Shown here piece by piece: positions 1-64,000 of a stretch of 64,000 bases of DNA. The notes under the pieces were generated by a model. The model searched no databases and was not told the DNA's origin. It saw nothing but the letters and a program-made list of their open reading frames with translations. This DNA is from Apostichopus japonicus. Taxonomy: Eukaryota > Echinodermata > Holothuroidea > Aspidochirotida > Stichopodidae. The DNA is taken from assembly GCF_037975245.1 (NCBI RefSeq), contig NC_092568.1, positions 8,319,001-8,383,000 on the forward strand, given 5' to 3'. Both the position numbers and the translations under genes were made by a program. The number at the start of each line of letters is the position of its first letter. The first letter of the stretch is position 1.

Positions 1-1450
1 TGTCAATCGGATACCCTCTTCATCTCAAATAGATGGATTAGCGATAAACCGACACGGCACGATTACCAGCTAGCAAACCTCAAAACAAACTAATAACTTA
101 TGACATTGATGAGAGGATGAGTGTCCCCCTGGTTTAAATTGACAAACCCTTCTAACAGAGATGTCAGTTTGGCTTTGTATATCAGTTTTGGATCATTAAA
201 GAATTGGTCTGTTATGACGAGCTTAAGGTATCTCCAAAAAATTATCAATAATGAAAGGTCCTGCAAGGCTTGTACTGGGATACATGGTATATGTATGGAC
301 GTCACTTTAAATCTGTCAGTAAAGGCCTTTAATACATAGAAACAAAGCATTGTCAGAAGTTGTAACTTTTAGTCCTTTCCTGGGGGATTTGACCGTCCAA
401 AGTTATTCTTGGACCACTATCGTCTCAAGAAGATGGATAAGTGATGCACTAAAATACAGAACAATTAGCTTCTAGCAATTATATATGGAATGTTTTACCC
501 CGTAGTTTGATAAGTCGATGAAACTGTGAGATCAATCAAGATGAATATGTCATAGCACCTTGATGTTACTATGGTTACACTACATGATTTCATAGGACTA
601 TATCGGTTATACTTGGACTATTACACAAGGTCACCAGATATTGGGCCCATAGTTTTAAGAAACTGTAATTGTTAAAGACATTCCAGACTAATATCCTAGG
701 AGAGGTTTTGTCCATCCAAATTATTCCACTGGTATCTAAAGTAGATAGATAAAACTTGGTAAACTGATTGAGAAAGATTCCTTTCTAGTTAGCAGTATAT
801 ATGTTTTACACATGTGGTCTGAGTCAAGTTGATGAGTCTGTGGGAGTGATCAAGATTGAGATGTTATAGCACCTTTTCTACCACCACAATTAAGATACAC
901 ATGGATTTGTAGGCTTATCTTGATTTAGTAAACTTAGAGATGGATGGAGTATCGTAAACAAAGGTCCCGAATATGAGTCCCAGGGTTTTAGAATTCTGAA
1001 AATGCAAAGAGTAATTTCCTCAAGGTTTTGACCATTATCCAAATTATTCCAAGACCGCTGTCATTCTCAAGTACAATAGATGGATTAGTGGTACACATTA
1101 GTAGCACAAAGGGATTAACAGCATAAACAGATTAAAGGAGAATGCTTTTCAGGCTTGAGGTTTATCTTGCTAAGGTTACGATGGACTTGAAGTCATAAAA
1201 TGTATGCATGGGATTGGTAAGAATTGAGTCCTTTCTGAAAACTAGGGTTGAATTAATACCATAATTTGTAAAGATTTGAACAGCATACAAGATAAACATC
1301 AAATTTCCTTAGAAGAAAATCAATATTGGGCCCAGATTTTGTATACAAGAAATTATGCTTTTAATAATACTTTGCTAGAGATACATGACCATCTACTGTA
1401 TTTAAAGACTCAGGCCAGAATTATAACAAATAGATAGATCAGTGGAAACC
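1..1450. repeat. Diverged tandem repeat, unit about 315 bp
   Basis: Recurring blocks show this. A block of the type 'tccaaattattcc...agatggat(t)a' occurs near 395, 715 and 1035, with a related block near 20-45. A second block ending 'gt(c/t)atagcacc' occurs at 549-559 and 863-873, 314 bp apart. Copies are well diverged and no protein is encoded. The array may begin left of the window. Its right border is indistinct. Confidence 0.55.
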
Positions 1451-4400
1451 ATACTTAATATGAAACCTCAAAGCATAATCATATGAAACTTTAAAACTTG
1501 ATATATATTAAACTTTCAAACTTGATATGAAACTTAATATAAAACTTATTTATGAAACTATGTTTAAGCCTTAATATTCTCAGATTCTAACCTTAACTGT
1601 TTTGGCATGAAATCGCATTCAAATTCAGAGTAAAATCTATCAACTAAGAGCTACCTCAAAGTAAAAGGTAATACCAAATTTTCATTGTGGACAACATGTG
1701 TACATATTTACCACAGCTATATTTGCAATGCGGTGCAGAATAGTACACAAAAAGGTCAACTTTTTATAGCAGTTTTTTCCACATGCATGAACAGAATGAT
1801 TGAACAGGGAGGCTAATATTTAAACATTAGGATTATAACAGTGAAAGAAATGAACTTCAAAGTACAGCACTACTATATAGAATGAACTAAAGGTTTCAAT
1901 GGGGTAGGAACATCGAGGTACCCCACGCACATAGCAAGCTGTTGATGGAGGCTTGTTGAGGTATAACTACTTTATACAGGCCAATGCTTAAACAATTACA
2001 TAGTGTTGATTGAACAACTCGTTATAAAACCTGTAGCATCACAACATTGATGATGTCTGCAGTCTTGAAGCAGCTGTCGAAGACTTCAGCACTGATTGCT
2101 AAATTGAAATTATACATATTCTGGGATATATATCACAGGCTAGGTTCCCGCTATGAAAATTATCAAATTTTAATCAGTGATAGTTTGGCAAACTCATATA
2201 ATATAGAACCCTACAAATCTTTGAAAAATTAATGACCAAATCTGAGAAAGTCATGTATTAAGTACAAGACGAATGTTAACACTCTACAAACACACCAAAA
2301 TATCAAAGGAACAGTTTGAGGTCACAGTAGCAAATCAAACATTGAGATATATGGCAGCTCCCTGTTATAGAGGTCTACAAGACCATGTCCGTGTTATCTC
2401 ACAAATTAATTGGACAAGTTGATTTTTTTTTTTTTCAATGGAGTTATTCGTCAGAAGTATCTCTATCACATAAATTGAAGATCCTGGTTTGGTTTACTTT
2501 TCATCTTTCATAAATATTTAAACTTTACTTAAGGAAATTATGTCACAATTTGAACTCATGGCAAAGTAAGCTGGTTTTCCAATGATGTTACACAGTCAAG
2601 TTAAAGGAGGTGCAATTCCACACACCATATTTGATCTGAGATATATGACAGCAAATGTTTGTTATGCTCATCCATTCCAGAACCGAATTAAAAGAAAAAT
2701 GTTGTTCCATAATTTGGGAGATGTCATGGCTCAAACATCACAGTACATCAGAGCTTGCCTCAATTATGTCAATGTGTCATGTCCTGGTGTCATTTATTAG
2801 CAGATGAAATGTTTTCATATTTCTTTCTGTCCTTCCTTCCTTCCTTCTTTTATAAATTCTTTGCTTCATTCATTACAGTTTGTTTTTTCAACACCCATAG
2901 AATTATTTGGAAAACTACAAAAGGCTAGCACAACAATATGTTTATGCAGCACCTTTAACAATAATAACAAACAAGTTAAACAGGGGGGGAGAACCTTTAA
3001 ATGAAAACAATAGTCGTTTCTGGGTCTATGACATCATCTTTAGACTTACTTAAGTCTTAATTCTCCTGGAGTAAGACAAAAATTAATAAAACATCCATAA
3101 CAGCTAACAAACGGAAAATTTTCTTCTTAGGTGTTAAAGGAAAGGGTTCATCACAAGCTTCTGTATCACTCGGTTCGAAAATATTGGTTTGATATTCAAT
3201 ATAAATCAGGAAAGATGAATAAGTTTGGTTAATACCCACACATTAAGACTTTAAATATATATAAACCATTTTTTACTCTGATATAATCCAGTGAAAATGC
3301 CGATATATATGGTCTGTGATGTAGAGCACCCTCAGGTCGTGATAGACATAATTAAAAAAATAATTATGTGATGAGACTTGTCTCCGCCGTCATTGACATA
3401 AAAAAAAATATGAAGACCCGTCTCAACCTTTCTGCAACTGATAAAAATTACTTCCAAAAAGAAATAGATAACCTTAAGATTCTGATCAAGTTCCTGATTC
3501 AACCGTTAGTTGCCTATCAATTTTGTATGTGACATTGAATGGGACGAGGCATTAATCTGTTATACATGAAGGTTCTATAATTGGATATGTGGTTCTTTCA
3601 GTATTACTAAATTAACCAGATGTGTCAAAAATATTTCATCTGACACAAACCAGTGCTCTTAGAGGATATGCAGCATCAACATCTTTTAATCTCTTTAGAA
3701 AAGCCTGTTACTTTTCAAAAAGGGGTCATGACAGGACATCAACATCAAAAATTATAATACTTGGTTAATATGTAATAGAAGCCTGATATCTATATTTCTC
3801 ATATATTTTGCAATTTTCAAATGTGATTGCTTGACACTTACTGAACCTAAAAATACAATTTTAATTACTGTTAATAATCATGAAGTACTACCCCCATGAC
3901 AGCATATATGGGTCAATCCAGGCCAAATCAACAGATTTTTGGGTCAATTCCACATCAGAATTGCCTGAAATTGATATGCCACATGTCTCAAAGGATGAAA
4001 TTGGGCCAAAAAACTTTTGGTTGCTAGGAAAAGGCCATGCCTAGCAACCAAATCCAGGTTGCATTTTAAGAGCCCTAACTTTGGAGGCATCTTTTGCATA
4101 AATGTAAAGTATTTTATGTCTGATTTTGCAGATATTGTGGAAGACATGTGAGCAGTCTTCTGATTTAGCTAATTTTCAGGAAAATTTACAGTCTAAATTT
4201 TTTCGTAACAAGTAGTTTAAAATGGCAGAAAATGAGATAGGGGCCTTAACTTCTTGGCTTTAGCTTACAGGTGCTTAACAATTAAGAGGGTGGTACACTA
4301 GCATAAGGACTACCAATAAACTGTATTTTCAGGGTCATATGCCCAACAATGTCTGTGAACATCGCCCTCAAAAATCACATTTTACCAATATTTTGTGCAT

Positions 4401-6792
4401 TTCAAGGTCAACAGGGTCCGGGGGGGGGGGGGGTTAAAGAGTTTTAGACTGAACACTTTTAATACATACATGTCAATAGTTTCTTATGTTATTTAACATG
4501 GACTCATTGAAAGAAGAAAGATTTTTGCCCTCGCAAGCATGTTTCTGTAGAACTGATGTAACTCTCATATATACCAATTTAAGCTGCTCATCAGAGCATT
4601 AATAAATTGTAAAAAAGATGTTTAACTCATTATTTGCATCATAACTATAAATGTCTTACTAGTTATGTATTGAAAACCACAGATAAACCATTTAATTATG
4701 ACCAAATTTGTACACATAAGTGATATATGGGCAGTAACACTTCTCTGAAAGTAAACACATATAAAGTGATATATAAGGAATTATAACTTCTATGAATGTA
4801 TACATGTATTGAAGTATCAATTCTACGATAGTAAACATATAAACAAATCCATGGAAGTATCCAGTGAATAATACATTATCCTGTACAACATATCACGGAA
4901 ATGTGATGCACTATGGGTAATTTTGCAATCCAAATCTAAAAGATGTTCATAGCAAACTTTGCAGTTAATACCTTTGAGAAATAACTAAGAATATCAATCA
5001 CTAACTGGCATGTATGAGACTATTTTTAATGTACCTTTAATATCTTCATTCCTTTCACCAGTCCTGCATGATACCACAAGTTTGTGATAAATTTGACACA
5101 AAAAATGCAACTACTTTGAGTGATTGACATTCAAAAAACAATTTTCCAACCAAATCTGAAAATGTCACTTGACAACAACCAGTTTATATCTACAAATATT
5201 GGTTTGATTTGGATTGATATTTGCCATAATTCCATGACATTTGTCTGTGTATTGTGATAACTTTAGGCCAGATGTTCCCATTCCAAAAGAAACTGAGTTT
5301 ACTTTTTATAATATTGTATTATTTTGTCCTTCAAATATGAGAACATTGTCGTGTTTACATAAGTTCGGTCTACGTACTTCTACGTACCTATGCACTCAAG
5401 AATGTAAATATTATCAAAGAATTTTATCGTCTCATATTCGGGACACGATTTGCGTAATGGTCAAACATAAAGACAAATGGGACAATCAATGCGAAAAAGA
5501 TTGTATAGCCCATCTGTTGTATGATATCACTTTACTTGGCCTTTGCAAAATACAAACTCTTAAAAGCATCTCTCACAAAAAGAGCATTGACAAATAAAAA
5601 GGAAGCAAATTTTACTTGTTGGTGTAAACATTTATGATTTTTTTTTTATGATCGGGTCTGTCATTTTGAACAATGCTGTAAAGAGGAACAAAAGTCTTAA
5701 GCTTCAGACAAAAAATCAAAAATATAGAAAATAATAATAATCTCTCGCTTTGCTCTGCTGCCAAGGTATAAGACTCTCGTCCAGCATCGCATCCAATTTA
5801 AAACCAATAAATATGTCCATTTTATTTTGGGGAATAGCTTTGATTGGACATCAAATTTCTTTGATATTTTCTTTGACATCAAATTTCAATTGCTAAGCAT
5901 GAGAAATGATGCAACTAAAATGACTTGTAATTATGCTAAGGTGTGATCAAATTAATTTGAAAGAACTACAACTGGTAAAGCATCCACTGCACAGGTAAGG
6001 GAAGTTTATGATCCTCCAACCAATTAAAAGCCACGTTACATAAAGCCTGTCCACGTGATTTGTTGCTATGTGAACAAGTAATCATCAAACTTGACATGAA
6101 CATACATTCCAAAAGGGATTAAAGTTATCACAGTAGCTGTCACCTGAGAACGTAAGCTAAATATACCAACCAGGTACTTCCTTGTCGGAGGTAGATGGAT
6201 CGGATATAAACTTCTCAGTAACGATGTTCACTGATGATTACGTAAATATACCAGGCTTAAGCTCTCATTTCTCTTTTTTCTCTACAGGTCATTTAATTGC
6301 TTGGCTTATCCGTCCAGGCCAAACTCTGTTGAGAGGAACAACGATCTTGGGAACGACCTGAACATGACAAATGGTGTCTGAGCTTCGTCAATGAAACACT
6401 GAAGGAGGCCATTCGGACAATTGAGATGACAGAAAAGCTGCATTCTGCACGTGTATGACAGGGGACCTTCAATGATTCGGTTCGAATCATCGGTAGCAAT
6501 AATTGAACGAGATGCTGCCAGATGTTTAATGACACTGGAAAAAGTGAACGACCTATTCACGTAACAAATGAAAAGTGAGCAATACGTCCAAAGATATGGA
6601 ACAAAATGATCATGTGAACGAAGAATCAAATGAAATAGTATTTACATTGCAACACTGAAAACCCAATGGTATATTTTTGGTCTCCACAGTAACCAGTCAT
6701 AACCAATGATGTGTGAATAATGCCAATGGTTTTGTAAACAGGGAGCTAAATGAACAAAGTGACTGGTTTAAGAAACTACTACAAGCAACAGA
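1451..6792. other. Non-coding stretch, no gene recognised
   Basis: No exon with a recognisable product or good splice borders was found on either strand. Several short open frames exist (the longest about 118 codons at 5241-5597 +), but none resembles a known family. The stretch contains a G run near 4420-4433 and otherwise AT-rich unique-looking DNA. The last few hundred bases are presumably 5' UTR and promoter of the GPCR gene at 6793. If PARP1 continues beyond the left edge, all of this would be intronic. Confidence 0.5.
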
Positions 6793-7881
6793 ATGGAGCC
6801 CATACAAGAAATAACAATACCTGTTGACCAGTACACATGGAATCTAACAGCCGAAGACGTATTAAACTTTCCCCTTCCTAAAACCTTCCAATCATTCCTG
6901 GATCTGACGTTTCTGATCGTTTTTGTCGTCGTCGGATCCCTGGGGAATATGTTAATAATCGCCGTTTACCTCAAAAACCTGCGACGCAAACAATCGACTG
7001 CCAATCATTTTCTGTGCAGCTTGGCGATGACTGACTTGATGGTGTGCATGGCGTTGATCCCGGCCCACATCTACTTGGAGGTGGTTATGATGGACCGTCA
7101 GATAAACCGACTGGAGTGCAAGATCACCATGGTCTTTTGGCTGCAGACGCTCCTGTGTTCCAGTTGGATCTTAGTCGGTATCTCGGTGGACCGCTATTAC
7201 TCCCTCTGTAAACCGTTCGACATGGGTATTCAGATGAAACTGGTCAAACGGATCCTATTCTGCATATGGCTGTTTTCCGTCGTGGTCGCGATACCGGCCG
7301 TGGCCTACTACGACGGGCCGGGTTGTTCCTACGTACCGGGCCAAGGGACCACCCTCCGGGTTTTCCTCGTAATGTGGAACTCGACGCTGACCTTATTTTT
7401 ACCTCTGGCTATCATTATTGGAGCTTATCTCAGAATATTCTGCTTACTTTCCAAACGGAACCGGACAGCCAAGTTTCAATTAGGTCGCGGGCGGCTGATG
7501 CACCAGACCAGATATGTGGTAGCTAAACGGCTTCTGCTCGTAATATGCGTCTATACGCTGTGTTGGTTGCCGAGGACCATATTGGAAATTTTCTTTGCAA
7601 TAACGACACAGACGTACTCGCGACTTTCGTTTGGTGTCTACCTCTGTACCTGGGTGATTCCTTACATGAACTCAGTTCTTAACCCACTGCTCTACTCCAT
7701 GATCAATCCTTCATTTAGGAATCAATGCTGGGAGATCATAACCTGTGACTGTTCTAAGAAAGTAGCGTACACAGCCGAGAGTTGGATTCATAGGGCGGCA
7801 AACGGTTCCTTTGGACAGAGTAGCTCTCAGAAACAGAGTAGCTCTCCTAGAACTAAATCCTTTCCTGGGACATGGGTCTAG
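6793..7881 (+). CDS. Rhodopsin-family (class A) G-protein-coupled receptor, intronless
   Basis: One uninterrupted ATG-to-TAG frame encodes 362 residues, a normal length for a class A peptide receptor. The N-terminus has a possible N-glycosylation site (NLT, residue 17). Seven hydrophobic segments follow: TM1 with GN (GSLGNML), TM2 with LAMTD, TM3 with a conserved Cys (LECK) and the DRY motif as DRYYSLCKP, TM4 with a W (CIWLF), a Cys in extracellular loop 2 (GPGCSY) to pair with TM3, TM5 with a conserved P, TM6 with CWLP, and TM7 with NPLLY. The tail is Ser-rich (SSSQKQSSS). It should sit in the plasma membrane and signal through heterotrimeric G proteins. The ligand is not recognisable. The coding sequence is richer in G+C than its flanks. 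It may lie inside a PARP1 intron on the opposite strand. Confidence 0.9.
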   Translation: MEPIQEITIPVDQYTWNLTAEDVLNFPLPKTFQSFLDLTFLIVFVVVGSLGNMLIIAVYLKNLRRKQSTANHFLCSLAMTDLMVCMALIPAHIYLEVVMMDRQINRLECKITMVFWLQTLLCSSWILVGISVDRYYSLCKPFDMGIQMKLVKRILFCIWLFSVVVAIPAVAYYDGPGCSYVPGQGTTLRVFLVMWNSTLTLFLPLAIIIGAYLRIFCLLSKRNRTAKFQLGRGRLMHQTRYVVAKRLLLVICVYTLCWLPRTILEIFFAITTQTYSRLSFGVYLCTWVIPYMNSVLNPLLYSMINPSFRNQCWEIITCDCSKKVAYTAESWIHRAANGSFGQSSSQKQSSSPRTKSFPGTWV

Positions 7882-10734
7882 TGGAGACGCATATCAATGT
7901 TTAGAGGGCATTAGCAATCCATGAACATTTTATACCCACCTCAACATTGCCTTAACAATCTTTCTTCTGGGTAGAGGGTGGGGGGGGGGGGGGAATAGGC
8001 AGAAGAGGATTGAATCAGTGTTGGGCGTGGATTGTCCAAGCAACATGGAACGTGTGACTTTGATTTGAGGAAGTACACCTCAAAATTACCTCAAAACATC
8101 CTCACAAATCAACAATCTGTGTGTTCTGTACTGCAATTTTGTTTACGATTAACAAAATGGCACTTGCCCTTTATCAAAAAGGGAAAAATAATTAACAAAA
8201 AGAGCACACTACTTATATCTGTTAGGTGCTTTTCTGAATTTTCATGGAATTTGAGTTGCTCTATACCCTCACTTTCTTAATGACCATGAGAGAAAATATC
8301 TCTTGATTAATTAGTTAAAAGCATTGAAGCTACAGAACTGTAGAGCTAATTAAAATAACAATTGCTATAACTCAGCAAATTTTTTCAAAATAGGGCCAAA
8401 AGTTTAATAATATATTAAGTGGTCAGTGTAATATCTCATTTTGTATTAAATATGATGAAGAGCCCAATTTTTTTTATTGTTTTCAAAATATTGACTGGTT
8501 CAAGAAAATTAAGCATGACCGGATTACAGGTACTGCTGTTCTCATTTCTGGTATTTATGAACAAAATATATCACATTTATCAATGCAAAAATGCTTCAAA
8601 CAGAAATTTTTATTAAAAGTACTCCATGATTTGCTAACGGTGCAAAATGACTTCGAGGGAATCTTGATTTCGTCCATTGTCATCCTTAACTTTGAACGAC
8701 ACTCTGTTCACCGGTAATGGTTATGCAAATTAGCAAACAACCACAAACTACTGTTTCCAGACCACGTCTCTAGAAGCAATTTTCTGATTTTTCACCCCCT
8801 GCAAACCCCTCTACTTCACCATGGGATACATCAAATTTTCCTTGTTTAAACATTCAGCCCTTATTTATTTTCAATTCTCAAAATATCTCTGACGAAAAGA
8901 CCAAATACATCAAGAAGTAACCATTAAAGTAGCTATATATAATGTTACAAAGTTTCTCTCCTTTAAAACATTTCCTTTCCATGGAATGAAACTCCCAGAC
9001 AAGAGTGAGGTGCTAGGTTTTTATCTTTTTGAATAACTGCCGCATTACTTGGCAAGAACTGTAAAACTGACTCTGGTTAAGCTACGATTTTTTTAAATAC
9101 CTCAGAGCACTAGAAAGAGCTCTTTGCGTAATTGACTTTTACTTATTTACTGCAACATCGGGCAGATTTCTCTCCAGTCTCGTTATCACGAAGCATATGT
9201 ACCTTGGCAGAAATGAGAAAAGGTGATTTACTTCCAAGGTACCCCTCACCCCCCCCCCCTCTAAATGATCCAAACACTCACAACCTAATGATGACATTGT
9301 ACGACCTAGCATGTCCATTTGGCTGTGTGATTTTTTTGAGGTGAACATTTTCCACACAACTAGCTGATTGATGTAGAACGAGTGCATTAAGGTTTTCAAA
9401 ACATTCTGTCAGAGGTGGTATGATCGGAGAGTTGCGACTCACTCGTCCATTAAAGACATATCATATTCACTTGTAGACACCAACCAATTATGTCACTGTA
9501 AGAAGTTTTTGAAAAAACATTTTTAGACTCCAGAATAGCCAGTCTTACTGTGTAGAATATAGTCACATAAGATGCACCGTGAAGCCATCGACCTTCCCTA
9601 ATTGAGCGGACACGTCAGTCCTTCCCACCAGGCTTTCGTAAATTATTGTTCATGAATGAATGCACTAATTTAAGAACCTTGTCTTCACCGTAAAGTACAC
9701 GCTACAGAATACACTCTGACACAAGTTCCAGTTCAATGACTGGTATTCGAAGAAGAAAAATCGTCTGTCACATTCTACTCACACTTCCAAATATTTCAAC
9801 TTGCGTATGCCTTGTATGTTATTCTTACTTTCACTTAACTATGACAGGGTAGTCAGAGGAAATGAGCAAGATGGGGAGTTTAAAAATATAAAATAAATTC
9901 CTACAATTTTGACATTCAAAACACTTTCATGTAAAACAAGGGCACCGTATCTCCCTCCGCTACACTTAACATCTACCGACAGAGATTTTCATTTCTAAAT
10001 GTGCCAAAGTTCAGCCGTTACAGACTTAGCGATGCAACCATCCTCGACGTACCTTCGACTTTTCACTTACGTCACAGGAATTAAGACTAATAAACGGAGG
10101 AGAACTCACTTCTTTCATTTTATCGACTGACATCATTAAACAGGAGAAGAGACAATTTTAAGTAGTTCTCGTGCACCGGCACTTACGAGCAAATGGAAAA
10201 CAACAAGACATCATCGTAAAATCAGTCCATCGTCTGAACAAGTTAATTCGCTATTAAACAGTCCATGAAATGAAGATGTGTTTTTGGAGAGAGTATAAGT
10301 TAAGAATGAAGATACTTAGTTTTGGACCATTTCCAACATTTATATGTGAAGTGGTTGAGTACGTCCGACACGCCTTTAGAAAAGCATCCATTACGTCAAT
10401 TTTGTTTTTTATTTGACTAAATAATGTCCATAATCGATCGGACAGAAGATTATTGCAAAGTTTATTGGGAACATATAGCATTGTCTGACTTTACACTCTA
10501 GTAGTATGAGAGGCAAAGAAACTTCTTCTTTCTTGCTTTGGTGTGTTAAAGTACAGGATCGAATTGAAACTTTTGTGAAGCTAACATATAAGCATTCTTA
10601 ACAGGTGGTTCATAAGATGAGGGATCTGAAACGATCTGTTAGCAAGCCCTGAAAACTGTAGATAAATTTTCTGATGAATAGAAATATCCCACGACCCACT
10701 TTTGAGTCGCGCCCAGTGGTTTTCGGACTGTTGC
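7882..10734. other. Non-coding stretch after the GPCR
   Basis: The first part is probably the GPCR 3' UTR, including a long G run at 7981-7994. The rest holds AT-rich DNA with no recognisable exon on either strand. I looked on the minus strand for PARP1 WGR or catalytic-domain exons by conserved motifs and donor sites and found none. Confidence 0.45.
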
Positions 10735-10742
10735 TCTAGTAC

Positions 10743-11219
10743 CGGGGTTCCCTAACTGGGGTGCATGAACCCCCAGGGGGTGCGTGAGTCCATCCCAGGG
10801 GGTTCGTGAGACGTTTCTGAAAGTCAAAACTAGAGTACTTTTTGTTGAACTAAAAACTGATATATTATATAATTTAGTAATGCACAAAAGTTGACAAACT
10901 CTTTTCGCGTTCCATACGCATATGTTGCCATAGTAGTATAGTGCCGTGCATGTGATAAAAAACAGGAGCAGCCGTCTCATCAAGTGTGATGGGTGATCGA
11001 TGCGTGATACAATTCGTGATCTGATCTTGAAGTTTCCAAATAAATATTTATTCATCTCTTGTTTTTATTTCATTACAATATTACACTATGAACGTGATCT
11101 TTTACGAAGCACTGTTATAAGTATTATAGTATAATAATGACTCAGATCGTGTCTCGAAAAGTTGGGGGTTCGTGGACAACTCTGACATCCACTGGGGGGG
11201 GGGGTTAGGGAAACCCTGT
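10743..11219. mobile_element. Non-autonomous hAT-like transposon (MITE), 477 bp
   Basis: The element is flanked by a perfect 8-bp duplication, TCTAGTAC, at 10735-10742 and 11220-11227. Its ends are imperfect inverted repeats: the left end reads CGGGGTTCCCTAACTGGGG and the reverse complement of the right end reads ACAGGGTTTCCCTAACCCCC. An 8-bp target duplication with (C)AGGGTTNCCC-type ends is typical of the hAT superfamily. No transposase frame is present, so it would depend on enzyme from elsewhere. Confidence 0.8.
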
Positions 11220-11738
11220 TCTAGTACATATGACCATAGGCTATACGCTCAGTTTTCAAACACCTATTAAAGTGGCCTGCGAAACGTAGCGTACATTAAG
11301 AAATTAAGTCTCCTAGACGTGCTCTTTCTACCTATTGGAAATGACAAATTTCGCTCACTGTTTAAATCAGGTCGATTTTAGTGTCCTAAAGAAATTAAAA
11401 CTGTGCGTAATTTAATTAAAGCTTCATGTAATCCTTGAGGTCATTCATTTGCATATCAAAGAGACTGATACAAAACAAAGCGTTTGCACACCAAAAAAAT
11501 ACGATTTAATGGTGGAAATTAGACAGTTTGGACACAAGGAAGAAATTTCGTCTCAAAAAATGGCCAAACTTTAAAGTCATTCTTCTGTGACTGAAACTTC
11601 ATGTCATCACATAAATATCAAATCTATGACTCCCATATCAGTATCACCTTGTGGTCAGACTGAAGACATGATACAGAAACTGCTGTTCAAAATGGTCAGA
11701 CGAACAACCTTTCCTATGAAAACCATTCCCATACTTAC

Positions 11739-14700
11739 CCGAGTCAGGATCAACAGCGCCCCCACCTTTGATGGTCATCTTCATTGACTTGGGTGCACTT
11801 TTTACATATGCATCTAGAATAAAAAAATATAAACAAAAAATGTGTAAATCATGACTATTTACACCTTTTTGTTCCTTTTGGAGCATGTTTTTACAATTAG
11901 GAAGACCACTTCAGCTAGATGGGAAAACCATGGATTTTCTCCTGGATGAAATGCTCTCCTTACCTCGACCGGCCAAGAATCAAAACCACGACCTCCCAGA
12001 TGTAAGTAAGTATATGTAAGTACTGCTAATGCAGCTACATTCATACACTCGACCATAGTAACTACAGTAAGACATATTTTAATGATGAATAGATCTTATG
12101 TTGGAATCACTGCTTAAGAATTTAAAGCAGTTTACAATTGTTAAGGAACCCACATTAACTCATTACAACTCTGTTAAAACAATTGTTAAGGGACCCACCC
12201 ACATTAAGTCATCACAACTCTGTTAAAATATGAATGTCTTGCAATTTGGAATTACAATCTGAAACTTTATCAGGAAGTGTACTTAAAAGGAAAAGGGTGA
12301 GCAACAAATTTACTGAATATCTATCGATTCTGTGGCCTCAGAGTTTATAACTCTTATGACTTTTGGATGGCCCTTGGCATTATCTTCTAACACCAAATAA
12401 TGACTTTGTTTGCTTTTTATGACTTGTCTAACTATTAATTCTTAAATGGCATTAAGGTTAGGATAAGGCTAAAGAGCACTTTCACTCACAGTGATATAAA
12501 CTTATATATCTTTCAGCTAAGTGAATTTATCGGGAGAGAGAAGGTCAAAGACAGTATATACCTTCATAAAGCCAAACCAATCTTTCTAGTAAGGGGTACT
12601 TGGAGAAACATGACAATAGTCCTCAATCGTCAGGCAGGTAAATCGAGACTTGTCAACCTGTTGATTGCACTGTACTGAAAATATGTTTTATTTGTGATTC
12701 TGATTGTCCATGACCATGTAAAATGGCATAACTGAGTACATTATACTACAGAAGGTATTTTCTTTCTTACAGAGATTAAAAAAGCTTCCTTGCTTTTTAT
12801 TTCCCCTTTCTTTTTGTTTCTGACAATATCATATATTTGCATTGTATAGGATATGTTCCTTTGTCTGTGTCAATAATCTGCATAATGCCACATCAAGAGA
12901 ATCTCGACGACCAGCAAAGTCCTTTGCGAGGCAGCTTTTACTTTCAGCACAGCATTGACTTTGTCTGTCCTTAATTTCTGGAATTTTAAACTATAGCAAC
13001 TATTTAGAATTTGTTTATATTTATGAGTCTTTGTATTCGATAAATCAAGTTTCCTTAACATCTCAGCCACCAGACTCATTGCTCTTAATTGTTTTAAGTG
13101 GAATTTAATAACTATTCCTCCAGGTGGGCTAGTTTGGTTGGTTTCATTTTATAGTTCTAAAACTTTCTCATTGATTAATTGGGGCTTGTATTAATTAATG
13201 TGTTAAGTCCACATGAAACCTCTGGTTATTCCAAATACTTGTTTTCCTCAGTGGTTATTCCAACTGGAACTCACTTGATGCATTGTTGCCCCCCCCCCAC
13301 CCCCAGAAATGGCAATTCACAAAAATGAACCCATGAGGTAGGGCAGACAGAGGTTCAAACGACAACAATAAAACTACAACCAAACATTAGTAATAGATTT
13401 TTGAAAACCTACAGCTGTTTACGAGCCTTTTAATGAAGTCTTCCTTTATAAACGTTAGATATTCTGTGTACAATAACAGTACCTCCCTTTATCTTAAGGG
13501 GAAGGGTCTGTGATCTCAAATCAATGACAGTATAGATAGCCAAACATCATCTTTACCACATCCTTCCTATGGCTATTTATGGCAGTACACATCGGTGTAA
13601 AATTGTTGTTTACAAACAAGACAATAGAGGACATTATTCCCCATTTATTTTGAGGATATTTGTGGGTTTTTTTTTCATAAGAAGTTGGGCATCTTTGGTG
13701 AGAACAATTTTTAGCTTCAATTTGGCTGAAGATATTTCATTACTACTTTAATGACATAAGGTTACTGACTCATTTCCTTGGCTTACCCTCCAATCTTTTC
13801 GTCGTGGCCGATTTACGGACACCATCCACAGTTGTCTCCGCAATTCTGTTGTGCGGCTGAAGAGAGGAGATGAAACATAAATAGCATGAAAAAGGCATGG
13901 ACAATGAAAGGTGGTATAAATACGACTGGTTACCAACGTTCTGGTGAGGAGTAGCATGTCACTAGCGAATTTTATACAAAGATATCAAACAGAAGGGTTA
14001 AAAAGTGGACAGTTATGTGCAAATTTTAGTCCTTGCGAAGTATCAAACTTTTACTAAAATCAATTCCAAAAAGTTGCTTAAAGGCATTGAAGACTCGCCC
14101 CAAACCCCGTGCCGCGCTCTGAAAAAGTTAACTTTCCGTTGCTTGCAAGTAAAGTTTTCTTCTTGTCGCTACAAAATGCAGACAGTAATGAAACGTGATA
14201 CCTTGTAATCTTTTATCTAGACCTGAGATGTCCATCGCTGCTATGTACACTGTGTTGTGGTTATTGACCGTAGCTGTATGTATTGACTGTACACTAGTGT
14301 CTAATTACCGACGGTAGCAAGCAGTGTGAGTGTATTTTCTGGGATCAATGGTGGTGTCTAACACTTCTGTTACACCTCATTCGAAACTAGGTCAGATTAC
14401 CGGCATGAGACTTTTCTTTGTGCGCGAGTCTTCACTCCCTTTAAAGTAAAGAGGAACTTACATCAGAGCCCCAGTCACAGATGCTATGTTCTGTTATTTG
14501 TAGTGCAGCGCCCCCAGTTTTCACAGATTGAAGAAACTCCTCAGAAACAACGTGAACGTCACATTTCTTGGCATCTTTTATCTTCTTTGTCATCTTCTCA
14601 ACTTCAGCTGCAAGAGACCGTAAGGATGAATTTATATTACCCTTGTAAAAAGTGATATTACTAATAGTGTAATTAACTGAGAATCCTCAGCATGTGTACC

Positions 14701-17700
14701 TTAACTGAAGTTTGTTGAAACAATTCTGTTTTTTTTCCACCCCATCTCACTAGAAACTGCGACAACTACAGCGCAACTAGAAGCAACTGATTATGCTAGC
14801 AGGACGAGAAAGACAAAACTCAAATAATAATGGCTGGCAGGGTAGGATGGTGACCACTTTCTTTAACCTGGTGGAAGAATTAGGACATCTTCACCACAGT
14901 AGATCAAGGATTCAAGCAGGACTCAAAAGATGGTTAAAGAAGGTGATATTGGATTGTTAAAAATAAACAACGTAATGAAAAATTGGGTGGAAGCAAATCA
15001 AATAAAGGTTTTTATTCCTCTTTGTACAACACACTTGGTAAAACAAGAGTTATTTGGGCCAGTTACTTGGTAGTTACATCGACCATTTTACTTTGCGCAT
15101 TTCCAGTTGGAATTATGCAGGGAATACTTCAACAGCACCCTCTATTGGCAACCTATCAGTGACTTTCAAATTTTCTCCCATATTTCATCAATGAGTATAA
15201 TATAGTCAACATCTCGTAATACACAAAGTATGAAGTCGAGTGTTTGGGAAGATTTCAACAACAATTTCACTTTGAGCAAGTGCGGTTGGGATTAAGAAAG
15301 GGTTTACTGCAATAGCACCCTCTAATTCCAGACTCTCTTACTCCACTCACCTTCGTTACTGATGACGCATGCGACCGACGGGGTTACTGTAGCAACAACT
15401 GATCCACCCAAAGATTCTATTTCAGTTTTGAGTTGTTGTTTGGTCTTGTTGAGTTTCCCCTGCACAACAATCTTACAGCCTTCGAGCACCTTCTTCTCAC
15501 GACTGTAAATAGTGAAAGTAAAAACCAAATCGGGTTAATGGTCATATATTATACACATGGGAATATTAGCAGAACGAGATGCCAATATCAAATTGTCCTT
15601 CTAAACTTTATCCTACCTTACTAAAATAGCTTTCCATCAGATGGGATCATGACAGTGTGTGATATGACTTTTTGTATGGTTTCCAGTGGCGTAACATATT
15701 AGGCAAAAAGGTTGAAGGGAAACTTTCACAAATTTATTTACTGAGTTTTGCCTGATTCCTCCTTTCCAGTTACTGTTGTTTATTTAATTTTCCTTTTAGT
15801 AGACAGGGAGGACAGACAACTTAATTAACGAGAAACCTTCTTCTTCAGCCTTCCTCCAACAACACATTTGGTCTAAAGGATTTGATTTGTATTTATTCAA
15901 AGTCATACCAAAGATGGCAATAAATTAATAAATCTCAAAACTGGCAGATGTAATTCAAGTACTCCAAGTAACTTGAATCCTCAGGAAACTTCTCCACCTT
16001 CACCTCCCCCTTTCCCCCCCCCCCTACCCCCAACCCAAGAAACCTATCTTTCTCTTGCAGATTATCTCACCTTTCCTTGGACTGTGATGAGGAACCAGCG
16101 ACTTCAGTTTCAGGTGGGAACACTCTTACTCCTTTGTTGTAGGGTTTGAATTTAAACGATCCACTGAAAGGAAAATGTATAACTAATATCTCACTGTTGA
16201 AAGGACAGATTTAACATTAATAGTTACCATAGATTACAAAGAAAACTACAGAGATCAATCTTCATCACATAGATTTTGATACAGCAAAACACAAATGGTT
16301 ACAGCACAAATATTCAGAACTACATTCAAAACCTAATACAAGGCATACTCATATGTAAATTATATTCATTTATTTTTCATTTTATTTTTTTTATAAAATT
16401 ATCAACTAGGATGAGATTGCTACCAACTTCCAAATCTGTTCCAAATTAGATATCCATCCCTTAGTTGGTGGCTATCTGTTTCAAACCTTTTCTTTCTTTC
16501 TTACAGAAAGCCACTGTTACCCTTGCATACCTTGTAACCCACACAACACCCCGCTCACATTTAATACCTGAAGTCAGAAAGCAGCAGAGAATAGATTTCT
16601 AGGAAAATTTTAATTGATTAATCTGAGATCTCCTCTAATCTATGATACCACAATTATAAAAATCCATCATACTTGCTTCCCAAAAGCTTGACACATGATT
16701 TGTTTCAATATTCCCAGAAATCAGTTGAGTTGTTTCAATAGAACATATTGATATCCAGTAGCTACATTAAATATCCCATTTTGTAATGTAGCTTTCAAAC
16801 ACTTGGTCAAATATGCCTAATTGTGGACTTTACCCTCATACTAATTCACTACTTTAAAACAATCTGACAAAACTTGCATAATAGTCATATGTCCTTACCT
16901 ACAACGGCAGCATGGCATTTAGCTATAACATCTAATAAACACAGTTGGACCATAAATCAGATAATGTGTGGATTTAAATGGTGTGAAGACTTGCGCACAA
17001 AGAAACGTCTCATGCCGGTAATCTGACCTAGTTTCGAATTAGGTGTAACAGAAGTGTTAGACACCACCATCGATCTCAGAAAATACACACGCAGCTTGCT
17101 ACCGTCGGTAATTAGACACTAGTGTACAGTCAATGCATAAACAGCTACGATCAATACCCACAACACAGTGTACATTGCAGCCATGGACATCTCAGGTCTA
17201 GATAAAAGATAACAAGGTATTACGTTTCATTTCTGTCTGCATTATGTAGCGACAAGAAGAAATATTCACTTGCAAGCAACGGAAAGTTAACTTTTTCAGA
17301 GCACGGCACGCGGTTTGGGGCGAGTCTTCAATGCCTTTAATGCTCACACATATTCATATAACTCAGATTATCATCTGTCATGATTAGTATGGCCTTAATA
17401 ATATAATATGTTTATATATGCTTAATAGTACAGCATCAACATACCATTGTGTATCACATCTGAAACATTATTTGACCATGAACCTAACACTTTGTTGATT
17501 TCATACTGATATACTGATATTCATTAACCATCCCACTCATTATCTAATTTCGATAACATGGCCAAATTTGCCTCTACCTTCATTATCAAAATACTATTTT
17601 GTATCGATGTAATCACATTTCCTGGCAGATACACTTGATAATTTGCAGGTTTTATTTATTTTTTTTCGTACTCACAGATATTCATTATCTGAGTACGCTT

Positions 17701-20700
17701 TTGGAATAATCCATGTAGTTCTTTTGGCCTCACGAGTGACATTTTGACATTTTGTCCACCCCGACAAGTTTCCTGTGCATCGATAGCCAACGCCTGTACT
17801 GCTCGCTACGAGTTGACCATCTTTACACTCCAAGCATCTTTCCAGAGCTCCAAATGCCATTCCATCGGCAACACGATCCAGAAGCTAAAACAGGACATAT
17901 TCAACATGAAATAGTCTATTAATGACAATTTAAGTAATAACAACAAAACATGTAGCGTTTCTTAACACTGATATATTTCTGCTGTTGCACTGCAGTTTTC
18001 TTTGATAAAGTGATGGTTACCAATCGATAGCTGAAACTGATAAAATATTTGTTGATTCTTTTATACTGCTTTCAGAAGATGCTCTATTTGCTGACAAAAA
18101 CACTGATTTCATATAGATACTCCATGTGATTAACGCAAGAATCTATACAGTTCTTTCCCCAAAGAACAACAGGATGTAGAAAACTCTATGGAAGCCTTCA
18201 ATGTTTTTTAGTTGAAAATGTTACAAAAGATGTCTTCTTTTAAGAATTACAGAGTTGTATCTATTGGAATGATTCTTATTCTTTTGTTTTCCCTGTTTGT
18301 CTCTGAGAAAATCATTCCTTGTAACTTAAACATGGCATGACTATGTTGCTACGACCGATTGTTTACAACAAAACAAACTGCAAACGTTAATCAACAAACT
18401 TGAATGGCGTTGCATTAGAAAGTGTCATTTTTCACTGGCAGTTAGTTCATAGACACCTACCTTGGCTTCCCCAGTGGGTAAATCTTGGTTATTTGCAGTC
18501 AGTAAGTTCTTCAAGTCCTTGTTTGCCACATTCTTGTAGAGTTCATCCCGGATTTTCCAGAGAAATTCACTCTGGACCTGAAAGAGAGTGACTATCCTTG
18601 GGCAGTGAAGTTCATACAAAACAAAGTTTGGTGCTATATATGGACTGAAAGCTTTAAAACACATTATACACCATAAAATTGAAGGTCTATAGATTACTAG
18701 GTTCATTGGCAGGAACCCAGTTAGGGGAGGGGGGGTAAATGTCTAACCAATGTTCAGTGGTGTTCAAGTTGCTGCCTCTGGTGGCACCATACCGGCTTGA
18801 ATATTCTTGCTGTGGGGTCATGACCAACCCCCAGTCCTCCAAAATCATGACCTTGGGGATAAAATGTCATTTCTAATACTGCAGTTATTTCCACTATGAC
18901 TGTCTGTTAATGTGCACTGACATCTGAAAATCTCATTCAGCATTCAGTTCTGTGTTAACTAAAGATATGTGTATGCATAGAATTTTTTGTCATTCCAATT
19001 TTTAACATGGAAACCGAAAACAACTCCTGCACAGCTGAATAAACGGAAATTTGCTACCTACTTCTGTAAACATTTCATTCCAAAAATGGCACGGGTATGT
19101 GTTATATTTCACCTTTGTATATTTCAATACTCAACGGACACTTTCTCTTTTGGTGATGTTAAATTCTGCAGTGCGTCATATCTTGACAGGCCACATGTTT
19201 AATGTTGAAGACTTAACTGTTTTTTTTTTACCATTTTTTCTTACCATTTGTGAAAACAAAATCGATTGCAGAGTGTCAACCAAGATCTCCTTTATAAATA
19301 ATTTGATTGATAAATACTGAACGGAAATTTGTTTCCCTATAGAATGGCCATTATAAAAGTTGGTCTTATGATGTTATTTTGTAGCAGTTGCAAGATCACT
19401 TGAGGTTAAACATGTAGTGTTAAATAATTTGGTTTTTGTAACAAGAAAAGATATTATGGAACGACATGAAAAGGGAGGACATTTTACATCCAACAATGGC
19501 CGTCAAAAAGACTAGAATAATTTTAAAAATCTAAATCCTTGAATATGACTATAGAACCTGAACATGCTCTATGGAAACAGACAGCGCAAGGATGCTGAAA
19601 TGGTGGTAGCAGGTGAAAAGGAAAAGTAGCTAATAATGTGCAGTGGGATATGCAGATGGGAACATCAATATGGCAAAATGGGAGAACATAGTGACTCAGG
19701 GGGTGCAGAGAGAGGGACAGCAACAGTGTAGACAAACACATGGAGATGCTTCATATGGCCTTCAGGTATTAACATTTGTTTGAATGACCTCAACTTCCCA
19801 CAAAGGGGAATTGTGTTGTATTTTCATCCTCTTTTATCCGGCAATAACTGAAAGTGTAACATCGTAAGAAGTTTAACGTCAAACTCCAGTTCAAATAATT
19901 TCAATAGAAAATCGAACACAGCAAACAAAAATATCCATGGCACATAGTTTGGAACAATTTCAACAAGGACCAAAGGGGACAACTCAACAAAATCTAAATT
20001 CACTTCTCCCCACCCCCCCACACCCCTTCCAAGCCTACCTATCAGCCTCTATGAAGCATATCCACTTTAAAACTGCCTTTTTATAGATTAGCAAATATTG
20101 GTAGTCTAAAAAACACTGCCAGGGAAGACCATTAGAGTGAATATCACACTCTAGGCAACAATTTCCAAGTTTTTGAGTTTTCAACTTTTAGCAAAAAGCA
20201 GTCAAATAAGATGTAAAATATATATGAATGTATGGTAGCACTATGATTGTTTAATAAGTGTGCCTAACTGGTTTCTTCTCCATTTCGATTTTGTTCTGTC
20301 TCTCAATCTGCATTTCTTTTCCTGTTTTATTTTTATTATTCACATATGACAAGATGTACAAAAATAATAACAGAGATTTCATTATATCTTAGCAAAAAAA
20401 TGTTTTATTGACAAAATCAAAGGTAAAAATGAAAAAATGCAGGCTTTGTATTGCAAGACAATGATTGGTTAAATTGTGGACGTGTAGACAATTGTGATTC
20501 ACTGAACTGATAAAAGTACATAATCATTGTTTTATATCCAAACTTCCTTATTATTAAAGCGACCATTATTGATTTATACACCCACAGTTTACCTCATTAT
20601 CATATATATGTCCTATGCATGTTAATACAAGCAACAGTTTAAAGATCAATCACTTTATTTATTTTGTTCATTTGTCCTCAGTAAACTTAGAAACATCCAG

Positions 20701-23700
20701 AAATATTGATGAATTTCTCAAAGTTCAAGTACGACGGAGAATTTGTCAATATATACTATATATTACGTATACTGTCGTTGATCGGTACACCGCAGTCGAA
20801 AGCCATAACGTCTATGGAATTTCATCCACGTGTGTTATAAAGAAAATGAAACTGCATACGTATTACGTTATGATATGATTCATATCTCACACTTGCAAAA
20901 AATGAAGCAATAAGGCAACCTATGGACACGTCACCAAATTAAAACAAGAGTAACAGAATGAAAGTAAGGATATCGTTTTGGAAGGTGCTTCAACCCCCAA
21001 CTAACACATACAACTGTAACGTATCAACAAACACATACAGCTGTTTAAACATATTTAGAGCTCAGTTTTTGCACTTGATCTGCCTCTGACCCACTAATGT
21101 TTAGGACTCGAAAATGCTTTATACGTATTTCAGTCATTAGATGGTACATGTTCTTGTGTATATTGTCATACAATTATATGCAATTCTCTCTTAACTTACA
21201 CACAGTACCGAAAACATAAAAAGAGGTATATACTCTTATCTGTAAAATGTTCTTTGATGGGTTCAGAGAACCACATAGCTTGTCTGAGATTTTACATGAT
21301 GAGCTGTAATGTAAACATAACCATTTATAACTTGTTAACCAGAGTTGTGACATGTTGCTTCTTTTTATTCTGGTAGAGTCGAGTCATAAATGCCAGTGAT
21401 TTCCTGACATGAGTCAAGGCGATAAGAGCACAGACTATTTTGTGTTCACTTCACGTTTTGAAATTTAGCGTCTCGAGTCACAACTCCTTACTACACTGCC
21501 TGTTACAGTTAGTGGGAGGGTCGTTTATCTGTTGTACAAGACTGCAAGACTTTGCACCGGTGTACAAAACATTGGAATTACAATACTTGCTCTCAAGCTG
21601 TGAATATCATGAGAATAACCGTTCTATGAGTGTCAGAGAAATGCTCAAAGGGTGTAGAATAAGAGCACTGTGACCATTTTTGTGTATATATATGTTGGTT
21701 TTCTTCAGAGTGGGTTCATTTCATTTCCTGTGTTTGTAGAAATGCGCACCAACACGAACCACTGAATAGTAAGCACCACAATTTAACAAATAATGTGGTT
21801 TAGTATAAAAATACTGCAGGAAAGGAAAAACAACCACTGGATAAATAAGTAGTAGCAATAACATGTGAAAAGGCATAAATCATTTAAAACTTTGGTATTA
21901 GCTATTACAGTACAATGGTTCTTGTACTGGATACTGTAAAATAGGGAGATACTGTTCGATAAGAATACTAATTAAAAAAATATGAAATAAGAAATACAAT
22001 CATACTGCTGCAGATTACAAAGAACATCTGTTTTCTTTTGCCTTCATTGTCTTAACCCATAAAATAAACCAAACCATGGTTACATATTGATAAGATATCA
22101 TCAAAACTTGTGTGAAATTTAAAACAGTATTTATAACATTATTATAAATGCTTTCTTGTAAACCTGGGATGATTTCTGGTTGACTACCAACTATGTCCCC
22201 AATCGGTAAAATAAACCCAAAGGGATATGATGTTTTGATCACTCTTTAAGAACAATTCAACTTCAAGCAGAAATGTGACTTGTTAGTTCCCTCTAATTTA
22301 GAGTTTACATTCTTGAACGGATTCTACGTTCACTGTAACAACAGAGATGAACCACAAGCACAAACCACAGAGCCCATATAAAAACTTAAATGTATTTTAT
22401 GGTACGGTAGCACATTTCTAAATGCGAGGCTAATTAGGATCTTCACCTTCAATCACAGTCAGTAGAAGAATCAGCTAGACAATCAAATTCATAGATCACA
22501 GGGAAGTTCTATTAACTCCAAACTTCCTTTCGGGATAAGACGTGTGTAACTGCTAACTAGATGAGCTACAGTGTATCAAATGATAAACTGTTCCCTACCG
22601 TACTAGCCTTATGCGTTTAGCTACATTCTGTTAATTAAACCACACTATTAATTAAGTACATTTTGCATCATTTGAACGGCAATATGATCTACAGAATTTA
22701 AGACAAAAGGATAGCAAGAGAGTAGCAATTTACTCATTTCCACGATTGAGGATTCTATGAAATGAAAGTTTCCCATTTATTTGTCACAAAATCTTGTGAG
22801 TTTGGGTGACCAAGTAGGTATATGGAAAATATGACACCTGGGGTGGCAACTAGCTCGACAGGAAGCAGTAGCCGCGAATATATGACAAGATATGTACGAC
22901 TTAAAATTTAGAAATTTGGCAAGATTTGGAGAGGAAATAAGTTTTTTGGCAACTGAATTTCAGAAGAGAGCTGGCATTGGTAATGTTAAAAGAGAAACAA
23001 TAAAATTTCTAAAAGATAAAAGTTAATAAAAAAAATAAATAGAGCAACATCTTTAAAATATAGGGTGGGATAACATGGATAAAATTATCAAGATAGTCTC
23101 AGCTGCAATAAAAGTTAGAATATGATTAAAAATCAGGGGGGAAAAAATTGCACAGAACACTATTGTTTTCAGTGAGCTAATATTTCAGCAGATGTAATTT
23201 GGAGTTCGTTCATTAACAAAGACAATTGAAGAAAAGATCTTGAAAGTTGCATTTTGTCGAGCTAAAAAACAACCTATGTTGAAGACGTTTCCCTGCATAT
23301 TGATTTTAGGTGGGATTTTAAATTAAAAGACACGTCATTCCCTTTGGTGCAAAATCATTTGCCGTCACAGGAACGAATAAATCTAGTCGCTGAATTACGA
23401 GCTGGCTTCTGATATTGCTACCTGGTTCAAATAAATTTCTAAATATAAATAACTGCCTTATGAGAGCAAAATTAATGTCATAGCACAAAGATGGTAGATT
23501 GTGGGATTAAATACCAGGTGGAGCTATATGGAGCTGGCGAAAATATTACCTTCTAGTTATATAGATCAACATTACTCTGGTAAACAGTAAGTGAATGTGG
23601 AGAGTGGTAGAATACAGCTATGAAATGAAGCAATGAAAAGCGTCATAGCAATCTTCAGACTATTACAACCCAATCAGCTGATTGGATAATCCAAAGCATA

Positions 23701-26700
23701 GTAGAAAGATTAGTTCTATCTGACATTGGCTGCTCTTTTTCCTCTCTTTTTGTTAAATTTCAACACAAAATCACCTTTCACCTCTCAAAGCTGTAGGAAT
23801 CAATCCTCTGAGTTTTATAATACTTTCAAAAAAATTTAAAGACAAAAGTTATTCAGTGAACATATGGTGGAAGAGTTGATCATATGAGTCTGCTTTACAA
23901 ATAAAAATCACTTATAAATTATAAAATAGAACTAAAAGACTCAAAGGGTATAGTAGAAAGATCATAATTTAATTTCAATTTCAGTTAAAATTACACTGAA
24001 CTGCATTGCATGCCATTGTTCAGTATGCCTATAGTCATTACGGTGGGTATTAGATCATTACATGTTTCCTCCACTTCCTTGATTTAGATCAGACGCCCAC
24101 TTCTCAAGCCCAAAACAAACAAAAGCAACACAAGTAAGAGAAGTTCAACTAAAGACTGTAACACTACAATATAACAAATGGAAGTATATTTCCCTTTCAA
24201 AGGGATGCAAAACTTAAGGCTTTTATGAAGAAAAAAAAGGACCAAAATGTCTTAGAAATTTCCCAGCTGCGTTGGAATTGATTATTATCATGATGGAGAA
24301 TGACGTTACGCACAGGTGGTATCACCATCGTCTTCGCGCCATTTTATTTAGCGGCGGAGGCTTTCCCCTTAGGTTTAGTGTTCTTTTTATCCTTGCTTAC
24401 CTTCATAGCGGTCTCCTCTTTGCTAAGGACAGGTTTTTTGGGTTTACTCTCGGCTTTCGCCTTCTTCGGAGCTGGTCCTTCATCTTTGGCGCTCGATTTT
24501 CTCTTTCTGCACAAAATACAAAATAAGATAAGCTTAAAAAAAAAAGAAAAGACATACACACAATTTTCCATAGTTACATGAATTAAATGATCAAGTAAAG
24601 CACAGGGTTACTACACCTCCGCAATTTGTCCTGGACCTGGGCGTGTCCTCTTCTTTTCTAACATAAAATTAGCAATCCAGGTGGATTGACAAAAATTTTA
24701 AAAATGTCTAGAGTTTTAGATTGTTCCAACACAGAAGTAATGCATACAGTGGGAGAGCTTTCTCAACAGTGATTTTTGGACACCTAGCTAACTACAATTT
24801 CATCACAGAACAGTAAATTGTCAATGGTGACATTCCTTGAACCATTCTGATCTTACGTTGACATTGAGCTTTTAGCTACAAATCTGATACCGTTTTCACG
24901 AAGCGATCAAAATGTTACTGTTTTTTCCCACAAAGAGCAAGGAGAATTCCTCTATTTAGATCACTCCTCCAGGCCACCACAATTTGTCTTTCTATCTTAA
25001 GATAAAATATGGTACATTACCTTGGACCTTCACAAATAGACCAAAAAAAAAGGTCACCGACATGTTTTGATAATTTAGTGTACTATTTCAGCATAGTTTC
25101 TGTATAATGCGTACAGAGCTACTGCTGTCATATTATATGGGGGATCCTAAGCAAAGTAGGTCCTGCTATAGTCTAGCTGCATGGGTAACGGTTATGTGAA
25201 AGTTTATCAAATATCAACTATGATACACAAATTATTAACACCATTAAAGCAGCTGAATGGTTTAACATCATAAATGGTTTACATGGTTACATAAAAAGTA
25301 CATAAACTGTTCTCTGTCTTGTGTAAGAAGTCGAAAATTAACTGGTGAGTGAACCTCCACCACGATTCTAATATGCAAAGAACGTTAGGCTACATACATT
25401 AGTGTGGTAGGATTCATTTGTTTCGAGAAGCGACAGTTTGTGATAACATCATAAAGCAAACATAGTAAAAGTAGCTGTACAGAGATAATTTAGATTCTTA
25501 GTATATATATCACCAAATTTAACTCTGAAAACATGTAACATGATACTCTGAGCTACATATCAAGGATAGGATATTGGATACAACATCCTATTTGACTGTT
25601 ACAGACTCGAACCACTTTAAAAGAAAAAAGGAACAGTGTTCTGTAGTGAAGTACTCTTAACCATAACCCTGAGCCCTTCTTTCTGGGCAAAAAAATTTCA
25701 CAAACTTCAAAGAAACAAGGGAACCATCTCTGAGTGATAAACATTAACATAACATGTTTCCCTCTAACTTAGTATGCTCTGTACGATCAGACTGGGCTCA
25801 CCCTAGCTTCTTCTGAAGTTCTTTCTGGTCTTCATCTTTCAGCTTATCAAACCCAGGAATGGCACTTGCAACACCCATTGAGGGCCAAGCGAGCTCCTTG
25901 AGTCGGTCTTCCTTGCAGAAGCAATCAACGTGGTGCCACATGTCCAATGGCCCAGGGATCCCCTTGGCAACAGCAGCTGCAAGATCTCGCTTTGAGACTC
26001 TGACAGTGTCCTGTGATGGACCAAAATTGATGAGAAATATCTTACAAAAATTTCTATGGTATTTCTTCTCAATCCAAAGGTCATTGCAAACAGGGATGTC
26101 TGGACCGACTTCAATATAGACATGTTGTAACTGCACTTAGTTTTGGGTGACATAACATGCTCTTTGGGTGACATAACATGCTCTTTGGGTGACATAACAT
26201 GCTCTTTGGGTGACATAACATGCTCTTTGGGTGACATAACATGCTCTTTGGGTGACATAACATGCTCTTTGGGTGACATAACATGCTCTTTCTTAAAAAC
26301 ATACCAGGATTTGTCTCAATAACCAACCGTGAAGAGTTCGCATTATCCAATCTAAATGTACAACACTAATTTAGTTCCTTAATTCAGTACCATGTGTAAT
26401 AGAAAATCTAGTACCCACATCCTTTTAATTTGCATAGGTCATAACAGCAGGGCTAAGTTAACAGTGAATGTGGACCACTTTGACAAGTAAGCCTGTAGTG
26501 CCACTTTCTCAGAAAACTATGGCGCGAGAAAATACTTTCTGTACGCCTGGAGAATATATAAATATTTACTTTAAGGGAATAAATATAATTTCCAGGGAAT
26601 ATAATGTGTATACATACATATATATATAAATATGTATAAAATGTATTTTTGAAGTTAACCATGTATGTGTTATGCAAGTACAGCATATATATATTTGTAC

Positions 26701-28658
26701 GTAATATATTCCGCTTTCTCGTGCCATAGAAAACAATCATTACAAATCAACATTTAGTGAACACCACTGCCTTTAGTACAAGGATGAACAGGTTACCTTT
26801 ACAATCTTCTCATCACACGCCTTGCACTTGCTACGGTTTGATTTAGCGTACTCCACGGCAAAGTCTGACAACATGTGAATCTTCGGTTCCCCCGATCCAT
26901 CTTCTTTCTTTCCCTTCTTTGAACTAGTTGCATCATCCTTCCCACTGATCTTATCTTTAATCTTCTGTTGGTCCTCCCAACGAAGACCATCGACGCCGCC
27001 TGAAATGTTGTAGAAGAAAGTCAACAAACTCAAGATTTATGCCTTGTTATGCATGTCCATTATATTCACGACTGTACCGATCTCCAACTCTGCACAGTAG
27101 GTTTCGCAGTATGAACAAGTCTTGCTATGCAACCCTCTACAAACTTGCTTAAATTAAAGAAATTTGGGTTAAATAAGAAAAGTAGACATGATATAAATTC
27201 CAAATGAGTAGGAAAAGAACCAGAAAGCACTTGAGTGTGCTTACATCAAGACTTTGAAGCAGATTTCATTTCCTGGATGATGTTTGTTTTGTTGAAGACA
27301 TACCGAGCCCCTTCACAAAACTAAACCGAAATGAATTTGACCAAACTTTGTCCAATAAAAGAAAATCATAGGATTGGAGAATTCAGATTAATATTAGCTT
27401 TATAGAGTTATCATGATTAAAAGATTTTCAGACTTTGACCACTGTTGTCATCATGTGACCTTTGCCTTTGACTGACCTTTGATCGAGGATTCTTGTACTC
27501 ACCATGCTGGATCTGCATACAGTACCAAATATGAAGTTCAACAAAGATGTACTTTGTGAGTTATCATGTTTACAAAGTCTTCAGACTCTGACCTAGCTCT
27601 GTTGACCCCAAATGATGTTGAATTCCACAGGAAAAGAATAAGGTTCTTATACTCTAAAGACAAATCCAAATACCAAGTATGAAGTTAATCCACCTTGGAA
27701 CTATTTTTATTTACGGTGCTTACAAGCAAGTGTCACATACACACACCATTACCATCGCATATATTTGATTCCTTCTGCCTCCGGCAAGGAATAAAAAACT
27801 CTTGCTTTACTCACCAATTTCATTGACAGCTGAGGCACGACAAATGGTCCAGAAGCAACTGAAGTGATACCAGTTTGGCATCTTTCCATCAAAATGAGGC
27901 GACTGTTGAAATGTGAAAAAAGATGTGATCGTAAGGTTTGCTTCTGATTCCTTCAATGAATTGCTTTCCCTATGGGTGGCCGTCAGCTCTTACTCCTCTG
28001 GTACACTTTGAGATGCAACACAAGTGACAGTCATTTGTTGATTAGAGTTGACTAAGAGAAATGGCATGTTATTAACTGCAAGTTTTGGAATATCAATGAC
28101 TAACAGTACCACTGAAAAAAGAGCTGTGGCAGTGTGGGGTTGTGATAGGACTACAATAGTTACAAATAATTCTTCTTTCGGTGTGGTTTAACTTTAGAGG
28201 GGAATGAATATGCATGCATGTCCTGCATTTTAAAGAACAAGCATTCTGTGCCGGTAACTTATCAGCACTTTAGCATATAAATTTGTCTATAGCCAAACCA
28301 TGTCGGAGGCTTTAGCGGTAACAGTCAGTCGTATGCCTAATCCTATACTGCTCACAACCCTGGTACCTGGAATTCTTAAAATGACCTTTACTTAAGCCTT
28401 GCACTATTCCGCTTCAAGCTTTGTGGCCTAATATTGCATACTAAAAGAAAGAGGTATGCTATTACACTCAGTTACTATTACTAATACTAGCGTTAGCCTA
28501 CACTACACTACACTACTACTAACGTAAAACTAAAACCTTACCTGGATCATCCGAGCGAGACGCAATGACTCTTTAGAAATCTGCGTTTTACATTTCTTGC
28601 ACGACGATCGATTACTTTTGGCATATTCAGCCATGAACGGGTATTCTATCTCACTCAT
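11739..28658 (-). CDS. PARP1: Poly(ADP-ribose) polymerase 1, N-terminal half (12 exons; 3' part not in window)
   Basis: The nuclear DNA-break sensor that makes poly(ADP-ribose) from NAD+. Exons, minus strand: 28658-28542, 27902-27815, 26999-26797, 26010-25802, 24506-24401, 18577-18461, 17884-17676, 16163-16071, 15502-15351, 14607-14462, 13856-13787, 11813-11739. All junctions have GT/AG and compatible phases, and the sum is 1585 nt (528 codons). Order of domains: PARP zinc finger 1 (CKKC...WYHFSCF), zinc finger 2 (CKAC...MWHHVDCF), Lys-rich NLS (GKRKSS...KKAKAE), zinc ribbon (ERCLEC...YRCTG..GWTKC), BRCT ([14 protein letters not shown]...VVSEEFL) and the linker before WGR ([10 protein letters not shown]). 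Human PARP1 reaches the same linker at nearly the same residue number. The start ATG opens [15 protein letters not shown], matching the family start. WGR, helical and catalytic domains are not seen to the left. Confidence 0.93.
12133..12230. repeat. Short tandem duplication, unit about 50 bp, two copies
   Basis: The block beginning acaattgttaag and ending caactctgttaaa occurs twice in direct succession, the second copy with a few extra bases (ACCC). It lies in the PARP1 intron between exons 11 and 12. No function is apparent. Confidence 0.6.
14078..14444 (-). mobile_element. TTAA-flanked MITE, copy 1 (359 bp)
   Basis: The element 14082-14440 lies between TTAA at 14078-14081 and TTAA at 14441-14444. 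Ends are inverted: AGGCATTGAAGACTCG at the left and, read on the other strand, AGGGAGTGAAGACTCG at the right. It is in the opposite orientation to the three other copies in the window. It carries no open protein. It sits in a PARP1 intron, right after the exon 10 donor. Confidence 0.85.
14462..15502 (-). other. PARP1: PARP1 exons 9-10: BRCT domain in the automodification region
   Basis: Exon 9 (15502-15351) carries [19 protein letters not shown] and IESLGGSV. Exon 10 (14607-14462) carries [20 protein letters not shown] and VSEEFL. The GG turn and the spacing to the final EEFL helix fit a BRCT fold. Human PARP1 has closely similar wording (EVEKMNKKM, VVSEDFLQ). A TTAA-flanked MITE begins about 20 bp beyond the exon 10 donor. 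Confidence 0.85.
16974..17340 (+). mobile_element. TTAA-flanked MITE, copy 2 (359 bp)
   Basis: The element 16978-17336 is bounded by TTAA on both sides and matches copy 1 along its whole length in reverse orientation, including the internal block tagacactagtgtacagtca. The left terminus is slightly changed (ATGGTGTGAAGAC). It lies in the PARP1 intron between exons 7 and 8. Confidence 0.85.
17676..18577 (-). other. PARP1: PARP1 exons 6-7: PADR1/zinc-ribbon (third zinc) domain
   Basis: Exon 6 (18577-18461) encodes [20 protein letters not shown] and exon 7 (17884-17676) encodes [20 protein letters not shown]. The four zinc-ribbon cysteines are visible (ERCLEC, YRCTG, WTKC). The domain links DNA binding to activation in PARP1. 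Exon 6 is 117 nt (phase 0 to 0) and exon 7 is 209 nt (phase 0 to 2). Confidence 0.85.
18578..24343. other. Large PARP1 intron (exon 5 to exon 6), nothing else recognised
   Basis: About 5.8 kb separate the exon 5 donor (24400) from the exon 6 acceptor (18578), and the phases match (0 to 0). No further exon, RNA gene or element with clear ends was recognised. If the transcript can end just after exon 5 (stop at 24344), part of this would be intergenic for that isoform. Confidence 0.5.
24344..24506 (-). CDS. PARP1: PARP1 exon 5 with possible read-through alternative end
   Basis: The exon enters in phase 2 and encodes the Lys-rich NLS segment. The donor AAG|GTAAGC at 24401/24400 joins in phase to the exon at 18577. 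If the donor is ignored, the frame continues with the Lys/Ala-rich [18 protein letters not shown] and stops at 24344-24346. This extension has the same composition as the exon itself. The stop overlaps an AATAAA (TAAATAAAA). This could be an alternative last exon giving a protein of about 259 residues with two zinc fingers and no catalytic half, or a chance open intron. Confidence 0.5.
25802..28658 (-). other. PARP1: PARP1 exons 1-4: DNA-binding zinc fingers 1 and 2
   Basis: Exon 1 (39 codons) carries [13 protein letters not shown], and exon 2 carries [18 protein letters not shown]; together they give the C-x2-C...H-x-C ligands of finger 1. Exon 3 completes finger 1 ([11 protein letters not shown]) and opens finger 2 ([17 protein letters not shown]). 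Exon 4 gives RVSKRDL and MWHHVDCF. In the family these fingers clamp DNA single- and double-strand ends. The segment EYAKSNRS occurs almost identically in both fingers, reflecting their common origin. Confidence 0.9.
26145..26291. repeat. 21-bp minisatellite, seven exact copies
   Basis: The unit GGGTGACATAACATGCTCTT(T) is repeated exactly seven times (147 bp) with no substitutions. It lies in a PARP1 intron, about 135 bp from the exon 4 acceptor. A 21-bp unit keeps several frames open, which explains long spurious open frames across it. No splice evidence makes it coding. Confidence 0.95.
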
Positions 28659-30160
28659 TTTGCTCAGTTTAGAGTTTCAACCGAGATAATTTCCAGCAGT
28701 AATGGCGTAGAAAGAATGAAACGTGGGCAGATTGTTGTGAATGTGTACTACGTAATACAGAGTATAATAGTACTAGTACTACAGAGTATATACAGAGTAC
28801 ACGGAGGCAATTGCTATTAGCACTGTGTGTTGTGAAAACGAAACCATGTGCTGACCCCTAGGGCCCTATGTTGACATCTTCATGACGTATGCTCAAATTC
28901 GCGCGGAAAATAGTAGGCGTGGCCCCATGAAGTTGTCTTGTAAACAAAAAGTTTTGGCCAATGAAACAGCGTTACCGAAGGAGTTTCTTGAAGGGGGAAC
29001 TATTAAAACTCATTATTTAAGAAGCCACTTTGACGTATATTTTGATTTATATTTTCATACAGGATTCCATGAATTCACTGAAAACCAACGTTTGAAAAAG
29101 TTTATGAGTTTTGTGAAAATAACCAGTGGCACAAGTTTTAGAGGAGGGGTGGGGGGGGGGGGGTTGGGGGCTTTCATGGGAATGGATATTGAATCAACAA
29201 TTTTGGCATGACATGGCCTTGTTCCATAGAAAGGGCTTTGGGTTGCCTTTAACAAACTGATCCTGTTCCTTTTTCAATGAGGTAAGCAATTAAACCTTTT
29301 TGACAGGCCAGACATGATCTGGTACTCAATGCAAAGTACACCACCAGTTGATAAACTGCTCTGTAGTTGTATGGAAAATCACAAGGGCTACAAATGTTAA
29401 GGCAAACTTTTCACTTGAAGAAGCTGGTTATGTTCATCAACATATTGTATTTCCCACCTGTTTCACTGAAATTACTAGTGATGAAATCGGGTACCTGTGA
29501 ACCAGGGGGACCGACCGAACAAATTACTACCCAGTCCACAACTTTACTTCGTAAACATCCTTCTCAATTTTCGATTGCATTTTCATTCAAATTAATGAAA
29601 GGGAGGGAAAAATTCATATGTATTCTTCCGTAATTTCATCCTTTTAGTGATATCCCCCCTGAAAATAACTATTTCAATGGTATATAAAAAAAAATTAAAA
29701 ATCCATGAAGTATTTCTTCACATCCCAAAAGTAGTATATAGTTACAGAATATCTTCATTAGTTGATTAAACTCTTCAGCCTTGATTCCAATATCCAAACT
29801 AGCTAGGCTCAGTAGATCTGCTATAAAAGTGTGTTAGGTGAAATACCTCTTTATGATATGATCCCATAAATGCAATCACCTGCTTTAAACCATGCCTTAA
29901 TTACTCAATGTTCCTACAATGATCAAACATAGAGAAACACTCTCACCTATACATTGGTTATGGAAAGTGTCTATAGACCAAATAAAATTGTAATACAATA
30001 ATTTAGATTTTTAAATATACTTCAATTTTAATTCTTTGATTGCTCATAAGTTTTATATTTCAAATTTCAATGTATCATTATTATATATTAAATTGTGATT
30101 TTAATAGTTTCTTTGCTTCTTTGATAATGTAAATTCAAATTTTCAAAAGTTTCGAAAGTT
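28659..30160. other. Intergenic: PARP1 promoter side and 3' flank of the repeat-protein gene
   Basis: This stretch separates the PARP1 start (28658, -) from the stop of the next minus-strand gene (30161). A plus-strand open frame at 28882-29211 includes a G run and has no recognisable product, so I do not call it. The PARP1 promoter should lie just right of 28658, where the short repeat 'actacagagtatatacagagtac' occurs near 28775-28800. No clear TATA box was identified. Confidence 0.45.
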
Positions 30161-33100
30161 TTAAGACCTTGAGAGCTTTTCAAAGAATGCTACTTTAAGT
30201 TTAGTCAGCAATCCACCTCTGCCTCTCTTGCTCTTTTTCTGAGTGTTAGTGTTAAATTTAGCAGACTTCTTTGAGCTTGACATGGTTTCAAACATCTTAA
30301 TACGGTTTCTAATATTAAACTTTTTCTTTGGACTATCATTGTAAGACTGAATTGATTCAGGTTGAAGCGGGACAGCTGTTGCATTTCTTATTTCTTCAAA
30401 ATGGAGGATGGTTTCCTTGGTATCACCATGCTCTGGTATCTTTTCATTACTTTCTTTGGCTGCAGAAATCAAGGATTGATTCAGTTTAGGTTGAAGTTGT
30501 TCTTTGCTCACTTTGTTGATCTCTTTAAAATGAAGGATGGTCTCCTTGGTATCACCATGCTCTGGTATCTTTTTGTTATTTGATTTGGCTGCAGGAATCA
30601 AGAAATATTGATTCAGTTCAGGTTGAAGTTGAACTTTGCTCACTTTGTTGATCTCTTCAAAATGGAGGATGGCCTTTTGAACATCCCTATCCTGTTGCAT
30701 CTGCTCATTATCCAGATTGGCTGCAGGAATCAAAGCTGAAGATTTCTCTTCAACTGCAAATTTTTCAAAGAGGTGAACTGCTGAAGACACTGATACATCT
30801 TGGGTGAATGCTGAGATGGTCGGTTGCTTGATGAATGATGTCGAGGAGGTATTGTTGAAGAAGCTGATTTTCTCTGATATGTTCTGACGAGACGGGTCTT
30901 CATATCCACTGGAGACACTGGAGATGCTGAATGTATCATCTAGTGATGAGATGGAGCCTTCGCACCCCAGGGCGGAGTCCTCAGACAAGACTTCATTTTC
31001 ATCTGGCGGGGAAAAAATACTATTCTGACATTCAGTCATATCTTAACTGTTGGATAGTTTATTATATTTTTTATAATTTTTAATATATAATTTATTAATA
31101 TTTTGAAGCAATTTAGATTTTATTGATTTTTTATGATTATTGGGTCAGTGATTTTACCAAACCATAACTCAAAACATGGTAAGAATTGATCAGGCTTTAA
31201 AAGACAGTTGACAAGGTTGTTCCATCATATGAACATTAATTATTGAGTGAATAATGGTTGTTGTTTTTTAGTCCAGATCATTTTTAACATAACACAAAGA
31301 TTACATGCAAAAGAGAAAGGTAAAATTGTTAAATTATTATACCTTCTCTTCTTATTACCTGATGGGAGCTTAGTATCCATATAGTATCATATATTTATAA
31401 TGGTACTAATTCAATCTTAGTTCAGTTCATATTATAGCTGCCTTGCATGTTTGCATTTATGCTGCACCTTGTCAAGCTTGCATAGAATTTTCCAATGTGA
31501 TATCAAGTAAATCCTTCTCTTAAGTGGTATGTAATGTTCCTTTAAGATCATTTGTTTATCCATGCTATTACAATTACTGTGGGTATCTTTACTCTCAACC
31601 CTGACATAGAAATGGTTAATAAGGACTGCATGCAAACTGAGGATTGACTAGCTAATAGTTATTAAGTACATAGGATTTGCATTCATCAGGTCACTGGATT
31701 TGAATCTTACTATAGCCAACAATATCCTTGCATCTTTAAAAATTTGTGAATCATTTCTGTGTCAATTTTCTCTTCATTATTTCTTCTCTGCAGCATAGAC
31801 CATGTCTACTGATTAAGCTATTCTTTATGATATTTCATGAGATTAGGTACATTACTTCAAAATGGATATTAAACCACATCACTAAATATTGGAAGGAGTA
31901 TAAAATATTACTGACCTGAAGGTGTTTCCTCAAACTTTAAATCCCATGTTAAGGGGTATTGTTCCATGGGCCCTGGTGATATGACATCTGCTTGCTGTAA
32001 CTCATCCAGTCCATCACTGGTGCAAGCCACAAATCCTGATCCAGTATCATCTGTTGTATGGTCAATGACGTTGACGTTTTCACAGCTACTTTCTTCGGAG
32101 AAAGTCTCTCTTATATCACTTACAGATGTCTCAACTGTAGGTCCTTGCACATTGGTGGATAATATGCTTGGAATCAACATGTCAGTTAGAGCTGAGGATT
32201 CCTCTTTGTTGTCTTCCTCTGAATCAAGGTTTGATGCGGTTAATTCAGACATTCTTGGGGTAACAGAAATTTCAACTGTAGCATCTTGTACCGTTGGAGG
32301 TGTTTCCTCTTGTTGTGAAATGTTACGAACATGTTCTATGCTGTTGTTTGGAGGAGACGTTGGTTCCATGTAGTCTACGAGTGCCAGTCCCGATTCTCTC
32401 AACTCAGCCAATGGATCATAAGGCCAAGCAAGTTCATCAAGACCTCGATCCAGTGACATCTCCTGGAACATTCCATCAGCCATCATCATCAAAGCTGAGA
32501 GGTTATTCTTTCCTGCTACCTTGGGAAGGGATCTCTTCAGACTCTGACGGACTGAGTACATCAAGTCTGTGTCCAGATGGACAGGTTTCTCAATCTTTAC
32601 TCTAGGCTCTGGTTTCCTCGCTCGAAGTTCTGCCTTCGTCTTGTGTAAATTAACAAGAGCTTCCAGGTATCGGTCACTGATGAACTGTCGTCTCATGCCT
32701 TTAGCAATGCAAGATTCCAAGAGCTCTTCCTTCAGTGTTTTGTTGCATGAAGTGTCATTAGAAGATGAAGAGCTGTTGTGCATTCCATCCTCTGAACACT
32801 GATCACGTTTATACACAGAGGCATTGTTAGCAGCATCTGGGCACCATTCCGGATCAGTTTCAGGGGTGACTTCTTCATCAGATGGTGTTGATCTTACTTC
32901 TCCCACAATTCTTTGTGCCAAATCAGCTGGTTTAACATCTGTTGTCTTGAAAGGAACAGAGTAATTCAGATTATGTACAGATTTCTCACTTGAGAGATCC
33001 GCACAACTTTCTGAATCAACCTCATCCATAACAGTGTCCTTACTTGCTGTTTTCTTGTCATCTGAAAGCTGGTTAAATGAGTCAGCAGAAAGAGAAGAGC

Positions 33101-36100
33101 TGTTGTCCATCCCATCTTCTGAAAGCTGATCAAGATTATACACAGATGCATTGTTAGCAGCATCTGGGCACCATTCCAGATCAGTTTCAGGGGTGACTTC
33201 TTCATCTGATGGTGTTGGATTTACTTCTCCCACACTTCCTCCTTGCTTGAAATAAGCTGGCTTAACATCTGTTGTCTTGAAAGGAATAGAGTAATTCAGA
33301 TTATGTACAGATTTCTCACTTGAGAGATCCAAACACCTTTCTGAAGCAATCTCGTCCACAATAGTGTCCTTACTTGCTGTTTTCTTGTCATCTGAAAGCT
33401 GGTAAGATGTGCCAGCAAATAGAGAAGAGCTGTTGTCCATCCCATCTTCTGAAGTCTGATCAAGATTATACACAGATGCATCGTTAGCAGCATCTGGGCA
33501 CCATTTCAGATCAGTTTCAGGGGTGACTTCTTCATCTGATAGTGTTAGACTTACTTTTTCCACACTTCTTCCTTCTACCACATCAGCTGGTTTAACATCT
33601 ATTGTTATGAGAGGAACAGAGTCATTCAAATTATGTACAGATTCCTCACTTGAGAGATCTGAACACCTTTCTGAAGCAATCTCATCCACAATAGTGTCCA
33701 TACTTGCTGTTTTCTTGTCATCTGAAAGCTGGTAAGATGTGTCAGCAAAAGGAGAAGAGCTGTTGTCCATCCCATCTTCTGAGAGCTGATCAAGGTTATA
33801 CCCAGATGCATTTTTAGCAGCATCTGGGCACCATTCCTGATCAGTTTCAGGGGTGACATCTTCATCTGAAGGTGTTGGTCTTACTTCTCCCACAATTCCT
33901 CTTTGCTCCAAATCAGCTGGTTTAACATCTGTTGTCTTGAGAGGAACAGAGTCTTCCAGATTATGTACAGATTTCTCACTTGTGAGATCTGAACAACTTT
34001 CTGAAGCAGTCTCCTCCACAACAGTGTCCATACTTGCTGTTTTCTTGTCATCTAAAAGCTGGTAAGATGTGTCAGCAAAAGGAGAAGAGCTGTCATCCAT
34101 CCCATCTTTTGAAAGCTGATCAAGGTTATACCCAGATGAGGTATTAGTAGCCCCTTGGTACCTTTCCAGATCATCAGAAGATTTGACAATTCCCTCATCC
34201 TGCATGTTCAAACCAAGATTAAGGACAGGCGTTTCACCCACGCAAGTTTTGGCCAACTGACAATGCGAACGTGGAGACTTCAGCTGACCTCCATTCTCAT
34301 GCGCTGTTGGGTTTTCTTGTGGGAATCTATCAATTACAGGCTTAGATTCTCCAATGATTGAGGAAGGCATGTGAGTATGTTTGTTATCTTCTTTGGAAAT
34401 GTTCACGTTCTCAGTCCCTGAAGGAGTTGATGTATTGACCATAGGCAGTTGTGACTCCGCAGATTTAGTCACAAGTTGGCTTCTGACATTAGACGTTGGT
34501 TCCATGTAATCTACGAGGGCCAGTCCCGATTCTCTCAACTCAGCCAATGGATCATAAGGCCAAGCAAGTTCATCAAGACCTCGATCCAGTGACATCTCCT
34601 GGAACATTCCATCAGCCATCATCATCAAAGCTGAGAGGTTATTCTTTCCTGCTACCTTGGGAAGGGATCTCTTCAGACTCTGACGGACTGAGTACATCAA
34701 GTCAGTGTCCAGATGGACAGGTTTCTCAATCCTTACTCTAGGCTCTGGTTTCCTTGCTTGAAGTTCTGCCTTCGTCTTGTGTAAATTAACAAGAGCGTCC
34801 AGGTATCGGTCACTGATGAACTGTCGTCTCATGCCTTTAGCAATGCAAGATTCCAAGAGCTCTTCCTTCAGTGTTTTGTTGCATGAAGTGTCATCAGAAG
34901 ATGAAGAGCTATTGTCCATTCCATCTTCTGAAAGCTGATCAAGATTATACCCAGATGCATTGTAAGCAGCATTTGGGCACCGTTCCAGATCAGTGTCAGG
35001 GGTGACTTCTTCATCTGATAGTGTTGGACTTACTTCTTCCACAATTCTTTGTGCCAAATCAGCTGGTTTAACATCTATTGTCTTGAAAGGAACAGAGTCG
35101 TCCAAATTATGTACAGATTCCTCACTTGAGAGATCCCAACACCTCTCTGAAGCAATTTTGTCCACAACAGTGTCCATCCCATCTTCTGGCAGCTGATCAA
35201 GGTTATACACAGATGCATTGTTAGCAGCATCTGGGCACCATTCCAGATCAGTTCCAGGGGTGACTTCTTCATCAGATGGTGTTGATCTTACTTCTCCCAC
35301 ACTTCCTACTTCTACCACATCAGCTGGTTTAACATCTGTTGTCTTGAGAGGAACAGAGTCATCCAGATTATGTACAGATTTCTCACTTGAGAGATCTGAA
35401 CACCTTTCTGAAGCAATCTCGTCCACAGCAGTGTCCTTACTTGCTGTTTTCTTGTCATCTGACAGCTGGTTAGATGAGTCAATAGAAAGAGAAGAGCTGT
35501 TGTCCATCCCATCTTCTAAAGGCTGATCAAGATTATACACAGATGCATTGTTAGCAGCATCTGGACACCATTCCTGATCAGTTTCAGGGGTGACTTCTTC
35601 ATCAGATGGTGTTGGACTTACTTCTCCCACAATTCTTTCTTGTTCCAAATCAGCTAGTTTAACATCTGGTGTCCTTGGAGGAACAGAGTCATTCAAAGTA
35701 TGTACAGATTTCTCACTTGAGAGATCTGAACACCTTTCTGAATCAGTCTCATCCATAACAGTGTCCATACTTGCTGTTTTCTTGTCATCTGAATGCTGAC
35801 TAAATGTTTCAGCCAAAGGAGAAGAGCTGTTGTCCATCCCATCTTCTGAAGGCTGATCAAGATTACACCCAGATGTGGTATTAGCAGTATCTGGGCATCT
35901 TTCCTGATCAGAAGATTTGACAGGTCCCTGCATGTACGAACCAAGATTAAGGACAGGCATTTCATCCATCTTAGTTTTGGCCGTCTGACCATGTGAATAT
36001 GGAGACTTCAGTTTCATTCGGTATCTTGCAAATGGGTTTGCAAACTTAGCAAGATCTTCTTCTTCTTCTGAATCTGAGTCCTCATTTTTGTAGGCCATAT

Positions 36101-39100
36101 ACCTAAATATTTTCTTCATCTTCACCTCAGTAAATTCCGTTCCCTTTCTATTACTACCTGATGATTCCTTTTGAGCTTGCTTTTTGCTCTCCTTAATAGA
36201 TGCCAACAGCTCCTTGTAGACATTTGTGTTCCTTCTCTGAGAAACTGGGGCAACATTGCGTCCACTGACATGACGATCGTTTTGTTCGATAACGTCCTTG
36301 AATGTAGTCTGTTGGCAAAGCAAAAGTACCAATAAGTGGCATATTCATATTTTCTTCCCCTTCATAACTTCTACACATCACAACTGATAAGGATAAGGCA
36401 ACTTTTAAATGATGAAGATATTGTATCTGTATCTTTTCAAAGTTTGCCAACAAATCACAGACTTTGATAAGTTGTTCATATGGCATGTCAATTTAACTTA
36501 TTATTTACCTTTTTGTTTTGCCTATACAGTAACACAATTGTCATCAGAATTAACCAAGAATATGCTAGAAAGCCAAATAGTGGTCACTCATTTTTCTGTC
36601 ACTTTCAACACATTGGTACTCTTTTGAATGGTCTAATAGATACCCCCACCCCCGCCCCAGTCCCGCTCAATGCCAGGAATAATTTTTTTTAAAACAGTAC
36701 TTATAGGCAGTACCTTTTCAGCAAACTATAATTTCAGACCATAAACTTACTACATAAGAAAAAATATGGCATACTAGGAAATATAGCAAAAAGTGTCCTT
36801 AAGAGTCCTACAACCTAAAAATAGGGTCATGTGCACAAACTTAGCTTGAGTTAACAAGAATTTTCCGCCTGATTCTGGGAAAAATCAATGCAAATAGTAA
36901 ATTGGACACTTAAATTGTAAAGTAGCTTGTCATATATTTTCACATCTCATCATGTCATCAGTTAACTCTTGAAGGGCTTTGTGACACAAAATGAAATGAG
37001 GTTCATTAGAGTTAACTTTACAAGACATTTCTGTCTGATCCTGGGAGAAATGAATGCAAATGGTTAAAACAGACATTAAGATTGTAAAGTCCTGCGTCAC
37101 ATATTTTCACATTCCATAATTTCATCAAATAACTCTTGTAGACGTTTGAGACAAATATAATGAGATTGACACCTTTTGCTGATTACTTCCTACTAGCAAT
37201 AAATAAAAGTTTTGTCCAAGGCTCAGCTTGCAGATTACTTACCATTGCAGGAGAGGATTTCTCCCCATCAGCTGGTGGGCTCAGCTTTTCTGACTTGACC
37301 ACAACTTTCCGTTGACCAGTTGGTTGAGATGCGGATGTTACAGCAGTGAGATTTGTAGCAACTGCACTGCTAATGCCATCTGGTACTGTAAACCCATGCC
37401 TAGACATGACTCTGTCCATAGAAAGAAATTATCAAATGAACAATTATTAGTCATTAATTCTAATCAACTATTCTAACATTTATTGCTAGGCAAGTATTCT
37501 TCATTTGAGTTTCAAAAAGGGCATGATCATGAAATAGGTCTTACAATATCATCCCTGGAGAATCCTGGATAATAGTATAATCTGCAAATCATTGAAATAG
37601 TGTTGTGTTTTTTTTTTTTTGGGGGGGGGGGGTAATTGCATTGCTAAAAAGAATGGTTCGGTTAACTAATTGATTTTACTGTATATTTCAATGCAATATA
37701 CATAAATGTTAGTGTAATTCAGAAAGCCTGAATAATCTGATTTATGTACAATGAAGAAGAAAGGTATTATTAGAACAACACAACAGTGCTACATCATGAC
37801 CATATCCATTAAAGTAATTAAATGGCTCCAAATATGCTGAAAATGTCATATAACAGTCAGCCATGTTCAGACTACAACATGTACCTAGCTCATTTAGCAT
37901 GGGGGAGTCAGAATTAATTCAGACTGTAGTTTTGGATCAAATTTAAACAAGCTTAATTAGCATGTTAAAAACTTGGGGACAATGCTGATGAGAATGTACT
38001 TTTATTTTAAATTTCTAGAGCAATATGTGAATACAAAACCACTTACTTCTTCATGCACTCATCCAAGAGAGCCCTCAACTCGCTCCTAACATCTTCCCGA
38101 CTTCGACCTCTCAGAGAACGGGTCTTCACCAGCATCATTAGGTTTTGAAACCTTGGATCTGCCACGGACTCCTTCATAAATTCACTGATCTATTATGGAC
38201 AATGAAACCATGAATTGTTAAAAATGACATCATTGAAGATTACCATTGATTACAGTAAGAGTAGACAGTCCCTCTATCATCCCCACAAAGAACTTACTTT
38301 CTACCCACTTCACTCTCTTCTGATTACAGGGTATAAATCTGTGCAATTGTGCATCAGCTTGGCAGATTTCTATAGCAACTTTGGCATGCAAAAGTGTACC
38401 AAAAATGTATTTAATTCTTGGAAATAGGAATTTTTTTTAAAAGAAACCACACACAACCACTCCTAGTGGCAATAGAATGCCTTGCAAAATTGAAGTTCAT
38501 CAAAACACCATGCAATTGTTACAGAATTAACAGTATTTTAGTTATTAATATTCTTTTTTATTTTATTGGCATGTTTTTTTTTTTTGGGGGGGGGGGGGGT
38601 TAATGAGGTCGGCAGAGAAGGATCAGATTGACTTAAAAGACTGTTGGGTATGAGTCTAAGTTAAAGGCTCAAATCAACTTTGCATCAAATGGTACCTACA
38701 AGAAAATGGTACCAGATTTAACTTAGAATATATGTCTTAAAGATCAGAATGATTGAAAGACTGTTCTTATTGACAATTGCCTTTCTGGTCTCATTATATA
38801 TTTCCACAAAAACTCTCAATTTTGAGTAAAATATTACTTTGATGTACGTGGTAGGGCATATATCAGTACCACATAAATTAAGTCAAGCCTGTCACTACCT
38901 AGCCTACACTTGCTATCCTTAGCCTGCTACCCCCCCCCCCAGCCTCCCCTGCACACACAAAAGCCACTCTCCACTGCTTCCCATCTATTTTAAAATCATG
39001 GCACTAAGTGTAAACATTTCAACCATGCACACAAAAGTCAAATTTATTTATTTGAAAGGCATAAATCCATGCAAATATGTAATATTCTAAAAAATGTAAT

Positions 39101-39582
39101 ATCCCAAAAATGTAAAACATGTGCAAAAATGTAATAAGCATATTTGGAATGAAACAAGGGTAAAGTAGGCCTAAAGTTTGTCTCAGTGACATGGTTCTTT
39201 TCTTATAAGATCTGGACATTAATTAGTATTTTAAAGGAATATTCACATAAATATATTCTATCAGAGTTCAGACTTTACCAGTAGCATGGGCCATTGACAA
39301 TGTACCATGTTGTTACATTTTCAGGCCTATAGGCCTAATGCACAAACTGTCTTAATATTTAGGTCTAGCGTATCATTGGGGACGCACTTGAAGTTACAAA
39401 GGCGCGCTATATATGAGCACGGATCGCGAGTAACTTAGCCTAACGTTGGGTATATATATACGAGACCTAGCCTAGGTTAGAATCTGAAGATGAGGCTAGC
39501 GTGCGCGTCAATTAATTAATCGCAACGAAAAATGGCACACTAAACTAAACACATATAAACTTACCATCATATCATCATCCAT
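30161..39582 (-). CDS. Uncharacterised large acidic repeat protein, 1854 aa, 5 exons
   Basis: Exons, minus strand: 39582-39565 (MDDDMM), 38189-38047, 37411-37243, 36308-31916 and 31002-30161. Phases 0, 2, 0, 1 match at every junction and the total is 5565 nt including TAA. An in-frame TAG seven codons upstream fixes the ATG. The N-terminal ~60 residues (EFMKESVADPRFQNLMMLVK, RSELRALLDECMKK) look like a compact helical domain. A Ser/Asp/Glu-rich body follows, with seven ~110-residue repeats (each with SDDKKTAS, ERCSDLSSEKSVHNL, DVKPAD, PSDEEVTPETD, WCPDAANNASVYNLDQ). Two copies of a 130-residue conserved module sit at about 580-715 and 1293-1428. The last exon has three ~40-residue repeats (LHFEEINKVSK, KIPEHGDTKETI) and a basic C-terminus. 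There is no signal peptide or membrane segment. I do not recognise the family. Confidence 0.88.
32353..32765 (-). repeat. Conserved module copy 2 inside the repeat-protein gene
   Basis: This encodes TLKEELLESCIAKGMRRQFI through LAELRESGLALVDYMEP. It is nearly identical at DNA level to 34493-34905. The module is mostly helical-looking and much less acidic than its surroundings, with LDELAWPYDPLAELRESGL as its signature. Such conservation against a diverged repeat background suggests it is the functional unit of the protein, or a recent gene conversion. Confidence 0.85.
34493..34905 (-). repeat. Conserved module copy 1 inside the repeat-protein gene
   Basis: This is the partner of 32353-32765, starting 2.14 kb away. 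Differences are few: for example tctacgagTgcc versus tctacgagGgcc, and tcTgtg versus tcAgtg near the middle. Both copies are preceded by NSSSSS(D/N)DTSCNK and end at YMEPTS, so the same borders are duplicated. Confidence 0.85.
36847..37175. repeat. Diverged tandem duplication in an intron, unit about 175 bp
   Basis: The blocks starting acaagaattttccgcctgat (about 36849) and acaagacatttctgtctgat (about 37020) run in parallel through 'atattttcacat', 'aactcttg' and 'atgaga'. The pair lies in the intron between exons 3 and 4 of the repeat-protein gene. No function is apparent. Confidence 0.6.
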
Positions 39583-41150
39583 ATTGCGTTTCTGATAATG
39601 CTATCGATGTTCTAAAACTTCACTTACAGACAATAGCTACGTAATCGCCAAAAGAAGTGACTCTCCCGAGACTTGATGAGCTGTTGCTATGTTAGTGTTA
39701 GCTTACAATGTACGTACGTACAGTTACCCTAACTACGTGTTGAAATGTATCAATGTTTATGCGGCCGATAACCTAACCGATGACATAGTAACTAAGCTGT
39801 ACCATTGCAGAAATAGGGAAACAAGTTTTACAATTTTTATGAACGTTTAGGCCTTCCGCTTACAAGTTTCACTAAATATACTATAAATACAAATATAATA
39901 TCACAAATAATGTGTACTGATTAAATATGAGAAGAACTACCGAAATTTTCTAGCAAATTTCATAAAACTCTGTTTTTTACTCAGCGAATATTACCGTATT
40001 GGATAATCAATTCGTTCATCAATCGGAGATGACATAGTGCGCATGCGTGACAGACCGGTTGGAATCACACATATTTATTTCTCTGTGGTTGTTACCACCT
40101 ATCGGTACCGCCAAAGAACTATAGACAGTTCTTTTGCCTATCACACACACACACACACTAAAACCTATATACAAACGCCAAGGCTATGATAAAATGTATC
40201 GTTTTGTCGGGGTACGCTTTCTGTTTAAACGGCAAAAAAACTGAAGATTCTCGTTTTCACACTGCCTATCATCTTGAAAAAATCGTCTTAATTTTGAAAA
40301 TACAGTTTTGTCAAGATGCACTAACCATATAACTAAACGTCAAAATTCTGAGAATTACTGTTTGGCATACCGTCTTTACAATGTGCACGTCACTGAAAAT
40401 CTGAATTTATTGTTTGTTTTATTGTTCTTTATCAAGTGGTCACCAAGTTTTGTGGACCATCCTATCACGTTATATTCTTATTAAGACTTGATTTAATAAA
40501 AGCAAAACAAAAACACAATTGGGTAGGCTATCTTTCATTATATTTCAGAGGTCTTTATCAAAGAAAAATATGAATCCCCGGAAAGTTGCCAAACAAACAT
40601 AGTAAACATGATGGTGTTGGATTAGAATATTTATTTCCAACTCTATGGTAACCATGCATAATATGCGGCGGGGTTAATGATTTCTCCAAACGGGGATAGG
40701 GGCGGGAGATGTGAGAAGTATCGGTATAGATACTTTACTACCACCGCGAAATAGAGGTGCATAAGAAAACAGAAAACAAAGGTATATCGAAGAAACACGT
40801 AAATAATATTAGACAAACAGCTCAAATTTAAAGAGAAATGTTGGTCATAGGGTACCAGGTTCTAATGTCCCTCTTTATTTTTAGTTTAATAAGTAGCAAT
40901 AAAGGCAGGGGAATTAAAACAAAATATAGGGAGGGGGTAAGCCCAGTATACCTTCCAGTATCACATAATATGATCAGTGAATTTACGACCAATAAGTAAC
41001 GAAATTATTGTATAAATTTACTGGCAGAAATACTGGCGTTTTTTGTCTTTTTTTTTCAACCATCAAGAATTGGCAGGTAGGCCTATGCCGTAGATACAAA
41101 AAATTCCCGAACTAATTATCTCTTTTTCTGCCGTCGCAAGGAAGAGATAT
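39583..41150. other. Upstream region of the repeat-protein gene
   Basis: The promoter of the gene starting at 39582 should lie in the first few hundred bases. A short (CA)n run sits near 40141-40158. No other gene was recognised. A minus-strand open frame at 40643-40825 has no recognisable product and no supporting splice sites. Confidence 0.4.
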
Positions 41151-41156
41151 ACTCAC

Positions 41157-41400
41157 CTGTCGAGCAATACTCGAGCGACCTCTGAGTCGCTCGGCGGCGA
41201 CTTCTTCACTTCGCTCCATCTTTCTGCTTGACTCCCTATGTAAATACGGGTGGCTTCATACCTTCTCTTCTTAGTTCTCATCCATTTTCTCTTTTCTGGT
41301 GAAGTTATAGGTTTCTCAAACACTTGTATTTTCCTTTTGAGCTCTTCTCTATAAGTTCGCTTCCATGATATAGAGTTACTTTTCTCTGCCGGCGTCGTAA
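41157..41400 (-). CDS. Isolated coding-like exon or gene fragment, basic protein
   Basis: The open frame encodes a basic, helical sequence: SWKRTYREELKRKIQVFEKP, then KRKWMRTKKRRYEATRIYIG, then QAERWSEVKKSPPSDSEVAR and VLLD. It lacks an in-frame ATG at its left end and its stop lies inside a perfect donor (CAG|GTGAGT, 41157/41156), which suggests an internal exon, not a complete gene. A possible acceptor (ggcag) lies near 41388. The pattern 'YIG...RW..(L/V)K....SD.E.A..LLD' reminds me of short N-terminal regions in expanded animal protein families, some of them transposon-related. That is memory, not a search. No partner exon was found. Confidence 0.4.
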
Positions 41401-41946
41401 GCAACCCATGACATCATTACGTAAGGCGTACTACATCACTATGCTTGGTTGTTGTGAATGAATCTATTTTAATGAATGTCTCAAAAATAAACATCTTAAC
41501 TATTTACTGATTGATTGAATTCAAACTAGTGGATTTAGGGGACCTGCATGCGATTAATTTACAGAAGGAATTCGTCGGAAGACACTCTACTCATTATCTG
41601 CAAAAAGTCTTTAATTACTCGCCAATAAACGCTCTTGGCAGGGAAAAAATTTGGCTAATATCTAAGTTTACTGTATTGTGATTGATACAAGTAAAAAAAA
41701 ACTCGATGGACATGTCAAAAGGCTGGGAATTAAAACCGTGACAAAACGCAAAAAGCTGCATTAATTTTTCACTTTGTTTTACGATCAAGTGTTGAGCTAA
41801 CTTAGTCAAGTCTAAATTACTTGGTCAAGTATAAAGACTTGGTCAAGTCTAAATATTTTCTGTAAGGGAGATGGGTTTTGCAAATGCTGAATATAAAATA
41901 TTGTAAGCTCTTAACTTGACCTGATTGGTTACAGTGTCAACATTGG

Positions 41947-41966
41947 TAACAGTGTCGACACTGTTA
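41947..41966. other. Perfect 20-bp palindrome
   Basis: TAACAGTGTCGACACTGTTA is its own reverse complement, with another GTGTCAACATTGGTAACAGTG-like block just before it. It lies close to the left end of the foldback-like element at 41999. It could be a dimeric protein-binding site or a remnant of an inverted repeat. Confidence 0.6.
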
Positions 41967-41998
41967 ACATTCTACCGATATGAAAAGAAACAAAGCAA

Positions 41999-42360
41999 GG
42001 GCGTAGGAACCGGGGGGGGCTGGGGGGCGCCAGCCCCCCCAGTGAAAAATGTGGAGGGGCGGAAGTATCATTCCGCCCCCCCCCGCTTCGCCAGTCAGAA
42101 AACCCCTTTTTCATTTCCAAATGAGAAAAAAAACCTCATTTGGAGCACCAAATTGCATCTAAGGCCAGGTGAAAATACAAAATTAAGTTTACAAAATGGA
42201 GTGGGTGTTGAAGTGTGCTATATTGCACCAAATCGCATCTGAGGCCACCTGGAAATGCAAAAAAATTCCAAAGGGGAGGGGGACACCCCCTCCCCTTAGA
42301 CCTCTCCCCAGGTCGGCCATCAGTCTTCAGCCCCCCCACTCCAAAGAACCTTCCTACGCC
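41999..42360. mobile_element. Short foldback-like interspersed element with GGCGTAGGAA ends
   Basis: The left end reads GGGCGTAGGAACC and the right end TTCCTACGCC, an inverted pair of about 10 bp. The interior has long G and C runs that can pair (ggggggctggggggcgccagccccccc, given here as a composition description). An internal ~78 bp repeat is also present (gcaccaaattgcatctaagg at about 42146 and gcaccaaatcgcatctgagg at about 42224). No transposase is encoded. The target duplication was not resolved. Confidence 0.5.
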
Positions 42361-44361
42361 ACTGAAACAAAGAAAAAGAAAAGTCCTGGATCAGCCCCCG
42401 AAGACAATACTAACGATAAATTCTGACTGCAAAGTTATGATTACATGAGTATTTTATTTACATACATTCTACACTTGAAATACATATAACATAGTGCCCT
42501 TACACATTCCTGTTATGTTTTCTGCTTTGTGATATATTGCTACTATAATCTACAATGTACAAAAATATACAACTTTCTTTAACACTTTGCAAATCAATTG
42601 ATAACAACATCAAGTAATTGATTGCAAACAGTTTACCAACAAAAAAAAAATTTACAGAAATTTTTGATTTATGATATGTGATCTGTATAAAAATCTCTGA
42701 ATCAAAGTCACACGTAAAAGCACAGCGCTCAGAAGCATACAAAACATTCTGTGTGATTTGTATGCAGAAGCTCTGGATGATTAACTCAAAAGTTCCACTT
42801 GACGAACGATTAACAAGCTTTAGAAAGCACAGGTTCATGTGTTTTAAACAATTTTGGTTGACTTGGAAACTCCTGACAAATGCATCAAACGATCTATTTT
42901 GCCATCATTACGAATATAGTGATCAATTCATGGTGGTTCCATCTCGATGGTACTAAAACTCATAGCAACAGTATGTCAAGCTTTGTGGAACTAGATAGGA
43001 CAGATATGATAACACCCTCTATTAAGTATATTCACCATCTGATCAATAAACCTAATCCAATCAATAGATAAAGATTAGTCAAGGATCAAAGCTCATTAGT
43101 TTTTTGGGTACATTAAATCAATCACTCTTGTAACTATTAATTAATCAACAGATCCACTTAAAAATTATAATTAAAAAAATATGATCACTTTCTTTACAGA
43201 CATTAAAACTAATCAATAAAAAACCTTATCCGATCAATACATAAAGATTGTCCAAGGATCAAAACTACTTTGTTTTTTTGTGTACATTAATGCAATCACA
43301 TTTGTAAACTATAAAATGATGAACAGGTCTACATGAAAAATATTATCAATTTCTTTATCAAAAATTTGAGACAAATTAAAAGATAGTTATGAAAAGGTCA
43401 AACCCACAACGGTGTTTCTATACATTCGTGTAACTGTTTACTCTTGAACCATTAATTGATGAATTCAAACCAATCAATGTTTCATAGCATGAGGTAACTA
43501 GAAATGGAAGTTATCACTCTTTCCACCACCAATGGAATAATGAAGCTAATTGAACCAATGCAAACAGAATAGTTGTGGTGAAAATTAACACAGCCATACA
43601 CTCTTGAAACAGGATCAAATTAAAAATGGCCATACTTTCAAAATTTCAGCCCCCACCCCACCCCCCATTATCAGATATCAAAGTTTGATTTTAAAAAATG
43701 CATGAGAATATTTTTCCAAACGTGATAGAAAAAAGGATCTTTAACACCAATTTCATAGAAAATTTAGTTCCAAAAGTGAATGAATTGCAAATAAACCATA
43801 GAATCTATAATAACCCCCCCCCCCCCCAAAAAAATAATTAGCCAGAGTTAAAAATGTTACACAAAAAAAAAACATCTATTAAATGTTGAATTCAACAACA
43901 TACTCAAAATTTGAAAATGTAATGCAAATGATTGTCTACAAATACCTGTGTGGATATAAATATATAAATATTTTTCAATAATACACATTTTTATGATAAC
44001 AGCTAAAAAGTATGAAGAAAAATTCACTTTAGAAAGATGTTAATTAAAGATCTAGCTACTTTGAAAGTGAGAAATTGCATTTCCATTTAACAAGCCTTGT
44101 ATATTTACAACATCTAATTAACACAAATCTCATTAAAATAAATATGTTTGCCATATCCTCCCTGTGTAGAAAATATCACCTTCATGGAAATAAATCAATC
44201 ACATGGGAGTAAAGAATAGCTTGTTTGAACCCTCATTGCTTTTGGCGAAGGCCAAAGGTCAATTGAGTTCTACGGCTGTTAATATCAGACATAGGGACGG
44301 CAACGCACAGACTGCAGTTGGCTACGGTTCTTCTCCATGACGTATCTTCAAAATAAACAGT
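42361..44361 (-). other. Probable 3' UTR and flank of the CFAP97-annexin gene
   Basis: The stop codon of the gene to the right lies at 44362-44364. AT-rich non-coding DNA follows on the minus strand. A candidate AATAAA signal is visible on the minus strand near 42452-42458 (plus strand ttttattta), but I cannot say where transcripts end. A C run lies at 43813-43827. No gene was recognised. Confidence 0.35.
43035..43385. repeat. Diverged tandem duplication, unit about 175 bp
   Basis: Two consecutive blocks share 'atcaataaa(a)ccta(a/t)tccaatc', 'ataaagatt', 'caaggatcaaa' and 'tgtacatta', starting near 43040 and 43213. They lie downstream of the CFAP97-annexin gene stop, possibly within its 3' UTR. 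Confidence 0.55.
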
Positions 44362-47300
44362 CTAGGTCTTGTCCTGTTTTTCATTCACATCAACTGCTAA
44401 ACTTTGCTGGAAACAAGAAGAAAAAAATGAAGGTTATTTACAAAAATAATAATAATAATAATTAATTAACAGTTCTTATATAGCGCAACTTACAATAAAG
44501 TCTTGCCGCGCTGTACTTAACCTTGGTCATTGGTAACTTGTCACACCTACACACCAAAGTGTGCAAAATTCAAACAATCTCTCCTGGGGCACCACAGTGC
44601 ACCACAGCCACATGTCCCCTGGGGGACTTCCCATAGGGTGCAGCCACAAACCGGCGCACGCAACTATATTTACAAGTCAGTGAAATCACCTCGCAAGTCC
44701 TCATTTATACACCTGGGAAAAGAGAGGCAATGGAGATAAAGTGCCTTGCCCAAGGAAACAACGCAATGATCTGGCCAGGGCTCGAACCTGTAATCCTTAG
44801 ATCACAAGTCCACTGCCTTAACCACTTGACCACAATGCCCAAAAATGAGCAAGGATCTTCTTCTATACTACATCAATCCAGGTCATAGATGATGATCTAA
44901 TTACCCTTAAATCTCATTTGTCTTCTCTCTAAATTTAGCATGTCTTACCAAAATTTGAATTAAAGTTTCAAAAGAGCTCTGCAAAGCAAGAAACAAATGC
45001 TCTTAGGGTGGCAGTAAAATGCATGTTGATTTGTGAACATTAGTGACCATTATTGTGACTTTTTAGCAGATTTTGGGGTGATATTACTGATGACCTTAAA
45101 GCAAGAATCACGCAGGGTTGGGAAAGGCTTCAAGGTTAATGATGATAAAACATACTCAAGAATGACAGCATCAAATGGGAACATCATCTACTTTATTGCA
45201 GTGACAGAACTTTGGTGAAATTTTAACAAAGCCACTTGAACATGATAATCCTTGAGACCAATATTTGTGACTTTTAATATCAATGAAGTTTAAAAGTATA
45301 CACAATTTTTTATGAGGTAAGAGTAGGTACCTGTGCTTCGAAAGGATAGGAATATGAACCAGGGGATTATGGGAAGTGGATCGAAATGATATTAGCTTTG
45401 TCATAACAGAAATATTTTGAAGGTATTGTCAGTTTGGGGTATACTATATCATTGTAAAAATCATTTTGGACTATCTAGCATAGCATTGGGAATAAGTTAA
45501 ACTGTTCTGCATAGACAATCGATGTATTGAGTGTTCTGTGACTCTCAGCCTGCTGACTGAACACCACCCGACTCAACCTTTATAACATGGATATTTGAGG
45601 ATATCCCGGTAATGTGCATGTGCTTAAGGTTATGCCTAATCAGGTATTTGCCAGTTTTCAGTTGTCTGCTTCATTCGTGGAAATTCAACTCGTCGTGTTT
45701 CCCCGAATGCATTTGATCTAAAACAGGCATTGGTTGTTAAAAAAACAGTTGTTGTGTTTGCTCGTCAGTCTTTTAGTATGTGCTGATCAGTTGTAACACT
45801 ATCGGTATTCACAAGGTAAAAAAAAACTCGGCCATGACAGTCAAGTTGAGTTGGGTCAAATGTGGCGTACTATGTCCGGCTAAAATACACTACAAATTCT
45901 TACATTTTCTTTCTCAATCTCCTTCACCTCAGCTTTCCTCTCCACTCTCGGACTCTTCAAGACAGCCTTGGCTAAGGGATTATCTGCTGGCATCGCCACA
46001 TCCATATCTGGTGGCGGTCTCTTCAGAGGCTTAGGGTACGGAGGAAGCTGGCCCTTTGTTTTCGGATTCAAGTCTTGTTGTTTCTAAAAAATAAAATGCA
46101 AAACTTAATGAAATTTTGTACACCTCTGAGTCTTCTGACTTCCTGTTTGCAAAATTTAACAATGAAAAGAAAATAAGTGAAACTATTCACAGATCACACT
46201 TGAACTATGAACCTCATAATGTACTAGACTTCAAAGGGGCAGGCTTAAATAAACACGTTTCCTAGCATTTTGGTCATCATCAAGTCATGCCTAGTTATAC
46301 TTTGTAACATAGTCCCTTTTAAAAAATTTCACCAATATAACTTCAACAATACCTAGACAGAAATTTCAAAATTATTTGTGAAAATATCCTACAGAAGAAT
46401 CTCTTCAATATTAAATAATTTCACTTTTTTTGTTGTTGACCCTTTTGAACTTACTTCTTTCGGCAATTCTGTTGGTGGCTTGTCTGGGTTGCCATGGACA
46501 ACAACCATCTGTACCAATGCTTTCTTGCAAGTCATCCGTAGCCGTTTATTGATACCATCCATGAGAGTTTCCCCAAACAATCTCTTGAAGGCTTTCCTAA
46601 TCAGTGCCATATCGACCTGTAAATGAAAAACAAAACGAGTTTAAATGAGTACATAACACCGTAGCAACCCACCTGATGGAACTAAATAATGACAAAAAGG
46701 TTACTTTGATAAAATGGCCACAAAGTTTCAAACATTTCAAAGAGTGTTTGTATCAACATTTTTAACTTTACAAGTTTTAGCCTGTGGAAAAATTTCATCA
46801 TTTTTGGACAACCTTTGTCTTCCCAAATTTTGATGGTGACGTAAACTGGGCAAAAAAGTCTTCGACGAACTTTGGTTCCATGAAATGATGTTTTTCAGTC
46901 CCTTTAATTTGAACATGTTTGGATTATTGGGCTGTGACAGTTTTGTTGTCTGAACATTTTTTCTCTTTGAAGAGACAAAGGCAATTGAAGTAATACACTA
47001 ACGTGCATATTGAAATTGTATCGATGATAGAAATCCCAACTTAAATATCATCACAGAATGAAGGCAAACAAAATATTTAAATTTCATTTAACATATTGTT
47101 ACATCACATTACCCCAACTGCAGTTTGTCCGATATTATTAGATGTGTTAGACTGAATATTGAATATGCAGTTTTCAAAATTGTACTTTCTCCGAAAGAAA
47201 TGAAATCATCAAAGAATGAAGCAATTACAAGTTGCTTTAACAATTTCATGAGATAAAACAATGATCTACAAAAGAAAAAGAAAAAAGTGGTACTGACCTC

Positions 47301-50300
47301 TGACCTCATGATAATTATGCGCATAACTGTCTCTTCGTCACCGCTTGCTTGGAGATTTACCTGTATCTGCTCGGCAAGGAATTGAGGGCAATCACTCAAA
47401 CATTTCACTGAAATTTGAAATCGAACAAAGATAGATTGAATATAAAAAAAGTGTAATCTCTAATGCTTAAAGTTCATCTTTGACTGTTATATATGTATCA
47501 GTAAGGGAAATATCTTTGATGCTTGCATAAAGATGCTTGTTGAAGTGTTCGTAAGAGTGGCCATTACTGGACCGTCTAGCAAACTTGGGGCAATATTGAT
47601 GATCTCAAATGAAAAGCTTTATATTTTAATAGATGATATTGTAGGCATTCGTAGGAAAAAACATAAACATTTTCTCGTCATTTGATGCAATTTCAACAAA
47701 ATCTTGATCAAAGTAAGAAACCCTACAAGATTTCTTTTATGAAATCAAAATCAACTGGAGATTTAAATTTAATCTTGCCAAAGCACTTTTCCCCAAAAGT
47801 CTTGATCACAAATCAATAACATTCAGAATGGTCCTTATTATTTCAAATTTAGTTAGTCTAAGTAATTGTATTGTTTTATTAGTCTAGTTATCAAACAGTA
47901 TCAAAATAATCTAAGAGCCATTTTTGTGCATATGTTGACAGTGACTACTAAACAGGATTGCAAAGTGAGCTGTGGTAATTATACTCACCCAATGAGACCA
48001 TAGCATCACGGTAGTCTGCCACGAGCAACCTCTCAATCTCCTCCAGAGAGCTTTTACCAGTTATCTGTTTTCAGGGAAACCAAAAGCAAATGATTAACAT
48101 AATTTGCCAAATATTACAGAATGAAAGAAATGCAAGCTGTTGATGTCCATCAACAGATGTAAGAAAGGAGAAAAAAACAAATCCAAGTTGGTTAGCAGTG
48201 AAAATTGTCACTGTATGCCAAATTAAATTGAAGAATTAGTGTTAGAAAAACCTTGCTAAATTTCCTCCAAATTTGCTCACTAGTATATGCAACTTCCTGC
48301 TATTGTTTGCAAAGCAGAAAACAGAGCACACCAAATACATACAGGTTAAACAAGCATGACAAAAAAAAAGTAGGGATGTTCCTCCTTTTTAAATTGGTCC
48401 AAAAATGAATATAGAATAAAGGGCTAAAAAATGTTAACAATAAAACTTTCAATGTGACATCCACAAAACATAGCTCTCTCTCTACAAGGTAATAATGTTA
48501 CCTGTTCATAATTGTGCAGGACAGTTACGATATGACTCCAGCTTGCTGTCTGTAGTAACTCAGCCATTTTTCCAGAATCTGCATTCCAACGGTCTTCTTC
48601 TTGGGTTGCTATCAGCTGCTCGGTGTCTTTATCAGCTGTTTCTTTGTCAATACTTGTAGATTCTGATCTGGTACCCTAAACAAGGAAATATGGATTGATT
48701 AAATCACCGTTTCCATTCACAACAAAATCAATAAATGCACCACTACAAGCAGGGCATTAATCAAAAACAGGAAATAATGGGTCTTGTATGTGAATTTGGT
48801 ATCCCTGCTCAAGGGAGGAATCCAATGCAAGGGTCGGATGGTGGGGGGAGGGGGGGGGAGTGTTTTCTTGATTGCAAGTTCTCACATGCATATGGTATCG
48901 ATTTTCAGCTTTGAAATGTAACTTCATTGACACAATATTGTTTTGGTGCATGTCTATAATCCAGCCATACAACATTATTTGTTTCATTACAATGACAGAA
49001 CAATGCCTACTCACTTAAACAATGTTATCTCTTCACTACTGCATAATGTTGCCTAAAACCCACAATGACCATATGATATTGAAGGACATTTTACATTCTC
49101 TTAATAAAGGAACATATACTGAATTATCCATACAAAGAAGTATTTAAAACAAGTAGTCTTACCTTCACTATGGCAAGAAGCAAGTATCTCAGCTGACCTT
49201 TGACCTCTGCTTTAATATCCTCCTCAAGCTCTATGCTGTATTTTGTTGCATAAGCTGACCTTATTGCACCTAACGCCTGTTAGTGAAGAGAGTGTTACAG
49301 ACATGCGTAATGTTTTATCTAAACATATATGTATATATAGCACTAACAATAGCAGGACTTGTAACAGACACGCAGAAATGCCCCCTCGACATGATTAAAT
49401 GCGTAAAAGTACCAGCAAATGCAAGATTTCCTAAGTTACTCACAAATCATGCAGTTCTAGTTTAAGTTTTAAGAAAGTGAGTTTCAAAATTTACAGTAAT
49501 TAACTAGAACATACTGATTAGAGTGACCACAATTTACATCAACATCTACATTTATGTGTCAAAAAAATTTCAGAACAAGAACAAACTATAAAAAAAGGCT
49601 ATAGACACAGACTGTACTGCCCAGACCGAAACCACCATCCACAATGTCTTAAATCAATTCATCCCACTTTCTCTCCATGCTAACACCAACCCCCCCCCCA
49701 CCCCCACCTGTAAATTAATATTATTTTCTGTATCACCTTCATCTAGGTACATCTCATGCCTCACCATCATGGAGAGTACTGCATCTTCTTGAATGCATAG
49801 AGAAATATAGAAGAAAAATTAATTTCTTTGCTGAGAACTTACCCCATTGTTTCTTGTACATAATACCTCAACCAAGGTTTCTGTAAAAGGCCCTTGACCC
49901 TGAAAACAAAAAGGAACAAATACTTTCAGGAAATGTATTACCACAAAATGTCTGCTATGTATTGGGACTTGTATTCAAAGAGGTAGTATAGTAAAGCTAA
50001 GACATATTCTTTATGGGGGCAAATTATCAATAATAAGCTGTGTTTGAATTGACAATATCCATTAGACCTCTCTGTGAAGAAGCAGTCTTTATTCAAACTT
50101 CGGATTGATGAGTACGGGTGATGGTGTAGTAACTATTACGATTCTTACGATACAAAGAAATCACATTGAAACAATACCATGACATTTACTGTTTAAAACC
50201 CTTCTGAAGATTAGCTTTCTTTTCTTTGTAAAAAATTGTCCTGAACAGATCAATACCACGTTGGTAACTGTTAACTTAGAAAATGGGACCACAAGATGGT

Positions 50301-53300
50301 CGATATTCACCCCTAGACATTAGGAAAACAATTTGGGGTTGTGTGTGGGGGGGCCAATGAATGCTATGTGGTTTATTAAGATTTGGAGTTGCAAGTTGAC
50401 CACCAAAAGAGAGGGGCAAATGACTTTTTGGTGCTTGGAATTAAGTATTTGGGGTTGAAAGTAGACAATAACCAAAGAAAAATGGTTGTATTGACTAAAT
50501 TTTACATCAGGAAATGTTCATGGAGTGGGGGGAGGTAAATTTCTGTTTCATATCTTTGCCCTAAATTGATTTCATTCCAGGATTTTAATTGTCCCAATAA
50601 AGGTTAATAAACATGGTTTGTCGGGGTCAATGAAGGATCAAGAAATTCCATAAATGTATCAACACCTGGTTTAGAATCTTTCTGAAGATTAAGTATTTCT
50701 CCTTCTCAAGAAACTTTTCTCTACATACATAGTTTACAAAAGACAACGGTCGTAACGAAGGAAAACAGTAAAAACCTCAACTATGTTTATAAATTTTTAA
50801 AAGAGAAAAATTTATATTAAAAAAAAAAAAAAAAAATTTTTGTAAAAAAGAACATTGATGAATATTTTATGAAATTGTGTGAGCAAATAACAAACAAGGA
50901 AAACAAACCTTGAGAGCAGAATGGATGGACATGGCATCATAATCCTGTCTGCTGGTCAGCAGAGCTGAGGTCAATGTCTGGAAGTCATCATCTAGCTGGG
51001 AAGACAACTCCTCCTCAAGATTCTGGAAATAAATATTGATCTTGTTTAAAGGGTGTGAAGACTCGTGCAAAATGAAACGTCTAATGCCGGTTATCTGACC
51101 TAGTTTCGAATGAGGTGTAACAGAAGTGTTAGACACCACCATCGATCCCAGAAAATACACTCACAGCTTGCTATCGTCGGTAATTAGACACTAGTGTGCA
51201 TACAGTACATACAGCTGGGGTTAATACCCACAGCACAGTGTACAAACGGGATGGACATCTCAGGTCCAGCTAAAGATAACAAGGTATCACTTTTCATTAC
51301 TGTCTGCATTTTGTAGCGACAAGAACAAAACGTCACTTGCAAGCAACAAAAAGTTAACTTTTTCAGATGGCAGCACGCGGTTTGGGGCGAGTCTTCAATA
51401 CCTTTAAAGATCACATCAATACTGGCCACAAATTTTCATTCACTAACGGTTCACTAAGATCTTGTATCAAAAGTGTGTTCGTGGATGTTTCTGACCATCC
51501 AAATGATTAAATTACATTTCGGAAGGTTAAGTTAGAATATTAAAATAGTTCAATCAAAGGAAATGTTATTTAGGTTGGTGTTTAACTTCTTGGTTGAATT
51601 TGGAAACATGGTTTTTCATAATCGTGTTAGTCATAATAAACTTCAAATCAAACACACCCATTCCCCTCCCCCACCCCCCCCCAACCCCCGTCCTGTGAAG
51701 TGCTGATATTTACCAACAGGCAAGAAACATTTTGAATAGCACACTCCACAAAGGTACTTATTAGCCATGTTATCACACACACACGTTTACTGACTACTGA
51801 ACAGTTAATTCCATACAACAGAGGTAAATTTACATCTGTGGACACAAACAATGTTTTCCTGAATTAAGTCTACACACTTACCAGACCAAACTGTTCTTCA
51901 AATTTGACTTTGGTCTGCTGTCTCTGTGAAAACTTTCTTTTGGCTAAAGTATTAGTTACGACTACTTCGGGTTTTCCTGTTGAAAATAAAACAAAGGAAA
52001 GAAATCAACATCTTCCTTTTCCCTTCTTGTAGTTGGTGGGCTTGGTAATATGATGAACCACATGCAGGATGTGAGCAACAAGGGGTCAGAATAATGACCC
52101 CCTCCCCCCCCCTCACAGCATTTCCCACCTCCTTCCTCATTCCAGAATGAAATGATTCATGTACCACACAAAGATCAAGGTGCTCAAAATGTTACAATGC
52201 AAACACTTCTCCTGTAAAATTTGTTGAACATTTTTTATTGTTTAAAAATATATTTCATGAGCATTTTTTGGGGATAACTTTAAATAACTTTAAATTTCTG
52301 AACCACCACTTTTAAGTAAAAGCTCCATGAGACAATGGATACTAAGACACAACATTACTCACCCATGCCTTTGGTTGCCTTAAAGAGTTTCACAGCTTCA
52401 TCTTTCTCGTCATAATGCGCAGCTTTGGCAGCAGCTTCTTTCTGTACGAAAAAAAAAGAAATAACAGAGGCTAGCTGCATAAAGGGAAACAAAATAGACA
52501 AATCCTTCAGCTTTCTGAACTAAGAAAGACAAAGGTAAGCAGACCCCCCTCCCCCCAACACTAGGGGGAAGGGAAATCCATGTATCCCGTATAAGTTTTA
52601 CAGCAATGAGTTTCTGGGGGAACAGGATTGAACATTGGTCGGAATCTTGCCACCCTCCTCCCCCTCCCATACTCCCCAATTACAAACATGTGTACAGCTG
52701 TAGGGGTTTTCCTGGCAAGGGAGACTGATGTTGTATTATTAATATGTGCAGTGGCAGAACTTCTGAGGTCAAGTTTATGTCATACAACTCACCCTCAAGT
52801 GTTCAGGTGAGCATAGATAACATATATTGTTAGATCATAACTAATATACAGTAATGAATATATCTTTGTGTTTAGTATAGTCATAGATCTTAAGTGTTAA
52901 ATCATAACTAATATAATGAATATATCTTTGTTTTTAGTATAGTTATAGATCTCAGGTGTTAGATCATAACTAATATAATGAATATATCTTTGTTTTTAGT
53001 ATAGTTATAGATCTCAGGTGTTAGATCATAACTAATATAATGAATATATCTTTGTGTTAAGTATAGTTATAGATCTCAGGTGTTAGATCATAACTAATAT
53101 AATGAATATATCTTTGTTTTTAGTATAGTTATAGATCTCAGGTGTTAGATCATAACTAATATAATGAATATATCTTTGTTTTTAGTATAGTCATAGATCT
53201 CAGGTGTTAGATCATAACTTATATAATGAATATATAATTTGTATTTATGAGTGATGAATTCACTGTCAACAGTTCAACCATGCTCATCCAAATTCTTTCC

Positions 53301-56300
53301 AATATCATTGTAAATAATCTAATGTGGGATTTCAGTTTGCAAAAGATTTGCACAACACTATTTAGTTTTAACACTCCTTTTACCTTTTTCCTTTCTAGTT
53401 CTTTCTTCCTCTCTGTTCCGAGAACTGGTAACCGTGGCAGCCTCCGCCTTCTGGTTTTGACAGGTCTTTTTGAGATTTTTAGTTCATCCTAAAATAAACA
53501 CCCACACAAGAAGCAAAAAGGAGACACAGAATGTTATCAGCGACAGAAAAAAAGGTAATTAATTTGACATTCTTGATAGTATTGTATTCTTACCGGACTG
53601 AAACTCTGTTGTTGCTAAGGGGATAATAAATTGTCTCCCAGCAACTAAGAAATCTCAACAGGGTTCTCAGCACTTTTTTTATCTTTCCATTGTAATGATG
53701 TTTATAACAAACATCTACAATTATTAATTATCCGTTCAATAAAGCACACATTAAAATATCTGGGTTTCTTTCTGACTTCAACAACTTCGTATCAAGAATA
53801 TTGCAAAGCCCACTTCTGGATACAGTGGTGATTCCTTGGGTGTGTGATTTTCTTTCGCGATGAACGTTAATTGTAAGCAATATGGTGGATACAAAGGGCA
53901 GTGTAACAAACACAAGCATTATTGAACGAGTTGTAACAATAGTTTCCATATGTGTCCCCATCACAACAAGACAGTATTTGACATTTTCATATCTTTTTTT
54001 TCCTTTCTTTTAGAGAAGGGTCTGTGACGATGTAAAGTTTGATATAAACTAAGAGATAACAATATATGTAAATCTACAGTCTGTCCTCATTATTTACAAA
54101 CTAATCAAATTTCTTCTGTAAGCTCTCATTAAGGGATTCATTCAAGGACATGTTGATTGAACAAACAAGAGAAGCCAAACAGAACAAAACATAGAAAAAC
54201 AACTGTGCTGTGCCACATCCTAATTACTATCGTTTTGTTCAATTCTTGGATGGACGTATCTGTGCATCAGAAATACACACTATTGTACACTTAAAAGGTA
54301 TTGCCCCCAAGTATGCTAGAAAGTCGGATAATGGCCACCCTTGCTTAAAATTTCAAGAACAAAACAAAGCATTTTAATGCCTCTAAAAGTATTTATCACC
54401 ACTGAGGCACAAAATTGTCTGTTTAAATAATCTTAAATGTCTGGGACTAATGTAGAGGACCAGAGAGTCAAGGAAAGGACTATTGAAAACATCTAGCATT
54501 TTTTGGGGGGGGGGGGGGGAGAGAGGAGGTGGACTATGACATATTAACACTATATCTGCATGTGATGTATTTTAGGGATAATATGTTGCTAATATCTATG
54601 TCTTTGTTTCTGAGTTATGAAAATTTGGTATGTGCATTTCCCACTACCCACCCCCCCCCCCCTCCCCCATATACATCAAAACAAGTTTGCTTTTTAATGT
54701 TTCTTACCATATTTGGCATTCTATCGTCATCATTAATAGATTTCTCTGAAACAGCTGCTTGAGAAGGGGCAAGATTGGAACTGGTCTCTCCTATAGTTGA
54801 TACCTTGTCATAGTGAGCTCTCTTTTGAGTGATAAAGGAAAGAAGAAAGAAAATTAAACATGAATAGATCTTAACTTCATAACAGAGAGGATCGCTCTCC
54901 ATATGAATTAGTCAGGAAACGTGTTTATTCTATTCCTATCAATGTGTGCTAGCTGTGACAGTATTAATATCTAGTGATAATCTAATAACATGCATAGCAG
55001 CCATTGTTATATAAAACAACTAATTCTGATGTTGTTTAATTAATCCTTCTTTTAAAGTTTTAGAGATATAATATTCACCGTTTTTCTTTTATGCCTGTCT
55101 TCTGCGTAATAAAATAGAGCCTCTTGCTCGTTCATTCCCCGAACATCCAACTGAAAGTTCTTTGTAGCACTGTCTTTCAGTTCCAAGAAGTAGTTATGCA
55201 TTAAATATTCATCCTCCTGGGAAGTTGAAAACAAAAGGTAAAATTATGGATTAAATGACATACTTTAACTGTAGTTTTTTTGTTCGTTTGCCCGTGTTCA
55301 AACTGTTGATCTCCAACAATTCGACAATGCTTGCATACCTTCGACCAATCACATCAACAAAGAGCAGAACTGCACGACTAACTACGACTCAAATCAACTA
55401 AACGATTGTGAGCTGCATAATTGTGGATATTACTGCAGTTTGAACGAGCTTACAACTACAAATGATTACTATGTAGCCAGTCGTTAAGTGGAGTTTGATT
55501 CAGTATGGTAAAACACAACAGGTTTTTCAAACAGGCTATCTGCATTGGTAGTCAAATGTGCAGTTTTGTTCCTGGCTACAACTGCTCAGTTTCAACAAAT
55601 ATAACCGATCAGTGAGAAATATTTTTTACACATAGCCTATCCCAGCACCAGTCACACAACACAGCATGTTCAGAGTCCACTCGCCAGTCATTCATCGTGC
55701 TGGAAGTTAGCTGTACATACCAACATGGGTCTTGAGGACTACCAAAAAACTGGATAGATCATATGACAGTTCAGTGCACAATGTGTTTTTCTCAGTCTTC
55801 TTCAGGCTAAATTATTTGACCCACTTGAGGTGATCAACTAATTTTTGTCTCACAAACTTCGAACCTTCCATTGATACTATAAACATGTTTCCAAGAAAAA
55901 AATATGTTTTGGTACGTTCAAAGTTTCTACTGTGCGTCATGGACAAAAACTCTAAGTTTGCCAAATCCAATTACAACCTGCCCAAACTTACCCACTCATC
56001 AGTATCATAGTGTGATGACCTATTCTGCAACCTCTTCAGCAGCTTCTGATTTTCTTCCTGGATTTTCTCCTTCTCATCGTTAAGCTTAAGCTCGTTAAGA
56101 CTGTCGGTAAGATGAATGAATTAAGAGGGGTCAAATACATTTGTACCACAAAAGGAAGGGCCGCCAACTAAAATAAGCTGAGCTAACCGTATAACTTATA
56201 GAAAACTGACTTGTAAGTTATAAACAAAATTTTACAGACATATACTGTAAAATCATATAAAAAAGACATATAAAATCAAATTAATTTTTCAAGTTAATTT

Positions 56301-57525
56301 TGCCTTTTGTTGACCAGAACAAATCAGAGGAAATATCTCTATGGTAAAAACTGACCTTAATAAGGCTTTAAACATTTATATTACTTTGTTCTCATTTGAG
56401 TATGTAAGTATATTACAAACTCACTAATATCCGTTTCAATATAGCCTGCCATTTGTCTCTACCTTTGAAGATACATTCTTAATGGTATCTTGCTTGGGGT
56501 AACTACCCCCTGTTGTTTCCCTCAAAATTGTTGTTAAACAAGGACTTAACATTTTCAGGTAGTACTCCTATGTATATAATATACTCACCTCTTTGAATGA
56601 AGTTCATAATCATAATTCCAATTGTCCAGTTGTCCCGTTGACCTCAAAACATTTGTCAATTTGGCCAGTAGGATTCTATTTTCATAGTCTATTGAAGCTT
56701 GTCTTTCTTCTTCACTCTGGAACAGTAGTTACAAAATTTATTTTATGAATCAAGCATGAGACAACACATAAGTGGACAAACAGCATACATAATTCCTTCA
56801 AATTTCCAGATAAATCCTCGGGCCACAGATCCCCAATGTTGCAGCTTGTTGCACCATTTCGGTCTTTACTACGTAGAGCAGATCTACTTTACATGTTCCC
56901 AAAAATCTTTCAATATTATTGCTCTGATATGACTTTCTGGCAAACTTGCAAAATATATATCTGTGATTTTAAATTTGGCCAAAGCTGGATTCATGAGTAA
57001 TTTACAAAACCTGGGTTTGGATAAGAAAACAAATTCTTAGTTCTTATTGCAAACAGTATACAAAAAAAATCACAATATTACAATAACATGTTTACATGAT
57101 TGAAACTCACCTGCATTTTCTTCAAATTTACTTTTAGATGTAAAAATGATTTTGGCTTCTTAGTATCTAGCCCTGATCTCATTGCCTTTTTCTGAAAATT
57201 AGGAAAAAGATTATTTGAAGACATTTAAACTTACAAATCAACACACACACAAAAATTGAATAACATATATAGGGAAGAGTATAATTTTGGCAAATAATTT
57301 AAGTTAACAATTACCTTCTATCAGCCTAACTTTAGGTTAGGTCAGTCTAATATTAAACCTTACTAACTACTAATACTATTAGTAACAGTTACTGTGTTAG
57401 AGTTAATTTTGGCCTACCTTCTTTACGTGTAGCTCATATGCTCTCTGGTTCCACCTTTTCTGCAAGATGTTATTAGCTGTTGGAAATCCTGGCATTGTTA
57501 CTTTTTTAGCTGTATCACTTAACAT
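44362..57525 (-). CDS. CFAP97-domain/annexin fusion protein, 662 aa, 18 exons
   Basis: Exons, minus strand: 57525-57418, 57191-57111, 56716-56589, 56100-55992, 55216-55079, 54821-54708, 53488-53384, 52441-52363, 51976-51882, 51022-50909, 49899-49843, 49276-49163, 48675-48502, 48064-47989, 47407-47298, 46616-46455, 46083-45904 and 44406-44362. Every junction is GT/AG with matching phase, giving 662 codons plus TAG. Residues about 20-142 match the CFAP97/hemingway family (ILQKRW, IDYENRILLAKL, LDNW, LLKRLQNRSSHYD), which is linked to cilia and flagella. Residues about 268-580 are four annexin repeats (DEAVKLFKATKGMG; VEVLCTRNN; WSHIVTVLHNYEQITG; VMRIIIMRSEVDMALIRKAF). Calcium loops are degenerate. 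A Pro/Lys-rich tail follows. A membrane- or axoneme-associated ciliary role is inference. Confidence 0.9.
44446..44840 (-). mobile_element. tRNA-derived SINE
   Basis: On the minus strand the element opens GGGCATTGTGGTCAAGTGG, with an A-box-like TGGTCAAGTGG, and has a perfect B box GGTTCGAGCCC at 44788-44778, as in RNA polymerase III promoters inside tRNA genes. A body with CCTTGGGCAAGGCACTTTAT follows. It ends GCGCTATATAAGAACTG and an (ATT)n tail at about 44446-44463. It lies in the last intron of the CFAP97-annexin gene, same strand, about 40 bp before the last exon. It does not fold as a full tRNA gene by eye. Confidence 0.75.
46455..52441 (-). other. Annexin core exons (8-16) of the fusion gene
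   Basis: Repeat 1 spans exons 8-10, repeat 2 exons 10-12, repeat 3 exons 13-15 and repeat 4 exons 15-16. Exon lengths 95 and 114 nt (exons 9 and 10) and the combined 171 nt of exons 11 and 12 agree with the lengths I recall for the corresponding vertebrate annexin exons (95, 114, 91+80). Canonical GxGTDE loops are replaced by GMGKPE, GQGPFTE, RWNADS and QASGDEE, so calcium-dependent lipid binding is doubtful. Confidence 0.88.
51046..51407 (+). mobile_element. TTAA-flanked MITE, copy 3 (354 bp)
   Basis: The element 51050-51403 is bounded by TTAA on each side and is in the same orientation as copies 2 and 4. Its left end lies about 25 bp from the acceptor of exon 10 of the CFAP97-annexin gene, so the insertion reaches into the usual branch-point zone of that intron. 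Confidence 0.85.
52830..53232. repeat. 62-bp tandem repeat, about 6.5 copies
   Basis: The AT-rich unit begins atcataactaatataatgaa and ends ctcaggtgttag. The first copy is most diverged (extra 'acag', 'cttaag' for 'ctcagg') and the middle copies are nearly identical. It lies in the intron between exons 7 and 8 of the CFAP97-annexin gene. Confidence 0.9.
55992..57525 (-). other. CFAP97 domain exons (1-4) of the fusion gene
   Basis: Exon 1 gives ANNILQKRWNQRAYELHVKK, exon 2 LDTKKPKS, exon 3 ASIDYENRILLAKLTNVLRS and LDNWNYDYE, and exon 4 SLNELKLNDEKEKIQEENQK then LLKRLQNRSSHYD. This follows the order in small CFAP97-domain proteins: a basic N-terminal stretch, then IEYEN...L..KI, W.....SLN, ENQ.(I/L)LKRL..R..HYD. 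The helical pattern indicates a coiled-coil-like domain. Confidence 0.85.
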
Positions 57526-57983
57526 ACAGTTTAACAGATCGCTTTCTGTTCCAGTTTTCCTAGTCCAAGCTTCAAAATGAGTACCACGGCTCGTAATATT
57601 ATATTGGTAATGTAGCGTCCTAACAGCAGTACTAACACGTCATAAACAGTGGTACATTCAACACAATCACAACATAACGAGGTCTCCCATATGTTCCGCG
57701 TGTCAGGTCTGATGTTATTATGTTGACCTCAGACGTTTGATAGTGACTCCTGATCGTAAATTTATAACCGTGAGTTTCAGATGTCACCAATATCTCTCCT
57801 TTCAGAAATTTACTTTTATCTTTTTATTAAGAACTAAATTCAAATATGAACAAGCTTAAATCTGTTTAACTGTCCTGTACTGTAACTGTACTGTTCGTAA
57901 TCCAAGCACATGAAACGCAATTCAACACAACACGGCAACAACAGAGAAGTTTGGAAAACTTTCACACTGAGTTGTGTACAAGC

Positions 57984-57997
57984 ACCGCTATGGTAAC
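57984..57997 (-). promoter_or_regulatory. X-box-like RFX site, possible
   Basis: On the minus strand the sequence is GTTACCATAGCGGT, about 460 bp upstream of the CFAP97-annexin ATG. The left half (GTTACC) and the AT spacer match the RFX X-box consensus GTNRCC-N-RGYAAC. The right half matches at only three of six positions. RFX factors drive many ciliary genes, so the location is suggestive, but a half-site is expected by chance fairly often. Confidence 0.25.
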
Positions 57998-58351
57998 CGA
58001 TCACAGTACGCTTTCACTAATTGATTGACAGGTGCATTGATTGTGCGCTATGGAGGCGTGGTATAGGGAGCAAATATCCTGCGGCGCTTTCTGATAGTTT
58101 CTTCAAGGAGCACAAATATAATTTACCCTATATTCGAGCGATAGTAATAGAAAGAAAACAAGATTTGCCAAGTGAGCTAAAGTAATCAGACGCGAACGTT
58201 TATGGGATGGCCTACCATAAACGTTTCACCAATGGCAAATGCAACCCGCTGTTCACAGGTCAGGGCAGGGAGTGTGTTCAGCGAGTTAACTCCCTGGTTT
58301 GTTAGAGCAGTAGAGTAGCATATGGCAAGCCGTTTTAACATTTTCCTCTCT

Positions 58352-58790
58352 ATTCTACTTAAGTAGAATTAATTCCACTTAAGTAGAATACAATTAAGCT
58401 TAAGTGAAATGAATTGCACTTAAGTAGAATTGCATTTTACTTAAGCTTAATTGTATTCCACTTAAGTGGAATTCATATTAGCTTAAGTTCAAACGGTTTT
58501 TGTCTACATCGTATTTTACTTAAGTAAAATACAATTCTACTTAAGTAAAATACAATTCTGCTTAAGTAAAATTCAATTCTACTTAAGTAAAATGCATTCT
58601 GCTTAAGTAAATTCAATTCTACTTAAGTAAAATGCTATTCTACTTAAGCAAAATGGCTTTTCAATTTCACTTAAGCTAAATTGCATTTTACTTAAGTGAA
58701 ATAGAATTACGCTTAAGTGAAATGTGATTGGTCAATTTATTTCACTTAAGTAAAATGCAATTTAGCTTAAGTGAAATGTGATTGGTCAAT
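58352..58790. repeat. CTTAAG palindrome array A (about 19 sites)
   Basis: CTTAAG recurs roughly every 20-24 bp, usually as (T/G)(A/C)ACTTAAGT(A/G) embedded in AATTC/AATGC spacers, for example ctacttaagtaaaatgcatt. Many units are longer imperfect palindromes such as ATTCTACTTAAGTAGAAT. The array ends in two copies of gtgattggtcaat. The spacing is near two helical turns, which would put sites on one face of the DNA. Confidence 0.9.
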
Positions 58791-59680
58791 CAGTATGCTA
58801 CTCATTGCGTCACTGTACTTGCCGCGAAGTCCGACTTTGTATACTATTATAGGTACCTCGCCAAGTGTTCATCCGCTCAATAGGTTAACCATTGTCAGAA
58901 AAGAGGTAAAAGTACATAACGTAAAGCTTGTTTAAGCATGTTATCATTTACTGTCATCGTTTTTTCTGCCTTTATATGAAAGAGCATAATTTTAAGTACA
59001 GATGGTGTGAAAATAGGGAGGATCGAAGGTGATATAAACCATTTTAAAAATCTTTGGTTAAATGTTGATATTACTCCGAACGAGCATATGGAAGGGTTCA
59101 GTGTGATAAACTTGCTCCTCTTCTAGCTCATAATCTAAACGGTCATGATATGGAAGTTTGCAATTGCCATGATAGGCCAAGAACACAGCTATCATGTGGT
59201 GGGTAGAATATACCAGATGAAAACTTCTATCTATGCTTTGGCAGGTCTTGAAAGTGACGAGTTTAGTGTGTAAGTCAATGGAACAATTAATTGTGATGCG
59301 AGACCTATAGAGTTACGTTCAAGACGTACTAGTTACGTAACCATTTGCGGCCATTCCCCCATACTGCGATACTTTTCCAGCGTCCGTTGTGTATATACGA
59401 ACATAACACCATACTTATCCTTATCAAATGAAGCAAAGCTATGTTTATCACTGAGTCTGAACGTTAGACATTTGGTAAATGCAGCCAGCCAATAAATCGT
59501 TGCAAACTGTTGCTGATGCAGTTGGAACTTTTGAGGGCAAGGGAACAACTACAACACGACATACCACCAAGCAGTGGTACTAGTAGTAGAAGTACCACAA
59601 GGCATGGCACCATGTGAACATTGCCCCCAGACCAATCACTTCTCCGCACGACGTAAATGTTATAACGGCTTGCCATATCC

Positions 59681-60140
59681 TTCAATTCCACTTAAGCTAA
59701 ATTGTATTTTATTTAAGTAGAATTGAATTTTACTTAAGTAAAATGCAATAGTATTCTACTTAAGTAAAATACAATTCTACTTAAGTAGAACACAATTTAG
59801 CTTAAGTTAAATTCAATTTCACTTAAGCTTAATTGTATTCTACTAAAGTAAAATACAATTTTACTTAAGTAAAATTCATTTAGCTTAAGTGAAAAAGAAT
59901 GACATTTTTACTTAAGCTAAATTCAATTTTACTTAAGTAGAATTGCATTTTACTTAAGTAGAATACAATTAAGCTTAAGTGAAATTGAATTTAACTTAAG
60001 CTTAAAAGAAAGTGGTAATTTTACTTAAGTGGAATACAATTAAACTTAAGTAAAATGCAATTCTACTTAAGTGCAATTAATTTCACTTAAGCTTAATTGT
60101 ATTCTACTTAAGTGGAATTGGTTCTATTTAAGTAGAATAA
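59681..60140. repeat. CTTAAG palindrome array B (about 18 sites)
   Basis: The same degenerate palindrome as array A, enclosed between the internal terminal-repeat copy (59655-59677) and the right terminal repeat (60148-60170). A few units have lost the core (atttaag, actaaag). The mixture of CTTAAGCTAAAT, CTTAAGTAAAAT and CTTAAGTAGAAT variants is shared with array A. Confidence 0.9.
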
Positions 60141-60176
60141 CGAGGTAAATGTTAAAACGGCTTGCCATAGTAGCAG

Positions 60177-61086
60177 CTCCCTGGTTAGAGCTGGTCTATG
60201 GCGGACCATCTGTATCAGATTTATACTTGCATTTTAAAATGACATAGACCAGTCGATTCCCCGTGACCTGAAACAGATGCCTACCCACACGCCCCTATGC
60301 TGGTAAGGGTAACTAGTGTGCAAGGAGAATTTCGTTGGGGCATCCCGCTGAGGACCCAAAAAGTTAGGCTTTTTTTCCTGCCCGAAAGGGGTACATTAAT
60401 AGATCAACATGACTTGTGTGGACGAATTTCAATACCGTGTACGCACGCACCAACTTTCCTTTGGAAGTTAATACGCATATCATTCATTCATTTTAATAGA
60501 TCATGAAGTTCGTAGGTGTTCTCGTTCCTTCCTTGTATTTCTAGGTTTGCAGTTATATTACCTTGTATTCAAATAACTTAATGTTTGCGTTTGGTTAACA
60601 AGTTTATCAAATGTAGAGAAATAGAAATTGACTAAGCTTAAAATACCGTACCTGTAGATGAATGTAGTGAGCAAGTTATGAAATTTAATCTATTTTCTAC
60701 ATTCCGTCGCCCTGATACATGCCATATTAGTATTAATAACATATAAATACTAAATTAGAAAACTTTCTATTTCTATCAGTCGCAGATTCATGGGATGTGG
60801 GGTGTTACCCCCCCCCCCATCCCACCCACCCACACACAAACACAAATATTAATAGTATTAGTTATTTAACTATTTTTAAACCTCATTTATAGCCTACATA
60901 TGCTTCAGAATGCACAGTTTCACGTTTAGTTTTTCTTTCCTTTATTGTCTTGGGAGGGGAGGGAAAGTCCCCAGATCCCCCTACAAGGGTCTCGGCTACA
61001 CCGACCGTTAGGAGTACACCCCTCCTTTTGAAATTCCTGGATACGTCTCCTTCTGTTTTCGTTTACTATATGGAGTGAACGTTGAC
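60177..61086. other. Intergenic DNA, nothing recognised
   Basis: AT-rich sequence with a C run at 60809-60820 and no recognisable exon. A segment near 60177-60192 (gctccctggttagagc) resembles one left of the transposon near 58290-58307 (ctccctggtttgttagagc). Confidence 0.4.
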
Positions 61087-61459
61087 TTAAAGGGAGTGAA
61101 GACTCGCGCACAAAGAAACGTCTGATGACGGTTATCTGACCTAGTTTCGAATGAGGTGTAACAGAAGTGTGAGACAGCACCATCGATCCCAGAAATTGCA
61201 CACACACCTTGCTACCGTCGGTACTTAGACACTAGTGTACAGTCAGTACATACAGCTGCGGTCAATACCCACAACACAGTGTACATAGCAGCGAATAGCG
61301 ATGGACATCTCAGGTCCAGATAAAAGATAACAAGGTATCATATTTCATTACTGTCTGCATTTTGTAGCGACAAGAAAAAAAACTTCACTTGAAAGCAACG
61401 GAAAGTTAACTTTTTCAGAGGGCTGCACGCGGTTTGGGGCGAGTCTTCAATGCCTTTAA
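61087..61459 (+). mobile_element. TTAA-flanked MITE, copy 4 (365 bp)
   Basis: The element 61091-61455 sits between TTAA at 61087-61090 and 61456-61459. It is the longest copy, with an extra 'gcgaata'-type insertion near 61290. Flanks gac-TTAA and TTAA-gtc are palindromic around the target. Confidence 0.85.
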
Positions 61460-62099
61460 GTCAAATCGCGATGAAATAATTATTCCATTCGACTAAATAT
61501 ATCGTCACCACTGCAGACATTTTGCCATATAATTAATAATTACATGCAGATATCATAGGCCTATGTAGGAGTGTTCCAGTATTTCCGACTTTTTCTACCT
61601 TGTTTGAAGTGAGATTTAATTTATTCAGGTCAACGACCTGCATGTATTTGATTTTGTTGGTATCGAATATGATTCACCAAAAGCTTGTAACACGCTCAGG
61701 AACAACGGGATTTATGTTTGGACGGTCAAAACAGTTGATAAGAAAATGTTTACAAGTAGAAATTGGTGGCGCTCATCCTAAACAGCGTACGGTTCCTGTA
61801 TATGCGCTATAGGAAAAACGAAGGTTACCACCGCTCGAAATCGGAAATTTCGAACTTTTCCGACTTTTACACATCATTTAGATAGTGAAATTTGACGTTT
61901 TGTTCGCCTTTGAATGTCATTACTATCAGATGTTATAGCCTCAAGCGGTAACGTATCGAAATTAAATAATATCAAACAATAACTGCTCTAACAAATATTT
62001 GACAGGTCATTTATTATGTAACGATGTAGAATTTACTTTTATCAATTTGGGCATTTGATAGATACATTTTGATCGATTTATCTGTGCGATGAGGAAATT

Positions 62100-62375
62100 A
62101 CCACAACGTGACAACGAGGTGATTATAGCGGCGTTTTACACGGGGAACAGCCACGTCCCCATACGTCTCTTTGCATTGTGCGCTTATCGCGCGCGTAAGC
62201 CGCGCGTGGTCTTCATGAGTCTGTAACGCATTTGCGTTAATTGTGCGTTTTGGCGTCCTACTTTTTGAAAGATCAGCTGCGTGTCAATAAACAATGGGGA
62301 TATTATTTTTCAAATGATTTTGTTTATAGCTTCAAACCTGCAAGTTGACTCAGCCTATAAGCTGGTGTTTTCAAA
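62100..62375 (+). promoter_or_regulatory. CpG-rich promoter region of the gene at 62376
   Basis: Immediately before the first coding exon there is a CpG-dense patch (62105-62250, including gcgcgcgtaagccgcgcgtg and attgcgcgtt-like blocks) that stands out from the AT-rich surroundings. No TATA box was identified. The promoter role is inference from position and composition. Confidence 0.4.
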
Positions 62376-63507
<1,132 letters not shown>

Positions 63508-64000
63508 GTGACCATTTTTGTTGGCTATTTCGACAACAGCGTAAACTTTGTTTTTAATAGAGGGCGATATTCACTTTTCAGGATTAGAGTTCCTTTATAG
63601 AGATCAGATATAGATATGTTTAGAAAAAAGGTAGAAGCGTCCCAGCATAACGAGTTTTTCTAGCTATGCATGCACCTCACACTGGCGGCAAAAGAGCATA
63701 CTTCAGGATATTCTTATAAATCTTTTGGTGTAACTTAATTCGTGTAAATACTTCAGGTAGCAAGGGAGATATGTGATAGGACATAGTATGATACAATGTA
63801 TCCAAGCTAATAAAGTACACTGAACGTTTGAATATCGTAACTAAAACTGCATGTGTCTAGACTATGACTGCCAGTTCAGCTGTGATAATCATGCTGAGCT
63901 ATTTGGTGTCTTTGCTATATACGCAGACCCTTATATTAATTATTGTAACTCTTCTCGTCCCCGACCCTCTTCTCCTTCTGCCACACTTTCAATTCCTGTT

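What the first reader, a model, noticed from the sequence alone, without database searches (positions are those of the whole stretch)
44362..57525. CFAP97 ciliary domain fused to a complete annexin core
Eighteen phase-consistent exons on one strand join an N-terminal CFAP97/hemingway domain (IDYENRILLAKL...LLKRLQNRSSHYD) to four annexin repeats and a Pro/Lys-rich tail. I know these as separate families. A single protein would tie an annexin-type membrane scaffold to a sperm/cilium-associated domain. Spacer exons 5-7 (about 120 residues) connect them without a break. I do not know of a described protein with this architecture, but I cannot search.
Basis: partly seen in the sequence, partly recalled or inferred. 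Interest (0 to 1): 0.85.

Follow-up and report, generated by a model that had tools for sequence, protein, structure and literature searches.

The report
Cilium protein fused to calcium-blind annexin
An animal-type gene appears to encode one protein that joins a part related to proteins of the microtubule core of cilia with a membrane-protein fold (annexin) that seems to have lost its calcium switches, a combination for which I found no description in the papers I could search.

Summary
Eighteen minus-strand exons (57525 to 44362) splice with GT-AG at 17 of 17 introns into one 662-residue frame. Pfam gives Hmw_CFAP97 at residues 33-131 (E 5.7e-18) and an annexin core (E 5.6e-41). The CFAP97 half best matches CFAP97-named chains in solved structures (8snb_4T, E 1.4e-26). 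Spacer exons 5-7 have coding-like codon usage (0 of 289, 0 of 422, 0 of 508 open intron windows score as high), and no in-frame Met stands between exon 6 and annexin repeat I, so one gene is likelier than two; but a CFAP97-only short form is possible. So it is probably not a calcium-operated membrane switch. Best explanation: the CFAP97 part docks on the doublet microtubule and the annexin core is a constitutive contact module. No listed paper reports the pair. Animal relatives, transcripts and species could not be checked; the genome search did not complete (10 tries).

The parts
44362..57525 (-). whole gene model, 18 coding exons, 662 aa, CFAP97 domain + spacer + four annexin repeats + Pro/Lys-rich tail
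   Evidence: exon join with a single terminal stop, GT-AG at 17 of 17 introns; Pfam hits
57418..57525 (-). exon 1, start codon, residues 1-36
   Evidence: ATG at 57525, donor gtaggc; residues 11 onward align to 8snb_4T
57111..57191 (-). exon 2, CFAP97 domain
   Evidence: codon signal weak (p 0.17)
56589..56716 (-). exon 3, CFAP97 domain core
55992..56100 (-). exon 4, end of Pfam CFAP97 domain
55079..55216 (-). exon 5, spacer; its first residues still align to 8snb_4T (to residue 153)
   Evidence: codon usage 0 of 289 open intron windows as high
54708..54821 (-). exon 6, spacer
   Evidence: 0 of 422 open intron windows as high; holds Met 223 and Met 226
53384..53488 (-). exon 7, spacer, Arg/Lys-rich
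   Evidence: 0 of 508 open intron windows as high; exons 6-7 pI 10.3
52363..52441 (-). exon 8, start of annexin repeat I
51882..51976 (-). exon 9, annexin repeat I
   Evidence: codon signal weak (p 0.10)
50909..51022 (-). exon 10, end of annexin repeat I and start of II
49843..49899 (-). exon 11, annexin repeat II, calcium loop G-Q-G-P
   Evidence: codon signal absent (p 0.47)
49163..49276 (-). exon 12, annexin repeat II
48502..48675 (-). exon 13, link between repeats II and III and first half of repeat III
47989..48064 (-). exon 14, annexin repeat III
47298..47407 (-). exon 15, end of repeat III and start of annexin repeat IV
46455..46616 (-). exon 16, rest of annexin repeat IV and start of tail
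45904..46083 (-). exon 17, Pro/Lys-rich tail
   Evidence: tail has 15 Pro in 87 residues; no Pfam family up to E 10
44362..44406 (-). exon 18, last 14 residues and stop (least certain exon)
   Evidence: acceptor present; no codon signal, p 0.51

Best explanation
One gene encodes a 76 kDa axonemal adaptor. Its N-terminal CFAP97 domain should dock the protein at a fixed address on the doublet microtubule of a motile cilium or sperm flagellum, as CFAP97D1 does in mammalian sperm. A basic, probably flexible spacer of about 110 residues then holds out a four-repeat annexin core whose calcium sites have decayed. The core works as a constitutive module that contacts a neighbouring axonemal protein or the ciliary membrane without a calcium switch. 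Shown here: gene model, domains, loss of the canonical calcium motif. Inferred: expression as one protein, ciliary location, microtubule docking, what the annexin core touches.
For: Single open frame through 18 exons; both domains above Pfam cut-offs. CFAP97 half: the five best of the ten PDB matches listed up to E 10 all bear CFAP97-type names (8snb_4T 1.4e-26, 9v10 3.6e-17, 8otz 8.6e-17, 9e2g 8.7e-11, 9e78 1.5e-8), with 37-38% identity over the aligned stretches of three of them. In sperm, CFAP97D1 is listed as an external doublet protein (PMC13406575 passages; also PMC11779644 figure legend), and it is lost with TSSK6 and EFCAB3 in Tssk6 knock-outs (PMC13066092 passages). CFAP97-family loss damages axonemes in fly neurons, fly sperm and mouse sperm (PMC10425847 passages). 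Annexin half: 102 of 301 identities to 6b3i, 103 of 307 to 1w45, 82 of 299 to the first half of 1m9i; loop charge 0 against -10, -4 and -6 in those three. Precedent: Spironucleus annexin 3 labels the outer doublets and alpha-14 giardin interacts with tubulin (PMC4863580 passages); [quoted passage not shown]
Against: No transcript, relative or protein was seen, so one mRNA is inferred. A CFAP97-only product is possible: reading on past exon 5 meets a stop after 8 residues, and intron 5 then holds an ATTAAA (55040) and an AATAAA (54929). The spacer has no PDB relative (one chance match, E 1.1) and only a sub-cut-off Pfam match. Three scans for relatives found none (full protein in viral contigs; CFAP97 alignment in viral contigs and prokaryote genomes), as expected for an animal gene; the annexin half was not scanned alone. 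In the Nematostella table the annexin rows show only an annexin domain and the KIAA1430 gene is a separate row with a separate urchin match, so the fusion is not evident there. Among diplomonad annexins the flagellar ones (3, 12) keep four canonical calcium loops, while the one without any (13) is not flagellar. Repeat II keeps an acidic residue and repeat I has DDD next to the changed cap position, so some calcium binding is not excluded. By name, no cilium-structure annexin stood out among the PDB annexin matches (60 of 83 shown; 51).
Confidence: 0.55

Rival explanations
1. Two neighbouring genes on one strand, a solo CFAP97 gene (exons 1-5 or 1-6) and an annexin gene (exons 7 or 8 onward), read as one because their exons happen to be in phase.
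For: Reading on past exon 5 meets a stop after 8 residues (55052), with ATTAAA at 55040 and AATAAA at 54929 behind it in intron 5. In all, two AATAAA and three ATTAAA lie on the minus strand between exon 5 and exon 9. The alignment to 8snb_4T ends at residue 153, inside exon 5.
Against: AATAAA is not enriched in that stretch (2 seen, 3.8 expected from base frequencies). Intron 5 is only 257 bases, little room for a gene end and a new promoter. Exons 6 and 7 look coding and have no place in a split before exon 8. Exon 7 has no in-frame Met and the only one in exon 8 (287) lies inside repeat I, so an annexin gene would need exon 6 or an unseen first exon.
Confidence: 0.15
2. The protein is a calcium-regulated membrane annexin that merely carries a CFAP97 address tag.
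For: Complete annexin core by profile; many annexins have unrelated N-terminal parts (established knowledge); repeat II retains an acidic residue at the cap position and repeat I has aspartates beside it. Flagellar diplomonad annexins 3 and 12 keep their calcium loops (PMC4863580 passages).
Against: The loop Gly-Thr is kept in 0 of 4 repeats and the acidic cap in 1 of 4.
Confidence: 0.1
3. The annexin core is a calcium-independent bridge from the doublet microtubule to the ciliary membrane, held by basic residues in the former calcium loops and the basic spacer.
For: Loop charge is 0 against -10, -4 and -6 in three reference cores; the repeat IV DE loop reads KRLRMTC where references have DTSG; exons 6-7 have pI 10.3. 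In Giardia, flagellar annexins are proposed to link axonemal microtubules to the membrane (PMC3150270 passages).
Against: Core as a whole is acidic (pI 5.4); no lipid or structure data; other DE loops are not basic (SQLDDDF in repeat I).
Confidence: 0.2

Closest known systems
CFAP97 / Hemingway family (Pfam PF13879; CFAP97, CFAP97D1, CFAP97D2)
   Same: Residues 33-131 match the whole profile (1-100 of 100); 37-38% identity to the aligned stretches of three PDB chains
   Different: The five family chains in PDB are 158-231 residues long, too short to hold an annexin core; here the domain opens a 662-residue protein
Annexins, four-repeat core (Pfam PF00191; annexin A8, 6b3i, annexin A6 halves)
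   Same: Core aligns end to end at 27-34% identity to three references
   Different: 0 of 4 calcium loops keep Gly-Thr; about 265 residues ahead of the core, with a ciliary domain; Pro/Lys-rich C-terminal tail
Annexins of diplomonads (alpha-giardins; Spironucleus annexins 3, 12 and 13)
   Same: Annexins 3 and 12 sit in flagella and alpha-14 giardin interacts with tubulin; annexin 13 lacks all four type II sites and carries an extra domain (PMC4863580 passages)
   Different: No one of them combines these traits: 3 and 12 keep canonical calcium loops, 13 is in an anterior structure, not the flagella, and its extra domain resembles DndD. A distant lineage, so at most a parallel

Membership tests
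CFAP97 / Hemingway | Hmw_CFAP97 profile over its whole length | tested here: met
   65.9 bits against cut-off 25.6, profile 1-100 of 100
CFAP97 / Hemingway | position on the doublet microtubule or requirement for axoneme integrity | not testable with these tools
   known for other members (passages); no protein data for this one
Annexin | four annexin repeats of about 70 residues | tested here: met
   138.9 bits, four stretches; single repeats 42.7, 62.6, 22.8, 37.0 bits, the third below the cut-off of 25
Annexin | type II calcium sites G-x-G-T ... D/E | tested here: not met
   Gly-Thr kept in 0 of 4 loops against 11 of 12 in three reference cores; acidic cap kept in repeat II only. So: an annexin-fold homologue, not filed as a canonical calcium-binding annexin
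Annexin | calcium-dependent binding to acidic phospholipid | not testable with these tools
   needs protein; motif loss argues against it
Single fused gene | continuous, in-phase, coding exons across the junction | tested here: met
Single fused gene | one transcript across exons 4-9 | not testable with these tools
   no RNA data available
Single fused gene | same pair kept in related species | not testable with these tools
   no animal collection on hand; searches found nothing in viral or prokaryote sets; the genome search did not complete

The most novel reading that the evidence does not exclude
A single polypeptide is itself a permanent, calcium-free strut from the outer doublet microtubule to the ciliary membrane: the CFAP97 end grips the doublet and the decayed, less acidic annexin end grips the membrane. 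That would give a molecular identity to doublet-to-membrane links in at least one animal group and would parallel, by an independent fusion, the role proposed for the flagellar annexins of Giardia.
Probability: 0.2. Interest if true: 0.8.

Novelty: new variant of a known kind. Interest (0 to 1): 0.58.

Why it matters
Links between the axoneme and the membrane around it are, to my knowledge, poorly known at the protein level. A protein that fixes an annexin core to a doublet-microtubule domain in the same chain would make such a link testable by structure and by knock-out. It would also be a clear case of an annexin core kept after its calcium motif was lost, in a setting where the reason for keeping it can be guessed.

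Tried and rejected
Rejected: chance in-phase joining of unrelated exons. Exons 5-7 score above every open intron window drawn (0 of 289, 0 of 422, 0 of 508; 4000 random draws each from this gene's own introns). Limits of that test: the draws overlap, and the training set was the other 17 exons plus two open frames of the window, one of which (31911-36344) has no family support. In the same test 14 of 18 exons stand out at p below 0.05; exons 2, 9, 11 and 18 do not (p 0.17, 0.10, 0.47, 0.51). Exons 2, 9 and 11 rest on homology instead, and exon 18 on nothing but its splice site and stop. Exon 7 also scores 0.12 in a second frame (own frame 0.17).

Led nowhere: scans for relatives in viral contigs (23 pattern matches, none confirmed, none) and in prokaryote genomes (none); the spacer against PDB (one chance match, E 1.1); NCBIfam, a prokaryote library (no family). 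Literature: ten searches. No title or abstract start in the listings points to a CFAP97-annexin fusion. Only pair the two names; of their 3, 2 and 2 papers I opened one (PMC4300403, passages). Passages were read in ten papers (PMC4300403, PMC11779644, PMC10425847, PMC7444823, PMC13066092, PMC13406575, PMC13082021, PMC3150270, PMC4863580, PMC6406257), no whole text. Searches listed 7 of 8 and 20 of 25 papers. Subscription journals are mostly not held.

Not done: a structure prediction.

It also left out that two poly(A)-type signals lie in intron 5 behind the read-through stop. For the latter I moved the two-gene rival from 0.12 to 0.15 and the single gene from about 0.85 to about 0.8.
Full report
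What is there. On the minus strand between 57525 and 44362, eighteen exons join into 1989 nt that encode 662 residues and one stop. All 17 donors are GT and all 17 acceptors AG; 14 of 17 introns are phase 0, and the other three are in phase on both sides. The start, ATG at 57525, is the first Met of its open stretch; an extra 5' exon is not excluded. The 3' end is the weak spot: exon 18 adds 14 residues without codon signal (p 0.51), and no AATAAA or ATTAAA was found in the 1.46 kb after its stop.

Domains. Pfam finds Hmw_CFAP97 over residues 33-131, the whole profile, at E 5.7e-18, and Annexin at E 5.6e-41 with four stretches. Scanned one by one, three of four annexin repeats pass the curated cut-off and repeat III falls just short (22.8 against 25 bits). 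Against PDB sequences the N-terminal 188 residues match CFAP97-type chains first: 8snb_4T named Cilia- and flagella-associated protein 97 (E 1.4e-26), CFAP97D1 chains 9v10 and 8otz, and 9e2g and 9e78. From memory, not from a call, 8snb is a sea urchin sperm doublet structure. The match to 8snb_4T runs to residue 153, into exon 5. The annexin core matches many annexin chains from end to end.

One gene or two. Three results favour one gene. First, spacer exons 5, 6 and 7 have codon usage like that of the other exons and of two other open frames of this window: no open intron window of the same length scores as high (0 of 289, 0 of 422, 0 of 508; leave-one-out; 14 of 18 exons stand out in this test, exons 2, 9, 11 and 18 do not). 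Second, exon 7 has no in-frame Met and the only one in exon 8 (287) lies inside repeat I, so an annexin gene standing alone would need exon 6 or an unseen first exon. Third, intron 5 is 257 bases, and AATAAA is not enriched between exons 5 and 9 (2 seen, 3.8 expected). Against this, reading on past exon 5 gives a stop after 8 residues (55052), and intron 5 then holds ATTAAA at 55040 and AATAAA at 54929, so a CFAP97-only form by early polyadenylation is quite possible; and no RNA was available. I put a single fused gene, with or without such a short form, at about 0.8.

Calcium sites. I aligned the core with three reference cores whose letters were printed. In those, 11 of 12 AB loops carry Gly-Thr (one has Gly-Ser). 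Here the loops read G-M-G-K, G-Q-G-P, W-N-A-D and A-S-G with one residue missing: Gly-Thr in 0 of 4. The acidic residue of the DE loop is Gln, Glu, Leu and Arg: 1 of 4 kept, though repeat I has three aspartates just beside it. Summed charge of the eight loops is 0, against -10, -4 and -6 in the references. These are losses at the positions that bind calcium, in a core that is otherwise 27-34% identical to the references.

How it may work. In mammals CFAP97D1 is counted among the external proteins of sperm doublet microtubules (PMC13406575, passages; PMC11779644, a figure legend) and in mouse sperm is lost together with EFCAB3 when Tssk6 is deleted (PMC13066092, passages). Family members are needed for axoneme integrity in flies and mice (PMC10425847, passages; PMC7444823, passages). 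The simplest model is that the CFAP97 part places this protein on the doublet and the annexin core is a fixed contact module at the end of a basic spacer (exons 6-7 pI 10.3). Annexins at axonemes have precedent in diplomonads: Spironucleus annexin 3 labels the outer doublets and alpha-14 giardin interacts with tubulin (PMC4863580, passages); Giardia alpha2-annexin is flagellar, and a proposed role is linking axonemal microtubules to membrane (PMC3150270, passages). The parallel is imperfect: Spironucleus annexins 3 and 12, in flagella, keep canonical calcium loops, while annexin 13, which has lost all four and carries an extra domain, is in an anterior structure. At the base of mammalian multicilia, annexins were cross-linked to actin and keratin (PMC13082021, passages). 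[quoted passage not shown] whether that gene is this one could not be tested. The same table lists the annexins with an annexin domain only and the KIAA1430 gene as a separate row, so it gives no sign of the fusion in Nematostella. Whether the core touches membrane or protein is open.

Novelty. No title or abstract start listed points to a CFAP97-annexin protein. Those searches cover open-licence papers only. No animal proteome was searchable, so the pair may already sit unremarked in databases. I rate it a new variant of known kinds: both domains are familiar, and their union with calcium-site loss is what is new. From memory, the 95 and 114 nt lengths of exons 9 and 10 equal those of two conserved internal exons of vertebrate annexin genes; I did not test this.

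Limits. Species unknown; conservation untested; the whole-genome tool did not answer in ten tries; no structure model was made.

Noticed in passing
58352-58790 and 59690-60140: Two arrays of about 21-base units built around the palindrome CTTAAG, just 5' of the gene.
   Followed up: no
52828-53247: 62-base tandem repeat, 6.7 copies, in intron 7 between the last spacer exon and the first annexin exon.
   Followed up: no
44767-44839, minus strand: tRNA-like match just above the Rfam threshold (29.1 against 29 bits, E 0.056) inside intron 17, perhaps a SINE head.
   Followed up: no
18428-18742 and 25801-26136, minus strand: Pieces that look like a PARP1-type gene: PADR1_N (above cut-off) and zf-PARP (34.4 bits, below the cut-off of 39.3).
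   Followed up: partly
26142-26291: Perfect 21-base repeat, 7.1 copies, reading KEHVMSP units in an open frame (25842-26315, minus) that overlaps the PARP-like stretch in another frame; its antifreeze-fold Pfam match (20.9 bits) is below the cut-off of 30.
   Followed up: no
31911-36344, minus strand: Open frame of 1478 residues with 330-base internal repeats and no Pfam family above cut-off.
   Followed up: partly
6772-7878, plus strand: Single open frame of a rhodopsin-type receptor, 7tm_1 E 5.8e-38.
   Followed up: partly
62986-63164: Near-perfect CAT microsatellite of about 60 units.
   Followed up: no
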